A stretch of 64,000 nucleotides of DNA. It comes from Hydrogenophaga sp. (GTDB lineage: Bacteria; Pseudomonadota; Gammaproteobacteria; Burkholderiales; Burkholderiaceae_C). The translations under genes and the position numbers were made by a program. The stretch is taken from assembly GCA_018333605.1 (NCBI GenBank), contig JAGXSV010000075.1, positions 23,202 to 87,201 of the forward strand. Direction: 5' to 3'. The notes below the pieces were generated by a model. It saw only the letters and a list, made by a program, of their open reading frames with translations, made no database searches and was not told where the DNA came from. Positions 1 to 64,000 of the stretch are shown one piece after another (the stretch's first letter is position 1; each line of letters begins with the position of its first letter).

Positions 1-505
1 GCATGGCCAGGTAGAGCGATGTGGGGGTTTTGCCGCTGCGGCTCACCCCCACCAGAATCACGTCGGAGCCCTGCAGGTCGCGGTGGCTCTGGCCGTCATC
101 GTGGGCCAGCGAGAAGTTGATGGCTTCGATCCGGTCGTTGTAGGCTTGACTTTTGGAGGCGTCGGAAAAACGCCCCACCCGGTGGTTGGATTTGATGCCG
201 AGTTCCGCTTCCAGGGGTTCAACAAAGGTGCCGAACATGTCCAGCAGCATGCCCTGGCAGGTTTCTTTCACCACGCGCAACACATCCATGTTGACCACGG
301 TGGTGAACACCAGCGGCCGTTTGCCCTCCACCTCGGCCGTGTGGTTGATCTGCCGTATGGCCTGGTGAGCCTTGTCCACGCTGTCAATGAAGGGCAGGCG
401 CACCCGCCGAACCGGCGCTTCAAACTGCGCCAGGATGGCGTTGCCAAAGGTTTCGGCTGTGATGCCGGTGCCGTCAGAGATGAAAAAGACCGTTCGGTTG
501 GGCAT
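1..505 (-). CDS. ppsR: Pyruvate,water dikinase (PEP synthase) regulatory protein, partial at the left window edge
   Basis: Reverse strand reads MPNRTVFFISDGTGITAETFGNAILAQFEAPVRRVRLPFIDSVDKAHQAI...GSDVILVGVSRSGKTPTSLYLAM and runs off the edge; divergent from ppsA. An alternative in-frame ATG lies at 520. Confidence 0.9.
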   Translation of the reverse strand, partial: MPNRTVFFISDGTGITAETFGNAILAQFEAPVRRVRLPFIDSVDKAHQAIRQINHTAEVEGKRPLVFTTVVNMDVLRVVKETCQGMLLDMFGTFVEPLEAELGIKSNHRVGRFSDASKSQAYNDRIEAINFSLAHDDGQSHRDLQGSDVILVGVSRSGKTPTSLYLAM

Positions 506-768
506 GGTGGTACCGGGCATGTGCAAAAGGGAGCTCAAAAGGATTGTGAAAAATTCAAATTCAGCCGTCGTGGCTTTCACGCGCCGGCAGGCGGGTCGCC
601 GTCTCATCCGGGGCGTGCACCCTACAATCACGGGTGCTGGCTGCAGACCATTATCCTGGCTGCGGCCCCAGATTCAGCCCCGTTGCCCGGTGCCAGACCC
701 ACAACAGAATTACAGGTCTTGAGCTGGTGCGTGGAGCCCCCGGTTTTTTAACCTTGAGGAGTCTTTCC

Positions 769-3180
<2,412 letters not shown>

Positions 3181-3207
3181 GGCGCGGTTAGACCGGTAAC
3201 GGTGCAC

Positions 3208-3238
3208 AGCGGCGGGGTACAGCCCTTGCCGCTTTTTT
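3208..3238 (+). terminator. Rho-independent terminator after ppsA
   Basis: AGCGGCGGGG-tacag-CCCTTGCCGCT hairpin followed by TTTTTT. Confidence 0.7.
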
Positions 3239-3331
3239 GTTGCGCTGCAGCGTAAGGCGGCGGTCAGTGCCTGGCGCACAATCGTTCACAAGGTGCGCCC
3301 ACGGTGCGCGCCCCACAACGAGGAGACACGC

Positions 3332-3562
3332 ATGTTTGAAGGACTGGCCGCACAGCGTTTGGTGGCCCTGTTTTTCGCCGGCTGGGCGCTGCTGAACTTT
3401 CCTTTGCTCGCCCTGTGGGACCACGACGCCCGGGTCTGGGGCTTGCCCTTGTTTCCACTCGCGCTGTTTGTCCTCTGGGCGCTGCTGATTGCGGTGCTGG
3501 CCTGGGTGGTGGAGGGCGGTGCTTCTTCGCACCCATCTGTGCCCCACGAGCGCTTGGACTGA
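3332..3562 (+). CDS. Small two-TM hypothetical membrane protein
   Basis: MFEGLAAQRLVALFFAGWALLNFPLLALWDHDARVWGLPLFPLALFVLWALLIAVLAWVVEG...; AGGAG RBS; immediately precedes the SLC5-histidine kinase gene. Confidence 0.7.
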   Translation: MFEGLAAQRLVALFFAGWALLNFPLLALWDHDARVWGLPLFPLALFVLWALLIAVLAWVVEGGASSHPSVPHERLD

Positions 3563-3577
3563 CCCGATCGCACCACC

Positions 3578-6349
3578 ATGTTGTCCGCCCCGCTCGTCAT
3601 TGGCGTCTCGTTTGCCTACCTGTTGCTGCTGTTTGCGGTGGCCTATTTTGGCGACTGGCGGGCGGCTCAAGGGCGCTCGATCATTGCCAGCCCGTGGGTG
3701 TATGCCTTGTCGATGGCGGTGTATTGCACCGCCTGGACCTACTTTGGCAGCGTGGGCCGCGCGGCCAATTCCGGGGTGTGGTTCCTGCCGATCTACCTGG
3801 GCCCCATGCTGGCCATGATTTTGGCCTGGATGGTGGTGCGCAAGATGATCCGCATCGCCAAGACCTACCGCATCACCTCCATTGCCGACTTCATTGCCAG
3901 CCGTTACGGCAAGAGCCCGACCCTGGCCGGTCTGGTGACGCTGATCACGGTGGTGGGCATCGTGCCCTACATTGCATTGCAGCTCAAAGCCATTGCCAGC
4001 GGCTACGCGGTGCTCACCTCACCCCTGGGCCAGCCCGCGGTGCAAAGCGCCGACTGGTGGAGCGACAGCACGCTGTATGTGGCGCTGGCACTGGCGGGCT
4101 TCACAATCGTCTTTGGTGCCCGCCACCTGGACAGCACCGAGCGCCACGAGGGCATGGTGGCGGCGATTGCGTTCGAGTCGGTGGTGAAGCTGGTGGCGTT
4201 CATGGCCGTGGGCCTGTTTGTGAGCTTTGGCCTGTTTGCCAGCCCAGCCGCTTTGTTTGAGCAGGCCCACGCCGTGGAAGCGCTGCGCAACCTGCTGCAG
4301 TTTGGGCAGGGCCAACCTTTTCCCTACGCACAGTGGCTGGGCCTGACGCTGCTGGCCATGCTGTCGGTCATTTTTCTGCCGCGGCAATTTCAGGTGATGG
4401 TGGTGGAGAACGTGGACGAACAGCACCTGCGGCGCGCGGTGTGGGCGTTTCCGCTGTACCTGCTGCTGATCAACTTGTTTGTGCTGCCCATCGCCATTGG
4501 CGGCCTGCTGCATTTCGGCCCCGGTGTCATGGACCCGGAAACCTTCATCTTGTCGTTGCCGTTGTCACAGGGACAAAACGCTTTGGCCCTGTTTGCCTTT
4601 GTGGGTGGGTTGTCGGCGGCCACCGGCATGGTGATCGTGGAAGCCATCGCGGTGTCCACCATGGTGTGCAACGATCTGGTGATGCCCATTTTGCTGCGCA
4701 TGCGGCGCTTCGGCGCGCGCGCCAGTGGTGATTTGACGGGCCTGCTGCTGGCTATTCGCCGCTTGGCCATTTTGGGCATTTTGTTGTTGGGCTACCTGTA
4801 CTTTCACCTGGCTGGCGAGGCCTACGCACTGGTCAGCATCGGGCTGATCAGCTTTGCCGCCGTGGCGCAGTTTGCGCCAGCCATGCTGGGGGGCATGTAC
4901 TGGAAGGGTGGCACACGCCACGGCGCGCTCACCGGTCTGTTGCTCGGCTTTGCGTTTTGGGTCTATACCTTGATGCTGCCCTCGCTGGCCAAGTCGGGCT
5001 GGCTGGCAGCCGACTTTCTGGAGCATGGGCCCTGGGGTCTGGTCTGGCTCAAGCCCGAAGCCTTTCTGGGTTTGGTGGGCTTGGACAATCTGAGCCATTC
5101 GCTGTTCTGGAGCTTGCTGGCCAACGTGGGCGGCTACGTCGGCGTGTCGCTGTGGCGCGCGCCTTCGGCCCGCGAAACCAGCCAGGCGTTGTTGTTTGTG
5201 GACGTGTTCAATCGCAAGGCCGGTGCGCGGCCGGTGTTCTGGCAGGGCCGCGCCAAGGTGTCGGCGCTGCTGCCGCTGGCGGGCCGGTTTCTGGGGGCCG
5301 AGCAGGCACAACGCCTGTTTGCCGACTACGCGCGCCGTGTGGGGGTGGCGGGCATTGACGCCATACCCGCAGATGCCCGCCTGGTGCAGTTTGTTGAAAC
5401 CGAACTGACGGGTGCGATTGGCAGCGCGTCCGCACGGGTCATGGTGGCTTCGGTGGTGGAGGAAGAGCCTCTGGATCTGGACGATGTGATGCGCATCCTG
5501 GACGAAGCTTCCCAGTTGCGTGCCTATTCCCATGCGCTGGAAGAAAAGTCGCAGTCGCTGGAGCGGGCCACCGCCGAATTGCGTGAGGCCAATGAAAAAC
5601 TGAAGAGTCTGGACCGCATGAAGGACGATTTCATGTCCTCGGTCACCCACGAATTGCGCACACCCTTGACTTCGATCAGGGCGCTCTCGGAGTTGATGCG
5701 CGACGATAGCGACATGGATCTGGCGCAGCGCCAGCAGTTTCTGGGCATCATCGTGGTGGAAGCTGAACGGCTGAGCCGGTTGGTGAGCCAGGTGCTGGAC
5801 ATGGCCAAAATTGAAGCCGGGCACGCCGAGTGGCACAACACCGAGGTGGACATGCGCGAGTTGCTGGAACAAGCCGCTGCCACCATGGGGGAAACCTGCC
5901 GGGAGCGCGGCGTGGCGTTGCAACTGGAGTTGCCCGCCATGGTGCGCCCGCTGTGGGCCGACGCGGACCGGATCACCCAGGTGGTGCTGAACCTGCTGTC
6001 CAACGCGGCCAAATACGCGCCGCGCGGCGCGGGGCGGGTGCAGATGCGCTTGAATGACGAGACGGATGGCATCACGGTGGAGGTTCAGGACAACGGACCG
6101 GGCCTTGCGCAGGATCAGCAGGCGATAGTGTTTGAGAAATTTCGTCAGGTGACGGGCGACGATCATTACCGCCCAGGCGGCACGGGTCTGGGCTTACCCA
6201 TCAGCCGCCAGATCGTGGAGCATTTTGGCGGGCACATGTGGCTGCGGTCGAGCGCTGGGCAGGGCGCTGTATTTGGTTTCTTCTTGCCGCGACGCAACAC
6301 CGGCACTGAAGGCCAGGTGAACGGCGCGTCTGACACACCAGCGACTTGA
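3578..6349 (+). CDS. Hybrid sensor: N-terminal sodium:solute symporter (SLC5) domain fused to a HisKA/HATPase histidine kinase (CbrA/CrbS-like)
   Basis: 923 aa; multi-TM N-terminus with SSS-like helices; H-box SSVTHELRTPLTSIRAL; HATPase boxes NLLSNAAKYAP, DNGPGL, GTGLGLPIS. Confidence 0.9.
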   Translation: MLSAPLVIGVSFAYLLLLFAVAYFGDWRAAQGRSIIASPWVYALSMAVYCTAWTYFGSVGRAANSGVWFLPIYLGPMLAMILAWMVVRKMIRIAKTYRITSIADFIASRYGKSPTLAGLVTLITVVGIVPYIALQLKAIASGYAVLTSPLGQPAVQSADWWSDSTLYVALALAGFTIVFGARHLDSTERHEGMVAAIAFESVVKLVAFMAVGLFVSFGLFASPAALFEQAHAVEALRNLLQFGQGQPFPYAQWLGLTLLAMLSVIFLPRQFQVMVVENVDEQHLRRAVWAFPLYLLLINLFVLPIAIGGLLHFGPGVMDPETFILSLPLSQGQNALALFAFVGGLSAATGMVIVEAIAVSTMVCNDLVMPILLRMRRFGARASGDLTGLLLAIRRLAILGILLLGYLYFHLAGEAYALVSIGLISFAAVAQFAPAMLGGMYWKGGTRHGALTGLLLGFAFWVYTLMLPSLAKSGWLAADFLEHGPWGLVWLKPEAFLGLVGLDNLSHSLFWSLLANVGGYVGVSLWRAPSARETSQALLFVDVFNRKAGARPVFWQGRAKVSALLPLAGRFLGAEQAQRLFADYARRVGVAGIDAIPADARLVQFVETELTGAIGSASARVMVASVVEEEPLDLDDVMRILDEASQLRAYSHALEEKSQSLERATAELREANEKLKSLDRMKDDFMSSVTHELRTPLTSIRALSELMRDDSDMDLAQRQQFLGIIVVEAERLSRLVSQVLDMAKIEAGHAEWHNTEVDMRELLEQAAATMGETCRERGVALQLELPAMVRPLWADADRITQVVLNLLSNAAKYAPRGAGRVQMRLNDETDGITVEVQDNGPGLAQDQQAIVFEKFRQVTGDDHYRPGGTGLGLPISRQIVEHFGGHMWLRSSAGQGAVFGFFLPRRNTGTEGQVNGASDTPAT

Positions 6350-6396
6350 GTCCCGGGGGCCTGGGCGCAGCGCACAACAAACAGAGGAGCACAGGC

Positions 6397-6771
6397 ATGA
6401 GCCAGAAAATACTGATTGCAGACGACGAGCCCAACATCCTGATCTCCCTGGAGTTCTTGATGAAGCGTGAAGGCTACGATGTGGTGGTGGCGCGCGATGG
6501 GCAGGAGGCGGTGGACGCGGTTCTGCGTGAGCGCCCGGCACTCGTGTTGTTGGACGTGATGATGCCCGTCAAGACCGGGTTTGATGTGTGCCACGAGGTG
6601 CGCGCCAACGAGGCCGTGCGCGACACACTCATTGTCATGCTCACCGCCAAGGGGCGGGACACCGATGTGGCCAAGGGTTTGGCCCTGGGCGCCAACGCCT
6701 ACATGACCAAGCCGTTTTCAACCAAAGAACTGGTGCAAAAAGTGCGTGAGTTGCTGGGGTCGCCTGCATGA
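6397..6771 (+). CDS. Stand-alone receiver-domain response regulator (no output domain)
   Basis: MSQKILIADDEPNILISLEFLMKREGYDVVVARDGQEAV...LVLLDVMMP...MLTAKGR...GANAYMTKPFS; 124 aa. ATG 6397 with GAGGAG RBS. Confidence 0.9.
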   Translation: MSQKILIADDEPNILISLEFLMKREGYDVVVARDGQEAVDAVLRERPALVLLDVMMPVKTGFDVCHEVRANEAVRDTLIVMLTAKGRDTDVAKGLALGANAYMTKPFSTKELVQKVRELLGSPA

Positions 6772-8969
6772 GCGCCCAGCAAAAAACCGACCGTCGGCTG
6801 TGGTGGTTGCTGGGTGTGGCGGCCGTGCTGTCGGTGGCCTGGCTGCTGGCCACCCTGGGCCTGGTGGGCTCTACACTGGAGCCGACGGAGCGCGCGACGG
6901 TTTGGGGCCTGCTCGGCGACCGGCTGGCTCTGATTTCCCTGACCTGGGGCGCGGGCATGGCGGCCATTGCCTGGGGACTCAAGCGCTGGTTTGACCATTG
7001 GGTGACGCCTTCAGTGCAGCTGGCGGAAGAAGCCCAGGTGCTGCTGAAAACCGATGTGGTGCGCGAACTGCGGCCCAAAGGCAATGTGGAAACCCGCGTG
7101 CTGGCCGATCTGTTCAACCAACTGGTGGGCCAGCGCGAGGCGCTGCGGCGCGAGATGGACAGCAAGGTACAAGAGGCTGCGCAGGGGATTGAGCAGGAAA
7201 AAAGCCGTTTGGCGGCGCTGATGTCCGAACTGACGCAAAGCGTGGTGGTGTGTAACCTGGATGGCCGCGTGCTGCTGTACAACAACCGCGCCCGCATGCA
7301 GTTTCGTGCGCTCTCGCAGGCGCCCGGCGTGGCTGGTGGTGCCGAGCTGATCGGTCTGGGCCGGTCAATCTACAGCGTGTTTGACCGCAAGCTGGTGGCC
7401 CATGCGTTGGAAAACATTCAGCAGCGCATGCTGCGCGGGGCAGGGCAGCCGTCGGCGCAGTTCGTGACCACCACCGCAGCCGGGCAGCTGCTGAGGGTGC
7501 AAATGGCGCCTGTGCGCTCACCACAAGCCCAAGGCGCCGAGGCCGCAGCCGATCGCATGGAGCTGACCGGCTTCGTGCTGATGCTTGACAACATCACCAG
7601 CGACTTTGAAGCCGAGTCGGCCAAAGACCAGGTGCTGCACAGCCTGACCGAGGGCAGCCGCTCGGCGCTGGCCAACATGCAGGCCGCGATTGACATGCTG
7701 GACTACCCCGACCTGGAGCCCGCCATGCGCGAGCGTTTCCTGGGCGTGATCCGCGACGAAACGCGGTCACTGAGCCAACGCATTGGTGCGCTGGAAGCGG
7801 GTTCGGCCGACAGCCTGAAGACGCGCTGGCCGCTGGAAGACATGCTGGGTGCCGACCTGGTGAGCGCAGCTCTGCGCCGCATTGAGACCGTGACCAGTCT
7901 GCCCGCCTCGTCCATCGACGTGGATGGCTCGGTCTGGCTCAAGGTGGAGAGCTTTTCGCTGTTGCAGGCGCTGGTGTACCTGTCGGGGCGCCTGGCCGAC
8001 GAGTTCGAGGTGCGCTTTGTTCAGTTGCGACTGGGCAACGCCACGGGAAGCCCTGGCAAGGCCCAGCTGGACCTGATCTGGTCGGGTCAGGTCATGAGTA
8101 CCGAGACGGTGATGAGCTGGGAAATGGACGCCATGAAGGTGGGCAGTGAAACCACACGCTTGACGGTGCGCGATGTGGTGGAGCGCCACGGCGGCGCTTT
8201 CTGGTTTGAGCGCGAGCGTTCGCGACACCAGGCGTTTTTCCGTTTCCTGCTGCCGCTGGCCAACCCGCAGGAGCAGCTGGATTCGGCCGCGTTCGTCAAG
8301 AACGAAAGCCGTCCCGAGTACTACGACTTCGACCTTTTCAAGACCACCGAGCAGACGCGCACCCTGGACGACCGCCGACTCAGCGACCTGGCCTACACGG
8401 TGTTCGACACCGAGACCACCGGCCTGAACCCGTCGCAGGGCGACGAGATCATCCAGATTGGAGCGGCGCGCGTGGTCAACAACAAGCTGCTGCGCCAGGA
8501 ATGCTTTGAGCAACTGGTTGACCCGCGGCGCACGATTCCAGCGGCGTCCATACCCATTCACGGCATCCAGCCCGAGATGGTGCTGGGCCAGCCCACCATT
8601 GACCAGGTGTTGCCCGCGTTTCATGCCTTTGCGCAGGACACCGTGCTGGTGGCCCACAACGCCGCATTTGACATGCGCTTTTTGCAGCTGAAGGAGAAGC
8701 AGAGCGGGGTGGTGTTTGACCACCCGGTGCTCGACACGCTGCTGCTGTCGGCCCTGGTGCATCCCAACCAGGACTCGCACCGTCTGGAGGCCATCGCCGA
8801 GCGCTTCAATGTCACCATCATCGGCCGCCACACCGCCATGGGGGACGCCATGGTGACCGCCGAGGTGTTCCTGAAGCTCATTCCGCTGCTGGCCGAAAAA
8901 GGTATTCACACCTTGGGGCAGGCGCGTGAAGCAGCGCAGCAAACCTACTACGCCCGCTTGAAGTATTGA
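6768..8969 (+). CDS. Membrane-anchored HAMP/PAS/degenerate histidine-kinase protein fused to a C-terminal DEDDh 3'-5' exonuclease (DnaQ-like)
   Basis: 733 aa; two N-terminal TM segments; PAS-like region VVVCNLDGRVLLYNNRA; C-terminus has TVFDTETTGLNPSQGDEIIQIGAARV, VAHNAAFDMRFL and GRHTAMGDAMVT. ATGA overlap with the response regulator. Confidence 0.85.
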   Translation: MSAQQKTDRRLWWLLGVAAVLSVAWLLATLGLVGSTLEPTERATVWGLLGDRLALISLTWGAGMAAIAWGLKRWFDHWVTPSVQLAEEAQVLLKTDVVRELRPKGNVETRVLADLFNQLVGQREALRREMDSKVQEAAQGIEQEKSRLAALMSELTQSVVVCNLDGRVLLYNNRARMQFRALSQAPGVAGGAELIGLGRSIYSVFDRKLVAHALENIQQRMLRGAGQPSAQFVTTTAAGQLLRVQMAPVRSPQAQGAEAAADRMELTGFVLMLDNITSDFEAESAKDQVLHSLTEGSRSALANMQAAIDMLDYPDLEPAMRERFLGVIRDETRSLSQRIGALEAGSADSLKTRWPLEDMLGADLVSAALRRIETVTSLPASSIDVDGSVWLKVESFSLLQALVYLSGRLADEFEVRFVQLRLGNATGSPGKAQLDLIWSGQVMSTETVMSWEMDAMKVGSETTRLTVRDVVERHGGAFWFERERSRHQAFFRFLLPLANPQEQLDSAAFVKNESRPEYYDFDLFKTTEQTRTLDDRRLSDLAYTVFDTETTGLNPSQGDEIIQIGAARVVNNKLLRQECFEQLVDPRRTIPAASIPIHGIQPEMVLGQPTIDQVLPAFHAFAQDTVLVAHNAAFDMRFLQLKEKQSGVVFDHPVLDTLLLSALVHPNQDSHRLEAIAERFNVTIIGRHTAMGDAMVTAEVFLKLIPLLAEKGIHTLGQAREAAQQTYYARLKY

Positions 8970-8970
8970 T

Positions 8971-9009
8971 CTCCCCCGCGCCGGCTTGTGCGACCGGTGC
9001 GGGGGGAGC
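8971..9009. terminator. Strong hairpin between convergent genes (no clear T-run)
   Basis: CTCCCCCGCgCCGG-cttgtgcga-CCGGtGCGGGGGGAG. Confidence 0.45.
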
Positions 9010-10875
9010 TCAATGCCTGTAGCGTTGGGCCAGCACGCTTTGAAGCGACTGCACCACGGTGAAGGCATCCTTGAGCTGGCTGCGTTCGAAGTTGGACACG
9101 TCGGCCGGATTGAGGAAGCTGTCGGGTGACTCGGCGCGGCTAATCTGTCGGGCCTGGTGCTGGATGCGGGTGTAGGCGATAAATTCCAGGGCGTCGCGCA
9201 AGTCGCGCGCGCTTTGCTCGCTGATGGCGCCACCAGCCGCGGCGCTCGTCAGGCGGTCGTGGGTGTTCACCGCAGCGTCACCACCCGCCAGCGCATAGAT
9301 TCGGGCCAGGTCGACGATGGGCACCACGCCGGTGTGTTTGAGGTCGATGGTGCCCTTGTGCTCGCCGCTGCGAATGGTGGAGATGCCTTTGAACATGCCC
9401 AGCGGGGGCTGGTGTGTCAGTGCGTTGCCAACCATGTGCGCCAGGAACAGGGTGTTGCCCTGCGTGCGTTTGAGCACGTCGCCGCGCAGGTTGTCCAGCA
9501 GCTCGGATTTGCCGTGAATCGCGCGCAGGTCGAAAAACACGCAGGTCAGCATCAAGGCCTTCGGGTTGGGCTGGCTTGTCCAGCGAGCGAAATAGTCAGC
9601 CCAGCGCTTTTGGGGTTGGCGCCATGTGTCGGTCATGGCCATCATCTCGCCGGGGCAGTAAATGTAGCCGCAGGCGTCCAGGCCATCGCAGACAAACTGG
9701 GACAAGGCCTTGAAATAGGGGCCGTGAACGGCCTCGTCGTAGCGGTCGTCCAGCACCATGCAATTGTCCTGGTCTGACTTGGCCGTCTGTTCGTTGCGCG
9801 CCTGAGAGCCTGCCGCTACCCAGACGTAGTCGATCGGCGCCGGGCCCAGCTGCGCTTCACCCAGTTGCAGCAGCCGCGTGGTGATCGCATCGGTGATGGC
9901 CGTGATGATGTGGCCGGTGCTGTAGGCCGACGCTTCGGCCGCCGCCAGGCTCTGTTGCAGCCGCTTGATCTTGGTGCTGGCGCGCTGCAGGCCCTCAACC
10001 GTGCTTTGCTTGTAAATGTCCCCAGCCAGGTAAACGGCGGAGGTGCTGTGCTGTTCGGTCAGGTCGGTGGCGGTGATCATGCCCACGATACGCTGCCCAT
10101 CCAGCACCGGCACATGGTGGATGTTGTGTCGCGCCATCAGCAGCAGTGCGTCAAATGCCGGGTTTTGTACGTCGATGCTTAGGGGGGCCAGCGTGGCAAT
10201 GTCCATGATGGGGCGGGTGCTGTCCATGCCAGCGGCGATCACACGGTTGCGCAGGTCGCGGTCGGTGACCACGCCAAACAGGTGCTCCTGCTCCACGATC
10301 AAGACCGAAGACACCCTTTGCTCGCTCATGAGCTTTGCCGCGTCGCGGATGCTGGTGTGCGGCGGCAAGGTGATCGGGGCGCGCTTGATCAGGGCGCGCA
10401 CCGGCGTGGTCATGAGGTTGAGGGCGGGGTCTGTGCCGCCCGGCGCACCGCGTGGGCTGCTTTGCGTTGAAGTCGCGCCAGTGCTGCCACGGGGCAACAA
10501 CAGGCTCAGCGCAGGCAACTCGGTTTGCAGGGCATCAACCAGGGCATGGTCCATGCTCACCAGCGTGCAGTCGGTCCGGGCCTGGCACTCTTCGACACCG
10601 GCCACCCCATCAGCCTGCAAGCCAAACAGTTCGCCCGGGTACAAGGTGATCACGGGTTGCTGCTGCCCGTCCAGCAGGTGGACGCTACCCGTTACCAACC
10701 AGTGCAGCTGTTGCTGCAGTGCGGCTGGGGTACACGCTTGTGCACCAGCCGCCACCGGCTTTGCCTTGAGCGTGTCAGCCAACTTCTTTTGGGTGTCGTC
10801 GGACAGCAGGCCAAAGATACGGTGCATACGCAGGAGGTCGGCCAAAGGCGGTGTGTCGGAAGCGGTTTGTGTCAT
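9010..10875 (-). CDS. cNMP-binding-like / tandem CBS / DUF294 nucleotidyltransferase protein
   Basis: MTQTASDTPPLADLLRMHRIFGLLSDDTQKKL...; CBS region RVSSVLIVEQEHLFGVVTDRDLRNRV and HHVPVLDGQRIVGMITATDL; NTase motif GSQARNEQTAKSDQDN. Confidence 0.85.
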   Translation of the reverse strand: MTQTASDTPPLADLLRMHRIFGLLSDDTQKKLADTLKAKPVAAGAQACTPAALQQQLHWLVTGSVHLLDGQQQPVITLYPGELFGLQADGVAGVEECQARTDCTLVSMDHALVDALQTELPALSLLLPRGSTGATSTQSSPRGAPGGTDPALNLMTTPVRALIKRAPITLPPHTSIRDAAKLMSEQRVSSVLIVEQEHLFGVVTDRDLRNRVIAAGMDSTRPIMDIATLAPLSIDVQNPAFDALLLMARHNIHHVPVLDGQRIVGMITATDLTEQHSTSAVYLAGDIYKQSTVEGLQRASTKIKRLQQSLAAAEASAYSTGHIITAITDAITTRLLQLGEAQLGPAPIDYVWVAAGSQARNEQTAKSDQDNCMVLDDRYDEAVHGPYFKALSQFVCDGLDACGYIYCPGEMMAMTDTWRQPQKRWADYFARWTSQPNPKALMLTCVFFDLRAIHGKSELLDNLRGDVLKRTQGNTLFLAHMVGNALTHQPPLGMFKGISTIRSGEHKGTIDLKHTGVVPIVDLARIYALAGGDAAVNTHDRLTSAAAGGAISEQSARDLRDALEFIAYTRIQHQARQISRAESPDSFLNPADVSNFERSQLKDAFTVVQSLQSVLAQRYRH

Positions 10876-11016
10876 GGGTCGGGGTCCAGGTGGATTCAGC
10901 AAAACATGCTACACCGCACTGCAGCGGTCGCTGGTGGGTAAACCCTCACAGGGTTTGACCTGCGTCAGAGGGTTGGCGGGTGCGTCTGTAAGAACGCGGT
11001 AAGGTCCAGATTCAGA

Positions 11017-11340
11017 ATGGCGACACCGTTACCGCAGGCTTACATGCTCTTAATGATTTCTGCGCTCAAACTGATCACCGAAGTGGCCTTGTTGGCGCTT
11101 GTTGGTCAGTGGATTTTGGGCCTGCTGGCTGGCCAGCGCAAACAACACAATGTTTTTTACCAGGTGCTCGAGATCATCGGGCGGCCATTTGTTCAATTCA
11201 CACGCTGGGTTACCCCGCGTGTCGTCCTGGACCGCCACCTCCCGCTGGTGGCCTTTTTGATTTTGGGCTTTGTCTGGCTGGCCGTTACCGTGGCCAAAAT
11301 TTCCCACTGCCTGAAAGTGGGGGTTTCTCTGTGTCAGTGA
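11017..11340 (+). CDS. Hypothetical membrane protein (YggT-like hydrophobicity, not assigned)
   Basis: 107 aa with two to three hydrophobic segments: MLLMISALKLITEVALLALVGQWILGLL...PLVAFLILGFVWLAVTVAK. Confidence 0.55.
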   Translation: MATPLPQAYMLLMISALKLITEVALLALVGQWILGLLAGQRKQHNVFYQVLEIIGRPFVQFTRWVTPRVVLDRHLPLVAFLILGFVWLAVTVAKISHCLKVGVSLCQ

Positions 11341-11921
11341 ACCGTCCCACCAAGAGGTGTTTTGTCCACTGGCAGGTGCGTGGCTTGCTGCTGCTGGGGC
11401 GCCAGCGCCAGGCGCTTGAACGCATCACGGAGGCGCTGCAAGCCCACCCCAGCGACGCCCGGGCGCTGGCCACCCGAGCCCATGTGTTGGCCGAACTGGG
11501 TGAAAAGCCTGCCGCCCTTCAAGCGCTCGCCGATTTGGTGGCGCTTGAGCCTGGGCAAGCGGCCAGTTGGTTCAACTATGGTTTTTTGAGCGAAGAGCTG
11601 GGCCTGCTGGAGCAAGCTGAAAACGCTTTTCAGCGCGCTGTCGCCATCGATCCCCGGCTGGATCGGGCTTGGTATGGTCTCGCGCTCAGCCTGATCCGCC
11701 AGCGTCGTTTTGACGAAGCCATCTCCGCGCTGAAGAAAAACACCGAACTGCAACCCATGAGCCCCTACGGCTGGTACCAGTTGGCGCGCGTGCATGTGCA
11801 GCGGCAAGAGCCCGATGAAGCAACGAAAATCATTCGCCACCTGCGCCGCTTTGATCCCAAGGTGGCCGCCCAGCTCGAAAGGGAAACGGGCCTGGGCGGG
11901 CGCCGTCTGAAGTCCGCGTGA
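11331..11921 (+). CDS. Tetratricopeptide-repeat protein
   Basis: TPR-like repeats ALERITEALQAHPSDARALATRAHVLAELGEKPAALQALADLVALEPGQAASWFNYGFLSEELGLLEQAENAFQRAVAIDPRLDRAWYGLALSL. Likely GTG start at 11331 or 11337; the ORF-track start is too early. Confidence 0.75.
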   Translation: MSVNRPTKRCFVHWQVRGLLLLGRQRQALERITEALQAHPSDARALATRAHVLAELGEKPAALQALADLVALEPGQAASWFNYGFLSEELGLLEQAENAFQRAVAIDPRLDRAWYGLALSLIRQRRFDEAISALKKNTELQPMSPYGWYQLARVHVQRQEPDEATKIIRHLRRFDPKVAAQLERETGLGGRRLKSA

Positions 11922-12002
11922 CGCCCACGGCGTTTCCATTGAACACGGGTTCCCGGCACAAGCCTAGCCCATGAAGTGCCCGCAAGGGCGAAGTTGACCG
12001 AG

Positions 12003-12272
12003 ATGAATACCGTGGACCTGACCGACAACCACCGCCGCTACTGGCGCAAGAACCTCCGCATCACGGGTGTGTTGCTGGCCATCTGGTTTGTGGTCACCTT
12101 CGTTGTGAGCTACTTTGCCCGCGAACTGAGTTTCAGTTTTTTTGGTTGGCCATTCAGCTTCTGGATGGGTGCCCAGGGCGCGTTGGTGGTGTACTGCCTG
12201 ATCATTGGTTTTTACGCTTGGTACATGAACCGCCTCGATATTGAGCACGGTGTTGACGAAATCGAGGACTGA
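12003..12272 (+). CDS. DUF4212 protein (small partner of SSS symporter)
   Basis: MNTVDLTDNHRRYWRKNLRITGVLLAIWFVVTFVVSYFARELSFSFFGWPFSFWMGAQGALVVYCLIIGFYAWYMNRLDIEHGVDE; directly upstream of the symporter. Confidence 0.9.
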   Translation: MNTVDLTDNHRRYWRKNLRITGVLLAIWFVVTFVVSYFARELSFSFFGWPFSFWMGAQGALVVYCLIIGFYAWYMNRLDIEHGVDEIED

Positions 12273-12276
12273 AGGC

Positions 12277-14394
12277 GTGGCCGGCAGCTCAGATTCGGGC
12301 TCCGCCAGCGGCAAAGGCGCGGCCAACCGGGCCTTCCGCCAGCAGCTCAACAAGGTCTACACGTGGTACACGGGCGGTTTCTTCGTCTTTGTGATCGCCC
12401 TGGCCATCTTGGAGCAGCTCGGGCTTTCGCGAGAATGGATCGGCTTCATCTTTTTGCTGGCCACCATCGGCTTGTACGCGGGCATCGGCATCATGAGCCG
12501 CACCACCGACGCGACCGAATACTACGTGGCCGGGCGGCGTGTACCAGCGGTCTACAACGGCATGGCCACCGGTGCCGACTGGATGTCGGCCGCCTCGTTC
12601 ATTGGCATGGCCGGTACGCTGTACCTCACGGGATACAGCGGCTTGGCTTTCATCATGGGCTGGACGGGGGGATACTGTCTGGTGGCGCTGTTGCTGGCGC
12701 CTTATCTACGCAAGTTTGGGCAGTTCACCATTCCCGACTTTCTGGGCGAGCGCTACGGTGGCAACATGCCGCGTTTCATCGGCATTTTCGCGGCCATTCT
12801 GTGCTCGTTTACTTATGTGGTGGCGCAGATTTATGGCGTCGGCCTGATCACGTCCCGCCTCACCGGCGTGGCCTTTGAGCTTGGCGTTTTTCTGGGCCTG
12901 GGCGGTATTTTGGTGTGCTCTTTCCTGGGCGGGATGCGAGCCGTCACCTGGACGCAGGTAGCCCAATACATCGTCCTGATCGTGGCCTACCTGATTCCCG
13001 TGGTGTGGCTGTCGGTCAAGCAGGCGAATTTCCCCTTGCCGCAGGTCATCTATGGTTATCAGCTGGAAAAAGTCACAGCCAAAGAAAAGCTGCTGACCAA
13101 CGACCCCAAAGAGCTGGAGGTTCGCGACATCTTCAGGGAGCGTGCCGCAGAGCTGACGGAAAAACTGAAAGACCCAGGCGCAGCACTGAAGGCGGATAAG
13201 GCTGCGGCTGAAGCCAAGCTGGCTGAGCTGAGGGCGGCCAACGTACCGTCCAGGACGGTATCCACGGCCGAACGAGCGGTGTCATCCTTGCCCAGGGACG
13301 AAGCATCAGCCAAAGCCGCCTGGACCCGAGACAAGGCTCTGGCCGAAACCAAATCCATGCCCCTGAATGGCATGCCGCCCCACGCGGCGCAGTTTGCAGG
13401 TGATCCGAAAGGCAACGCCCAGGAGAAAGCGGCCTACGACAACTCGCGCCGCAACTTCCTTGCTTTGATCTTTTGCCTGATGATCGGCACGGCAGCCCTG
13501 CCGCACATCTTGATGCGCTACTACACCGTGCCCAGCGTGAAGGAGGCCCGGCAGTCCGTCACCTGGTCGTTGTTTTTCATTTTTTTGCTTTATTTCACCG
13601 CGCCCGCCCTGGCTGTGCTGGTGAAGTATGAGGTGTTTCATGTGCTGATCGGCACGCCCATCGATCAGTTGCCCGCCTGGGTGGCGTCCTGGAACAAGGT
13701 CGATCCGAGCCTGATGTCGATCACAGACGTCAACAAGGACGGCATTTTGCAGCTCAATGAGATGAGCATCGGCGGCGACATCATCGTTCTGGCCACGGCC
13801 GAAATTGGTGGTCTCCCTTACGTCATATCGGGCCTGGTGGCTGCCGGTGGCCTGGCAGCGGCCTTGTCAACCGCCGACGGCTTGTTGCTGACGATCGCCA
13901 ACGCGTTATCGCACGATTTGTATTACAAAATGATCAACCCCAACGCTTCCACAGCCCGCCGCGTGACCATCTCCAAGGTGTTGTTGCTGATGGTGGCGCT
14001 GGTGGCGGCTTATGTGGCGGCGCAGAAGCCTGCCGATATTTTGTTTCTGGTCTCGGCCGCTTTTTCGTTTGCTGCGGCCGCATTTTTCCCCGCGTTGGTG
14101 CTGGGTATTTTCTGGAAGCGGGCCACCGGCATCGCTGCTTCGTTAGGCATGATCGCGGGCTTGGGTGTCACTTTCTATTACATGGTGACCACGCAGCCCT
14201 GGTTGCGAGACGTGTTTGGCGTGACCAAGCCCATAGAGCTGTGGTGGGGCATCCTGCCCATTTCGGCCGGGGTTTTTGGGGTTCCGCTGGGCTTTGCGGT
14301 GATCATTTTCATCAGCTGGGTGACGCCAGCGCCCAGCCGCAAGGTGCAGCAACTGGTGGAGCATGTGCGCTACCCCAGCCTGCGAGAGCTTTGA
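12277..14394 (+). CDS. Sodium:solute symporter, VC_2705-type (acetate-permease-like)
   Basis: SSS motifs TDATEYYVAGRRVPAVYNGMATGADWMSAASFIGMAG and GLVAAGGLAAALSTADGLLLTIANALSHDLY. Probable GTG start at 12277 just after the DUF4212 stop. Confidence 0.9.
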   Translation: MAGSSDSGSASGKGAANRAFRQQLNKVYTWYTGGFFVFVIALAILEQLGLSREWIGFIFLLATIGLYAGIGIMSRTTDATEYYVAGRRVPAVYNGMATGADWMSAASFIGMAGTLYLTGYSGLAFIMGWTGGYCLVALLLAPYLRKFGQFTIPDFLGERYGGNMPRFIGIFAAILCSFTYVVAQIYGVGLITSRLTGVAFELGVFLGLGGILVCSFLGGMRAVTWTQVAQYIVLIVAYLIPVVWLSVKQANFPLPQVIYGYQLEKVTAKEKLLTNDPKELEVRDIFRERAAELTEKLKDPGAALKADKAAAEAKLAELRAANVPSRTVSTAERAVSSLPRDEASAKAAWTRDKALAETKSMPLNGMPPHAAQFAGDPKGNAQEKAAYDNSRRNFLALIFCLMIGTAALPHILMRYYTVPSVKEARQSVTWSLFFIFLLYFTAPALAVLVKYEVFHVLIGTPIDQLPAWVASWNKVDPSLMSITDVNKDGILQLNEMSIGGDIIVLATAEIGGLPYVISGLVAAGGLAAALSTADGLLLTIANALSHDLYYKMINPNASTARRVTISKVLLLMVALVAAYVAAQKPADILFLVSAAFSFAAAAFFPALVLGIFWKRATGIAASLGMIAGLGVTFYYMVTTQPWLRDVFGVTKPIELWWGILPISAGVFGVPLGFAVIIFISWVTPAPSRKVQQLVEHVRYPSLREL

Positions 14395-14468
14395 TCGTGA
14401 GACCTGCAGACGCCTGATCTGTCGCGCCCCAACGCCAAGGTGCATTCCCGGCGTCGATCGGGCGAGTT

Positions 14469-14498
14469 TTGCCAGAGCCCAGATTTTCTTGTTAGAAT
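14469..14498 (+). promoter_or_regulatory. Predicted sigma70 promoter of the rpsF operon
   Basis: TTGCCA (14469-14474), 18-nt spacer, TAGAAT (14493-14498). Confidence 0.6.
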
Positions 14499-14512
14499 CG
14501 CGGGCTTGCCTT

Positions 14513-14548
14513 GCCGCACCCCAAACAGACGCTGGGGGCGGCTTTTTT
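14513..14548 (+). promoter_or_regulatory. Terminator-like hairpin in the rpsF 5' leader (attenuator candidate)
   Basis: GCCGC(A)CCCC-aaacagacgct-GGGGGCGGC-TTTTTT between the promoter and the rpsF ATG. Confidence 0.55.
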
Positions 14549-14565
14549 ATCCACAAGGAGAGTCT

Positions 14566-14940
14566 ATGCGTCATTACGAAATCGTTTTGCTGATCCACCC
14601 GGATCAAAGCGAACAAGTTCCGGCCATGCTGGAGCGCTACAAGGGCATGATCACGGCTGGCAACGGCAAGATCCACCGCGTTGAAGACTGGGGTCGCCGT
14701 CAAATGGCCTACCAGATCAACAAGCTGTCCAAGGCCCACTACCTGTGCGTCAACATCGAAGCCGATCAGGCCGTGATGGCTGAACTGGAGCATGCCTTCA
14801 AGTTCAACGACGCTGTGCTGCGACACCTCACCGTGCTCAAGAAGAAAGCCGATACCGGCCCATCTTCCATGATGAAGTCGGTCGAGCGCGAAGAAGCCCG
14901 CAAGTCCCAGCAACAACCGCAGGAACAGGCCGCGGCGTAA
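14566..14940 (+). CDS. rpsF: 30S ribosomal protein S6
   Basis: [29 protein letters not shown]...[52 protein letters not shown]. Confidence 0.97.
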
Positions 14941-14965
14941 CAGCGCCGCGTGACGTCGTCAGCGG

Positions 14966-15253
14966 GTGAACCAACTTCAACTGTCGGCCGTGGTGGTGCA
15001 GGTGCAGAGCCTGCGGTACACGCCAGCTGGCATACCGGCTCTCAACATCGTGCTCGAACACGATTCTGAGACCGTTGAAATGGACACCCCCCGGCTCGTG
15101 AAATTGCAACTGAGGGCTGTGGCTTTTGGTGCGCAGGCAGAGGTATTGTCCCGCCAGGGGCTCGACTCGGCTTGTGAATTTCGCGGCTTCCTGACGAACG
15201 CCCGCAACGGCAAAGGCGTTGTGTTCCATATCCAAGATTTCAGCAAGACATAG
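14966..15253 (+). CDS. priB: Primosomal replication protein N
   Basis: 95 aa OB-fold SSB-like protein between rpsF and rpsR; GTG start. Confidence 0.88.
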
Positions 15254-15264
15254 GAAGGCCCATC

Positions 15265-15546
15265 ATGGCTGCACCAAAACGTTTCAACAAAGACAAGCGC
15301 CCCAAGCGCAACACCCAATCGCTGCTGTTCAAGCGCAAGCGCTTCTGCCGCTTCACGGTGGCCAACGTCGAAGAAGTTGACTACAAGGACGTCGATGTCC
15401 TGCGCGACTTCATCGCCGAAAACGGCAAGATCATTCCCGCGCGCCTGACCGGCACGCGCGCCTTCTACCAGCGTCAGGTCAACACCGCCATCAAGCGTGC
15501 GCGCTTCCTGGCCATGTTGCCTTACAGCGACCAGCACCGCGTCTGA
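15265..15546 (+). CDS. rpsR: 30S ribosomal protein S18
   Basis: [64 protein letters not shown]. Confidence 0.97.
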
Positions 15547-15559
15547 AAGAGAGCCTGAC

Positions 15560-16012
15560 ATGCAAATCATTCTGCTCGACAAAGTTACCAATCTCGGCGC
15601 CCTGGGCGATGTGGTCAAGGTCAAAGACGGTTACGCACGTAACTTCCTGATCCCCACCGGCCGCGCACGCCGCGCTACCTCCAACGCCATCGCCGAATTC
15701 GAAGCGCGCCGCGCCGAACTCGAAAAAGTGGCCGCCGCCAAGCACGCAGAGGCCGCCGCCTTGGGCGAAAAGCTGTCGGCCGTGACGGTCAAGCTCTCGC
15801 AAAAAGCGGGTGTGGACGGCCGCCTGTTTGGTTCTGTCACCAACCACGACGTGTCTGAAGAGCTGAACAAGCTGGGCTTCGCTGTGAACAAGTCGCAAGT
15901 GCGCATGCCCAATGGCCCGCTGAAGCTGGTGGGCGACTACACGGTGAGTGTGCACCTGCACACCGATGTGACGGTCGATGTCAACGTCTCGGTGCTCGGC
16001 GAAACCGCCTGA
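15560..16012 (+). CDS. rplI: 50S ribosomal protein L9
   Basis: [40 protein letters not shown]...; ATG 15560. Confidence 0.97.
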
Positions 16013-16050
16013 TCAACCGGTGCTGGCGCGCAAGCGCCGCACCCAAAAAG

Positions 16051-16080
16051 CCGCCGCGCCTTCGGGTCGGCGGTTTTTTT
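16051..16080 (+). terminator. Rho-independent terminator after rplI
   Basis: CCGCCG-cgccttcgggt-CGGCGG-TTTTTTT. Confidence 0.85.
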
Positions 16081-16261
16081 CATGGCGCTGAACCTCGCGG
16101 CAGGTTGTCCTGTGGGCTGCAAGTCTTTGACACCCGCTTCGCACAAGTTATCCCGCGAAGTCAACGGGCAGTCCACCGAATACCCACCGGTTGTGCACAG
16201 ACTTGTCCCATGACTTCTGATCGCTCAGGCCGTACCATTGCCAGTCACTCAAAGAAAGCCC

Positions 16262-17689
16262 ATGGCTGCTGTTTTTTCCGATTCTTTTTCTTCTTTTGAT
16301 GCCGGCCTGGATGCGGCGGGCATGGGTATTGATCGCCAGGTGGCCCAGCTGCGCGTGCCTCCGCACTCGATTGAGTCCGAGTCCAGCGTGCTGGGCGGCC
16401 TGTTGCTCGACAACGGCGCCTGGGACCGGGTGGCCGACCTGCTCAACGAGTCTGACTTTTACCGTTACGAACACCGCCTGACGTATTCGGCCATCGCCAC
16501 ACTGGTGAATGCCAGCAAGCCCGCCGATGTTGTCACGGTCTATGAGCACCTGCAAAACCTGGGCAAGGCCGACGAGGCTGGCGGCCTTGCCTACCTGAAC
16601 TCACTGGCGCAGTATGTGCCGAGCGCGGCCAACATCCGTCGATACGCCGAGATCGTGCGCGAGCGCGCCATCCTGCGCAAGCTGATCACCGCCAGCGACG
16701 AAATTGCCACCTCGGCTTTCAACACGCAAGGCCGACCGGTGGACAAGATACTGGACGAGGCCGAGCAAAAAATCTTCCATATTGGGGAAGAGGGCTCACG
16801 CATGAAGGAGGGTTTTCAAGGCATGGACACGCTCGTGGTCGAGTTGCTCGACCGTGTGCAGGAAATGGCCGACAACCCCAACGACGTCACGGGTGTGCCA
16901 ACGGGTTTTGTCGATCTCGACCGCATGACCTCGGGCCTTCAGGCGGGTGACTTGATCGTGTTGGCGGCGCGACCCTCCATGGGAAAAACGGCGTTTGCCA
17001 TCAATATTGCCGAGCATGTTGCGCTGAATGAAGGCCTGCCTGTCGCGGTCTTCTCCATGGAGATGGGCGCGTCCCAGTTGGCTGTGCGTATCGTAGGCTC
17101 CATTGGGCGCATCAACCAGAGCCACCTGCGCAGCGGAAAACTCACCGACGACGAGTGGCCACGCCTGACAGAAGCGATTGAAAAACTGCGCAACGTGTCG
17201 CTGCATATTGACGAGACGCCTGGTCTGACCCCCAGTGTGCTGCGGGCCAATGCCCGGCGCTTGTCGCGCCAGTGCGGCAAGCTCGGGCTGATCGTGGTGG
17301 ACTATTTGCAGCTCATGAGTGGCAGCGGTTCTGATGGCGACAATAGGGCGTCCGAGCTGGGCGAGATTTCGCGCGGTTTGAAAATGCTCGCCAAAGAGTT
17401 GCAGTGCCCAGTGATTGCGCTTTCGCAGCTCAACCGATCGGTGGAGACACGCACCGACAAGCGCCCCATGATGAGCGACTTGCGTGAATCGGGCGCCATC
17501 GAGCAGGACGCCGACATCATCATGTTCATCTACCGCGACGAGTACTACACCAAGGACGCTTGCAAGGAGCCGGGCGTGGCCGAGATCATCATCGGTAAGC
17601 AGCGAAACGGGCCCACCGGTACTGTGAAGCTGGCCTTCCTGAACATGCTCACACGCTTTGAAAGTCTGGCTGGCGGCGGCGATTACTGA
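16262..17689 (+). CDS. dnaB: Replicative DNA helicase
   Basis: VPPHSIESESSVLGGLLLDN-type N-terminus; Walker A ARPSMGKTAFA; LIVVDYLQLM. Confidence 0.97.
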   Translation: MAAVFSDSFSSFDAGLDAAGMGIDRQVAQLRVPPHSIESESSVLGGLLLDNGAWDRVADLLNESDFYRYEHRLTYSAIATLVNASKPADVVTVYEHLQNLGKADEAGGLAYLNSLAQYVPSAANIRRYAEIVRERAILRKLITASDEIATSAFNTQGRPVDKILDEAEQKIFHIGEEGSRMKEGFQGMDTLVVELLDRVQEMADNPNDVTGVPTGFVDLDRMTSGLQAGDLIVLAARPSMGKTAFAINIAEHVALNEGLPVAVFSMEMGASQLAVRIVGSIGRINQSHLRSGKLTDDEWPRLTEAIEKLRNVSLHIDETPGLTPSVLRANARRLSRQCGKLGLIVVDYLQLMSGSGSDGDNRASELGEISRGLKMLAKELQCPVIALSQLNRSVETRTDKRPMMSDLRESGAIEQDADIIMFIYRDEYYTKDACKEPGVAEIIIGKQRNGPTGTVKLAFLNMLTRFESLAGGGDY

Positions 17690-17710
17690 TCTGCGTTGCG
17701 CTCAGCAAAA

Positions 17711-17733
17711 AACCCGGCTTTCGCCGGGTTCTT
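17711..17733 (+). terminator. Rho-independent terminator after dnaB
   Basis: AACCCGGC-tttc-GCCGGGTT-CTT. Confidence 0.7.
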
Positions 17734-17764
17734 CAGACATCTTGGCTTGTCTGCACCCGCGGCG

Positions 17765-19591
17765 TCAAAGCACCTCACTGGCGAAGTCCGCCAGCCTGGA
17801 GCGTTCACCGCGCGCCAGCGTGATGTGCCCGCCATGCGGCCAGCCCTTGAAGCGGTCCACCGCGTAGGTTAAGCCTGATGAACCCTCGGTGAGGTAGGGC
17901 GTGTCGATTTGTGCGAGATTGCCCATGCAGATGATCTTGGTGCCGGGTCCGGCGCGGGTGATCAACGTCTTCATTTGCTTGGGTGTCAGGTTCTGCGCTT
18001 CATCAATGATCACATACTTGTTCATGAACGTTCGGCCGCGCATGAAATTCATGCTCTTGATCTTGACCCGGCTGCGCACCAGTTCGTTGGTCGCAGCGCG
18101 GCCCCATTCACCCGCGTTACCGCCGTCACCCTTGGCCAGGAACTCTAGGTTGTCATCCAGGGCACCCATCCAAGGGCCCATCTTCTCCTCTTCCGTGCCG
18201 GGCAGAAAACCGATGTCTTCGCCCACGCTCACTGTGGCACGGGTCATGATGATCTCGGTGTAACGCCGTTCGTCCAGTACCTGCGTGAGGCCGCTGGCCA
18301 GCGCCATCAGCGTCTTGCCTGTGCCGGCAGTACCGGCCAAGGTCACGAAATCGATCTCAGGATCCATCAGCAGGTTGAGAGCGAAGTTTTGTTCGCGGTT
18401 GCGGCTCGCCACGCCCCACACGGCATTTTTCAGGTGGGTGTAGTCTTTCAGCGTCTTGAGCACCGCGGTTTTGTCGCGAATCTCGGTGACCCGGGCGTAG
18501 AGCGAAGGCTCGCCCGGGGCCTCAAAGTAGACGAACTGATTGATATAGAACTGTCCCACGGTCGGTCCACTCACCCGGTAAAACGTGTGGCTGCCGCTGG
18601 CCCAGCTTTCAATCGTCTTGTTTTGGCGCGTCCAGAAGTCCTGCGGCAAGGCCAGGGTACCGGCGTATAACAGTTCGCCATCGTCCAGTGTCTTGTCGTT
18701 TTCGTAGTCTTCAGCCGCCAGCCCCAATGCCCGCGCTTTCACGCGCATGTTGATGTCCTTGGACACCAAGATCACATCTCGTAGCGGGTATTTCTCCCTG
18801 AGGGCATGCACGACACCCAAAATCTGGTTGTCCGCTTTGCCCTGGGGCAGGCTCGATGGCAGCTGGGCATCCAGTGGTTCGGTCTGGAAGAAGAGCAGGC
18901 CCCGCGCTGACTGATGGCCCGTGGCCGATAGCTTGAGCCCCTTGGTCAAGTCGCCGCCTTGCTGGGCCACCAGCGCGTCCAGTGTCCGGCTGGTCTGGCG
19001 GCCATTCCGTGCCACTTCGGTCATGCCCTTTTTGTGTCCGTCAAGCTCCTCGAGCACGATCATGGGCAGAAAAATATCGTGTTCCTCAAAGCGGAACAAG
19101 CTCGTGGGATCGTGCAGCAACACATTGGTGTCGAGAACGAACAGGCGTGAGCCGCCCGCCGTGCCCGACTTGCTTCTGCTCGAGCGGCGGTTGCTGGCGA
19201 CGGGTGCTGCCCGTTTTGTGCTGTCGCTCACGCGGGTTTGGCCGGGTTCGCCGCGATCCTCGTTTGCGAACACCTCAGTACGCGGTGTCTCTTGCAATGG
19301 TGCGGTGCGAAATGCTGCTGAAGGGGGTTCAACCTGTGGGGCCAAGGGGGCAGGGGTCGCCGACTGAAGCGTTTTTCGGCTTCGCGACTTGGGTCGAGCG
19401 TTACTCGGGCTTGGCGTTGTCTCTGCCGCAAGGGCCGAGGTTCGGGCAGGCACCACGCTGACCGCAGACGATACCGGCTCGGCGGATTCGCGCATGGGTG
19501 CCAGGTCCATGGACTCGTTGGCCGGCTTGCGTTTGTAAACGTCTGGAGACAACAAAGTGGCACGTTTGGTGGGGGCTGGTGGCAGTGGCAT
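17765..19591 (-). CDS. PIN-PhoH fusion ATPase (PhoH2-type)
   Basis: PIN domain RLFVLDTNVLLHDPTSLFRFEEHDIFLPMIVLEELDGHKKG; PhoH ATPase VTLAGTAGTGKTLMALA and VIIDEAQNLTPKQMKTLITRAGPGTKIICMGNLAQIDTPYL. Confidence 0.92.
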   Translation of the reverse strand: MPLPPAPTKRATLLSPDVYKRKPANESMDLAPMRESAEPVSSAVSVVPARTSALAAETTPSPSNARPKSRSRKTLQSATPAPLAPQVEPPSAAFRTAPLQETPRTEVFANEDRGEPGQTRVSDSTKRAAPVASNRRSSRSKSGTAGGSRLFVLDTNVLLHDPTSLFRFEEHDIFLPMIVLEELDGHKKGMTEVARNGRQTSRTLDALVAQQGGDLTKGLKLSATGHQSARGLLFFQTEPLDAQLPSSLPQGKADNQILGVVHALREKYPLRDVILVSKDINMRVKARALGLAAEDYENDKTLDDGELLYAGTLALPQDFWTRQNKTIESWASGSHTFYRVSGPTVGQFYINQFVYFEAPGEPSLYARVTEIRDKTAVLKTLKDYTHLKNAVWGVASRNREQNFALNLLMDPEIDFVTLAGTAGTGKTLMALASGLTQVLDERRYTEIIMTRATVSVGEDIGFLPGTEEEKMGPWMGALDDNLEFLAKGDGGNAGEWGRAATNELVRSRVKIKSMNFMRGRTFMNKYVIIDEAQNLTPKQMKTLITRAGPGTKIICMGNLAQIDTPYLTEGSSGLTYAVDRFKGWPHGGHITLARGERSRLADFASEVL

Positions 19592-19620
19592 GGCGGATGT
19601 CGTTGTTCAGCTGGAGGTCA

Positions 19621-19655
19621 GAAAACAAAAAGCCGCCGGGGCGACCGGGCGGCTT
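19621..19655 (-). terminator. Rho-independent terminator after bcp (minus strand)
   Basis: On the minus strand AGCCGCC-cggtcgcccc-GGCGGCT-TTTTGTTTT. Confidence 0.7.
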
Positions 19656-19784
19656 TCGAGCTGCTGAGGGTTTTGGGGAAACTGGGAGCGGAATGGCTTC
19701 CTGATGTCATGCAAACATTATGCATGACGGGTGTGACCGTCTTTTCCTCAGGGGATCTGGGCGCTCAACACACTTTCAGACCCT

Positions 19785-20261
19785 TCAGCCAGTCTTTTTC
19801 AGCGTCTTGACGGCCTTGAGAACCTCCTCCACGTGGCCGGGTACTTTGAGTCCACGCCATTCTTGGGCGAGAACGCCGTCGGGGCCGATCAGAAAGGTGC
19901 TGCGCTCAATGCCTTTGACTTTCTTGCCGTACATGATCTTGTTTTTGACCACGCCGAACATGTGGCACATTTTCTCTTCGGTGTCGGCGATCAGCTCGAA
20001 CGGAAGTTCAAGCTTGGTTTTGAAATCGTCATGGGACTTCATGTTGTCGCGCGACACGCCGAACACCTGGGCGCCAGCCTTGACAAAATCTTTGTATTTG
20101 TCACGGAACTGCATGGCCTCGGTGGTACAGCCCGGGGTGTTGTCCTTGGGATAAAAGTACAAAACCACCGTTTGCCCAAGGTGCGTTTGGTTGCTGACCT
20201 TGATGCCACCGGTGGCCTGCGATTCAAATTCGGGAATGGGTTTATTGACAACGACTGCCAT
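19785..20261 (-). CDS. bcp: Peroxiredoxin (thiol peroxidase, Bcp/PrxQ type)
   Basis: VVLYFYPKDNTPGCTTEAMQFRDKYKDFVKAGAQVFGVSRDN. Confidence 0.93.
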   Translation of the reverse strand: MAVVVNKPIPEFESQATGGIKVSNQTHLGQTVVLYFYPKDNTPGCTTEAMQFRDKYKDFVKAGAQVFGVSRDNMKSHDDFKTKLELPFELIADTEEKMCHMFGVVKNKIMYGKKVKGIERSTFLIGPDGVLAQEWRGLKVPGHVEEVLKAVKTLKKTG

Positions 20262-20519
20262 ACTGCGTGGACCCCTGACGTAAGTTGGTGGTGATTCGTT
20301 GGCTTCCGCTCGGCTTCACAGGCTCCCGCTAGCAGCTGAGGCGCACGGGAGGCAGGCCAGGAAACAATTGGCTATTTTAACCCCGAACCGGCTTTTTGGG
20401 ACAGCCCCGGTGTCCCGGGCGCCCAAGTGGACCTTCGCTGCACACGTGCACCGGCACCACGGTGCGGTAGGTGGCAGCGCCCGGCTTTGGTTCGCACGTC
20501 CCTTGCGCGCCCGCCGCCC

Positions 20520-20900
20520 TCAGTTTTCCATTAGCAGGGCGGCGACCACACGCCGGCCTTCGCTCGCCAGAATGTTGTATGTGCGGCAGGCTGCGGCGGT
20601 GTCCATGGTTTCAACACCGATGCGCTGGGCGATGAGGCCGCTCAGCAGCGCGGGCGGTACAAAACGAAGTTTTGAACCACTGCCGAAAATCACCAACTCC
20701 GGAGCTTCGGGCATGGCGCTGGTCAGCGTTGAAAAATGTGCGACGGTGAGGTCCTCGAAACGGGAGCAAGGCCAATGCGCCAACTGGCCGGATGACGTGA
20801 GCACCAGACTCTGCGTGTGGCGCTGGCCATTGACAGCGATCCAGCCCTCACCATAGGCGGTAATGGACCGGGTATCCACATTGTCGGCGTGTAGTTTCAT
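20520..20900 (-). CDS. Mth938-like domain (DUF498) protein
   Basis: MKLHADNVDTRSITAYGEGWIAVNGQRHTQSLVLTSSG...PELVIFGSGSKLRFVPPALLSGLIAQRIGVETMDTAAACRTYNILASEGRRVVAALL. Confidence 0.85.
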   Translation of the reverse strand: MKLHADNVDTRSITAYGEGWIAVNGQRHTQSLVLTSSGQLAHWPCSRFEDLTVAHFSTLTSAMPEAPELVIFGSGSKLRFVPPALLSGLIAQRIGVETMDTAAACRTYNILASEGRRVVAALLMEN

Positions 20901-21088
20901 AGCGTGGTGTTTCGGCGACTGGCGCAAGCCTTGCGAGGGAGCGGCAGGCTGTTGCTGGTGCACAGACGCTGTGCAGAATTGTGGTCAAATTGCAGGTTTT
21001 CCCTGCTGCCGACACGTACTATAACGCCCGGCTAACCCACACAGAGTGGGTGTGCCGCTTGACCCTCTGACTCCCCTTGGGAGGAACT

Positions 21089-22315
21089 TTGAAAACCATC
21101 CAGAAATCCGCCAAGCTTGCCAACGTCTGCTACGACATTCGGGGGCCCATCATGGACGCGGCCCGTCAGATGGAGGAAGAGGGTCACAAAATCATCAAGC
21201 TGAACATCGGCAACCTGGCTGTGTTTGGTTTTGATGCGCCTGAAGAAATTCAGCAGGACATGATTCGAAACCTGCCGAACTCGGCGGGTTATTCGGACAG
21301 CAAAGGCATATTTGCGGCGCGCAAGGCGGTGATGCATGAGACCCAAAAGCAGGGCGTCAAGGGCGTGACGCTGGATGACATTTACCTGGGCAACGGTGCG
21401 AGCGAGCTGATTGTGATGGCTACCAATGCCTTGCTGGACGACGGCGATGAGTTGTTGCTGCCTTCACCCGACTATCCCCTCTGGACGGCCGCCGTGAGCC
21501 TGTCGGGCGGTACGCCGGTGCATTACCGGTGCGACGAATCCAACGGGTGGATGCCCGACCTGGACGACATTCGCCGGAAGATCACCCCGGCCACCAAAGG
21601 TATCGTGGTGATCAACCCCAACAACCCCACCGGAGCGCTGTACTCCGACGCGCTGCTCAAGTCCATCGTCGAACTGGCTCGGCAACACGGACTGGTGATT
21701 TTTGCCGACGAGGTGTACGACAAGGTGCTGTACGACGGTGTCAAGCACACCGCGATGGCAAGTCTGTCGGAGGACGTGCTGACGCTGACCTTTAACTCGT
21801 TGTCGAAGAGCTACCGTTCTTGTGGTTACCGGGCTGGCTGGCTGGTGGTGTCTGGCGATAAAAAGCCCGCCAGGGATTACATCGAGGGTCTGAACATGCT
21901 CTCGAACATGCGCCTGTGCGCCAACGTGCCGGGGCAGTGGGCCATTCAGACAGCCCTGGGCGGTTACCAGAGCATCAACGACCTGGTGTGTGAGGGGGGA
22001 CGTCTGCGGCGCCAGCGCGATCTGGCTTATGAGTTGATCACCGCCATTCCGGGGGTGAGTTGCGTCAAGCCCACGGCGGCGCTCTACATGTTTCCGCGGC
22101 TCGATCCCCAGATGTACCCGGTCGAGGACGACCAGCAACTGTTCCTCGAACTGTTGCAGGAAACCCGCGTGATGCTGGTGCAGGGCTCGGGCTTCAATTT
22201 CCCTGACAACCAGCATTTCCGCATTGTGTTTTTGCCGCACGAGGACGATCTGCGTGAGGCCATTGGCCGCGTGGCGAAGTTTTTTGAAGGTTGGCGCAAA
22301 CGCCACGGCAGCTGA
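21089..22315 (+). CDS. PLP-dependent aminotransferase, AlaA-like
   Basis: KTIQKSAKLANVCYDIRGPIMDAARQMEEEGHKIIKLNIGNLAVFGFDAPEEI...SLSKSYRSCGYRAGWLV; likely TTG start at 21089 with GGAGGA RBS. Confidence 0.9.
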   Translation: MKTIQKSAKLANVCYDIRGPIMDAARQMEEEGHKIIKLNIGNLAVFGFDAPEEIQQDMIRNLPNSAGYSDSKGIFAARKAVMHETQKQGVKGVTLDDIYLGNGASELIVMATNALLDDGDELLLPSPDYPLWTAAVSLSGGTPVHYRCDESNGWMPDLDDIRRKITPATKGIVVINPNNPTGALYSDALLKSIVELARQHGLVIFADEVYDKVLYDGVKHTAMASLSEDVLTLTFNSLSKSYRSCGYRAGWLVVSGDKKPARDYIEGLNMLSNMRLCANVPGQWAIQTALGGYQSINDLVCEGGRLRRQRDLAYELITAIPGVSCVKPTAALYMFPRLDPQMYPVEDDQQLFLELLQETRVMLVQGSGFNFPDNQHFRIVFLPHEDDLREAIGRVAKFFEGWRKRHGS

Positions 22316-22347
22316 TTTATCTGAATCCCATTCAAGCAATGACCGAT

Positions 22348-23670
22348 ATGAAACCAATTCAAGTGGGCCTTCTGGGCATAGGCACCGTGGGCAGCGGCAC
22401 GTTCAACGTGCTCAAGCGCAACCAGGAAGAAATCAAGCGCCGCGCCGGTCGCGGCATTGAAATCACGATGGTGGCCGATCTGGATATGGCTCGAGCGCAT
22501 TCTCTGGTGGGGCCTGGTGTGCAGGTGGTGAACGACGCTCGTGCCGTTATTGCCAACCCCGATATCGACATCGTCATTGAATTGATTGGTGGCTATGGCA
22601 TTGCCAAGGCGCTGGTGCTTGAAGCCATTGCCGCTGGCAAGCACGTGGTCACGGCCAACAAAGCGCTGCTGGCCGTGCATGGCACCGAAATCTTTGCCGC
22701 AGCTTCGGCCAGGGGTGTGATGGTGGCGTTCGAAGCGGCTGTGGCCGGTGGCATCCCCATCATCAAGGCGTTGCGCGAAGGTCTCACGGCCAACAGCATT
22801 CAGTGGATCGCCGGCATCATCAATGGCACCACCAACTTCATCTTGTCCGAGATGCGCGACAAGGGTTTGGACTTTGACGTGGTGCTGAAAGAGGCCCAGC
22901 GGCTGGGTTATGCCGAAGCGGACCCAACGTTTGACATCGAAGGCGTGGACGCAGCGCACAAGGTGACGCTCATGAGCGCCATTGCTTTTGGCATTCCGGT
23001 GCAATTTGACAAGGCGTATGTGGAAGGCATCACCAAGCTCGGCGCCGCCGACATCAAATACGCGGAACAGCTGGGCTACCGCATCAAGCTGCTGGGCATC
23101 ACCAAGCGCACAGCCCAAGGTATTGAGTTGCGTGTGCACCCCAGTCTGGTGCCCACCAAGCGCCTTATTGCGAATGTGGAAGGTGCCATGAATGCGGTGG
23201 TGGTGCAGGGCGATGCCGTGGGCACCACGTTGTACTATGGCAAGGGTGCCGGCAGCGAACCCACGGCCAGCGCCGTCATCGCCGACCTGGTCGACATCAC
23301 CCGACTGCACACCGCCGACCCGCACCACCGCGTGCCGCACCTGGCCTTCCAGCCCGATGCCATGAGCGACTTGTCCGTGCTGCCCATGAGCGAGGTGGTG
23401 ACAAGCTACTACCTGCGCCTGCGCGTGACGGACGAAGCTGGTGTGCTGGCAAAGGTGACGGGTCTGTTGGCAGACGCTGGCATCAGCATCGACGCAGTGT
23501 TGCAGCGCGAGGCCGATGAAATCGGTGGCGAGGGTTCGACCCAGACCGACGTCATCATCCTCACCCACGACACCCGCGAAGGCACGCTGGACGCCGTGCT
23601 GGCGCAAATGCAGGCGCTTCCTTCGGTGCTGGCGCCGATCACGCGCATCCGCAAAGAAGAGTTGAACTGA
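22348..23670 (+). CDS. hom: Homoserine dehydrogenase
   Basis: MKPIQVGLLGIGTVGSGTFNVL...; C-terminal ACT-like domain. Alternative ATG at 22339. Confidence 0.96.
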   Translation: MKPIQVGLLGIGTVGSGTFNVLKRNQEEIKRRAGRGIEITMVADLDMARAHSLVGPGVQVVNDARAVIANPDIDIVIELIGGYGIAKALVLEAIAAGKHVVTANKALLAVHGTEIFAAASARGVMVAFEAAVAGGIPIIKALREGLTANSIQWIAGIINGTTNFILSEMRDKGLDFDVVLKEAQRLGYAEADPTFDIEGVDAAHKVTLMSAIAFGIPVQFDKAYVEGITKLGAADIKYAEQLGYRIKLLGITKRTAQGIELRVHPSLVPTKRLIANVEGAMNAVVVQGDAVGTTLYYGKGAGSEPTASAVIADLVDITRLHTADPHHRVPHLAFQPDAMSDLSVLPMSEVVTSYYLRLRVTDEAGVLAKVTGLLADAGISIDAVLQREADEIGGEGSTQTDVIILTHDTREGTLDAVLAQMQALPSVLAPITRIRKEELN

Positions 23671-23797
23671 TCCCGCGTCGCCTGTGGCGCCACCCTTATG
23701 GGCCGATGCCTGTGGCCCGGCGAAGCCGGTTCCACGGCATTCTGGGAGCGCTCCCTCTCCGTCGGTGCGTTTCTGTTGATGTATCTGGAACACTGCC

Positions 23798-25309
23798 ATG
23801 CTGTACCTCTCCACCCGCGGTCACCCTGACCGCAAACGTTTCTGCGAAATCCTGCTGGAGGGCTTGGCGCCCGATGGCGGCTTGTATCTGCCCGAGCGCT
23901 ACCCGCAGGTTGATGCAGCCATGCTCGCGCGCTGGCGGGATGCGTTCAATGGCGGCGAGCCCGGTGGCTACGCTGCGCTGGCGTTTGAGGTGCTGTCGCT
24001 CTACATCGATGACATTCCGCCGGCCGACCTGAAGGCGCTTTGCGAAAAGACTTACACGGCGGCGGTGTATGGCACAGCGGCCATCGTGCCCTTGAAAAAG
24101 CTGGAGGAAGGCTTTTATCTCGAAGCGCTGTCCAACGGCCCTACGCTCGCCTTCAAGGACATGGCGATGCAACTGCTGGGCAACCTGTTCGAATACGAAC
24201 TGGCACGGCGCGGCGAAGAGCTCAATATCTTGGGTGCTACCAGCGGTGACACTGGCAGTGCGGCCGAATACGCCATGCGCGGCAAGAAAGGCGTCCGCGT
24301 TTTCATGCTCAGCCCGCACGGCCGCATGAGCCCGTTTCAGCAGGCGCAGATGTTCAGCCTGATGGACGAAAACATCCACAACATTGCCATTGAAGGCGTG
24401 TTTGACGACTGTCAGGACATTGTCAAAAATGTCAGCAACGACCTGGATTTCAAGCGTGGCCACAAGATTGGCACCGTCAATTCGATCAATTGGGCGCGCC
24501 TGCTGGCGCAGGTCGTTTACTACTTCGCCGGCTATTTCCAGGCAACAACCGATGCCACATCGCGCGCTTCGCTGCCCCCCGAGGGGGCCGATTCGTCTTG
24601 GGGTGGCCCGGCAGCTAATCGGCATTTGCCCCGGGTGAGCTTCACGGTGCCCAGCGGCAACTTTGGCAACGTCTGCGCTGGCCATGTGGCGCGCCAGATG
24701 GGCCTGCCGATTCAGACGCTGGTGGTGGCGACCAATGAAAACGATGTGTTGGACGAGTTTTTTCGCACCGGTGTTTACCGCGTGCGGGCGAGTGCCGACA
24801 CGTTTGAAACCTCCAGCCCCTCAATGGACATTTCCAAAGCCAGTAATTTTGAGCGCTTTGTGTTCGATCTGCTGGGTCGAGACGGTGCCCGTGTTAAAGC
24901 CCTCTTTGGCGACGCACTGCACAAGTCCGGGCGTTTTGAGCTGGGTACCGATGCGGTTTTTGCCCAGGCCACCAGCCGCTACGGTTTTGTCAGTGGCAAG
25001 AGTTCGCACGCCGACCGCCTGGCCACGATCAAGGAGACCTTTGAGCGTTACAACATCATGATCGACACCCACACAGCCGACGGTGTGAAAGTGGCGCGGG
25101 AGCATCTGCAGCCGGGTGTGCCCATGATCGTGCTGGAGACGGCGTTGCCGATCAAGTTCGCCGAAACCATCGTTGAAGCCCTGGGCCGCCAGCCCGATCG
25201 CCCAGCCCGCTTCAACGGTATTGAAGACCTGCCCAAGCGCGTGCGGGTCATGCCCGCCGACACCGCTGCCGTGCAGGCCTACATCGTTGAGCATTGTCCC
25301 GCCGCATGA
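23798..25309 (+). CDS. thrC: Threonine synthase, with an in-frame insertion
   Basis: MLYLSTRGHPDRKRFCEILLEGLAPDGGLYLPE...GPTLAFKDMAMQLLG...TSGDTGSAAEYA...VPSGNFGNVCAGHVARQMGLP. Confidence 0.96.
   Translation: MLYLSTRGHPDRKRFCEILLEGLAPDGGLYLPERYPQVDAAMLARWRDAFNGGEPGGYAALAFEVLSLYIDDIPPADLKALCEKTYTAAVYGTAAIVPLKKLEEGFYLEALSNGPTLAFKDMAMQLLGNLFEYELARRGEELNILGATSGDTGSAAEYAMRGKKGVRVFMLSPHGRMSPFQQAQMFSLMDENIHNIAIEGVFDDCQDIVKNVSNDLDFKRGHKIGTVNSINWARLLAQVVYYFAGYFQATTDATSRASLPPEGADSSWGGPAANRHLPRVSFTVPSGNFGNVCAGHVARQMGLPIQTLVVATNENDVLDEFFRTGVYRVRASADTFETSSPSMDISKASNFERFVFDLLGRDGARVKALFGDALHKSGRFELGTDAVFAQATSRYGFVSGKSSHADRLATIKETFERYNIMIDTHTADGVKVAREHLQPGVPMIVLETALPIKFAETIVEALGRQPDRPARFNGIEDLPKRVRVMPADTAAVQAYIVEHCPAA
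24561..24616. repeat. GC-rich dispersed-type palindromic repeat inserted in thrC
   Basis: cgcgcgcttcgctgccccccgagggggccgattcgtcttggggtggcccggcag; CCCCCC-gaGGGGG core hairpin; resembles a dispersed repeat common in Comamonadaceae genomes (from memory). Confidence 0.6.
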
Positions 25310-25842
25310 AGGTCGTCGGCTTTGCGGGCTTCTCGGGTTCGGGCAAGACCACGCTGGTTGAGCAGCTGATTCCGGCACTCAAGTTTCGTGGCCTGCGTGT
25401 CTCGGTGGTCAAGCACGCCCACCACCAGTTCGACATTGACCACCCCGGCAAAGACACCTGGCGCCACCGCGAAGCCGGGGCCTTTGAGGTGGTGGCGGCA
25501 TCGCCAAACCGGCTGGTGCTGATGCGCGAGTTTGAGCAGCCTGCTGAACTCAAGGTGCACCAACTGATTGCCGAGCTGTACGACGGTGTGGACTGGGTGC
25601 TGGTTGAAGGGTTCAAAGACAGCGATTTGCACAAGATTGAGATCTGGCGCGAGGCCAGTGGCAAGCCCGCTCGCTATCCCGACGATCCTTTCATTGCCGC
25701 CATTGCGACCGACAGCCCAGCAGCCTTGCCCGTACCAACCGGGCGCCCGGTACTGGATTTGAACCAGCCAGATGACGTCGCGGCCTGGTTGGTCGAAAAT
25801 GGTCAACGATTCGATTACAGCCCAGAGATCTACGCGCCATGA
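25306..25842 (+). CDS. mobB: Molybdopterin-guanine dinucleotide biosynthesis protein B
   Basis: MKVVGFAGFSGSGKTTLVEQLIPALKFRGLRVSVVKHAHHQFDIDHPGKDTWRHREAGA; ATGA overlap with thrC. Confidence 0.93.
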   Translation: MKVVGFAGFSGSGKTTLVEQLIPALKFRGLRVSVVKHAHHQFDIDHPGKDTWRHREAGAFEVVAASPNRLVLMREFEQPAELKVHQLIAELYDGVDWVLVEGFKDSDLHKIEIWREASGKPARYPDDPFIAAIATDSPAALPVPTGRPVLDLNQPDDVAAWLVENGQRFDYSPEIYAP

Positions 25843-27119
25843 CCGTCCACAAGCCAGCAGCCCGAGCCCCTTTGATGTCGCTGGACGATGCACTGGCCAG
25901 CTTGCTGGGTCGCGTGGCACCGCTCAGCGCCTCGGAAAACGTGGCCACCTTTGAGGCCGATCGCCGCGTGCTGGCGCAAGACCTGGTTTCTGCGCTGCAA
26001 GTCCCGCCGAACGACAACTCGTCCATGGACGGTTATGCGGTACGCCGTGCCGACGTGACCGCCCCAGGCGTGGTGTTGTCCGTGTCGCAGCGCATTGCCG
26101 CAGGTCATGTGGCCGAACCGCTGCGCCCGGGCACCTGCGCCCGCATTTTCACTGGTGCGCCCATGCCCGAAGGCGCCGATGCGGTGGTGATGCAAGAAGA
26201 CACGCAAGATGTGGGTGGCGACATCCATGGTGTGCACATCAACGCTGTGCCCCAGCCGGGCCAGTGGGTGCGTCGGGCGGGAGAAGACGTGACGCGTGGC
26301 GCCGTGGTGCTGTCTCGCGGCGAGAGGCTGTCGCCCGCTGGCCTGGGTTTGGCTGCCAGCCTGGGCTTGGCTCACGTGCCTGTGGTGGTGCGGCCCCGCG
26401 TAGCGCTGTTTTCAACCGGCGACGAGCTGGTGATGCCGGGCGAGGTCCCGCCACAGGACATGAAGCCTGGTGCCATTTACAACTCCAACCGCTTTTTCTT
26501 GCGCGCGTTGCTGCAGCGTCTGGGCTGTGAGGTGAGCGATCTGGGCATCGTGCCCGATCGCCTCGAAGCCACGCTGGCGGCACTTAAAACGGCGGCGGAT
26601 CACCACGACCTGATTCTGACCAGCGGTGGTGTTTCCGTGGGTGAAGAGGACCACATCAAGCCGGCCGTGCAGCAGCTCGGCAGCCTGGATCTGTGGCAGA
26701 TCGGCATGAAGCCGGGCAAGCCGTTTGCCTACGGGAGCGTGAACCGTGACGCCGGTGCGGGCGCCAGTGCTGCGCAGCCTTGCCATTTCATCGGCTTGCC
26801 CGGCAACCCGGTGTCAAGTTTTGTGACCTTTGTGTTGCTGGTGCGGCCATTTTTACTCAAGCTGCAAGGTGCCCAGACTCCCCGTTTGAAGCCCGTGATG
26901 CTGCCGGCCCATTTCACAGTGGCCCGAGCCGACAAGCGCCGCGAATTTTTGCGCGTGCGTCGCAACGCTGACGGTGGTCTGGACCTCTTTCCCAACCAGA
27001 GTTCGGGTGTTTTGACCTCTGCCGTGTGGGGTGACGGACTGGTGGACAACCCGGCCGGCGCCACCATCGGCTACGGCGATCGGGTGCCTTATCTTTCTTT
27101 TGGAGAGTTGCTTGCATGA
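25839..27119 (+). CDS. moeA: Molybdopterin molybdenumtransferase
   Basis: VPPNDNSSMDGYAVR, IFTGAPMPEGADAVVMQED, TSGGVSVGEEDHIK, GLPGNPVSSFVTF. Confidence 0.95.
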   Translation: MTVHKPAARAPLMSLDDALASLLGRVAPLSASENVATFEADRRVLAQDLVSALQVPPNDNSSMDGYAVRRADVTAPGVVLSVSQRIAAGHVAEPLRPGTCARIFTGAPMPEGADAVVMQEDTQDVGGDIHGVHINAVPQPGQWVRRAGEDVTRGAVVLSRGERLSPAGLGLAASLGLAHVPVVVRPRVALFSTGDELVMPGEVPPQDMKPGAIYNSNRFFLRALLQRLGCEVSDLGIVPDRLEATLAALKTAADHHDLILTSGGVSVGEEDHIKPAVQQLGSLDLWQIGMKPGKPFAYGSVNRDAGAGASAAQPCHFIGLPGNPVSSFVTFVLLVRPFLLKLQGAQTPRLKPVMLPAHFTVARADKRREFLRVRRNADGGLDLFPNQSSGVLTSAVWGDGLVDNPAGATIGYGDRVPYLSFGELLA

Positions 27120-27367
27120 TTATCAAACTTCGCTATTTCGCTTCCATTCGTGAGTCCATCGGTACCGGCAGCGAGTCGGCTGATACCAAGGCAGCCACCT
27201 TGGGCGCGCTGCGTGAGGAGTTGATTGCACGAGGTGGCGCGTATGCCGAATCGCTGGCCCGTGGTCGCGCGGTGCGGTTGGCTTTGAACCAGACCATGAG
27301 CGATGAGGGCGCTGCCCTCATCGATGGCGCCGAAGTGGGGTTTTTCCCACCCGTCACGGGAGGCTGA
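27116..27367 (+). CDS. moaD: Molybdopterin synthase small subunit
   Basis: Ubiquitin-like fold ending FFPPVTGG (C-terminal GG). Confidence 0.93.
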   Translation: MIIKLRYFASIRESIGTGSESADTKAATLGALREELIARGGAYAESLARGRAVRLALNQTMSDEGAALIDGAEVGFFPPVTGG

Positions 27368-27369
27368 AC

Positions 27370-27843
27370 ATGGCAGCGCGCGTCATCATCCAGACCGAAG
27401 ACTTCGACCTGAGCACCGAGGTGCACCGTGTGCGCGAGCAGGACAGGCGCGTAGGTGCCGTGTGCAGTTTCATCGGTACCGTGCGTGACCGCAACGACGG
27501 GCAGAGCATCAGCACGATGGAGCTGGAGCATTACCCCGGCATGACCGAAAAAAGCATCGAGGCCATGATCGATGAAGCCTTCAAGCGCTTCGATATTTAC
27601 GCGGCTCGCGTAGTCCACCGCGTGGGCCTGCTGCAACCGATGGACCAGATCGTGCTGGTGGCGGTGAGCTCGGCGCACCGCAGAGAGAGTTTCCAGGCCT
27701 GCGAATTCCTGATGGACTACCTGAAGACCCAGGCACCGTTCTGGAAAAAGGAGCAGACACCCGACGGTGCCCGCTGGGTCGATGCGCGCGTGAGCGACGA
27801 CGCGGCGCTGGCCAGGTGGGGCATTGAGGCCCGCAACGCCTGA
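27370..27843 (+). CDS. moaE: Molybdopterin synthase catalytic subunit
   Basis: GAVCSFIGTVRDRNDGQSISTMELEHYPGMTEKSIEAM...HRVGLLQPMDQIVLVAVSSAHRRESFQACEFLMDYLKTQAPFWKKE. Confidence 0.95.
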   Translation: MAARVIIQTEDFDLSTEVHRVREQDRRVGAVCSFIGTVRDRNDGQSISTMELEHYPGMTEKSIEAMIDEAFKRFDIYAARVVHRVGLLQPMDQIVLVAVSSAHRRESFQACEFLMDYLKTQAPFWKKEQTPDGARWVDARVSDDAALARWGIEARNA

Positions 27844-28631
27844 ACGACGGTTCCCAGCCGCCGACGACCCTGTCGGACGCCGACATCGAAGCCATCGAGC
27901 GTGCCACACTGCAGGCCGTGGCAGCCGATCAGGCGCACGAACAGGCAGGCTGGTTGTTGCCGGTGGACATTGGCACCGTGGGCCGTGCCCGCAGCGCGGT
28001 GCCCCTGAGCCATGAGTCGGTGAATCCGGTGGTGCTGGATGCCATCGTCCGGGCGTACCGGCGCCATGGGTTCCCACCGGCCTTCCGGTTGCCCGACCTG
28101 CCCGCGTTCGAGCGCCTTCACGGCTGGCTGGCAGGCATGGGCTTCGTGCGCGAGCAGCCCACCCTGACCCAGTGAGGGCGCGTGAGCGACTTGCAGGCGG
28201 TGCACCCCGGGCCGGCGGCGGACCTGGCCGATGCGCCCAATGCGCAAGGGATGGCGATGTTTCTCGGCGCGGGGCTGGACCCGGTGGACGGTGTCAGTCG
28301 GGCCGGTTCGCTTGCACGCGCCACCGGCCCGCGCTACGCCAGTGTGTGCGACATCGACGAGACGGGCGAGATGCTGGCCTGCGGCGCGGCCTCGTTCAGC
28401 CATGGCTGGCTCGGCGGGCATGGCATGCGCACCGCCGTCCAACCAGTGGGGACGGGGCCTGGCCGCGCGGCGGCTGCGCACCATGGCGCTGGAGGCGATG
28501 CGCCGCGGCATCGGGCGGTGTTCCTGCAGGTGGATGCCCACAACGCACCGGTGCTGGCGCTGTACCGGCGCGCCGGTTTTCAGATCGCCTGGCCCGACGC
28601 CTACTGGCAGCTGCCTGCGGGTACGGCCTGA
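27840..28631 (+). pseudogene. GNAT-family acetyltransferase pseudogene (in-frame TGA plus two compensating frame shifts)
   Basis: One reading frame gives NDGSQPPTTLSDADIEAIERATLQAV...GFVREQPTLTQ[TGA 28173-28175]GRVSDLQAVHPGP...AAGAASFSHGWLGGHGMRT-type sequence; the GNAT core QWGRGLAARRLRTMALEAMRRGIGR is in another frame, then VFLQVDAHNAPVLALYRRAGFQIAWPDAYW returns to the first frame. Confidence 0.65.
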
Positions 28632-28676
28632 GCCCGCCGCCAGGGCGTCACCGGCGCGAGATCGACCGCCTGCGTC

Positions 28677-29475
28677 TCACCGAAACCGTTCCACATCCGC
28701 CGGCAGCGGGCCGCCGAGCTGCGCTGATTGCAGCTGCACCGTGAGCCACTGCACCAAGGTGTGGATGCGGGGCAGCTCGATGCGGTTGGCTGGCACCAGC
28801 GCTTTGAGCCAGAGGTCGGGCAGGCGGTGGCCGGGCAGCAGCTCCACCAGGCGGCCGGTGGCGAGCGCGGGCGCGACCAGGTAGTCGGCCAGCAGCGACA
28901 CGCCCATGCCGTCCAGCGCAGCCTGGCACAGCGCCACACCGTCGTTGCTCTTGAGCATGGGCCGCACGTCCACCCCCACCAGACCCTGCGGCCCCTGGAA
29001 CTCCCAGCGCGTGCCCGAGGTGGCAAACACCAGGCAGTCGTGGTCCATCAGCTCGGCCGGCGCCTGCGGTGCCCCACGGCGTTGGAGGTAGCCAGGGGCG
29101 GCGCAGAGCCGGCGGCGGATCGGGCACAGCGGATGGTCCATCACCTGGCCATACGACTCGGGCCGCGCGCCAATGGCGATGTCGAAGCCTTCCTCCAGCG
29201 GGTTGACCGAGCGATCCGCGAGCACGACGTCCATGCTGATCATGGGTCGTTCAACAAGAAAGCGGTTGAGCAGTTGGCTCAGGTTGAGCACGCCCAGCGT
29301 GGTCGGGATCTTGATGCGGATGTGGCCTTCCAGCTCACCGCTGGCCTGGGCCATGCCGGCCAGCGCGTCGTCCAGCTGGCGCACCAGCGCGCGCACCACC
29401 GGCAGGTAGCGTTCTCCGACGTCGGTGAGCGTGAGCTTGCGGGTGGAGCGGGTGAACAGCGGCGCGCGGGGCTCC
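28677..29475 (-). pseudogene. LysR-family transcriptional regulator truncated at its N-terminus (most of the HTH missing)
   Basis: APLFTRSTRKLTLTDVGERYLPVVRALV... is the tail of a LysR wHTH and linker; no upstream helix-turn-helix sequence in any frame. Confidence 0.75.
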
Positions 29476-29772
29476 AACGGTTCGGCACAGGCCCTGATCG
29501 ACGCGCGCACGCTGGCCACTGAGCTGGCTCGCCACCCTGAAGCCGGGCTGGCCCTGCAGGCCTATGAAGGGCAGCGGCGCGAGGCCACGGCCCGTGTGGT
29601 GGAAACGAACCGCAGCGTGCCGCCGGACTTCATCAACATCAAGGTGGACCAATTGAGTGGAGACCGGCCGTTCCGCCACATCGACGACCTGATCAGTCAC
29701 GCCGAGTTGCGCGAGATTTCGGACAACTACAAAAAGATCGCTGGCTTTTCGCTCGACACGCTCAAGGCCTGA
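29462..29772 (+). pseudogene. C-terminal remnant of a FAD-dependent (flavin) monooxygenase
   Basis: GSNGSAQALIDARTLATELARHPEAGLALQAYEGQRREATARVVETNRSVPPDFINIKVDQLSGDRPFRHIDDLIS resembles the C-terminal portion of UbiH/PHBH-like hydroxylases; the FAD-binding N-terminus is absent. Confidence 0.7.
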
Positions 29773-29814
29773 AAGGCTGAGCCCCGGCACACAAGACCGC
29801 GCTGCAGGCAGGGG

Positions 29815-29843
29815 CTTGAAAGGTCGCGGAAATGCTCCATGTA
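29815..29843 (+). promoter_or_regulatory. Predicted sigma32 heat-shock promoter of clpB
   Basis: CTTGAAA (29815-29821), 13-nt spacer, CTCCATGTA (29835-29843); 32 nt before the clpB ATG. Confidence 0.7.
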
Positions 29844-29874
29844 AAGGCCAATCATCTTTTTCGGAGCCCATTTT

Positions 29875-32490
<2,616 letters not shown>

Positions 32491-32536
32491 CGCGTTGCCT
32501 GTTCTGGGGTGGGTGCACTCTTGAGCACTCTTGAGG

Positions 32537-33427
32537 TCAGCCCTTAGCCAGTGCGTTCGCCGACAGGTTTTCGTGCAGCGATGGGGCGGGGGTGCTCAAG
32601 TGGGAGGGCGATTGGCCCATGGCAGCCTTGAACATGGCGCTGAAGGCGCTGTCGCTTGCGTAGCCGCTGGCGGCGGCCACTTGGCTCACCGGGGTGCCAC
32701 GCGCCAGCAAGGGTAGCGCCTGTGCCAGCACAACCTGTTGGCGCCAACGCTTGAAACTGGTACCCAACTCCTCGCGAAAAAGGCGTGCCAGCGTGCGCTC
32801 GCTGGCGCCGCTGTGCGAAGCCCAGGCGGCGAGCGTGGTGTGTTGTGCGGGGTTTTGAACGACCGCCTTGCACAGGGCACGCAGTCGTCGATCGCCATGG
32901 CCAGCGCTGGGCATGGGCACACCCAGCGGTTGTGTGGCTGCGTGGTCCATTTCGGCAATCAACAGCGTGTGCAGGGCTTGGGCGCGGGCTACAGGCTGGT
33001 TCATGTGGGGTTGCTCCATGGCCAGAATCAACTCGCGCAACAGCGGCGACACGACCAGTACGCGTGAACGTGTCCAGTTGGGTGGTACCACGCTGGCGTC
33101 GATATACAGCGTGAGCAACTGCGCGGCTTCCACAATGGTCACCGCGTGCTCGGCGCCAGGGGGAATCCACAGCGCTCGAGACGGGGGCACGATGGTGGTG
33201 GTCTCGGGGCTGATCGGATCGTGCGCTGGGCTGTTCGTGGCCGACACCGTGACCCGCAGCAGGCCGCTGGCGCAATACGCCAGCTGGCCCCAGGGGTGGT
33301 GGTGGGGCTCCAACTGGCTTTCGCTGTCCAGCCTGCGGGGCCGGCAGCGCAGGGGCTGCGCTGCACTGGGTTGGAAATTTTGAGCATCACCCAGCGGGAC
33401 AGCTTGGCGGGGCAGTCTGGGTTGCAT
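32537..33427 (-). CDS. AraC-family transcriptional regulator (cupin sensor domain, NimR-like)
   Basis: LEPHHHPWGQLAYCASGLLRVTV...SRALWIPPGAEHAVTI; C-terminal HTH_18 region TLAAWASHSGASERTLARLFREELGTSFKRWRQQVVLAQALPLLARGTPVSQVAAASGYASDSAFSAMFKAAMGQSP. Confidence 0.9.
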   Translation of the reverse strand: MQPRLPRQAVPLGDAQNFQPSAAQPLRCRPRRLDSESQLEPHHHPWGQLAYCASGLLRVTVSATNSPAHDPISPETTTIVPPSRALWIPPGAEHAVTIVEAAQLLTLYIDASVVPPNWTRSRVLVVSPLLRELILAMEQPHMNQPVARAQALHTLLIAEMDHAATQPLGVPMPSAGHGDRRLRALCKAVVQNPAQHTTLAAWASHSGASERTLARLFREELGTSFKRWRQQVVLAQALPLLARGTPVSQVAAASGYASDSAFSAMFKAAMGQSPSHLSTPAPSLHENLSANALAKG

Positions 33428-33465
33428 GGCGGGTGGCCTCTACACCATCGGGTTGGCTGAAATTC

Positions 33466-33478
33466 GACAATTATTGTC
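33466..33478. promoter_or_regulatory. Palindromic candidate operator between araC-type regulator and MFS gene
   Basis: GACAAT-T-ATTGTC perfect 13-bp palindrome in the divergent intergenic region. Confidence 0.45.
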
Positions 33479-33523
33479 TTTCTAGCGCGTTTTAGCCCCT
33501 GGCACCACCCCTAACATGCCCAC

Positions 33524-34753
33524 ATGACCACCGCCACCCTGAGCGCCATCGCGCCCTTCAATCCCGTTCCCCTGAAGCAAGACGCCGCTGTGATTGGCCT
33601 GGTGGGCTTGGCCCATGGCACCTCGCACTTCTCCCACTTGTTGCTCGCGCCGCTTTTTCCGGTGTTCATGCGCGACTTCGGGCTGAGCTTTTCCGACGTG
33701 GGCCTGCTCATGACCTTGTTTTTTGTAATTTCGGGCTCTGGCCAGGCTGTGGCGGGATTCGTGGTGGACCGCATGGGCGCCCGCCCTGTGCTGTTTGCCG
33801 CAGTCACCTGTTTCCTGTTGGCCGCACTGGCGGCTTCGCAGGCCACGGGCTATACCGGCCTGTTGCTGGTGGCCATGCTCGCGGGGCTGGGCAACGCACC
33901 GTTTCACCCGGCTGATTTCACCATCCTCAACCAGCGGGTTTCACCGGCTCGCCTGGGCCACGCTTTCAGCGCACACGGTCTCACCGGCAATTTGGGCTGG
34001 GCGCTGGCGCCGGTGTTTCTGGTGGGCATCACCGCGCTGGCCGACTGGCGCGTGGCCTATTACGCTGCAGCGTTGTTGTATGCGGCCGTGCTGGGCGTGC
34101 TGTTCTGGCAGCGGGACAAGTTGCGCACCGACGTAGCGGTGCGCCAGGCGGACGCGCCCAAAGGGGCTGAGTTGGCCTACCTGAAGCTTCCAGTGGTGTG
34201 GTGGTGCTTTGCGTTTTTTTTGCTGTCCACCATGACCCTGGCCGTGGTGCAGAACTTTGCGCCTTCCATTTTGAAAGCCCTGCACGGCGTGAGCGTCGAG
34301 GTGGCAACCTTCACCATCAGTGCCTACATGCTGTGCGGTGCACTGGGCATGCTTGTGGGTGGTTTTGTGGCCGCGTACGGTCACACTCATCGCTGGTCGA
34401 GCGACCGCGTAGTGGCCATTTCCATGTCCAGCGGTGCACTGTTGTTGCTGCTCTGCGCCACCGGCTGGCTGGGCGCTGTGGGTACCATGGTGGCGCTGGC
34501 CGCGACGGGGTTTGCGGTGGGCGTGGGCGGACCCAGCCGGGACCTGATGATCAAGAAAGCCACCCCTAAGGGCGCGACTGGCCGCGTGTATGGCACCGTG
34601 TATTCGGGGTTGGACGTGGGTTTCGCCATTTCTCCGCTGGTGTTTGGCGCCTTCATGGACCGTGGCTGGTACGCGCTCACCCTGGCCGGTGCTGCGGTCG
34701 TACTGGCCATTTCGGTGGTTGCGGTTGTGGGTGTCGGGAGCAGGACAGCCTGA
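33524..34753 (+). CDS. MFS transporter (fosmidomycin-resistance-like)
   Basis: 409 aa, 12 TM-like segments; FPVFMRDFGLSFSDVGLLMTLFFVISGSGQAVAGFVVDRMGARPVL. Confidence 0.85.
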   Translation: MTTATLSAIAPFNPVPLKQDAAVIGLVGLAHGTSHFSHLLLAPLFPVFMRDFGLSFSDVGLLMTLFFVISGSGQAVAGFVVDRMGARPVLFAAVTCFLLAALAASQATGYTGLLLVAMLAGLGNAPFHPADFTILNQRVSPARLGHAFSAHGLTGNLGWALAPVFLVGITALADWRVAYYAAALLYAAVLGVLFWQRDKLRTDVAVRQADAPKGAELAYLKLPVVWWCFAFFLLSTMTLAVVQNFAPSILKALHGVSVEVATFTISAYMLCGALGMLVGGFVAAYGHTHRWSSDRVVAISMSSGALLLLLCATGWLGAVGTMVALAATGFAVGVGGPSRDLMIKKATPKGATGRVYGTVYSGLDVGFAISPLVFGAFMDRGWYALTLAGAAVVLAISVVAVVGVGSRTA

Positions 34754-34779
34754 TGCCGGGGTCACGGCACAATGAACAC

Positions 34780-36489
34780 ATGACGCAAGAAAAAATTGCT
34801 GGACACCTGCTCGTTGAATGCCTGATTGTCCAGGGCGTGACCCACGCCTTTGGGGTGCCAGGTGAAAGCTACCTCGCCGTGCTCGACGGCTTCCACGCGC
34901 ACGCCGATCAACTCCGGTTCGTGACCAACCGGCAAGAGGGCGGAGCCGCCTTCATGGCCGAAGCCCAGGGCAAGCTCACCGGGCGCCCCGGTGTGTGTTT
35001 TGTCACCCGCGGCCCGGGTGCCACCAACGCATCCATTGGTTTGCACACGGCCTTTCAGGATTCCACGCCCATGGTGCTATTCGTGGGCGACGTCGCCAGC
35101 GATGCGCGCGATCGTGAAGCCTTTCAGGAAGTGAACTACCTCAGCTTTTTTGGGGCCAGTACCAAGGGAATGGCCAAGCGGGTGGAGCGCATCGACGACG
35201 CCCGCCGCATCCCCGAGTACGTGGCCCGAGCCTTCGCCACGGCCATGAACGGTCGGCCCGGCCCGGTGGTGCTGGTGCTCCCCGAAGACATGTTGACGCA
35301 AACAGTGAGCGCAGAGCCGCTGCCGCGCGTGGAGCCGGTGCAGGCCTGGAGCGACCCAGGTGCGCTGAGGACGCTGCGCGAACTGCTGCTACAGGCCGAG
35401 CGACCGTTGGTGATCGCCGGGGGCGGCGGCTGGACGCCGCAGGCTGCCGCCGCGCTGCAACGCTTTGCTGAAAACTGGCAACTTCCGGTGGCCAACGCAT
35501 TTCGGTTTCAAGACTGTTTTGACAACCACCATCCGAACTACGCGGGCGACGTGGGCCTGGGCATTAGCCCTGCACTGGCGGCGCGCGTGCGTGAAAGCGA
35601 CCTGCTGATTGCCATCGGACCTCGGCTGGGCGAGGCCACAACCGGCGGCTACACCCTGGTTGAAGCGCCCCGCCCGAAACAGAAGCTGGTCCACATTCAC
35701 GCAAGCGCCGAGGAGTTGGGTCGCGTCTACCAGGCCACGCTGGCCATCAATGCCACCATGAACGCGGCAGCGCGCAGCCTGGAAGTTTTGACCGCGCCGC
35801 CCGGTGTGGCATGGGGCCAGTGGACGCTGGCTTGCCACGCCGAATTTGACGCCAACGTGGATGTGGCCAACGGCGGCATTGTGCTGCCCGGCCGCATCGA
35901 CATGCCAGCCATCGTTCACACACTGCAGCGCTTGCTGCCGGCCGATGCGGTGCTGACCAATGGCGCGGGCAACTTTGCCTCGTGGGTGCACCGATTCTTC
36001 AAGTACCACGGCCTCGCAAAAGGACTCAAAACCCAACTCGCGCCCACCAACGGCGCCATGGGATATGGCGTGCCTGCGGGCATTGCGGCTGCCATCCTCA
36101 CCGGGCGCACAGTCTTCACCATCGCGGGCGATGGCGATTTCTTGATGAACGGGCAGGAATTGGCCACGGCTGTACAGCACGGCGCCAAGAGCATCATCCT
36201 GCTTTTGAACAATGGCACCTATGGCACCATCCGCATGCACCAGGAACGCGAATATCCCGGACACGTGAGCGGTTCCAGCCTAGCGAATCCTGACTTTTGC
36301 GCCTTGGCGCGCGCTTACGGCTATGGGGCCGAGTGCGTGACCCACACCGCCGAATTTGAAGCGGCCCTGCAGCGCGCCTTGGCCGCACCCAACGGCACGC
36401 TGATTGAAGTGTGGCTTGACCCCGAGGTTATCACCACCCGCAGCACACTCTCCGCTATTCGAAGCACCGCGCTTAAGACGCAGGCCTGA
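34780..36489 (+). CDS. Thiamine-pyrophosphate-dependent enzyme (acetolactate-synthase-like)
   Basis: MTQEKIAGHLLVECLIVQGVTHAFGVPGESYLAVLDGFH...FVTRGPGATNASIGLHTAFQDSTPMVLFVG...TPP motif GDGDFLMNGQELATAVQHGAKSIILLLNNGTYGTIRMHQE. Confidence 0.9.
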   Translation: MTQEKIAGHLLVECLIVQGVTHAFGVPGESYLAVLDGFHAHADQLRFVTNRQEGGAAFMAEAQGKLTGRPGVCFVTRGPGATNASIGLHTAFQDSTPMVLFVGDVASDARDREAFQEVNYLSFFGASTKGMAKRVERIDDARRIPEYVARAFATAMNGRPGPVVLVLPEDMLTQTVSAEPLPRVEPVQAWSDPGALRTLRELLLQAERPLVIAGGGGWTPQAAAALQRFAENWQLPVANAFRFQDCFDNHHPNYAGDVGLGISPALAARVRESDLLIAIGPRLGEATTGGYTLVEAPRPKQKLVHIHASAEELGRVYQATLAINATMNAAARSLEVLTAPPGVAWGQWTLACHAEFDANVDVANGGIVLPGRIDMPAIVHTLQRLLPADAVLTNGAGNFASWVHRFFKYHGLAKGLKTQLAPTNGAMGYGVPAGIAAAILTGRTVFTIAGDGDFLMNGQELATAVQHGAKSIILLLNNGTYGTIRMHQEREYPGHVSGSSLANPDFCALARAYGYGAECVTHTAEFEAALQRALAAPNGTLIEVWLDPEVITTRSTLSAIRSTALKTQA

Positions 36490-36679
36490 ACGGCGCTCGC
36501 CCTGACTGGGCTGATTTTTCTTGACGCCTGGGTTCCGTTATGAGCAAGGCTTCCAGGGCGCCAGGTGGTTGCTGCAAGGTCGCTTATCGGCAACCTAATC
36601 CAAGTGGACGCCGTCGTCGTGCCTTGGATGAGGACGACCGTTGAACGCCAGTCAGGTGCATCACGCGAACAGCACTACG

Positions 36680-37273
36680 TCATTCTGCAGCTTCAAATTG
36701 CGTCGGATTTTTGCCTTTGAAGGCTGCGTAAAACGCCTTGATGGCAGTCATGTCGGCTTCTACGTCACCCGTAGGTTTGAACAACGGGCCCAGGCCGCTG
36801 CGCTTGGTGCTGTAGTCCATGTAGGCCATGATGATGGGCACCTGGGCACTCAGTGCGATGTAGTAAAAGCCTGTTTTCCAGTAGCGCGTTTTGCTGCGTG
36901 TGCCTTCGGGCGGGACGATGAGCTGCAGTGGCCCGTCAGCCGCGCGGATGGCGTTGGCTGAAGCTGCCACAAGGTTGGTGGACTGTTCCCGGTTGACTGG
37001 AATGCCGCCGAGCCATTTCATGACGCCAGCGAAGGGCGCTTTGAAAATGCTTTGCTTGCCCATCCAGTAGGGGTCGAGCCGCAGGGCAAACGCGACCATG
37101 AGGGTGTAAGGCAGGTCCCAGTTGCTGGTGTGGGGTGCGGCAATGAGCACGCTTTTGGCGGCCTCAGGGGGCAGGGCACCTTCTACTTTCCAGCCGGTGA
37201 GTCTGAGAAACGCTACCGAAAATCCTCGCAGTAAGGTGTTGACGACCGGGGTTGTGAAGATGGTTCGGTGCAT
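36680..37273 (-). CDS. Lysophospholipid acyltransferase family protein (PlsC-like)
   Basis: SVLIAAPHTSNWDLPYTLMVAFALRLDPYWMGKQSIFKAPFAGVMKWLGGIPVNRE...IVPPEGTRSKTRYWKTGFYYIAL. Confidence 0.85.
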   Translation of the reverse strand: MHRTIFTTPVVNTLLRGFSVAFLRLTGWKVEGALPPEAAKSVLIAAPHTSNWDLPYTLMVAFALRLDPYWMGKQSIFKAPFAGVMKWLGGIPVNREQSTNLVAASANAIRAADGPLQLIVPPEGTRSKTRYWKTGFYYIALSAQVPIIMAYMDYSTKRSGLGPLFKPTGDVEADMTAIKAFYAAFKGKNPTQFEAAE

Positions 37274-37366
37274 GGCTGCGAGTATCGCTGAAGTGCCTGG
37301 CGTGACCCATCGCGCGCCACGCGCACGCTACCATCGCAGCCGACCCACATCACAGGAACCCAAACC

Positions 37367-38215
37367 ATGCAAGTCTGCCTGAACGTAAAAGGCCTCGGCG
37401 TAACCATAGAGGGCTCAGGGCCCACTGTGGTGATGCTGCACGGCTGGCCTGACACACCGGCGTTGTGGGACGATACGGTGGCCAGCTTGCGTGACGGCTA
37501 CCGCTGTGTGCGCTTCGCCTTGCCAGGTTTCGACCTCAGTCAGCCTCCGCGCCCGGTGTCGGTGGATGAGATGTGTGGGCTGGTGGGTTCGGTGGTGGAT
37601 GCAGTGAGCCCGACCGAACCGGTGACGTTATTGCTGCACGACTGGGGATGTTTCTTTGGTTACGAGTACGCGTCGCGCCATACCAGTAGGGTGGCGCGGG
37701 TGGTTGGTGTGGACATTGGAGACACCAATTCCGGTGCTTACCTGAAGTCGCTCAAGCTCAAAGAGAAATGCATGATTGCGGGCTACCAGCTTTGGCTTGC
37801 GCTGGCCTGGAAGCTGGGCGGCCTGTTGCCCGGTCTGGCCAATCGCATGACGCGCTTCATGGCTCGCAACATGGGCTGTCGCACAGCGCCCGAGCAGATG
37901 GGTTGGCAGATGAACTACCCCTATGCCATGCAGTGGTTTGGCTCTTTTGGCGGGCTGCGTGGCGTGGCGCGGGTGAGCCGGGTGATGGGGCCGCAGTTGC
38001 CCACGCTGTTTTTGTTCGGCAAGCGCAAGCCCTTCATGTTTCATTCCCCGCGCTGGCTGGCTGCCTTGGGTACCACACCAGGCTGCGGCGTGCAGGGCTT
38101 TGATGCAGGCCATTGGCTGATGCGCCAGAAGCCATCGCTGTTCAACGCCAGCGTGCGCGCCTGGCTGGACCGGGGCACCGCAGCCCAAACCCGCCAGACC
38201 ACAGAGGCCGCATGA
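37367..38215 (+). CDS. Alpha/beta-fold hydrolase
   Basis: GSGPTVVMLHGWPDTPALWDDTVASLRDGYRCVRFALPGFDLS...LLLHDWGCFFGYEYASRHTSRVARVVGVD. Confidence 0.88.
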   Translation: MQVCLNVKGLGVTIEGSGPTVVMLHGWPDTPALWDDTVASLRDGYRCVRFALPGFDLSQPPRPVSVDEMCGLVGSVVDAVSPTEPVTLLLHDWGCFFGYEYASRHTSRVARVVGVDIGDTNSGAYLKSLKLKEKCMIAGYQLWLALAWKLGGLLPGLANRMTRFMARNMGCRTAPEQMGWQMNYPYAMQWFGSFGGLRGVARVSRVMGPQLPTLFLFGKRKPFMFHSPRWLAALGTTPGCGVQGFDAGHWLMRQKPSLFNASVRAWLDRGTAAQTRQTTEAA

Positions 38216-38424
38216 AACCCGAAGACCTGGAGCGTTTGATCACGGTGGACATGCCCTTTGGCAAATACAAGGGCACGCCTATTGCCGACCTGCCGGGCAA
38301 CTATCTGAACTGGTTTGCGCGCGGGGGTTTCCCAAAAAGTGAGGTGGGCCGCTTGCTGCAACTCATGCACGAAATTGACCACAACGGCCTGAGTGACCTG
38401 CTCACACCGCTGCGACGGCGTTGA
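38212..38424 (+). CDS. DUF3820 family small protein
   Basis: MKPEDLERLITVDMPFGKYKGTPIADLPGNYLNWFARGGFPKSEVGRLLQLMHEIDHNGLSDLL; ATGA overlap with the upstream hydrolase. Confidence 0.8.
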   Translation: MKPEDLERLITVDMPFGKYKGTPIADLPGNYLNWFARGGFPKSEVGRLLQLMHEIDHNGLSDLLTPLRRR

Positions 38425-38433
38425 CGAGAAGGG

Positions 38434-39033
38434 TCAGTCCGGGAGGTTCAGAGCTTGAAAAACCCGGGCCGCTGCGTAGGCGTCGTTGGCGGCGTAAATC
38501 AGCTGGGCCATGCTCAAGTGCGGGTTGGCCCAGTTGGACGTGGCAGCCTTCTTGGACTTGATGAACCGCTGGTTGAACAACACCGCCACCGCACTTTTCA
38601 CGCCCATGTCCTTGCGGTAGCCGCGTTCCCGGAACACATGGTTGAGCTCCAGCACGGCTGCGGGTGCCACGGCCAGTTTAGCCACGATGCGCCTGGTGTC
38701 GTCACCCAACCCAAACCCCGCCTTGGTGTGGCCAGCGTGCGCCAGCAGTTCGGCCACCCGTTCGCGGCAGCCGGGGTCGGTTAGCTGAAACACCCAGGCG
38801 TGTTGCAGCGTGGACAGCTGAACGACGTGCGGTCCGTCGGATATTTGTTCCTTCACAAAAGTGGGTTTGGACTCGGTGTCAAAGCCCCAGATCGGGTGGT
38901 CGCACAGCGCAGCTGACGCCTCTGCGGCTTGCTGGGCGGTGTCCACCAAGGTGATCCGGTCCAAGCCCAAGCGGCCAAATTCGGGCAGCAGGGCAATCTG
39001 GTCTTTGCTGGGCGTGGGGCGGCTGGTGTGCAT
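38434..39033 (-). CDS. 3'-5' exonuclease, RNase D-like DEDDy family
   Basis: WGFDTESKPTFVKEQISDGPHVVQLST...NWANPHLSMAQLIYAANDAYAAARVFQAL. Confidence 0.85.
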   Translation of the reverse strand: MHTSRPTPSKDQIALLPEFGRLGLDRITLVDTAQQAAEASAALCDHPIWGFDTESKPTFVKEQISDGPHVVQLSTLQHAWVFQLTDPGCRERVAELLAHAGHTKAGFGLGDDTRRIVAKLAVAPAAVLELNHVFRERGYRKDMGVKSAVAVLFNQRFIKSKKAATSNWANPHLSMAQLIYAANDAYAAARVFQALNLPD

Positions 39034-39092
39034 GGTGCGGGATAGATAATGAACCTATTGTGCTACGCGCCCGCCGGGCCACCTGGGGCTTC

Positions 39093-39401
39093 ATGACCTA
39101 CACCCTCACACTCTTCGTGTCCGATGACACCTTGCCCACGCAGCGCCAAGCGGCCGAGCGGCTGTTTCGCGAAGCCTTGGAAAACACGCTGGGCGACGCG
39201 GCTCTGGTAGCGCCCGTTTATGCAGCTTATCAACGCATTGCAGCCCTTTACGGCGAATCCCCCGATGTGGAGGCGCTCACGGTGGACGAGCGCATGCTGT
39301 TTGAGCACTGGCAAATGGCCGAAGCAGCCGCGTTGGCTGCGGTCTGGGGCCCTTATCGCAACTTGGACGAAGGCAGTTACGAGATCGCGCTTTCTGACTG
39401 A
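39093..39401 (+). CDS. Hypothetical protein
   Basis: MTYTLTLFVSDDTLPTQRQAAERLFREALENTLGDAALVAPVYAAYQRIAAL...; 102 aa. Confidence 0.6.
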   Translation: MTYTLTLFVSDDTLPTQRQAAERLFREALENTLGDAALVAPVYAAYQRIAALYGESPDVEALTVDERMLFEHWQMAEAAALAAVWGPYRNLDEGSYEIALSD

Positions 39402-39819
39402 GTGGGTGACATGCTGGCGAGGCCTTGATTCACCGATAATCAAGGGTTGTGATTTCGTCCTCCTGGGGCGCTCATTCCCTTTGAAGGACTTTCCATGAGA
39501 AAAACATTCCCCCTGCGCGTTGAGGGCAAGCACCCGGACCGCGTCCTCGAAGCCGTCAAGCACGAGCTTCGCAAATACATCAAGCGTGAGCGTCGTCGCG
39601 ACTTGCCCGAAGGCGCTGACTTCTGGGACTTTGACTGCAGGTTCGGCCCCGACAAAGACGCCTCAACCACCCTTGCGCCGGCCGAACTCACCGCAGCGCT
39701 GGATGCCTTGGCCCGGGCTGGTGAAGAAGCGTGCTACGTGGAATTGCTGGCCAAGCCCGCCGTGTGGGAACGCCGCCCCGCCGGCCAGACCACCGCCCCC
39801 GCTGCGGCACAATCCGCCG

Positions 39820-41940
<2,121 letters not shown>

Positions 41941-42030
41941 GCGGGCAGAAGATTGGCCTCATGCTTGCTTACGAGGTGCCGGAGGCAGCAGCTCCGTCCC
42001 GCCCGAAAAACGCGTCACGCTGCTTCACCC

Positions 42031-42057
42031 GGATGGGCTTTTTCATGAAGCCCATCC
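42031..42057. repeat. 10-bp perfect inverted repeat (hairpin) downstream of uvrB
   Basis: GGATGGGCTT-TTTCATG-AAGCCCATCC. Confidence 0.6.
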
Positions 42058-42417
42058 ACATCAACATCACTGCATGGCCAACCGCAGTTCGGACGGGCAC
42101 ACACACATCGACCCGATCCAAGAAATCCGCGTTTTCGCTGGTCATGGTGATCCACCCCACGAGGTTGGGAGAGGGCACGGAACAGCGTTCAACTGCGGGC
42201 GTTCGAAGCCGGCGTCCAGTTTTTTTCGATAGCCTGTCGTGGTACCCACGTTGAACTCAGCTTTCAACCGCGAGGGCAGCGGCTGGCGTGTTCAGCAATG
42301 AGTCTCATACCGAGAGGCCAGGCTTGGCCTGGAAAAATGGGTTAACAAACCACGTTTGTCTTGGACAAAAATGAATAGACCCGTTACAATGCCGACCAAA
42401 TCACTAGGCTTTGCTGT

Positions 42418-42442
42418 ATACTCGACGAAAACAGTCGGGAAA
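42418..42442 (+). promoter_or_regulatory. Predicted IscR type-I binding site overlapping an iscR -10 element
   Basis: ATACTCGACGAAAACAGTCGGGAAA compared with ATASYYGACTRWWWYAGTCRRSTAT (about 3 mismatches); TATACT at 42417-42422. Confidence 0.7.
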
Positions 42443-42556
42443 GCCTTCGATGTATCGGCCCAGCGCATGGGCAGGGTGGGCGGAGCAGAGGTTCACGGGG
42501 CGTTCTTCTCGTGAATCAACCAACGACGGTCAAGCCAACATTCAAGGAGCTTGAAA

Positions 42557-43090
42557 ATGCGCCTCACGACAAAAGGCCGCTTTGCGGTCACCGCCATGAT
42601 TGACCTGGCCCTGCGCCAGAACAACGGTCCTGTCACGCTGGCGGCCATAAGCCAGCGCCAGCAAATCTCGCTGTCCTACCTGGAGCAGCTGTTCGGCAAG
42701 CTGCGCCGCCACGAGTTGGTGGAGTCCACGCGCGGCCCGGGTGGCGGCTACACGCTGGGCCGCAAGGCAGCAGAAATCACCGTGGCCGACATCATCGTGT
42801 CGGTGGACGAACCGATTGACGCCACACAGTGCGGTGGCAAAGAAAACTGCCTCGGTGAAGGCAGCCGCTGCATGACGCACGAGTTGTGGGCTGCTTTGAA
42901 CTCGAAGATGGTGGACTTTCTCGACTCGGTGTCGCTGCAATCCCTGGTGGACGATCAGCTGGCCAAGGGCCTGGTGGTTGAGAACATCCCCATGATAAAG
43001 CGAGCCATTTCGAGTCCGTCGGTGGTCAAGCCGATCAGGGTCAATGCACCCAATTCGGTGTTTGCCCTGGGCGCAGCCTTCTCGAAGTAA
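42557..43090 (+). CDS. iscR: Fe-S cluster assembly transcriptional regulator IscR (Rrf2)
   Basis: MRLTTKGRFAVTAMIDLALRQNNGPVTLAAISQRQQISLSYLEQLFGKLRRHELVESTRGPGGGYTLGR...CGGKENCLGEGSRCMTHELW. Confidence 0.97.
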   Translation: MRLTTKGRFAVTAMIDLALRQNNGPVTLAAISQRQQISLSYLEQLFGKLRRHELVESTRGPGGGYTLGRKAAEITVADIIVSVDEPIDATQCGGKENCLGEGSRCMTHELWAALNSKMVDFLDSVSLQSLVDDQLAKGLVVENIPMIKRAISSPSVVKPIRVNAPNSVFALGAAFSK

Positions 43091-43205
43091 GCGCCTGGGT
43101 CGTTAGCAGGTAACCGGATGACCGCAACGGTCAGCCGAGTGCCTTGCAGCGCCATGGCCAAGTGCCGCACCTATTCACAATGCCCGCCCATTCATAGAGC
43201 CAGAC

Positions 43206-44423
43206 ATGACCACGCCACATTTCCCGATCTACATGGACTACAGCGCGACCAATCCCTGCGATCCGCGGGTGGTAGATGCGATGATCCCCTGGCTGCGCGA
43301 ACATTTTGGCAACCCGGCGTCGCGCAGCCACGCCTGGGGCTGGGAAGCTGAAAAGGCGGTGGAAGCCGCCCGCGATCAGGTTGCCGCACTGATCGGCGCC
43401 GATCCACGCGAAATCGTCTGGACCAGTGGTGCCACCGAGTCCAACAACTTGGCCTTGAAGGGCGCAGCGCACTTCTACAAGACCAAGGGTAAGCACATCA
43501 TTACGGTGAAAACCGAGCACAAGGCCGTGCTCGACACCTGCCGTGAGTTGGAGCGGCAGGGGTTCGAGGTGACCTACCTCGATGTGCAAGCTGATGGTTT
43601 GGTGAGCCTGGACACGTTCAAGGCGGCTATCCGTCCCGACACCATTCTGGCTTCGGTTATGTTTGTGAACAACGAAATTGGCGTTATTCAGGACATTGCT
43701 GCGCTGGGGGCTGTTTGCCGCGAAAAGGGCGTGATCTTCCACTCCGACGCCGCGCAGGCCACGGGCCGTGTAGACATCGACATCAAGAACCTGCCGGTAG
43801 ATTTGATGAGCTTGACCAGCCACAAAACCTACGGGCCCAAGGGGATCGGCGCACTGTTTGTGCGCCGCAAACCCCGCGTGCGCATTGAGGCGCAGATGCA
43901 CGGTGGTGGCCACGAGCGCGGCATGCGCTCGGGCACGCTGCCCACTCATCAGTGTGTGGGCATGGGCGAGGCCTACCGCATCGCCAAGGAAGAAATGCAC
44001 GCTGAAAACCAGCGCATCCGTGCCCTGCATGACCGCATGGTGGCTGGCCTCAAGGACATTGAAGAGGTGTTTATCAACGGCCACGAGACCCAGCGCGTGC
44101 CGCACAACCTGAACATGAGCTTCAACTACGTCGAGGGCGAGTCGTTGATCATGGGCATCAAAGGCCTTGCAGTTTCAAGCGGTTCGGCATGCACCTCGGC
44201 CAGTCTGGAGCCCAGCTACGTGCTGCGCGCCCTGGGCCGCAGCGACGAGTTGGCTCACAGCAGCCTGCGCATGACGATTGGCCGGTGGACAACGGAAGAA
44301 GAGGTCGACTACGCGATCGCCACCATCAAGGAAAACGTGGCCAAGCTGCGCGAGCTGTCCCCTTTGTGGGAAATGTTCAAAGACGGAATTGACCTGTCCA
44401 CCATCCAGTGGGCGGCACACTGA
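43206..44423 (+). CDS. iscS: Cysteine desulfurase
   Basis: [25 protein letters not shown]...[22 protein letters not shown]...[20 protein letters not shown]. Confidence 0.97.
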
Positions 44424-44435
44424 AGGAGAAATACC

Positions 44436-44822
44436 ATGGCTTATTCTGAAAAAGTGGTTGACCACTACGAAAACCCACGTAACGTTGGCTCGTTCGACAA
44501 AGGCGACGAATCGGTAGGGACGGGTATGGTCGGTGCGCCTGCGTGCGGTGATGTGATGAAACTGCAGATCAAGGTCAACCCCAGCACCGGCGTCATTGAG
44601 GATGCCAGGTTCAAAACCTATGGCTGCGGCTCGGCCATTGCCTCTTCGTCGCTTGTGACCGAGTGGGTCAAAGGCAAAACGCTGGACCAGGCTGCTGCGC
44701 TGAAAAACAGCGAAATCGCCGAAGAGCTGGCGTTGCCACCCGTGAAAATTCACTGCTCCATCCTGGCCGAAGACGCCATCAAGGCGGCGGTGGATGACTA
44801 CCGCAAGAAACACCTCGTTTGA
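44436..44822 (+). CDS. iscU: Fe-S cluster scaffold IscU
   Basis: VVDHYENPRNVGSFDKGDESVGTGMVGAPACGDVMKLQIKV. Confidence 0.97.
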   Translation: MAYSEKVVDHYENPRNVGSFDKGDESVGTGMVGAPACGDVMKLQIKVNPSTGVIEDARFKTYGCGSAIASSSLVTEWVKGKTLDQAAALKNSEIAEELALPPVKIHCSILAEDAIKAAVDDYRKKHLV

Positions 44823-44931
44823 GGCCTGGCGCTCGGGTGGCTGTGCTGCATGTTCATGCACGCCAAAGCCAAATGTACGCCACCGTTCCCGTCACGCACA
44901 ATGCTGAACGCCCACCCATGGCGTAACACAC

Positions 44932-45255
44932 ATGTCCATTTCGATTTCTGAAGCTGCTGCAAGGCACGTCACCCGCTACATCACTAAGCGGGGTAAAGGT
45001 GTAGGCGTGCGCCTGGGCGTGAAAACCACCGGCTGTTCTGGTTTGGCTTACAAGCTGGAATACGCCGACGAAATCGCGCCAGAAGATGTGGTGTTTGAGG
45101 ACAACGGCGTCAAGGTGTTGGTCGATCCGAAAAGCTTGGCTTACATCGACGGCACCCAGCTCGACTTCGTGCGTGAAGGCTTGAATGAAGGGTTCCGCTT
45201 CAACAACCCCAATGAGCGGGATCGCTGCGGCTGCGGTGAGAGCTTCCGGATTTGA
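44932..45255 (+). CDS. iscA: Fe-S cluster assembly protein IscA
   Basis: [22 protein letters not shown]...[16 protein letters not shown]. Confidence 0.97.
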
Positions 45256-45277
45256 TCCGTTCTGCGCCGTCCCTCAA

Positions 45278-45308
45278 GCCGCCTGCGCAGTGTGTGTCGG
45301 CGGCTTTT
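45278..45308 (+). terminator. Terminator-like hairpin inside the isc operon (iscA-hscB gap)
   Basis: GCCGCC-tgcgcagtgtgtgtc-GGCGGC-TTTT. Confidence 0.45.
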
Positions 45309-45357
45309 CGCTTTTCGGCCTGCTGCGTAGCATTTCCACCCCGTTTTTCGCCTTCCC

Positions 45358-45876
45358 ATGAACCTGCTGTCCAACGATTTTGAAATTTTTGGTGTGCCCG
45401 TGCAGTTTGCGCTGGACCGTGCCGCCCTGGACGAGCGTTGGAAAGACCTGCAGCGCGAAGCCCATCCAGACCGTTTCACCACCGCCAATGCACTGGCACA
45501 GCGCCAAGCGATGCAGTGGTCGGTGCGTATCAACGAGGCTTACCAGCGCCTCAAAGATCCGCTCAAGCGAGCAGCCTATCTGTGCGAGCTGAATGGCGCG
45601 CCCATTCAGGCCGAAAACAACACGGCCATGCCATCTGCGTTTTTGATGCAGCAAATGCAGTGGCGGGAAGACCTGGAAGAGGCCAGCGGTGCTGCAGATC
45701 TGGAGCACATGGCTGAGGACGTGGCCCAGACGCGCCGAAACATGCTGCTAAGTTTGCAGCGCACCGCCGACGAAGATCACAATTTTCTCGAACTGGCTCG
45801 GCAGGTCAGAGCCCTTATGTTTGTTGAGCGCTTTGCGCGCGACGTTGAGAGCCGGCTTGATCAACTGGGACAATAG
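45358..45876 (+). CDS. hscB: Fe-S co-chaperone HscB
   Basis: NDFEIFGVPVQFALDRAALDERWKDLQREAHPDRFTTANALAQRQAMQWSVRINEAYQRLKDPLKRAAYLCEL. Confidence 0.95.
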   Translation: MNLLSNDFEIFGVPVQFALDRAALDERWKDLQREAHPDRFTTANALAQRQAMQWSVRINEAYQRLKDPLKRAAYLCELNGAPIQAENNTAMPSAFLMQQMQWREDLEEASGAADLEHMAEDVAQTRRNMLLSLQRTADEDHNFLELARQVRALMFVERFARDVESRLDQLGQ

Positions 45877-45946
45877 CCAGTGTTGATACTGGCGCTTTGC
45901 GCAGTATGCCAGTCCCGATTTTCAGTACCTACAAGAACACGATCCC

Positions 45947-47827
45947 ATGGCGCTTTTGCAGATTTCCGAACCCGGCCAGTCCCTCGACCCGCATCAGCGC
46001 CGCGTGGCGGTGGGCATTGACCTTGGTACCACACATTCGCTGGTGGCTGCGGTGCGCCATGGTGTGTCCGAGTGCTTGCCAGACGCCCAAGGTCAGGTCA
46101 TTTTGCCCAGCGTGGTGCGTTACCTCGACCCGGCCCAGGGCAACTCGGGCCGACAAATCGGTTTTGATGCCCTGGCCGCACAGGTGGATGATCCGGCCAA
46201 CACCATCAGTTCGGTGAAACGGCTCATGGGCCGCACCCGCGCGCAGGTGGTGGATGCAGACAAACTGCCCTACACGGTGGTGGACGATCAGGGTATGGCG
46301 GTGGTTGAAACCACCGCAGGCCGCAAGACGCCCATGGAAGTCAGTGCCGAAATTTTGGCCGCGCTGCGCTTCCGTGCTGAAGACAGTTTTGACGATGACC
46401 TGTACGGTGCCGTCATCACGGTGCCGGCCTACTTCGACGACGCCCAGCGGCAGGCCACAAAAGACGCTGCCCAACTCGCCGGCATCAACGTGCTGCGTCT
46501 CATCAACGAACCCACGGCCGCCGCCATTGCCTACGGCCTCGACAACGGGTCTGAAGGTATCTACGCCATCTACGATCTTGGCGGGGGCACCTTCGACATC
46601 TCCATCCTGCGGCTGACCCAAGGTGTATTTCAAGTGATGGCCACCGGTGGTGACTCGGCCTTGGGGGGCGACGACTACGACCAGGCGCTGGCCGCCTGGG
46701 TGCTGGCGCAGCAGGGCGTGGCGGTCGCGCTGTCGGCCTCCGAACGCGCTGCACTGCATGCCGAGGCCCGCCGCTGCAAAGAGGCGCTTTCAGCGGTGGA
46801 ACCCGCTGGCAGTGTTGCCTTCACCGCGAACATCGCCGGTCAGCAACTGAACCAGGCGGTGACGAAGGCGCAGTTTGAGGCCTGCACGGCCCCGCTCACG
46901 GCCCGCACCATGGCGGCGGTGCGAAAAGTCTTGCGCGATGCGGGCATCACCAAGGACGACGTCAAGGGCGTCGTCATGGTGGGTGGCTCCACGCGAATGC
47001 CGGTGATTCGCAGCGCTGTGGGTGCGTTCTTTGGCCAGGAACCGCTGACCAATCTGAACCCCGACGAAGTGGTGGCACTGGGCGCCGCCATACAGGCCAA
47101 CGCCTTGGCCGGCAACAGCCGAGACGGCGACTTGCTGTTGCTCGACGTGATCCCGCTGTCACTGGGCATCGAGACCATGGGCGGGTTGGTGGAGCGCATC
47201 GTGCCGCGCAACAGCCCCATTCCCACCGCGCTGGCGCAAGACTTCACCACCTACCAGGATGGTCAGACTGCGCTGGCCCTGCACGTGGTGCAGGGCGAAC
47301 GCGACCTGGTGGCCGACTGCCGAAGCCTGGCGCGTTTTGTCTTGCGTGGCATTCCGCCCATGGCCGCCGGCGCGGCCCGTATTCGCGTTAGTTTTACTGT
47401 CGATGCGGACGGTTTGCTGTCGGTGGCTGCGAAAGAGCAGGGCAGTGGCGTGGAGGCGCGGGTCGATGTGAAGCCCGCTTACGGCCTGTCCGACGAACAG
47501 ATCGCCGCCATGTTGCAGGACAGCTTTGCCACCGCCCAGCAAGACATTGCCGCGCGGGCCCTGATGGAAGCCCGCGTGGACGCCGACCGGATGATCGTCG
47601 CTACCCGCAGCGCATTGGCGGGTGACGCCGATCTGCTTGAACCCGCCGAGCGCCAGACCATCGATACACTCATGGGCCAACTCACCCAGAGCCTGGCCAG
47701 CACCGATGCTGCCGTGATTGAAGCCGCTACCGACGCACTGGCCAAAGGCACCGAGGCCTTTGCTGCCATGCGCATGAACCGGGGTATTCAACGGGCCCTC
47801 GCTGGCAAAAAACTCGAAGAAGTCTGA
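45947..47827 (+). CDS. hscA: Fe-S chaperone HscA (Hsp70 family)
   Basis: [20 protein letters not shown]...; Hsp70 motifs [17 protein letters not shown] and [14 protein letters not shown]. Confidence 0.96.
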
Positions 47828-47860
47828 AGGGCGCCCCAGCTCAGACGCACAGGAAACCCT

Positions 47861-48199
47861 ATGCCGATCATCAAAATACTGCCCCACCCCGAATACTGCC
47901 CTCAGGGCGCTCAAGTCAGCGCCCCGGCGGGTACTTCCATCTGCGAAGCTCTGCTGGACAACAACATCCCCATCGAACACGCCTGTGACATGGTGTGTGC
48001 GTGCACCACCTGCCACATCATTGTGCGCGAGGGTTTCAGCAGCCTCAATGAGTTGGATGAAAATGAGGAAGACTTGCTCGATAGAGCCTGGGGCTTGGAG
48101 CCGCAGTCACGACTGTCTTGCCAAGCCATTCTGGCGCAGCAAGATGTGACGATTGAGATTCCCAAGTACTCGATCAACCACGCCAAAGAAGGTCGCTGA
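47861..48199 (+). CDS. fdx: 2Fe-2S ferredoxin
   Basis: IEHACDMVCACTTCHIIVREGFSSLNELDENEEDLLDRAWGLEPQSRLSCQA. Confidence 0.96.
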   Translation: MPIIKILPHPEYCPQGAQVSAPAGTSICEALLDNNIPIEHACDMVCACTTCHIIVREGFSSLNELDENEEDLLDRAWGLEPQSRLSCQAILAQQDVTIEIPKYSINHAKEGR

Positions 48200-48233
48200 C
48201 CCGCTTTCGATCTGATTCTCATGAGAAAAGCAC

Positions 48234-48941
48234 ATGCGTCAAATCGTTCTTGACACCGAAACCACCGGCCTGTCTGCCGAAAACGGCGACCGGATCATTG
48301 AAATCGGCTGTGTGGAGCTGCTCAACCGCAAGCTCACCGGTAACAACCTGCATTTTTACGTCAACCCCGAGCGCGACAGCCACGAAGACGCGCTAAAAGT
48401 GCACGGAATAAGCAACGAATTTTTGCGCGACAAGCCTAAGTTTGGACAAATTGCCGACGAGTTGCTGGACTACCTGCGTGACGCTGAATTGATCATTCAC
48501 AACGCTCCGTTCGACATCAGCTTCCTGAATAAAGAGCTTGAGCGCCTGGGCCGTCCGCCATTGAAGACCATCATCGGTCAGGTGACAGACAGCCTGGTGA
48601 TGGCCAAGGAAATGTTCCCGGGCAAGCGCAATGGCCTGGACGCCTTGTGTGACCGACTCGGGGTAGACAACTCGGGTCGAACCTTGCACGGGGCCTTGCT
48701 CGATGCCGAGTTGCTGGCCGACGTCTACATCAATATGACCCGCGGCCAGGATGCATTGTTGATGGACCTGGAGACGTCGGTAGTCCAGGGCGGCGAGGTG
48801 CTGATGATCGACCTCAGTCGCATTGAATTGCCCGTGATCCTTGCCAGCGAGTTGGAAGCTCAGGCGCATGAAGACGTGTTGATCGACCTCGATAAAGCTT
48901 GCAAAGGAGAAGCGGTGTGGCGACAGATGCAAGTGGCTTGA
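48234..48941 (+). CDS. dnaQ: DNA polymerase III epsilon subunit
   Basis: MRQIVLDTETTGLSAENGDRIIEIGCVELLNRKLTGNNLHFYVNPER...IIHNAPFDISFLNKEL. Confidence 0.95.
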   Translation: MRQIVLDTETTGLSAENGDRIIEIGCVELLNRKLTGNNLHFYVNPERDSHEDALKVHGISNEFLRDKPKFGQIADELLDYLRDAELIIHNAPFDISFLNKELERLGRPPLKTIIGQVTDSLVMAKEMFPGKRNGLDALCDRLGVDNSGRTLHGALLDAELLADVYINMTRGQDALLMDLETSVVQGGEVLMIDLSRIELPVILASELEAQAHEDVLIDLDKACKGEAVWRQMQVA

Positions 48942-49045
48942 TGGGGCTATCCAGTCATCAGCTACTTTGAAAAAAACGATCCTTCTCGAAAGACCTCAAA
49001 AAAACGCTATAATTTGAGACTTCCAAGCGTTCAGAAGTCAAATTT

Positions 49046-49120
49046 GGGCGGTTAGCTCAGCGGTAGAGCACTGCCTTCACACGGCAGGGGTCGCAGGTTC
49101 GAACCCTGCACCGCCCACCA
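49046..49120 (+). tRNA. tRNA-Val (anticodon CAC), CCA encoded
   Basis: GGGCGGT acceptor, D arm TAGCTCAGCGGTAGAGCA, anticodon stem-loop CTGCC-TTCACAC-GGCAG, T arm GCAGG-TTCGAAC-CCTGC, ACCGCCC-A-CCA. Confidence 0.96.
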
Positions 49121-49127
49121 GACATCA

Positions 49128-49161
49128 GCCTCGTATTTCATTGATTTACGAGGCTTTTTTC
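49128..49161 (+). terminator. Rho-independent terminator after tRNA-Val
   Basis: GCCTCGTA-tttcattgatt-TACGAGGC-TTTTTT. Confidence 0.85.
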
Positions 49162-49247
49162 TTTATGGGACGCTGACTTGGTTTTTGCTGAGTAGCCCGC
49201 TTTTGCTTTTTGGCACAAATTTGTCACTCCAATTTTTTGGAGTGTTT

Positions 49248-49319
49248 ATGTCTGCGATCCGTAAACGCAGCGACTACCAGCACCAGGCAATCGTCCCTTT
49301 GACCCAAGAAACCCCCACT
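49248..49319 (+). pseudogene. Possible phage/ICE tyrosine integrase N-terminal remnant
   Basis: MSAIRKRSDYQHQAIV resembles typical integrase N-termini, directly downstream of a tRNA, followed by unrelated sequence. Confidence 0.4.
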
Positions 49320-49382
49320 AGAACGCCCTTGGGCGTGCTGGGGGCGCACCTGGCAAGTGCTTCCCATGAAGACAGTTTGCAG

Positions 49383-50411
49383 CTATGCCGGCAGAGAATT
49401 TGTCTGCTCATTGATTGCTGATTCAGCGAGCAAATCAAGTGCCAAAGCGATGCGTGCTTTGACTGGGGACAGGCTGGAGACCTCGGACAAGAGTTGCTTG
49501 GAATGGGTCAGCACTCGACCACGTGCACAACGACTGGTTCGAACCACGCGAATCCCGAGGGCCTGGGCCTCACACAAAGCCGTTTCGAGACGGCCATGTA
49601 CGGTCCCATTTCCGGTCCCAGCCACAACAATGCCGCACAATGGGTGTTCAGGATGTGCGAGGAAGTATGACGACAAGGCCCGCACCACGTTGCCGTCCGC
49701 GTCGGCATGGCTGGTAAGCAGTGCGACATAAGGCAGGTTGCCCACCGATTCGATTTGCTGGCAGGCAACGGTATGAAAAGGGCCTGCTTCGCAAGCCGTG
49801 GGCCAGTTGCGAAATAACCGCACCTCACCCTGTTCAACGCGGCCCAGTGGACCTGCGTCACCCGAATCGAAAGCATCCACTTGATAAGTGTGCATTTTGG
49901 TCACGTCAATGGCGCTGTGAATAGAGCCTGCGCAAACTACCACCACCCCTTGAGCGCCAGTATGGCGAGCGACCACCACTGCGTCGTGTAGATTTTGTGG
50001 CCCATCGGGCATCAAGGCCGTTGATGGACGCATCGCACAGGTCATCACGACAGGCTTGGATGGACGCAACACTGTCTGGAGAAAGAAAGCCGTTTCTTCG
50101 AGGGTGTCGGTACCGTGGGTAATGACGATAGAAGTCACATCAGGCCGCTCCAGATGAAAGGCAACGCGCGCGAGCAGCGTCTTCCATACCGAAAATCCCA
50201 TGTCTTTGCTGTCAATCTGTACCACCTGCTCCACATCAAGGGCCAGGTCATTCAATGTTGGAACTGCTGCCACGAGATCCCCGATCCCGACCTGCCCCGC
50301 GACGTACCCTACGTTGTCAGAAGCTAGGGGTGCTCGTCCCGCGATAGTGCCACCTGTGCCCAGAATCACCAGAGTATTGGCTGGGTGCTTTTGCTTCGTT
50401 TCATTTTTCAC
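49383..50411 (-). CDS. L-asparaginase (asparaginase/glutaminase family)
   Basis: NTLVILGTGGTIAG...VTSIVITHGTDTLEETAFFL; 342 aa. Confidence 0.93.
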   Translation of the reverse strand: MKNETKQKHPANTLVILGTGGTIAGRAPLASDNVGYVAGQVGIGDLVAAVPTLNDLALDVEQVVQIDSKDMGFSVWKTLLARVAFHLERPDVTSIVITHGTDTLEETAFFLQTVLRPSKPVVMTCAMRPSTALMPDGPQNLHDAVVVARHTGAQGVVVVCAGSIHSAIDVTKMHTYQVDAFDSGDAGPLGRVEQGEVRLFRNWPTACEAGPFHTVACQQIESVGNLPYVALLTSHADADGNVVRALSSYFLAHPEHPLCGIVVAGTGNGTVHGRLETALCEAQALGIRVVRTSRCARGRVLTHSKQLLSEVSSLSPVKARIALALDLLAESAINEQTNSLPA

Positions 50412-50446
50412 TTGCCAAGTCCTTCAGAGTGAATAAAATCACAGTG

Positions 50447-50462
50447 CTGTATATAAATACAT
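50447..50462 (+). promoter_or_regulatory. LexA (SOS) box upstream of lexA
   Basis: CTGT-ATATAAAT-ACAT, one mismatch to CTGT-N8-ACAG with AT-rich core. Confidence 0.75.
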
Positions 50463-50553
50463 GTCAACCAGCGCAATCAGTTGATTGCGCCTTAACTTTC
50501 TTTGTTTCCGAATGACAACCGCGTTCTCATGAGCGCCCTTGAAGAGGTTCATC

Positions 50554-51240
50554 ATGCTTGAGTCTGCATCCTACCCAGCCAAACTCACGGCGCGCCAGCA
50601 GCAGATCCTGGAACTGATCCAAAACGCGATTGCGCGCACTGGTGCTCCACCCACGAGGGCCGAGATTGCCACCGAGTTGGGGTTTAAATCTGCCAACGCG
50701 GCTGAAGAGCACCTCCAGGCCCTGGCCAGAAAGGGGGTGATTGAGCTTGTCAGTGGCACATCTCGCGGCATTCGGCTGCGTACCGAAGACCTACAGTCGA
50801 TCAATGAATCACGCGGGCGCCAGCTTACACTGCCGCTCCCCAGTCTTTCCCAGCTTATGCTGCCCCTCATTGGTCGTGTGGCGGCCGGTTCGCCCATCCT
50901 CGCTCAAGAGCATGTCGACCAGACTTACTTCGTGGAGCGCAGCCTGTTCCACCGTATACCGGACTACTTGCTCAAGGTACGGGGTATGTCTATGCGCGAT
51001 ATCGGCATCATGGACGGTGACTTGCTCGCGGTGCAGTCAACCAAAGAGGCCAAGAATGGCCAGATTGTGGTGGCGCGACTGGGCGATGACGTGACCGTTA
51101 AACGCTTCATGCGGCGTCAACACCTGATCGAACTGCATGCCGAAAATCCTGATTACAAAACCATCGTGGTCGAACCCGGCGAGCCCTTTGAGATTGAGGG
51201 ACTCGCCGTAGGTCTGATCCGAAACAGCTTCCAAGTCTGA
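50554..51240 (+). CDS. lexA: SOS transcriptional repressor LexA
   Basis: [66 protein letters not shown]; autocleavage/serine region [25 protein letters not shown] 50554. Confidence 0.96.
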
Positions 51241-51352
51241 CGGCTCAAGGCTCATGTCGCTCCAGCAGGTGGCGGGCGTTTGGTCTTGATGGCAGCCTCA
51301 ACTGCCTGGGAGATCCAACCCTGCATGGGCGATTTCATTCGCAATCCTGCCT

Positions 51353-51745
51353 ATGTTCAACCCCATTTTGGAGTTTCACATGGGAATCCGTTTCATCACC
51401 AACTCCTGGCGCGCGCCACTTCAGTTGATCGACAGTTGGCTGCCCACCCCAGCCGTTACGACAAAATCGCAGGTCACTCCCAAGCTTGTCCAAATGTTTG
51501 CTCGGGCAGGTTGGCTTGGCCGTACCGTCATGGGCACATCGCTGCCGGTTGCTCGGCCAGCCCAGACCGATCCTGTATCGGCATCTCCACCTTGCAGGGT
51601 GCGTGTACTGCGCAAGGCTGACGCTGCAACCAGTTGCCGCAGCGACGCACGAGTGGTCATTTCTGGCCGTATCAGTGATGTGTGTGCTGAATTAGAAAGG
51701 CTGGCTGCCCTGGAGAATCGGACGCACAGGACTAAACGTGGGTAG
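51353..51745 (+). CDS. Conserved hypothetical protein downstream of lexA
   Basis: 130 aa ending ARVVISGRISDVCAELERLAALE; start uncertain (51353 or 51380). Confidence 0.55.
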   Translation: MFNPILEFHMGIRFITNSWRAPLQLIDSWLPTPAVTTKSQVTPKLVQMFARAGWLGRTVMGTSLPVARPAQTDPVSASPPCRVRVLRKADAATSCRSDARVVISGRISDVCAELERLAALENRTHRTKRG

Positions 51746-51833
51746 AGGAGTCAAGAACATCTTTTGCTTGAGGATCTGTTTCTGCATGGACAGTCACACC
51801 TGAGGCACACTTCATGCGGTCACAATAGGTGCC

Positions 51834-52841
51834 ATGAATATTGTGATTCTTGATGACTATCAGGACGCCGTCCGCAAGCTGCGTTGCGCCGAGAAGCTGG
51901 AGCCCTATCCAGCCAAGGTGTTCACCAATACGGTCAAGGGTGTAGGTCAGCTGTCTGTGCGTTTGCGCGATGCGGACATAGTGGTCCTCATTCGTGAGCG
52001 AACCCAGGTGACGCGACAACTTATCGAGAAGTTGCCTCGTCTGAAATTGATCGCCCAAACTGGTCGTGTAGGCCCCCACCTTGATGTCGCCGCATGCACC
52101 GAAAGGGGTATCGCAGTGGCAGAGGGAGTGGGTTCACCCGTGTCTACAGCGGAGCTGACCTGGGCCTTGATCATGGCCTCAATGCGACGCATTCCGCAAT
52201 ACGTGGCAAACCTAAAACACGGCGCATGGCAGCAATCAGGGCTCAAGTCTTCGTCAATGCCCGTTAATTTTGGCTTGGGCATGGTGCTCAGGGGAAAGAC
52301 ATTGGGTATCTGGAGCTATGGCCGCATAGGTTCATTGGTCGCAGGTTACGGCCGGGCGTTCGGCATGCGCGTCATGGTTTGGGGTAGTGATGCATCGCGA
52401 GCCCGAGCCGCTGCGGACGGCTACGACGTGGCGACCAGCAAGGATGTTTTTTTTGAAACGGCCGATGTGCTCTCACTGCACCTTCGGCTGGTTGAAAGTA
52501 ATGTTGGATGTGTGACGCTGGAGGACCTCTCGCGAATGAAGCCTTCATCTCTCCTTGTCAATACCTCGCGTGCAGAACTCATTGCGCCAGAGGCCTTGCT
52601 GGCCGGCTTGAACCGTGGACGACCCGGCATGGCTGCCGTCGATGTCTTCGAGTCCGAACCGATTTTGCAGGGTCACGCTCTCCTAAGGCTCGAGAACTGT
52701 ATCTGTACTCCTCATATCGGTTATGTTGAGCAGGATAGTTATGAGTCCTACTTTGCCTCGGCTTTTGAGAACATAGTCAATTACATAAAAGGCACGCCGA
52801 TCAATATCGTTAACCCGGGGGCTCTTCAGGTTCGGCGGTGA
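51834..52841 (+). CDS. D-2-hydroxyacid dehydrogenase family protein (SerA-like)
   Basis: LKLIAQTGRVGPHLDVAACTERGIAVAEGVGSPVSTAELTWALIMASMRRIPQY...GKTLGIWSYGRIGSLVAGYGRAFGMRV...AAVDVFESEPI. Confidence 0.9.
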   Translation: MNIVILDDYQDAVRKLRCAEKLEPYPAKVFTNTVKGVGQLSVRLRDADIVVLIRERTQVTRQLIEKLPRLKLIAQTGRVGPHLDVAACTERGIAVAEGVGSPVSTAELTWALIMASMRRIPQYVANLKHGAWQQSGLKSSSMPVNFGLGMVLRGKTLGIWSYGRIGSLVAGYGRAFGMRVMVWGSDASRARAAADGYDVATSKDVFFETADVLSLHLRLVESNVGCVTLEDLSRMKPSSLLVNTSRAELIAPEALLAGLNRGRPGMAAVDVFESEPILQGHALLRLENCICTPHIGYVEQDSYESYFASAFENIVNYIKGTPINIVNPGALQVRR

Positions 52842-53067
52842 GTCGGGTCACAGCCGCTCTGGCCACCGTTGGGCACGTTGCGAAAGGTTTTTGCCAGGCG
52901 CTTCGTGGCATATTGCACGTACGACCTGGCAGTTGAAACAACTCCGAATCAATTCGCGGCAGACCTCTACTTGCGCCGCACGGCGCGGCGTTTCCTGCCG
53001 ACGCACCCTTCGTCTGCTGCGATGCCTGGCAGGCTCTGCGTCGGTTTGACGCCGCAGTGGCTTGGTG

Positions 53068-54552
53068 TCAGCGGATGTCGGCTGTGAATTTCCAGGCCGT
53101 TTTTTGCCAAGCCAAAACCTCTTCGCCCAGCAGCCATGCAGACTGTGGGTATCGTTTGGCCCAACCTGGGTTGGTGGACAGTTTGAAAGCGCCCGGCTTG
53201 AAGTTGAGTTTGACCGACTCGTGTTCTGGCATCTGTCGGGCGTGGCACAGAAGCACCGCTAAGCGCAGGCTCATGAGTTGCTTGGCGAAAAGCTCGTCGT
53301 TCAGTGACTGATCCAGTTTGCGCAGTTTGCCACGCTGGCCCAGCACCAGTTGGCTCATGCGGTGCAGTTCAGGTAACGAAAAGCCCGGAGCATCGACGTT
53401 GTCCAGGATGTAGGCGCCGTGGTGGTGAGACCTGTCATGCGATATGTGCGTGCCGATCTCGTGCAGTCGTGCGGCCCAAGCCAGCTTTTGCGAATAACGT
53501 TCGTTTTGCGTATCCAGCGTCTCAATTTGGGCAAACAGCGCTGTGCTCACGGCGCTGACGCGCTGCGCCTGCGCTTCGTCGACCGAAAAGCGTGCGGCCA
53601 GCCATTGCACTGTGCGCTCGCGCACGTCACCACCGTCTGTTTCCCGATCGATCAGATCGTACAGTGCACCATGGCGCAGCGCACCCTGGGCGGGCACCAT
53701 TTGCTGAATGTCAAAAAGGTCAAAAATCGCGCGCAACACGCTCACGCCGCCGCCGAGCACTGGGCGGCGGTCGTCCTTCAGGCCTTCCATTTTGAGTTGG
53801 TCGACATCAACCCCCTTTATCAGGCGCTCCACGAGCCAGTCGAGTCCGGACCGCGTGATGACCCCCGATGCCCAGCCGTTGGCCGCCAGCAGGTCCGCCA
53901 CAGCGCCTACTGTTCCTGACGAGCCATACGCCACGCTCCACTTTGATGGAGGGAAATTGTCCAGCGCTTGGTCAAGCACCGCCTTTGCTGCAATTTCAGA
54001 CGTTTTGAACGCAGCCATGGTGAACTGGCCTTTGGGGAAATAGCGGGTTGACCAAGCCACGCTGCCCAGGTGGTAGGACTCCATGAGGTTGGCCTGGTAG
54101 CCCTGACCCAGAATCATCTCCGTGGACCTGCCCCCGATGTCGACCACCAGCCGTTTCTCGTCTGACTGGGGTAACAAGCGCGAAACCCCCTGATAAATGA
54201 GGCGCGCTTCTTCATGCCCGGAAACCACTTCAATCACAAAGCCCAGAATGGTCTGGGCTTTCTGCAGGAATTCATCGCGGTTGTTAGCCTCTCGCAGGGT
54301 TTGTGTGGCGACAGCACGCACTTGCTGTTTCTTGAACCCGTGCAGACGCTCTGCAAAGCGTGCCAGGCATTCCCAGCCGCGCTCCATGGCAGCTAAGCTC
54401 AGATTTTTGTCTTCATCCAGGCCGTTGCCCTGCCGGACGGTTTCCTTGATGTATTCAATCCGCTCGATATGACCCGAGTGGTAGCGACCAATTTCAAGCC
54501 GGAAGCTGTTGGAGCCGAGGTCGATGGCGGCGAGTAGGGTACCGTTTTGCAT
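53068..54552 (-). CDS. Exopolyphosphatase / pppGpp phosphohydrolase (Ppx/GppA)
   Basis: MQNGTLLAAIDLGSNSFRLEIGRYHSGHIERIEYIKETVRQGNGLDED...RLVVDIGGRSTEMILGQG; true ATG at 54552. Confidence 0.93.
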   Translation of the reverse strand: MQNGTLLAAIDLGSNSFRLEIGRYHSGHIERIEYIKETVRQGNGLDEDKNLSLAAMERGWECLARFAERLHGFKKQQVRAVATQTLREANNRDEFLQKAQTILGFVIEVVSGHEEARLIYQGVSRLLPQSDEKRLVVDIGGRSTEMILGQGYQANLMESYHLGSVAWSTRYFPKGQFTMAAFKTSEIAAKAVLDQALDNFPPSKWSVAYGSSGTVGAVADLLAANGWASGVITRSGLDWLVERLIKGVDVDQLKMEGLKDDRRPVLGGGVSVLRAIFDLFDIQQMVPAQGALRHGALYDLIDRETDGGDVRERTVQWLAARFSVDEAQAQRVSAVSTALFAQIETLDTQNERYSQKLAWAARLHEIGTHISHDRSHHHGAYILDNVDAPGFSLPELHRMSQLVLGQRGKLRKLDQSLNDELFAKQLMSLRLAVLLCHARQMPEHESVKLNFKPGAFKLSTNPGWAKRYPQSAWLLGEEVLAWQKTAWKFTADIR

Positions 54553-55097
54553 GGGGATTCGGGACTGGCCAAAACACTCAGGCCAGTATTGCGGAGATCG
54601 TTGGATTGCACGGATTGTGACGCATCGAAAGCCCCTGGATCCTGCTCCGTTGATCCGCTGAGCTTGTTCCAAGGCGCCATGTGAATCCATCGATAGGCAC
54701 TGATGCATTAAAAAATGGTTACTGGCAAGCCGTTTTGAAAAAAATCAAGCAGGAAAACTCTCAAAGACTCCGCATCGCCGAGCAAACTGCTCGTCACAGC
54801 AGTCCAGTCAGTTGAGGCCTTGGGTGGTTCGTGCTCGTTGAAGTAGCGTCAGGCCGCGCCAGCAACAAAAGAAGAGGCCAGGGTGACTGCGCGGCCTGGG
54901 GTGGGCGCCGAGCTGTTGGCTTGGGTTGGTGCGCTTGCCGGCGATCTGTGGCCTGATGATCGCCAAACCGACGACTGGAAAAGGGGTGGGCTCTGGCGGC
55001 TATTGCTAACGCATTACTGATAGCAAAGTGACACATGCGCCGCGAGGTAAGAGGCCAGACTGCCCGCCCCACCGTTGAGCACTTCCAGGGTAAATTT

Positions 55098-55126
55098 CAT
55101 AGGCTTTTTTTCTGCCCGAGCCTATG
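55098..55126. repeat. 8-bp perfect inverted repeat upstream of pstS
   Basis: CATAGGCT-tttttctgcccg(a)-AGCCTATG. Confidence 0.55.
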
Positions 55127-55185
55127 GCTTTGAACAAACTGTGCGTTTTGTCAAGCGAGCCGGGTAATGAAGGTCGGCGTGGTTT

Positions 55186-55229
55186 GCTCGCGGCGTTCAG
55201 GCATTCTTTTGAAATGCCTGGGTGCGAGC
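55186..55229. repeat. Nested hairpin between gppA and pstS
   Basis: GCTCGC ggcgtt CAGGCATT-cttttga-AATGCCTG ggt GCGAGC. Confidence 0.55.
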
Positions 55230-55346
55230 GGGTTCTTGTGGTTCATGGAGATGTCATGGCCGCGAAGAGCCAAGCAGTCGGATGCATGCTCCCATAGGAC
55301 TCCGACAGACATTCGGGGCATCTCATGCGTCGCGTCGGTCGTTCAG

Positions 55347-55375
55347 CTGTTTTGTGACTGTCACGATCTTGTCAC
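55347..55375 (+). promoter_or_regulatory. Pho box (PhoB site) upstream of pstS
   Basis: CTGTTTT-GTGA-CTGTCAC-GATC-TTGTCAC: three direct heptamers at 11-bp spacing. Confidence 0.85.
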
Positions 55376-55430
55376 ATTGAATCCCTAAAGTTCAATTTGT
55401 GAATTTGCTTCAACAACCGAAAGGATTCTC

Positions 55431-56465
55431 ATGAACACCAAACGTACCCTGCTCAAGACCGTGGCTGCTGCCGCGTTCGCGTCTTTCGCCATGGGCTCTG
55501 CCCTGGCTGCGGATATCACCGGCGCTGGCGCCACATTCCCGTTCCCCATTTACGCTAAGTGGGCTGAGGCCTACAAAAAAGAAACTGGTGTTGGCCTGAA
55601 CTACCAGTCCATCGGTTCGTCGGGCGGTATTCGCCAGATCCGCGCCAAAACGGTGGCTTTCGGTGCCACCGATGCCCCGGTGTCGGGCGCCGACCTGGAT
55701 AGGGACGGTATGGTGCAGTTCCCCGCCATCATTGGTGGTACCGTGCCTGTCTTCAACCTGACCGGCTTCGCCAAGGGTGAGTTGCGTGTCACGGGCCCTG
55801 TGTTGGCCGAAATGTTCATGGGCAAGATCAGCAAGTGGAACGACCCCAAGCTGGCCGCTTTGAACCCCGGCAAGAAGCTGCCTGACACAACCATCACCGT
55901 GGTGCACCGCGCCGACGGTTCGGGTACCACCTTCAACTGGACCGACTACCTGGCCACGGTCAGCAAGGACTGGCTTGATACCGTGGGCCGTGGCGCTGCC
56001 GTCAAGTGGCCAGCTCCCACCTCCATTGGTGGCCGTGGCAACGAAGGCGTTGCAGCCTTGGTGAGCCGCACCAGCGGTTCCTTGGGTTATGTGGAATACG
56101 CCTACGCCAAGCGCAACAACATCCCCGTGATGGCGCTGCAGAACAAAGATGGCAACTTCGTGATGCCCAGCGATGATGCTTTCGCTGCTGCGGCTGCCGG
56201 TGCTGACTGGTTCAGCGTGCCTGGCATGGGTTTGTCGATCGTGAACCAGGCGGGCGCACAGGCCTACCCGGTGTCCACGGCCTCTTTTATCCTGATGTAC
56301 AAGGAGCCAAGCAACAAAGTTGAAAGCGCCGAAGTGCTGAAGTTCTTCGACTGGGCTTTCAAGAACGGCAAGGGCATGGCAGCTGAGTTGGACTACGTGC
56401 CACTGCCTGACGCTCTGACCGCCCAGATCCGCCAGCGCGTTTGGTCGCAAATCAAAAACAAGTAA
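55431..56465 (+). CDS. pstS: Phosphate ABC transporter substrate-binding protein
   Basis: Signal peptide MNTKRTLLKTVAAAAFASFAMGSALAADITGAGATFPFPIYAKWAEAYKKETGVGLNYQSIGSSGGI. Confidence 0.97.
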   Translation: MNTKRTLLKTVAAAAFASFAMGSALAADITGAGATFPFPIYAKWAEAYKKETGVGLNYQSIGSSGGIRQIRAKTVAFGATDAPVSGADLDRDGMVQFPAIIGGTVPVFNLTGFAKGELRVTGPVLAEMFMGKISKWNDPKLAALNPGKKLPDTTITVVHRADGSGTTFNWTDYLATVSKDWLDTVGRGAAVKWPAPTSIGGRGNEGVAALVSRTSGSLGYVEYAYAKRNNIPVMALQNKDGNFVMPSDDAFAAAAAGADWFSVPGMGLSIVNQAGAQAYPVSTASFILMYKEPSNKVESAEVLKFFDWAFKNGKGMAAELDYVPLPDALTAQIRQRVWSQIKNK

Positions 56466-56501
56466 TTGTTGTTCGGAGGGCCTGCCAAGTCGGGCCCCAA
56501 G

Positions 56502-56532
56502 CCACCGCCGCCTTGAAAAGGTAGGCGGTGGT
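56502..56532 (+). promoter_or_regulatory. Stable hairpin in the pstS-pstC gap
   Basis: CCACCGCCGCCT-tgaaa-AGGtaGGCGGTGG followed by TTTGCTGTT. Confidence 0.55.
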
Positions 56533-56567
56533 TTGCTGTTCCCTTCTGGTTAAATCAGGGATCCTGT

Positions 56568-57578
56568 ATGACTGCCACCGCGACCATGAAATCGTCCCAT
56601 AAAACCTCGTCCTCCTCTTCCGATCTGCCCAGTGCCTCCATGGCGGCCGTGGCGAAGAAGCAGCGATTGCAAGACAGCATTTTCCACCGCTTGACGCAGA
56701 CGTTCTCGCTGCTGGTGCTGGCGGCGCTGGTGGGCATCATCGTCTCGCTGTTCTACAACGCTTGGCCCACGTTCGCCAAGTTTGGTGCCCACTTCCTCTG
56801 GTATGTCGAGTGGGACATCGTCAACGAAGAGTTTGGTGCTGCGATCTCCATCGTCGGCACCGTGCTCAGCGCCGGCATTGCCCTGCTGCTGGCTGTTCCG
56901 CTGGCCTTTGGTATTGCGGTGTTTTTGACCGAAACCTGCCCCGTCTGGCTACGTCGCCCGCTGGGCACCGCCATTGAATTGTTGGCGGCCGTGCCATCCA
57001 TCATCTACGGCATGTTTGGCCTGTTTGTGTTTGCGCCGGTGTTTGCCGATTACTTGCAGGTACCCCTGCAAAGCGTGCTGGGCGGCATGCCCCTCGTGGG
57101 CTGGTTGTTCGGTGGTGCCACCAACGGCCTGGGCATCATGGCCGCCGGCATCATCCTCGCCTTCATGGTGCTCCCGTTTGTGGCTGCGGTCATGCGCGAT
57201 GTGTTTGAAATCACCCCACCGATTTTGCGCGAGTCGGCCTATGGCTTGGGTTGCACCACCTGGGAAGTGGTGGGCAAGGTGGTGCTGCCTTACACCCAGA
57301 AGGGCGTGATCGGCGGCGTCATGCTCGGCCTGGGCCGAGCACTGGGAGAAACCATGGCGGTGACATTCGTGATTGGCAACGCCAACCGCATGCCGGGTTC
57401 GCTTTTCTCACCCGGAACGTCCATTGCCTCGGTTCTTGCCAACGAGTTTGGCGAGGCCGAAGGCCTGCATTTCAACACCCTGTTTGCCCTGGGCTTCCTG
57501 CTGTTCTGCATCACGTTTGTGGTGCTGGCTATGGCCAAACTGTTGATCATGCGGGCCGAAAAGGCCAAGGGTACCTAA
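56568..57578 (+). CDS. pstC: Phosphate ABC transporter permease PstC
   Basis: Multi-[47 protein letters not shown]. Confidence 0.95.
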
Positions 57579-57623
57579 GGCGGCCTGCCGCGCCCCTGCA
57601 GCACACAAGCAAAGAACACCACC

Positions 57624-58481
57624 ATGCAACTGAACTCCACCCCCCTGTACCGCCGCCGCCAGCGCACCAACTTGATTGGGCTGACGCTTTCGATGGGCGC
57701 CATGACCTTGGGCCTCATCGCACTGCTCTGGATCCTTTTTGTGCTGTTTTCCAACGGCATCGCAGCGCTTGAAGTCAGCCTGTTCACGCAGGACACGCCT
57801 GCCCCCGGTTCTGAAGGCGGCGGTTTGCGCAACGCGATCGTTGGCAGTCTGATGATCGTTGGCCTTGCGGTGCTGGTGTCCACGCCCATCGGCATCCTTG
57901 CTGGCATCTACCTCGCCGAGTACGGGGACACCAGCAAGACCGCCGAGTTCACCCGGTTTGTGACCGACATCATGCTGTCGGCACCCAGCATCGTGCTGGG
58001 CCTGTTTGTTTATGCCGTCGCTGTGGCCACGGTGGGCAACTTTTCGGGCTACGCGGGCAGCCTGGCGCTGTCGCTGATCGCGATTCCCGTGGTCATGCGG
58101 ACCACCGAAAATATGCTGCGCCTGGTGCCCGGTAGTCTGCGTGAGGCGGCTTTTTCGCTGGGCGCGCCCCGCTGGAAAGTATCGACCCTGGTGACGCTGC
58201 GCGCCGCCAAGAGCGGTGTCATCACGGGCCTGCTGCTGGCTGTGGCCCGCATCAGCGGCGAGACGGCTCCCTTGCTGTTCACCGCGCTGAACAACCAGTT
58301 TTTCAGCACCAACATGGGCGCCCCCATGGCCAACCTGCCGGTGGTGATCTTCCAGTTCGCCATGAGCCCTTACGACAACTGGATTGACCTGGCTTGGGGC
58401 GGTGCGCTGCTGATCACCTTGGCCGTGCTGGCTCTCAACATCCTGGCCCGCGTTTTCTTCCGCGAAAAAGTTCGCGCTTAA
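57624..58481 (+). CDS. pstA: Phosphate ABC transporter permease PstA
   Basis: Multi-TM; GLRNAIVGSLMIVGLAVLVSTPIGILAGIYLAEYG; ISGETAPLLFTALNNQF. Confidence 0.95.
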   Translation: MQLNSTPLYRRRQRTNLIGLTLSMGAMTLGLIALLWILFVLFSNGIAALEVSLFTQDTPAPGSEGGGLRNAIVGSLMIVGLAVLVSTPIGILAGIYLAEYGDTSKTAEFTRFVTDIMLSAPSIVLGLFVYAVAVATVGNFSGYAGSLALSLIAIPVVMRTTENMLRLVPGSLREAAFSLGAPRWKVSTLVTLRAAKSGVITGLLLAVARISGETAPLLFTALNNQFFSTNMGAPMANLPVVIFQFAMSPYDNWIDLAWGGALLITLAVLALNILARVFFREKVRA

Positions 58482-58508
58482 CACCCACACCCGAATTCGG
58501 ACACCACC

Positions 58509-59315
58509 ATGAACGCTACTGCACTGGCACAAGCTCCTTCCCAAGCGGCTGACAAAACGAAGAAAAACGCGCTGGAGGTTCGCAACCTTGATTTCTACTA
58601 CGGCAAATTCCAGGGCCTGAAAAACGTCAACCTCGACATCGAAGAACGCAAGGTCACGGCCTTCATCGGCCCATCGGGCTGCGGCAAGTCCACCCTGCTG
58701 CGGACCTTGAACCGCATGTACAGCTTGTACCCTGGCCAGCGGGCCGAGGGCGAGATCAATTTCTATGGCCAGAACATTCTGGACCCCAAGCAGGATCTGA
58801 ACCTGTTGCGCGCCCGCATTGGCATGGTGTTTCAGAAACCCACGCCGTTTCCCATGACCATCTACGACAACATCGCCTTCGGCGTGAAGTTGTACGAAAA
58901 CCTGAGCAAGGGTGATATGGACGACCGTGTCGAATGGGCGCTGTCCAAAGCCGCGCTGTGGAACGAGGTAAAGGACAAGCTTGGCCAAAACGGCATGAGC
59001 CTCTCGGGTGGTCAGCAGCAACGCCTGTGCATTGCGCGCAGCGTGGCTGTGAAGCCTTCGGTTCTGCTGCTGGATGAGCCCACCTCGGCGCTCGATCCGA
59101 TTTCTACAGGCAAGGTGGAAGAGTTGGTGCACGAACTCAAGAGCGACTACACCATTGCCATCGTCACGCACAACATGCAGCAGGCCGCCCGCTGCAGCGA
59201 CTACACCGCCTACATGTACCTCGGTGAGCTGATCGAGTTCGGCGCCACCGAGCAGATATTCTTCAAACCCCAGCGCACCGAGACCGAGGATTACATCACC
59301 GGTCGTTTCGGCTGA
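58509..59315 (+). CDS. pstB: Phosphate ABC transporter ATP-binding protein
   Basis: Walker [14 protein letters not shown]; signature [33 protein letters not shown]. Confidence 0.97.
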
Positions 59316-59371
59316 TCTGCGCCACCTTGGACGGTTTTGGGTGCCCACCTTTTTGTATCGGGAGAGCTTTC

Positions 59372-60073
59372 ATGAGCGACAAACACATTTCCAGCCAGTT
59401 CGACGCCGAGCTGAACTCCATTTCCACACATGTGCTTGAAATGGGCGGCCTGGTGGAATCGCAGTTGCACCAAGCCGTGTACGCGCTGGTGCACCTCAGT
59501 TTGGAGTCAGCCCAGCAGGTGATCGAAAACGAAGCAAAAATCAACCAGATGGAAGTGCAGATTGACCACGAGATCATCTCAACCATCGGCCGGCGCCAGC
59601 CGACCGCGCGCGACCTGCGTTTTTTGATGGCGATTTCGCGCACCACGCAGAACCTGGAGCGAGCCGGTGACGAGGTGGCGCGCATTGCGCGCATGGTCAA
59701 ATCGATTATCGAAAGCGGTTCGCCGCGCAACCTGCCCAGTTCCGAGTTGCGTGTGGCCGCTGATCTGGCCGCTGCGTTGCTGCGCAAAACACTTGATTCC
59801 TTCGCTCGCCTGGACACCGTCATGGCGGTGGCCATCATCAAAGGTGACGACGAAATTGACCAAGAGTACAACGGCTTTCTTCGCAAGCTCATCACCTACA
59901 TGGTGGAAGATCCCCGCACCATTTCTCCCAGTCTCAACCTGTTGTTCCTGGCCAAAGCAATCGAGCGCGTGGGCGACCATGCCAAGAACATTGCGGAACA
60001 GATCATTTTCATTGTCAAAGGCGAAGATGTGCGCCACACGTCGATGACCAACGTGGAGTCGGTGGCCAGATGA
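59372..60073 (+). CDS. phoU: Phosphate signalling complex protein PhoU
   Basis: HISSQFDAELNSISTHVLEMGGLVESQLHQAVYALV...AIERVGDHAKNIAEQIIFIVKGEDVRH. Confidence 0.96.
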   Translation: MSDKHISSQFDAELNSISTHVLEMGGLVESQLHQAVYALVHLSLESAQQVIENEAKINQMEVQIDHEIISTIGRRQPTARDLRFLMAISRTTQNLERAGDEVARIARMVKSIIESGSPRNLPSSELRVAADLAAALLRKTLDSFARLDTVMAVAIIKGDDEIDQEYNGFLRKLITYMVEDPRTISPSLNLLFLAKAIERVGDHAKNIAEQIIFIVKGEDVRHTSMTNVESVAR

Positions 60074-60101
60074 ACAGAGTTCACAGCCTGGGGGCCGTGT
60101 C

Positions 60102-60833
60102 ATGAGAAAGCTTCCCCGCGTCCTGGTGGTTGAAGACGAGCCCGCCATTGCCGAGCTGATCGCTGTCAACCTGCGCCACAACGGTTTTGCACCCACGGTG
60201 GTGTTTGACGGTGCTGCAGCCCAGCGTGAGGTGGACGCTGTGTTGCCCGACGTGATCTTGCTGGACTGGATGTTGCCCGGAGAAAGTGGCGCTGCCCTGG
60301 CGCGGCACTGGCGCAAGCAGGAGCGTACAAAAACCGTGCCCATCTTGATGCTCACGGCGCGCAGCGACGAGTCAGACAAGGTGCAGGGGCTTGACGCAGG
60401 TGCCGACGACTACATCACCAAACCGTTTTCCACGCAGGAGTTGCTGGCCCGCATCCGCGCAGTGTTGCGCCGGCGTGCGCCAGAGATCATCAACGACTCG
60501 GTGCAGGTGGGCGATCTGATGCTCGACGCCGGTACCTATCGCGTCAGCTTTCGCGGGCAGGAGCTGAAGGTCGGGCCGACTGAATTCAAGCTCCTGCACT
60601 ACCTCATGAAGCATGCCGAGCGGGTACATACCCGTGGTACGCTGCTCGACAAGATATGGGGCGACCATGTCTTTATCGAGGAGCGAACCGTGGATGTGCA
60701 TGTCAAACGTTTGAGGGAATCTCTGGGCGAAGCCGCCTCCATGGTGGAGACGGTGCGTGGTGCTGGCTATCGCATCACCGCCGTAACGCACACGGGACGC
60801 CCGGCACGGGATGCCAGTACACCCGTCGCATGA
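60102..60833 (+). CDS. phoB: Phosphate regulon response regulator
   Basis: RVLVVEDEPAIAELIAVNLRHNGF...; OmpR-type wHTH LKVGPTEFKLLHYLMKHAERVHTRGTLLDKIWGDHVFIEERTVDVHVKRLRESL. Confidence 0.96.
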   Translation: MRKLPRVLVVEDEPAIAELIAVNLRHNGFAPTVVFDGAAAQREVDAVLPDVILLDWMLPGESGAALARHWRKQERTKTVPILMLTARSDESDKVQGLDAGADDYITKPFSTQELLARIRAVLRRRAPEIINDSVQVGDLMLDAGTYRVSFRGQELKVGPTEFKLLHYLMKHAERVHTRGTLLDKIWGDHVFIEERTVDVHVKRLRESLGEAASMVETVRGAGYRITAVTHTGRPARDASTPVA

Positions 60834-62149
60834 CCCGCCGCGCGGTTGAACTGCTGCTCCTGGTGGCTCTGGGGGCGGTGTGGGGTTGGACTCAAGAGGC
60901 GGCTACGTGGACCTTTGCCGGGGCCTTGGTGGGGGCTTTGGTCTGGAGTATGTTTGACGGCCTCCGGGCACGCGATGTCCTGCGGTGGCTCAGCAAGTCC
61001 GACGCTGCCCATTCACCGCATGTTTCGGGCATTTGGGGCGAGGTGGTGGAGCGCATCCGCAAGCTCATCAAGAAGCTGGAAAAAAAGGCCCAAAACAGCG
61101 ATGCCCGGCTGGAGGATTTTCTGGCTGCCATTCAAGCGTCTCCCAACGGTGTGCTCCTGCTCGACTCGGCCGGTCGCATTGAGTGGTCCAACCTGACGGC
61201 AGCCGGCCATCTCGGCTTTGATCCCCAGCGCGATCTGGGGCAGTACGTGGCCAATCTGGTGCGCTCTCCAGCTTTTGTTGCTTACCTGGCTGGAGGTGAC
61301 TTTTCTGCCGAGATCCAGATTGACGGCCCCGGTGTCCGACCTTCACAGCCGTCAAAAATTTCACTGCAGATTCATCCCTATGGCAAAAAACGCAAGCTTT
61401 TGCTCACGCGCGACGTGACTGCTGTACGACTCGCCGAAGCCATGCGCCGGGACTTCGTGGCGAACGTTTCGCACGAAATTCGTACACCGCTCACCGTGCT
61501 CAGTGGTTTTGTGGAGACCATGCAGAGCATTCCACTGGAAGAGGCCGACCGCGACCGCTACCTGGGGCTGATGAGTCAGCAAGCCCGGCGCATGCAGACG
61601 CTGGTAAGTGACCTGCTCACGCTTTCACGCCTTGAAGGGAGTCCGGCACCCGGGCCTGGGGAATGGATTCCCAGCGAAGAGTTGCTGGAGCATGTGATTC
61701 AGGAGGCCCGAGGGCTCTCGCAGGCCATCGCCAAGCCCGCCCATGACATTCGAGTGGCTGATGGGCCGGCTTTCTGGGTTTCCGGCGCCAAAACAGAGTT
61801 GCTCAGTGCGATGTCCAATCTGTTGAGCAACGCTGTGCGTTACACGCCAGGTGGCGGTCGCATAGAGGCCGGTTGGCGTTTGCGCGAAGACGGTGTAGGT
61901 GAGTTTTTCGTCACCGACACCGGCCCTGGCATCGCGGCCGAACACCTGCCCCGGTTGACCGAGCGCTTCTACCGCGTGGATCGCAGCCGTTCACGCGAAA
62001 CCGGGGGAACCGGTTTGGGGCTGGCCATCGTGAAACATGTCGCTCAGCGACACGGTGGGCAAGTGGACGTGCAAAGCGTGCTGGGTCATGGCTCAACTTT
62101 CATGATTGCATGGCCGCCCAACCGTGTGCGTGCACGCGTGACGGGTTGA
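60830..62149 (+). CDS. phoR: Phosphate regulon sensor histidine kinase
   Basis: MTRRAVELLLLVALGAVWGW...; FVANVSHEIRTPLTVLSGFVETM; GTGLGLAIVKHVAQRHGG; ATGA overlap with phoB. Confidence 0.95.
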   Translation: MTRRAVELLLLVALGAVWGWTQEAATWTFAGALVGALVWSMFDGLRARDVLRWLSKSDAAHSPHVSGIWGEVVERIRKLIKKLEKKAQNSDARLEDFLAAIQASPNGVLLLDSAGRIEWSNLTAAGHLGFDPQRDLGQYVANLVRSPAFVAYLAGGDFSAEIQIDGPGVRPSQPSKISLQIHPYGKKRKLLLTRDVTAVRLAEAMRRDFVANVSHEIRTPLTVLSGFVETMQSIPLEEADRDRYLGLMSQQARRMQTLVSDLLTLSRLEGSPAPGPGEWIPSEELLEHVIQEARGLSQAIAKPAHDIRVADGPAFWVSGAKTELLSAMSNLLSNAVRYTPGGGRIEAGWRLREDGVGEFFVTDTGPGIAAEHLPRLTERFYRVDRSRSRETGGTGLGLAIVKHVAQRHGGQVDVQSVLGHGSTFMIAWPPNRVRARVTG

Positions 62150-62273
62150 TGTTTGGGCGTGCTGACTGCAGGGTGGGGCGGCGGCGCCGGTTGAACCGGG
62201 CGTTCGCCTCGCCTGTGGCGGGCAGGGGCAGCGTCCTCATTCAAGGCCGCGCGCCAGGCGCGTTGGTAGGGAT

Positions 62274-63974
62274 TTATCCACCCACTCGCTGATACAACAG
62301 CAAGCTTTCCTTGGTGTCGCTCAATCGACGGACGGTGGCCTTGTATGCCCATTGCGTGAGATCGACGCGTTGGTCTAGCGTGGGCTGGCTGCCCGGTGCC
62401 ACCACCAGTGTGCGGCAGGCCGGTGCTGGACCTGCGGTGCTGCGGTGAAGCGTCAGGCCGCCGTGGTATTGCAGTGCGGCAATTTGCGCTTGCGACAACC
62501 CGTCGGCCACCACGCAGGTTTGCGGCGGCACCATGCTGGCAATGCGGCGCGAGATGGGTCCGTAACTGCGTCCAAAGTCGAGCAGTGGAAGCCACAGCGT
62601 CATGAGCAGCAGCCAGCACAAGGTGCTACCGGCTGCAGGCAACACCAGGCTTTTCCAGATCGCTTCACGGTGTTTGCCTACGCGCCATGCCACCAGCCAG
62701 ATCCAGGCGCATGTAGCCAACGCCGCCAACACAAACAAAAACAGCGAAAACTCGGGCACGTACCCGGGCGCCAGTTTGGCCACGTTGGCGGCTGGTTTGG
62801 CGGGCACCCCCGTCATCATGGCGAACCAGATCACCCAGATCACCAGCCCGCAGCCGGTAAAGAAAAGCAGGGTGAACCAGTCGATCAACGCCGATACGCT
62901 GCGCCGCAGCGTGGGCAGCGCGAAGGCCGCCAGGGCGGCCAGCGCAGGCAGTGCCAGCAGCAGAGCGCGGTCCCGCTGAGGCGACAGGAGGCTGTCAACC
63001 ACGCTCACCGCTGCTGCCCACAAAGGCAGTGCGACGTGGGGTTGAAGCAGTTTCTGGCGCCACCGCCAAAGGGTCCACAACACCAGAGGCCACGCCGGCC
63101 AAGTGAACCACAGCAGCAGGCGCCCCCAACTTCTCCAGTTCACGGTGCGCAGCGGGGTTTGCAGTTCGGCAGCAGGCACCAGTCCTGCGAGCGCTGAACC
63201 GAGCAGCACCAGCGCCAGCAGCGCTGCAGCCCACAACACGGGGTTTCTCCACGCAGGGGGCTCGTCGTCTTGCGCGTCATAGGCGACGCTGTCGTTTGCG
63301 GTCTGCTGGGACCGCCGAGCCAGAAAAACACCCAGCAAAAGACCCATACCCAGGAACGCGGTGATCCAGGGCGCTCCACTGAGCACCAGTGCCACGGCGG
63401 ACAGCACCCACACCGCCAGCGTGCGTGCGGTGGCGCGCAGGTCGGTTTGCGCCAACGAGGCCGCACTGTACAGCATGGCTGAAACCATGGCGAGCCGTGC
63501 CAGGTCGGGCGTGGTTTCGTGCGACAACTGCGCCAAACCCAGGCAGGCCACCAGGGCCAGCAGGCCCGCGTCTGCCATGGCGCGGGCGTAGTCGATGGGG
63601 TTCGCCTCGCCCCCGAAGGCAAAGCTCACGGGTTGCGCAGCAGGTTGGCGCGCCAGTTGGTACACGGCGTACCACGTACAAACCAAGGTGAGCGCCAGCA
63701 ACATGCCAAAGGGGAGTCTCGCCGCCGTGTCGGCAGACAAGAACGGCAGCAGTTTGATGAAGAGCGCACCCAGCCAGTAGGGCAGTGGGCCAGTTTCTTC
63801 AGCGGCGATACCCAGCACCTGAGGCTGCCACCAACTGGAGCGGCCTTCTGCCATTTCCAGCATGACACCAAAGGCAGCGATATCGGCGTTTTTCCAGGGC
63901 TCGCGCCCGAGAAAGCCCGGCAGCACATAGGCGACACAAAAAAGAATGAGCGCGAGCCGTGGCAGGCGGCGCAC
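62274..63974 (-). CDS. Multi-pass membrane glycosyltransferase-like protein (ArnT/GT39-like), possibly extending past the right edge
   Basis: LPGFLGREPWKNADIAAFGVMLEMAEGRSSWWQPQVLGIAAEETGPLPYWLGALFIKLLPFLSADTAARLPFGMLLALTLV; many hydrophobic segments. The frame remains open upstream of the GTG at 63974. Confidence 0.75.
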   Translation of the reverse strand: MRRLPRLALILFCVAYVLPGFLGREPWKNADIAAFGVMLEMAEGRSSWWQPQVLGIAAEETGPLPYWLGALFIKLLPFLSADTAARLPFGMLLALTLVCTWYAVYQLARQPAAQPVSFAFGGEANPIDYARAMADAGLLALVACLGLAQLSHETTPDLARLAMVSAMLYSAASLAQTDLRATARTLAVWVLSAVALVLSGAPWITAFLGMGLLLGVFLARRSQQTANDSVAYDAQDDEPPAWRNPVLWAAALLALVLLGSALAGLVPAAELQTPLRTVNWRSWGRLLLWFTWPAWPLVLWTLWRWRQKLLQPHVALPLWAAAVSVVDSLLSPQRDRALLLALPALAALAAFALPTLRRSVSALIDWFTLLFFTGCGLVIWVIWFAMMTGVPAKPAANVAKLAPGYVPEFSLFLFVLAALATCAWIWLVAWRVGKHREAIWKSLVLPAAGSTLCWLLLMTLWLPLLDFGRSYGPISRRIASMVPPQTCVVADGLSQAQIAALQYHGGLTLHRSTAGPAPACRTLVVAPGSQPTLDQRVDLTQWAYKATVRRLSDTKESLLLYQRVGG

Positions 63975-64000
63975 AGCCGACTGGCTGACGATGGCAGGGG

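What the first reader, a model, noticed from the sequence alone, without database searches (positions are those of the whole stretch)
3332..14394. Candidate signalling/transport system: SLC5-histidine kinase, orphan receiver, pseudokinase-exonuclease, cNMP/CBS/DUF294 NTase and DUF4212-SSS symporter
Seen: a small membrane protein, an SLC5-fused histidine kinase, a receiver-only regulator and a pseudo-HK/DEDDh-exonuclease are co-directional and nearly overlapping; a convergent cNMP/CBS/DUF294 protein and a DUF4212-symporter pair follow. Established: CbrA/CrbS-type SLC5 kinases usually pair with regulators carrying an output domain and control carbon/acetate use; VC_2705-type symporters occur with DUF4212. 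Inference: the receiver has no DNA-binding domain, so its output may be protein-protein, possibly onto the adjacent membrane pseudokinase. The exonuclease and the GlnD-like NTase suggest a nucleotide- or RNA-based signalling step controlling the symporter. I know of no described mechanism linking these parts.
Basis: partly seen in the sequence, partly recalled or inferred. Interest (0 to 1): 0.8.

Follow-up and report, generated by a model that had tools for sequence, protein, structure and literature searches.

The report
Kinase-relic exonuclease wired to transporter-sensor
A bacterial nutrient sensor, half transporter and half kinase, appears to pass its signal through a small relay protein to a membrane protein built from a dead kinase and a nucleic-acid-cutting enzyme, next to carboxylate-uptake genes; comparing about 200 relatives shows that the dead-kinase docking part survives only where the relay protein exists.

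Summary
In this Hydrogenophaga-type genome, 3332-8969 encodes a small membrane protein, an active SLC5-STAC histidine kinase, a receiver-only regulator and a TM-PAS-pseudokinase-DEDDh exonuclease (EXO). A convergent CBS/DUF294 nucleotidyltransferase and a DUF4212/VC_2705-type symporter follow. The block is syntenic across Pseudomonadota, not only in close relatives.

Part of the link is already published. Pseudomonas exonuclease PP_0353, CBS/DUF294 protein PP_0354 and actP are targets of the SLC5-kinase system MxtR/ErdR, and PP_0353 is needed for growth on pyruvate.

The new part is the wiring. EXO carries a degenerate DHp (ex-His is Glu295) and a dead ATPase domain. Over 199 EXO loci, the pseudo-DHp is intact in 165 of 168 with a cognate receiver. 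It is eroded or deleted in 30 of 31 without one, while PAS and exonuclease persist. On a tree, 8.3 of 9 independent contrasts agree and none oppose (p about 0.008).

Exonuclease and DUF294 are fused in four other genomes; DUF294 folds like the adenylyltransferase GlnE. Substrate, direction of control and any symporter effect are unknown. New variant of a known kind.

The parts
3332..3562 (+). small protein with two predicted TM segments, in the position of CbrX upstream of CbrA
   Evidence: found near EXO in 125 of 157 testable loci; conserved pattern RL.Alf...l.nfPll...G.Pl.p...W..lI..Aw and two hydrophobic stretches; CbrX comparison from PMC6591292 and PMC13022988
3578..6349 (+). SLC5-STAC histidine kinase (transceptor) with intact H691, N, G1 and G2 boxes; no PAS or receiver domain detected by Pfam
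   Evidence: Pfam HisKA and HATPase_c; family profile aligns with CbrA 10ed_A residues 7-590, SLC5 plus STAC, 5.9e-95; invariant catalytic residues
6397..6771 (+). receiver-only response regulator, phospho-acceptor Asp in LLLDVMMP
   Evidence: Response_reg over residues 5-117 of 124; DDE, LLD and KPF motifs conserved in about 140 orthologues
6768..8969 (+). EXO: membrane protein TM-PAS-pseudoDHp-pseudoCA-DEDDh exonuclease (733 aa)
   Evidence: catalytic D547, E549, D635, H688, D693 unchanged in all 165 rows aligned
7227..7592 (+). EXO PAS domain (residues 154-275)
   Evidence: AF2 secondary structure; strongly conserved RLAALM.ELtqSVVVCNLDGR; weak Pfam PAS_4
7596..7805 (+). EXO pseudo-DHp helical hairpin (residues 277-346); codon 7650-7652 is Glu295 at the phospho-His position
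   Evidence: kept only with a cognate receiver
7836..8258 (+). EXO degenerate CA (ATPase) domain (residues 357-497), N and G1 boxes lost
8385..8966 (+). EXO DEDDh (DnaQ/PolC-like) 3'-5' exonuclease domain (residues 540-733)
   Evidence: RNase_T 8.1e-36; PolC exonuclease 2p1j 2.1e-44; Foldseek DnaQ epsilon
9010..10902 (-). CBS-pair plus DUF294 nucleotidyltransferase with HEPN-like C-terminal domain and a weak N-terminal cNMP domain
   Evidence: Pfam; GSxxRxEQ....DQDN motif conserved; AF2 fold matches GlnE 1v4a/3k7d and DrrA
11976..12272 (+). DUF4212 small subunit of a sodium/solute symporter
   Evidence: PF13937 and TIGR03647 above cut-off
12241..14394 (+). VC_2705-family sodium/solute symporter (the true start may lie inside this ORF)
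   Evidence: TIGR03648, 806 bits against a cut-off of 321, from residue 69

Best explanation
This is a two-component module for carboxylate use with a non-transcriptional output. The SLC5-STAC kinase (3578-6349) senses an organic acid, probably pyruvate, acetate or a related monocarboxylate, and phosphorylates the receiver-only regulator. The receiver docks on the pseudo-DHp hairpin of EXO, which cannot accept phosphate because its His is Glu295 and its ATPase domain is dead. Docking is relayed to the membrane-tethered 3'-5' exonuclease domain and changes its activity, in the way DivK~P is read by the pseudokinase DivL. The exonuclease works with the DUF294 nucleotidyltransferase on the same nucleotide-bearing target, one adding and the other trimming or removing nucleotides, and this adjusts uptake or use of monocarboxylates through the DUF4212/SSS symporter. 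Shown by sequence: gene content, active kinase residues, dead pseudokinase, intact exonuclease and nucleotidyltransferase motifs, synteny, co-inheritance of receiver and pseudo-DHp, exonuclease-DUF294 fusions. Inferred: phosphotransfer, docking, direction of control, the shared target, the sensed ligand.
For: Kinase and receiver are gained and lost together: of 157 testable loci, 135 have both, 19 neither, 2 receiver only, 1 kinase only. Receiver and pseudo-DHp are co-inherited: 165 of 168 against 1 of 31 intact; 8.3 of 9 independent supported contrasts agree, 0 oppose, p about 0.008; PAS and CA controls show no significant effect. EXO copies lacking an adjacent receiver but with one elsewhere in the genome keep a normal pseudo-DHp. 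In one alphaproteobacterial family receiver-less EXO is TM-PAS-exonuclease of about 470 aa or has a partial DHp, while two receiver-bearing members keep it whole and a third keeps a partial one. A locus with a divergent receiver that has lost its phospho-Asp and no SLC5 kinase in the genome still keeps receiver and pseudo-DHp. Exonuclease and CBS-DUF294 are one polypeptide in four genomes. PP_0353, PP_0354 and actP are targets of an SLC5-kinase system, and PP_0353 and ActP-I are needed for normal growth on pyruvate (PMC9927547). ppsA, a pyruvate-using gene, lies just upstream in Hydrogenophaga relatives. Fold match to DivL and the DivL/DivK precedent (PMC4211667).
Against: No biochemical data. 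The receiver could have further or different targets. EXO persists in some lineages without kinase and receiver, so its basic role does not need them. The residual cut-off was chosen after seeing the data; a coverage-only version gives 5 to 0, p about 0.06. Rows L164, L257 and L279 have divergent receivers counted as present, and L159 was set by hand; recoding the three divergent ones gives the same trend. Deleting PP_0354 gave no phenotype (PMC9927547), and the PP_0353 phenotype was seen on pyruvate, not acetate. DUF294 or a symporter is near EXO in 68 of 80 loci with full flanks, so that link is looser than kinase-receiver-EXO.
Confidence: 0.6

Rival explanations
1. The pseudokinase is a scaffold or dimerisation part, and the receiver is a phosphate sink or belongs to another partner. 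EXO and receiver are neighbours only because they share a regulon.
For: Receiver-only proteins often act as sinks or chemotaxis-type relays (own knowledge). SLC5 kinases in an alphaproteobacterial family have a different receiver-only neighbour without EXO. EXO is stable without the receiver in some lineages.
Against: Does not explain why the DHp alone erodes or is deleted when the receiver is missing, while PAS and exonuclease stay, nor why EXO copies with the receiver in trans keep it.
Confidence: 0.2
2. EXO and DUF294 act on RNA: the nucleotidyltransferase tails and the exonuclease trims or degrades transcripts of carboxylate genes, so the module is a membrane-bound post-transcriptional regulator under two-component control.
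For: The P. putida authors suggest degradation of mRNA by PP_0353 (PMC9927547). DEDDh exonucleases such as ERI-type enzymes cut RNA and are among the fold matches. Exonuclease and DUF294 are fused.
Against: The closest matches are DNA-proofreading DnaQ and PolC domains, and the DUF294 fold is nearest to protein adenylyltransferases. No RNA family was found in window 1-20000. Compatible with the best explanation; it differs only in the substrate.
Confidence: 0.35
3. The DUF294 protein adenylylates (AMPylates) a protein such as the symporter, a carboxylate enzyme or the receiver, in the manner of GlnE, and the exonuclease removes the nucleotide.
For: Foldseek matches to GlnE halves 1v4a and 3k7d and to the AMPylase DrrA across 339-408 columns; intact active-site motif; CBS pair suggests adenylate sensing; fusion to the exonuclease.
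Against: No target known. De-AMPylation by a DEDDh nuclease is not an established reaction (own knowledge). Foldseek TM about 0.4 of the query.
Confidence: 0.3
4. Ordinary reading: a CrbS/MxtR-type acetate/pyruvate locus in which the pseudokinase is evolutionary debris and the exonuclease is a housekeeping DnaQ relative.
For: The regulon is known in Pseudomonas (PMC9927547, PMC5715377).
Against: The degenerate DHp is under constraint specific to receiver presence, E295 and R298 are near-invariant in receiver-bearing loci, and an architecture conserved across the phylum is not debris.
Confidence: 0.1

Closest known systems
CrbS/CrbR (MxtR/ErdR) SLC5-STAC two-component system of Pseudomonas and Vibrio
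   Same: SLC5-STAC histidine kinase; associated genes include a symporter, a CBS/DUF294 protein and an RNase_T exonuclease (PMC9927547, PMC5715377)
   Different: Here the regulator is a bare receiver without DNA-binding domain, the kinase has no receiver domain of its own, and the exonuclease is fused to TM, PAS and pseudokinase domains
CbrX-CbrA/CbrB of Pseudomonas
   Same: Small 2-TM protein upstream of an SLC5-STAC kinase; the family profile aligns across the solved SLC5-STAC structure 10ed
   Different: CbrB is a transcription activator; no exonuclease neighbour; the CbrA of the paper also has a PAS domain
DivL/DivK of Caulobacter
   Same: PAS plus kinase-dead histidine-kinase core reading a receiver-only regulator; DivL is among the fold matches (PMC4211667)
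   Different: DivL controls the kinase CckA; here the pseudokinase carries an exonuclease, and the ex-His is Glu rather than Tyr
RpuS/RpuR-MctP of Sinorhizobium fredii
   Same: SLC5-STAC kinase controlling a pyruvate symporter (PMC9100948)
   Different: LuxR-type transcription regulator; no exonuclease or DUF294 reported in the passages read
GlnE adenylyltransferase / DUF294 family
   Same: Nucleotidyltransferase plus helical HEPN-like domain, motif G-S...D-x-D, Foldseek matches 1v4a and 3k7d
   Different: CBS pair and weak cNMP domain in place of a second transferase; target unknown

Membership tests
SLC5/STAC histidine kinases | SLC5 symporter domain joined through a STAC domain to a DHp-CA kinase core | tested here: met
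   Profile alignment to CbrA SLC5-STAC construct 10ed_A residues 7-590; STAC follows residue 517 in CbrA; HisKA and HATPase_c
SLC5/STAC histidine kinases | Catalytic His, N, G1 and G2 boxes intact | tested here: met
   H691, N805/N809, D838/G840, G868-G872 invariant in 36 orthologues
CrbS/CrbR system | LuxR-type regulator with DNA-binding output domain | tested here: not met
   Regulator is 124 aa, Response_reg only
CrbS/CrbR system | Hybrid kinase with its own receiver domain | tested here: not met
   Only HisKA and HATPase_c in the kinase, which ends at residue 923
DivL-type pseudo-histidine kinases | Histidine-kinase fold with non-phosphorylatable residue at the His position | tested here: met
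   Fold; Glu295 in 140 of the 146 rows outside the receiver-less set
DivL-type pseudo-histidine kinases | Binds a receiver-only regulator through the DHp | not testable with these tools
   Indirect support only: co-inheritance
DEDDh exonucleases | Catalytic D, E, D, H, D | tested here: met
   D547, E549, D635, H688, D693 unchanged in 165 of 165 rows
DEDDh exonucleases | 3'-5' exonuclease activity | not testable with these tools
   Needs the purified protein
GlnE/DUF294 nucleotidyltransferases | Pol-beta nucleotidyltransferase motif and helical substrate domain | tested here: met
   PF03445 and PF10335 above cut-off; motif conserved; Foldseek GlnE
GlnE/DUF294 nucleotidyltransferases | Transfers AMP or another nucleotide to a protein target | not testable with these tools
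   No assay; PP_0354 deletion without phenotype on succinate or acetate (PMC9927547)
VC_2705-family sodium/solute symporters | TIGR03648 above cut-off with DUF4212 partner | tested here: met
   806.6 bits against 320.75; TIGR03647 106.6 against 26.05
Orthology of EXO with Pseudomonas PP_0353 | Same exonuclease subfamily by sequence | not tested
   PP_0353 sequence was not fetched; the link rests on domain (RNase_T), neighbours and regulon. Unnamed locus L166 shows a stand-alone 217-aa relative beside DUF294, a symporter and an SLC5-type kinase

The most novel reading that the evidence does not exclude
A two-component pathway whose output is a nuclease rather than transcription: a transporter-kinase phosphorylates a bare receiver, which switches a membrane-anchored pseudokinase-exonuclease working with a GlnE-like adenylyltransferase on one nucleotide-bearing target, a nucleotide add-and-trim switch that controls carboxylate uptake.
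Probability: 0.35. Interest if true: 0.85.

Novelty: new variant of a known kind. Interest (0 to 1): 0.66.

Why it matters
Receiver-only regulators are common and their targets are usually unknown; here comparative data single out one hairpin of one protein as the likely docking site, so the claim can be tested with two purified proteins. It would be, to my knowledge, the first case of a two-component signal read out by a nuclease through a dead kinase. It also offers an explanation for an unexplained result in P. putida (why an exonuclease is needed for growth on pyruvate) and a functional setting for the DUF294 family, for which I found no described target.

Tried and rejected
Chance co-location: rejected by synteny across the phylum. 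Pseudokinase as debris: rejected by receiver-dependent constraint. RNA element or riboswitch in the first 20 kb: none at gathering thresholds. PDB sequence search for the DUF294 part: only CBS and cNMP domains found; resolved by fold search. First version of the co-inheritance test used the SLC5 kinase as the predictor (4-5 to 0, not significant for lack of contrasts); the receiver proved the better predictor once trans copies and the wider phylum were included. Receiver-kinase-EXO residue covariation was considered and not run: too few diverged sequences and mostly conserved interfaces. Joining receiver and EXO into one chain for structure prediction was not attempted, because the tool takes unchanged proteins only. 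Literature searches for a pseudokinase-exonuclease or a receiver-only SLC5 system found nothing; only open-licence PMC papers are held, so absence is weak evidence.

Full report
What is there. The window lies in a Hydrogenophaga-type betaproteobacterial genome: the closest named loci, at 84-91% identity, are Hydrogenophaga, Comamonadaceae and Burkholderiales assemblies. Kinase (3578-6349), receiver (6397-6771) and EXO (6768-8969) are co-directional; the receiver stop and EXO start overlap (ATGA). The kinase keeps its phospho-His, N, G1 and G2 boxes in 36 orthologues. Its family profile aligns with the solved SLC5-STAC part of CbrA (10ed, residues 7-590). In CbrA the STAC domain lies after residue 517 (PMC13022988), so STAC is covered. 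The receiver has no output domain.

EXO. An AlphaFold2 model from 62 relatives (mean pLDDT 76, pTM 0.40, so domain placement is not reliable) gives two membrane helices, a PAS fold (158-275), a two-helix hairpin (277-346), a CA-like domain (357-497) and an exonuclease domain (540-730). Foldseek finds WalK, VicK, HK853 and DivL for the middle, and DnaQ/PolC for the end. Profile search agrees: histidine kinase 4i5s at 7.7e-13 and PolC exonuclease 2p1j at 2.1e-44. Reciprocal profile hits connect the EXO hairpin and CA region with the kinase core of the neighbouring SLC5 kinase. The phospho-His position is Glu295. Of 146 rows outside the receiver-less set, Glu295 is kept in 140 and Arg298 in 145, while N and G1 boxes are gone; the DEDDh residues are unchanged in all 165 rows. 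So the kinase part is dead and the nuclease is predicted active.

Synteny. I collected EXO loci by contig search and by even sampling of order, class, family and phylum. Among 157 distinct testable loci of the first set, kinase and receiver both accompany EXO in 135, both are absent in 19, the receiver alone is present in 2 and the kinase alone in 1. Order varies (small-kinase-receiver-EXO or receiver-EXO-small-kinase), which argues for selection on the grouping rather than recent inheritance. DUF294 or an SSS symporter lies within 9 kb in 68 of 80 loci with full flanks. The block is patchy within a family: 70 of 300 genomes of the window's own family.

Co-inheritance test. If the receiver acts on the pseudo-DHp, that hairpin should decay where the receiver is missing. 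Hairpin identity was measured against the expectation from exonuclease-domain identity. In genomes without the SLC5 kinase, the hairpin fell below every kinase-bearing row in 12 of 14 cases, whereas PAS and CA were mostly normal; EXO copies with kinase or receiver elsewhere in the genome were normal. Adding phylum-wide loci and the receiver itself as predictor, with receivers in trans checked by profile, gives 165 of 168 intact with receiver and 1 of 31 intact without. In 22 of the 31 the hairpin is missing or truncated, in several with the CA domain retained (L240, L250). In one alphaproteobacterial family receiver-less EXO is about 470 aa of TM-PAS-exonuclease or has a partial hairpin, while two members with the receiver (L259, L260) keep the whole hairpin and CA and a third (L279) keeps a partial one. 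On a tree built from PAS and exonuclease columns only, 9 supported independent contrasts agree in 8.3 and oppose in 0 (p about 0.008); controls are null for PAS and not significant for CA. With the exonuclease-only tree it was 5.5 of 6, p 0.031. With deletion alone as the trait it is 5 to 0, p about 0.06. Weak points: the cut-off was set after seeing the data, three rows with divergent receivers were counted as receiver-bearing and one row was set by hand; recoding the three does not change the trend. One of them, L164, has Asn in place of the phospho-Asp and no SLC5 kinase in its genome, yet keeps both receiver and hairpin, which points to physical docking rather than phosphotransfer into EXO.

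Exonuclease and DUF294. Four genomes carry exonuclease, CBS and DUF294 as one polypeptide (L179, L181; L283, L291). This is strong evidence of a shared function, independent of the kinase. The DUF294 motif GSxxRxEQ....DQDN is conserved. The AlphaFold2 model (pLDDT 85.5) matches both halves of GlnE and the AMPylase DrrA. I infer a nucleotide-transfer reaction; acceptor and nucleotide are unknown.

What is known. In P. putida the SLC5-kinase system MxtR/ErdR controls actP, pp_0354 (CBS domain) and pp_0353 (RNase_T). [quoted passage not shown] In P. fluorescens Pflu5625, with cAMP-binding, CBS and nucleotidyltransferase domains, is in the CrbS/R regulon (PMC5715377). In P. aeruginosa PA3232-PA3235 rise together on propionate (PMC9765439). 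So the set of parts is known; the fused pseudokinase and the receiver-only output are what differs. The nearest mechanistic parallel is DivL, which binds DivK~P with a kinase-dead core (PMC4211667). I did not fetch PP_0353 itself, so orthology is inferred from domain, neighbours and regulon. In Hydrogenophaga relatives and several others ppsA (PEP synthase, which uses pyruvate) lies nearby, which fits a pyruvate or monocarboxylate role.

Verdict. Observation confirmed; interpretation partly supported and, on the receiver-pseudokinase link, strengthened by new evidence. New variant of a known kind. The chain from receiver to symporter remains inference.

Noticed in passing
L179:9525-11687, L181:7918-10179, L283:6037-8148, L291:4828-6999: Single polypeptides with exonuclease, CBS and DUF294 nucleotidyltransferase domains, in four distinct genomes of the phylum.
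   Followed up: partly
L286:6660-9796, L287:4068-7553, L288 around 6498-9853: In an alphaproteobacterial family a second SLC5 kinase (41-45% identical) sits beside a different receiver-only regulator, without EXO; in L286 and L287 a gene with an ScfRs (short-chain fatty acyl-CoA regulator) domain is adjacent. Possibly another receiver-only SLC5 system.
   Followed up: partly
L164:7693-8154: Receiver next to EXO with Asn at the phospho-Asp position, in a genome without a detectable SLC5 kinase of this family.
   Followed up: partly
window:634-3180: ppsA (phosphoenolpyruvate synthase) directly upstream and co-directional; conserved there in Hydrogenophaga relatives.
   Followed up: partly
window:11017-11340 and 11346-11921: A 107-aa membrane protein with only sub-threshold YGGT similarity and a TPR protein lie between DUF294 and DUF4212 and are kept there in near relatives.
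   Followed up: no
G048 (same genus, complete genome): A complete genome of the same genus lacks both EXO and the SLC5 kinase, so the block is accessory even within the genus.
   Followed up: no
G483, G209, G326: Genomes with two EXO genes, one beside kinase and receiver and one beside an SSS symporter; both keep the pseudo-DHp.
   Followed up: partly

Follow-up and report, generated by a model that had tools for sequence, protein, structure and literature searches.

A predicted membrane exonuclease fused to a dead histidine kinase as candidate effector of a receiver-only response regulator

DivL from Caulobacter is a pseudo-histidine kinase that senses DivK~P by way of a dead DHp domain, and in some lineages the response regulator of this pair has been lost together with the DHp-CA module (PMC4211667). 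It was described as an exceptional case in which the flow from kinase to regulator is reversed, and the authors stated that the extent of this behavior in nature warrants further investigation (PMC4211667). A different precedent is PP_0353 from Pseudomonas putida. This stand-alone exonuclease of the RNase_T family is a target of the MxtR/ErdR (CrbS/R) system, it shares an operon with PP_0354, and its loss impairs growth on pyruvate (PMC9927547). The authors proposed mRNA as the substrate and could not explain the presence of an exonuclease in an acetate/pyruvate switch (PMC9927547). A connection between an exonuclease and CrbS/R is therefore already known from this protein (PMC9927547).

Here we examine a gene from Hydrogenophaga sp. 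that lies in a 64,000-nucleotide stretch of DNA (the window) and codes for a predicted fusion of a membrane-bound PAS and pseudo-histidine kinase region with a DEDDh exonuclease. It follows genes for a CrbS-like histidine kinase and for a response regulator (RR) that consists of a receiver domain only (Table 1). Our search of the accessible literature, a scope that leaves most subscription journals outside, found no description of the fusion, of its pseudokinase or of its link to an RR.

Table 1. Features of the locus (positions in the window)
Feature	Position	Strand	Remarks
CrbS-like histidine kinase	3578..6349	+	symporter-type N-terminus, intact HisKA and HATPase
Receiver-only RR	6397..6771	+	124 aa, no output domain; TGA overlaps ATG of the fusion (ATGA)
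PAS / pseudo-histidine kinase / DEDDh exonuclease fusion	6768..8969	+	733 aa
Fusion, TM helix 1	6792..6881	+	residues ~9-38; Kyte-Doolittle; helix in AlphaFold2 model
Fusion, TM helix 2	6921..6983	+	residues ~52-72; Kyte-Doolittle, AlphaFold2; runs into HAMP-like coiled region
Fusion, PAS domain	7230..7592	+	residues 155-275; sub-threshold PAS_4 match, WalK PAS matches, AlphaFold2 model
Fusion, pseudo-DHp two-helix domain, putative RR docking site	7596..7817	+	residues 277-350; model, hhalign, RR co-occurrence
Fusion, Glu295 codon (GAG) at the phospho-acceptor His position	7650..7652	+	hhalign, translation
Fusion, degenerate ATPase-like (CA) domain	7836..8258	+	residues 357-497; N/G boxes lost; AlphaFold2, hhalign
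Fusion, conserved linker motif RPEYYDFDLF	8310..8339	+	residues 515-524; in and beside a predicted disordered stretch
Fusion, predicted DEDDh 3'-5' exonuclease domain	8391..8897	+	residues 542-710; RNase_T match, fold, catalytic residues
cNMP-binding / CBS / DUF294 putative nucleotidyltransferase	9010..10902	-	convergent to the fusion; neighbor conserved across the family
98-aa membrane ORF	11976..12272		precedes the symporter
Sodium:solute symporter	12241..14394	+	ActP-like by context; SSF match E = 3e-56

Architecture of the fusion and its genomic context

An AlphaFold2 model of the fusion (mean pLDDT 84, pTM 0.38) contains the TM helices, a PAS domain, a two-helix DHp domain, an ATPase-like domain and the exonuclease, with a disordered linker at residues 502-520. 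The individual folds are well supported by this model; because of the low pTM, their relative arrangement is uncertain. The original prediction of two TM segments followed by a HAMP/PAS-like region agrees with this model, with Kyte-Doolittle analysis and with profile matches to VicK and WalK, and HAMP-containing receptors are among the matches of the family profile. The loop between the TM helices spans only ~15-20 residues, and therefore leaves little room for an external sensor. The linker motif is strongly conserved across the family despite the low confidence of the model in this region, and it is retained after loss of the kinase module. It may serve as a latch on the exonuclease or as a partner-binding motif.

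Full-length fusions occur in most searched genomes of the genus, where Hydrogenophaga records encode proteins 88-91% identical to that of the window, and also at the levels of order, class and phylum. Members come from Beta-, Gamma- and Alphaproteobacteria, from Desulfuromonadales and from other groups, and the named records include Rhodobacter capsulatus, Halomonas, Azoarcus and Desulfuromonas. Since independent isolates and MAGs repeatedly contain the fusion at full length, we can eliminate a sequencing or fusion artefact. Single MAGs labelled Acidobacteriota, Nitrospirota and Chloroflexota also contain the fusion, and these labels may be binning errors. Two Bacteroidota-labelled MAGs (Vicingus and Flavobacteriales; L112, 9001-10839, and L115, 9001-10851) carry a family exonuclease beside a DUF294 gene. 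Their exonuclease proteins lack the DHp, and the ATPase part is nearly unrecognizable; this reflects either transfer or binning error.

The whole fusion protein has no Pfam match to HisKA or HATPase_c at E ≤ 1; the kinase-like fragment alone gave a HisKA match in 10 of 59 relatives (best E = 1.4e-4). By contrast with these weak signals, profile and structure comparisons argue for the DHp and CA fold of a histidine kinase. Among solved structures, the family profile finds the VicK sensor kinase (4i5s) at model positions 55-478 (E = 6e-27), which covers roughly HAMP-PAS-DHp-CA, and DivL (4q20) with E = 1e-7. Foldseek with the full-length AlphaFold2 model places 9a5d and the VicK structure 4i5s at the top of the list and also finds HK853; the VIA list for the same model is occupied by the exonuclease domain. 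Alignment of the fusion with the CrbS-like kinase of the window by hhalign (probability 97) aligns Glu295 precisely with the phospho-acceptor His and shows other residues in place of the N, G1 and G2 boxes. The domain assignment suggested with the original prediction thus returned a DHp, a CA and an exonuclease fold, and the predicted exchange of His for Glu as well as the lack of recognizable HATPase boxes stood. The two findings that would have spoken against a pseudokinase, absence of a HisKA-like fold or a correctly placed His elsewhere, did not occur.

None of the 126 DHp-bearing family members has a His at site 295. The site is occupied by Glu (82 members), Asp (21), Pro (8), Gln (6) or others, and the acidic replacement that had been predicted from the one sequence is therefore common (103/126) without being invariant. 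This predominance looks like a preference for a constant negative charge, and it is suggestive of Glu295 acting as a phosphomimic, a role to be read against the Pro, Gln and other residues that also occur at the site. Because His is absent from all 126 DHps and the exonuclease residues are kept in all 158 family members (see below), we regard the fusion as a conserved design and not as the product of chance decay.

The C-terminal part of the protein matches RNase_T (PF00929) at residues 545-701 with E = 8e-36. The motifs DTETTG, HNAAFD and RHTAMGD start at residues 547, 630 and 687, and the five DEDDh residues (D547, E549, D635, H688 and D693) are intact in 158/158 members, as anticipated for this protein by the original prediction. 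Superposition on PolC (9qpc) in VIA gave a Z score of 25.3 with an rmsd of 1.7 over 192 residues. By its catalytic residues and its fold, the domain is thus a predicted 3'-5' exonuclease of the DEDDh type. The nearest solved relatives are of the DNA proofreading type (PolC, DnaQ epsilon and DinG) and act on DNA ends. We can exclude that the fusion is the replicative epsilon subunit, since a separate normal DnaQ-type gene is found at 48234-48941. An anti-phage reading was also rejected, as PADLOC yielded only generic DEDDh and candidate PDC-S48 models, with weak matches for the neighbors.

The adjacent CrbS-like kinase matches HisKA (3e-18) and HATPase_c (2e-27), and its N-terminal part matches the solved structure 10ed, annotated as histidine kinase, with E = 9e-101. 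This N-terminal region (3578-5377) has no Pfam SSF match, which was found in 2 of 8 relatives. With a symporter-type N-terminus followed by HisKA and HATPase, the predicted protein fits the architecture of CrbS. A DNA-binding output of the CrbR type is absent from the adjacent RR, the only regulator to which this statement refers. A PEP synthase gene lies upstream of the kinase, and the conserved gene context of the family is that of acetate/pyruvate metabolism.

Of the loci with enough context, 45/61 kinase-bearing and 11/11 kinase-less ones have a DUF294 nucleotidyltransferase-like gene close to the exonuclease. The pair of exonuclease and nucleotidyltransferase looks like the conserved core of the locus, judging from these gene neighborhoods, and one enzyme might reverse the work of the other on a 3' end. 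We take PP_0354 to be a DUF294-type protein as well.

Co-occurrence of the response regulator and the DHp domain

The RR family appears competent as a receiver: D53, T/S83 and K105 are each present in 123/123 sequences. A median of only four residues extends beyond the receiver. Since the protein seems competent but lacks an output domain, it must act through protein binding. If the dead DHp were its docking site, the RR would be expected to disappear together with the DHp. We examined this co-occurrence in 158 members with enough upstream sequence, of which 126 contain a DHp and 24 do not; eight members with a decayed DHp were set aside. The gene immediately upstream codes for an RR in 112/126 members with DHp versus 1/24 without. 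The corresponding Fisher test (p = 2e-16) takes no account of kinship and is not to be cited by itself. For phylogenetically independent pairs we used a tree built from the PAS and exonuclease columns only, because the exonuclease alone gave too few supported pairs. Eight independent supported pairs under strict scoring contained 5.4 concordant and no discordant cases, a sign test that by itself stays above 0.05 (median p 0.06). When decayed DHps were scored as lost, 12 pairs contained 7.2 concordant and again no discordant cases (median p 0.016).

Several lineages separate the DHp from the CA domain. Two members (L194, L195) have lost the DHp alone, and in four others (L185-L188) the DHp signal is lost; all six keep the ATPase fold and have no RR. 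Together with L105, these members retain CA scores of 52-80 bits in the absence of DHp and RR, which shows that the RR tracks the DHp and not the CA domain. All 12 Rhodobacteraceae-type genomes encode the CrbS kinase, yet an exonuclease-adjacent RR occurs in 3/3 with a DHp (that of G897 scores weakly) and in 0/9 without. The three RRs are 70-74% identical to the R. capsulatus RR. This distribution indicates that the RR, rather than the CrbS kinase, follows the DHp.

The exceptions are 14 of the 126 DHp-bearing members without an adjacent RR; one locus (L039) that has no DHp-CA and keeps RR and CrbS; and two (L123, L184) with weak DHp scores and an RR. Among five genomes with DHp and no adjacent RR that were searched further, four (G105, G053, G389, G519) encode a close RR elsewhere (59-63%), and none was found anywhere in the fifth (G534). 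No close RR turned up elsewhere in G292, G172 and G043, the three genomes in which the DHp has decayed.

An extra receiver gene adjoins CrbS in the Rhodobacteraceae-type genomes (G804, G895, G650, G713, G680, G807, G873, G878, G780, G939, G841, G897). This receiver is ~40% identical to the exonuclease-adjacent RR, and its position suggests a branched pathway with two regulators.

The kinship and conservation of the DHp point in the same direction as its distribution. In 11/11 genomes searched, with up to ~100 candidates per genome, the CrbS-like kinase ranked closest to the pseudokinase after the pseudokinase itself. This relationship suggests that the pseudokinase module began as a copy of the kinase acting on the RR and then decayed, so that it plausibly retained the docking surface of CrbS. 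R298 and E331 are each conserved in 47/48 DHps that occur with an RR, versus 7/13 (R298) and 6/13 (E331) without. Residue covariation between RR and fusion (MIp, 111 pairs, Neff 77) revealed no enrichment at the DHp, in a set that is too small and dominated by phylogeny.

A proposed mechanism and its alternatives

Based on these observations, we propose that the fusion acts as the output of a two-component pathway of the acetate/pyruvate type, which would read a signal of this kind. The transporter-like CrbS kinase, live by its sequence, would phosphorylate the RR. RR~P may then dock on the DHp helices of the pseudokinase, as suggested by their co-loss, by the conservation of the DHp and by its kinship to the CrbS kinase core. 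Docking, together with a signal from the PAS domain, could alter the conformation in which the tethered DEDDh exonuclease is held, and so turn cleavage of nucleic-acid 3' ends at the membrane either on or off. RNA 3' ends and single-stranded DNA ends are candidate substrates. Small signalling oligonucleotides, named as possible substrates in the original prediction, are neither favored nor disfavored by our analysis. The dead kinase would thus serve as a receptor for the RR, with the flow from kinase to regulator reversed as in DivL-DivK and with an enzymatic output fused on. We estimate the probability that CrbS phosphorylates the RR and that the RR gates the exonuclease through the dead DHp at roughly two in three. 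The broader proposition, that this is a widespread class of output in which RR~P, by binding to an inactive paralogue of its cognate kinase, directly gates a fused membrane exonuclease and thereby links a carbon-source sensor to nucleic-acid turnover without a transcription factor, we favor only slightly. The regulatory pseudokinase and membrane-tethered nuclease of the original prediction are supported by sequence, fold and conservation; the prediction treated the kinase part as a self-contained sensor, however, and overlooked the likely input, the RR.

The best surviving alternative, albeit an unlikely one, is that sensing is in fact done by the PAS domain, with DHp-CA as no more than a dimerization and relay spacer to the exonuclease and the RR as an operon companion with a role of its own. 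Nine short members (L135, L143, L146, L147, L179-L183) run from PAS through the linker directly to the exonuclease, and the motif RPExYDFDLF is recognizable in those members without kinase module that were examined. The PAS domain can therefore evidently couple to the nuclease alone. Left unexplained by this idea are the absence of the RR from genomes that have lost the DHp but still have CrbS, and the erosion of R298 and E331 in RR-less lineages.

We consider it less probable still that the dead kinase heterodimerizes with, or modulates, the live CrbS-like kinase (cf. RetS-GacS), with the exonuclease as passenger or separate output. The close kinship of the pseudokinase core to CrbS would be accounted for, as would the adjacency of the two genes in many lineages. 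However, CrbS persists in the Rhodobacteraceae-type genomes regardless of the DHp while the adjacent RR follows it, and the exonuclease active site is intact in every member, which also speaks against this reading. Finally, an ordinary nuclease for proofreading, repair or phage defense, anchored in the membrane and carrying a kinase remnant without function, would fit the similarity to PolC, DnaQ and DinG and the PADLOC models, but is very improbable, since a remnant would not keep its DHp core conserved in different phyla, a DnaQ-type exonuclease is encoded separately, and the conserved context is acetate/pyruvate metabolism and not replication or defense.

Comparison with known systems

In its parts the fusion resembles several known proteins. 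It shares fold and HAMP-PAS-DHp-CA order with sensor kinases of the WalK/VicK type, but has lost the phospho-acceptor His and the ATP-binding boxes and gained a C-terminal exonuclease. This exonuclease has the fold and active site of the PolC/DnaQ/DinG-type enzymes, which are joined to a polymerase or helicase and not to a membrane pseudokinase. Like PP_0353, the fusion is an RNase_T-family exonuclease tied to a CrbS/R-type system, whereas for PP_0353, compared here by its description, only the RNase_T domain is published, with no PAS domain, pseudokinase or receiver-only RR. An RR-gated fusion would provide a testable reason for an exonuclease within the acetate/pyruvate switch.

The closest functional analogy is DivL, in the sense of a protein that may work alike, not of an orthologue. 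Both proteins combine PAS, DHp and CA domains, both have lost the phospho-acceptor His, and both go with a receiver-only RR that in some lineages is lost together with the DHp. By its sequence, the fusion thus fits the DivL-type pattern of a dead DHp-CA module and a receiver-only RR that co-occurs with the DHp. DivL differs in having a Tyr at the site and in acting on a separate protein, CckA; the fusion usually has Glu or Asp at this position, carries its predicted DEDDh exonuclease output on the same chain, and probably belongs to an acetate-switch-type pathway. If our reading is true, reversed flow as in DivL would have a second, widespread representative in this family, whose members come from Hydrogenophaga, Rhodobacter capsulatus, Halomonas and Desulfuromonadales, with an enzyme as the direct output.
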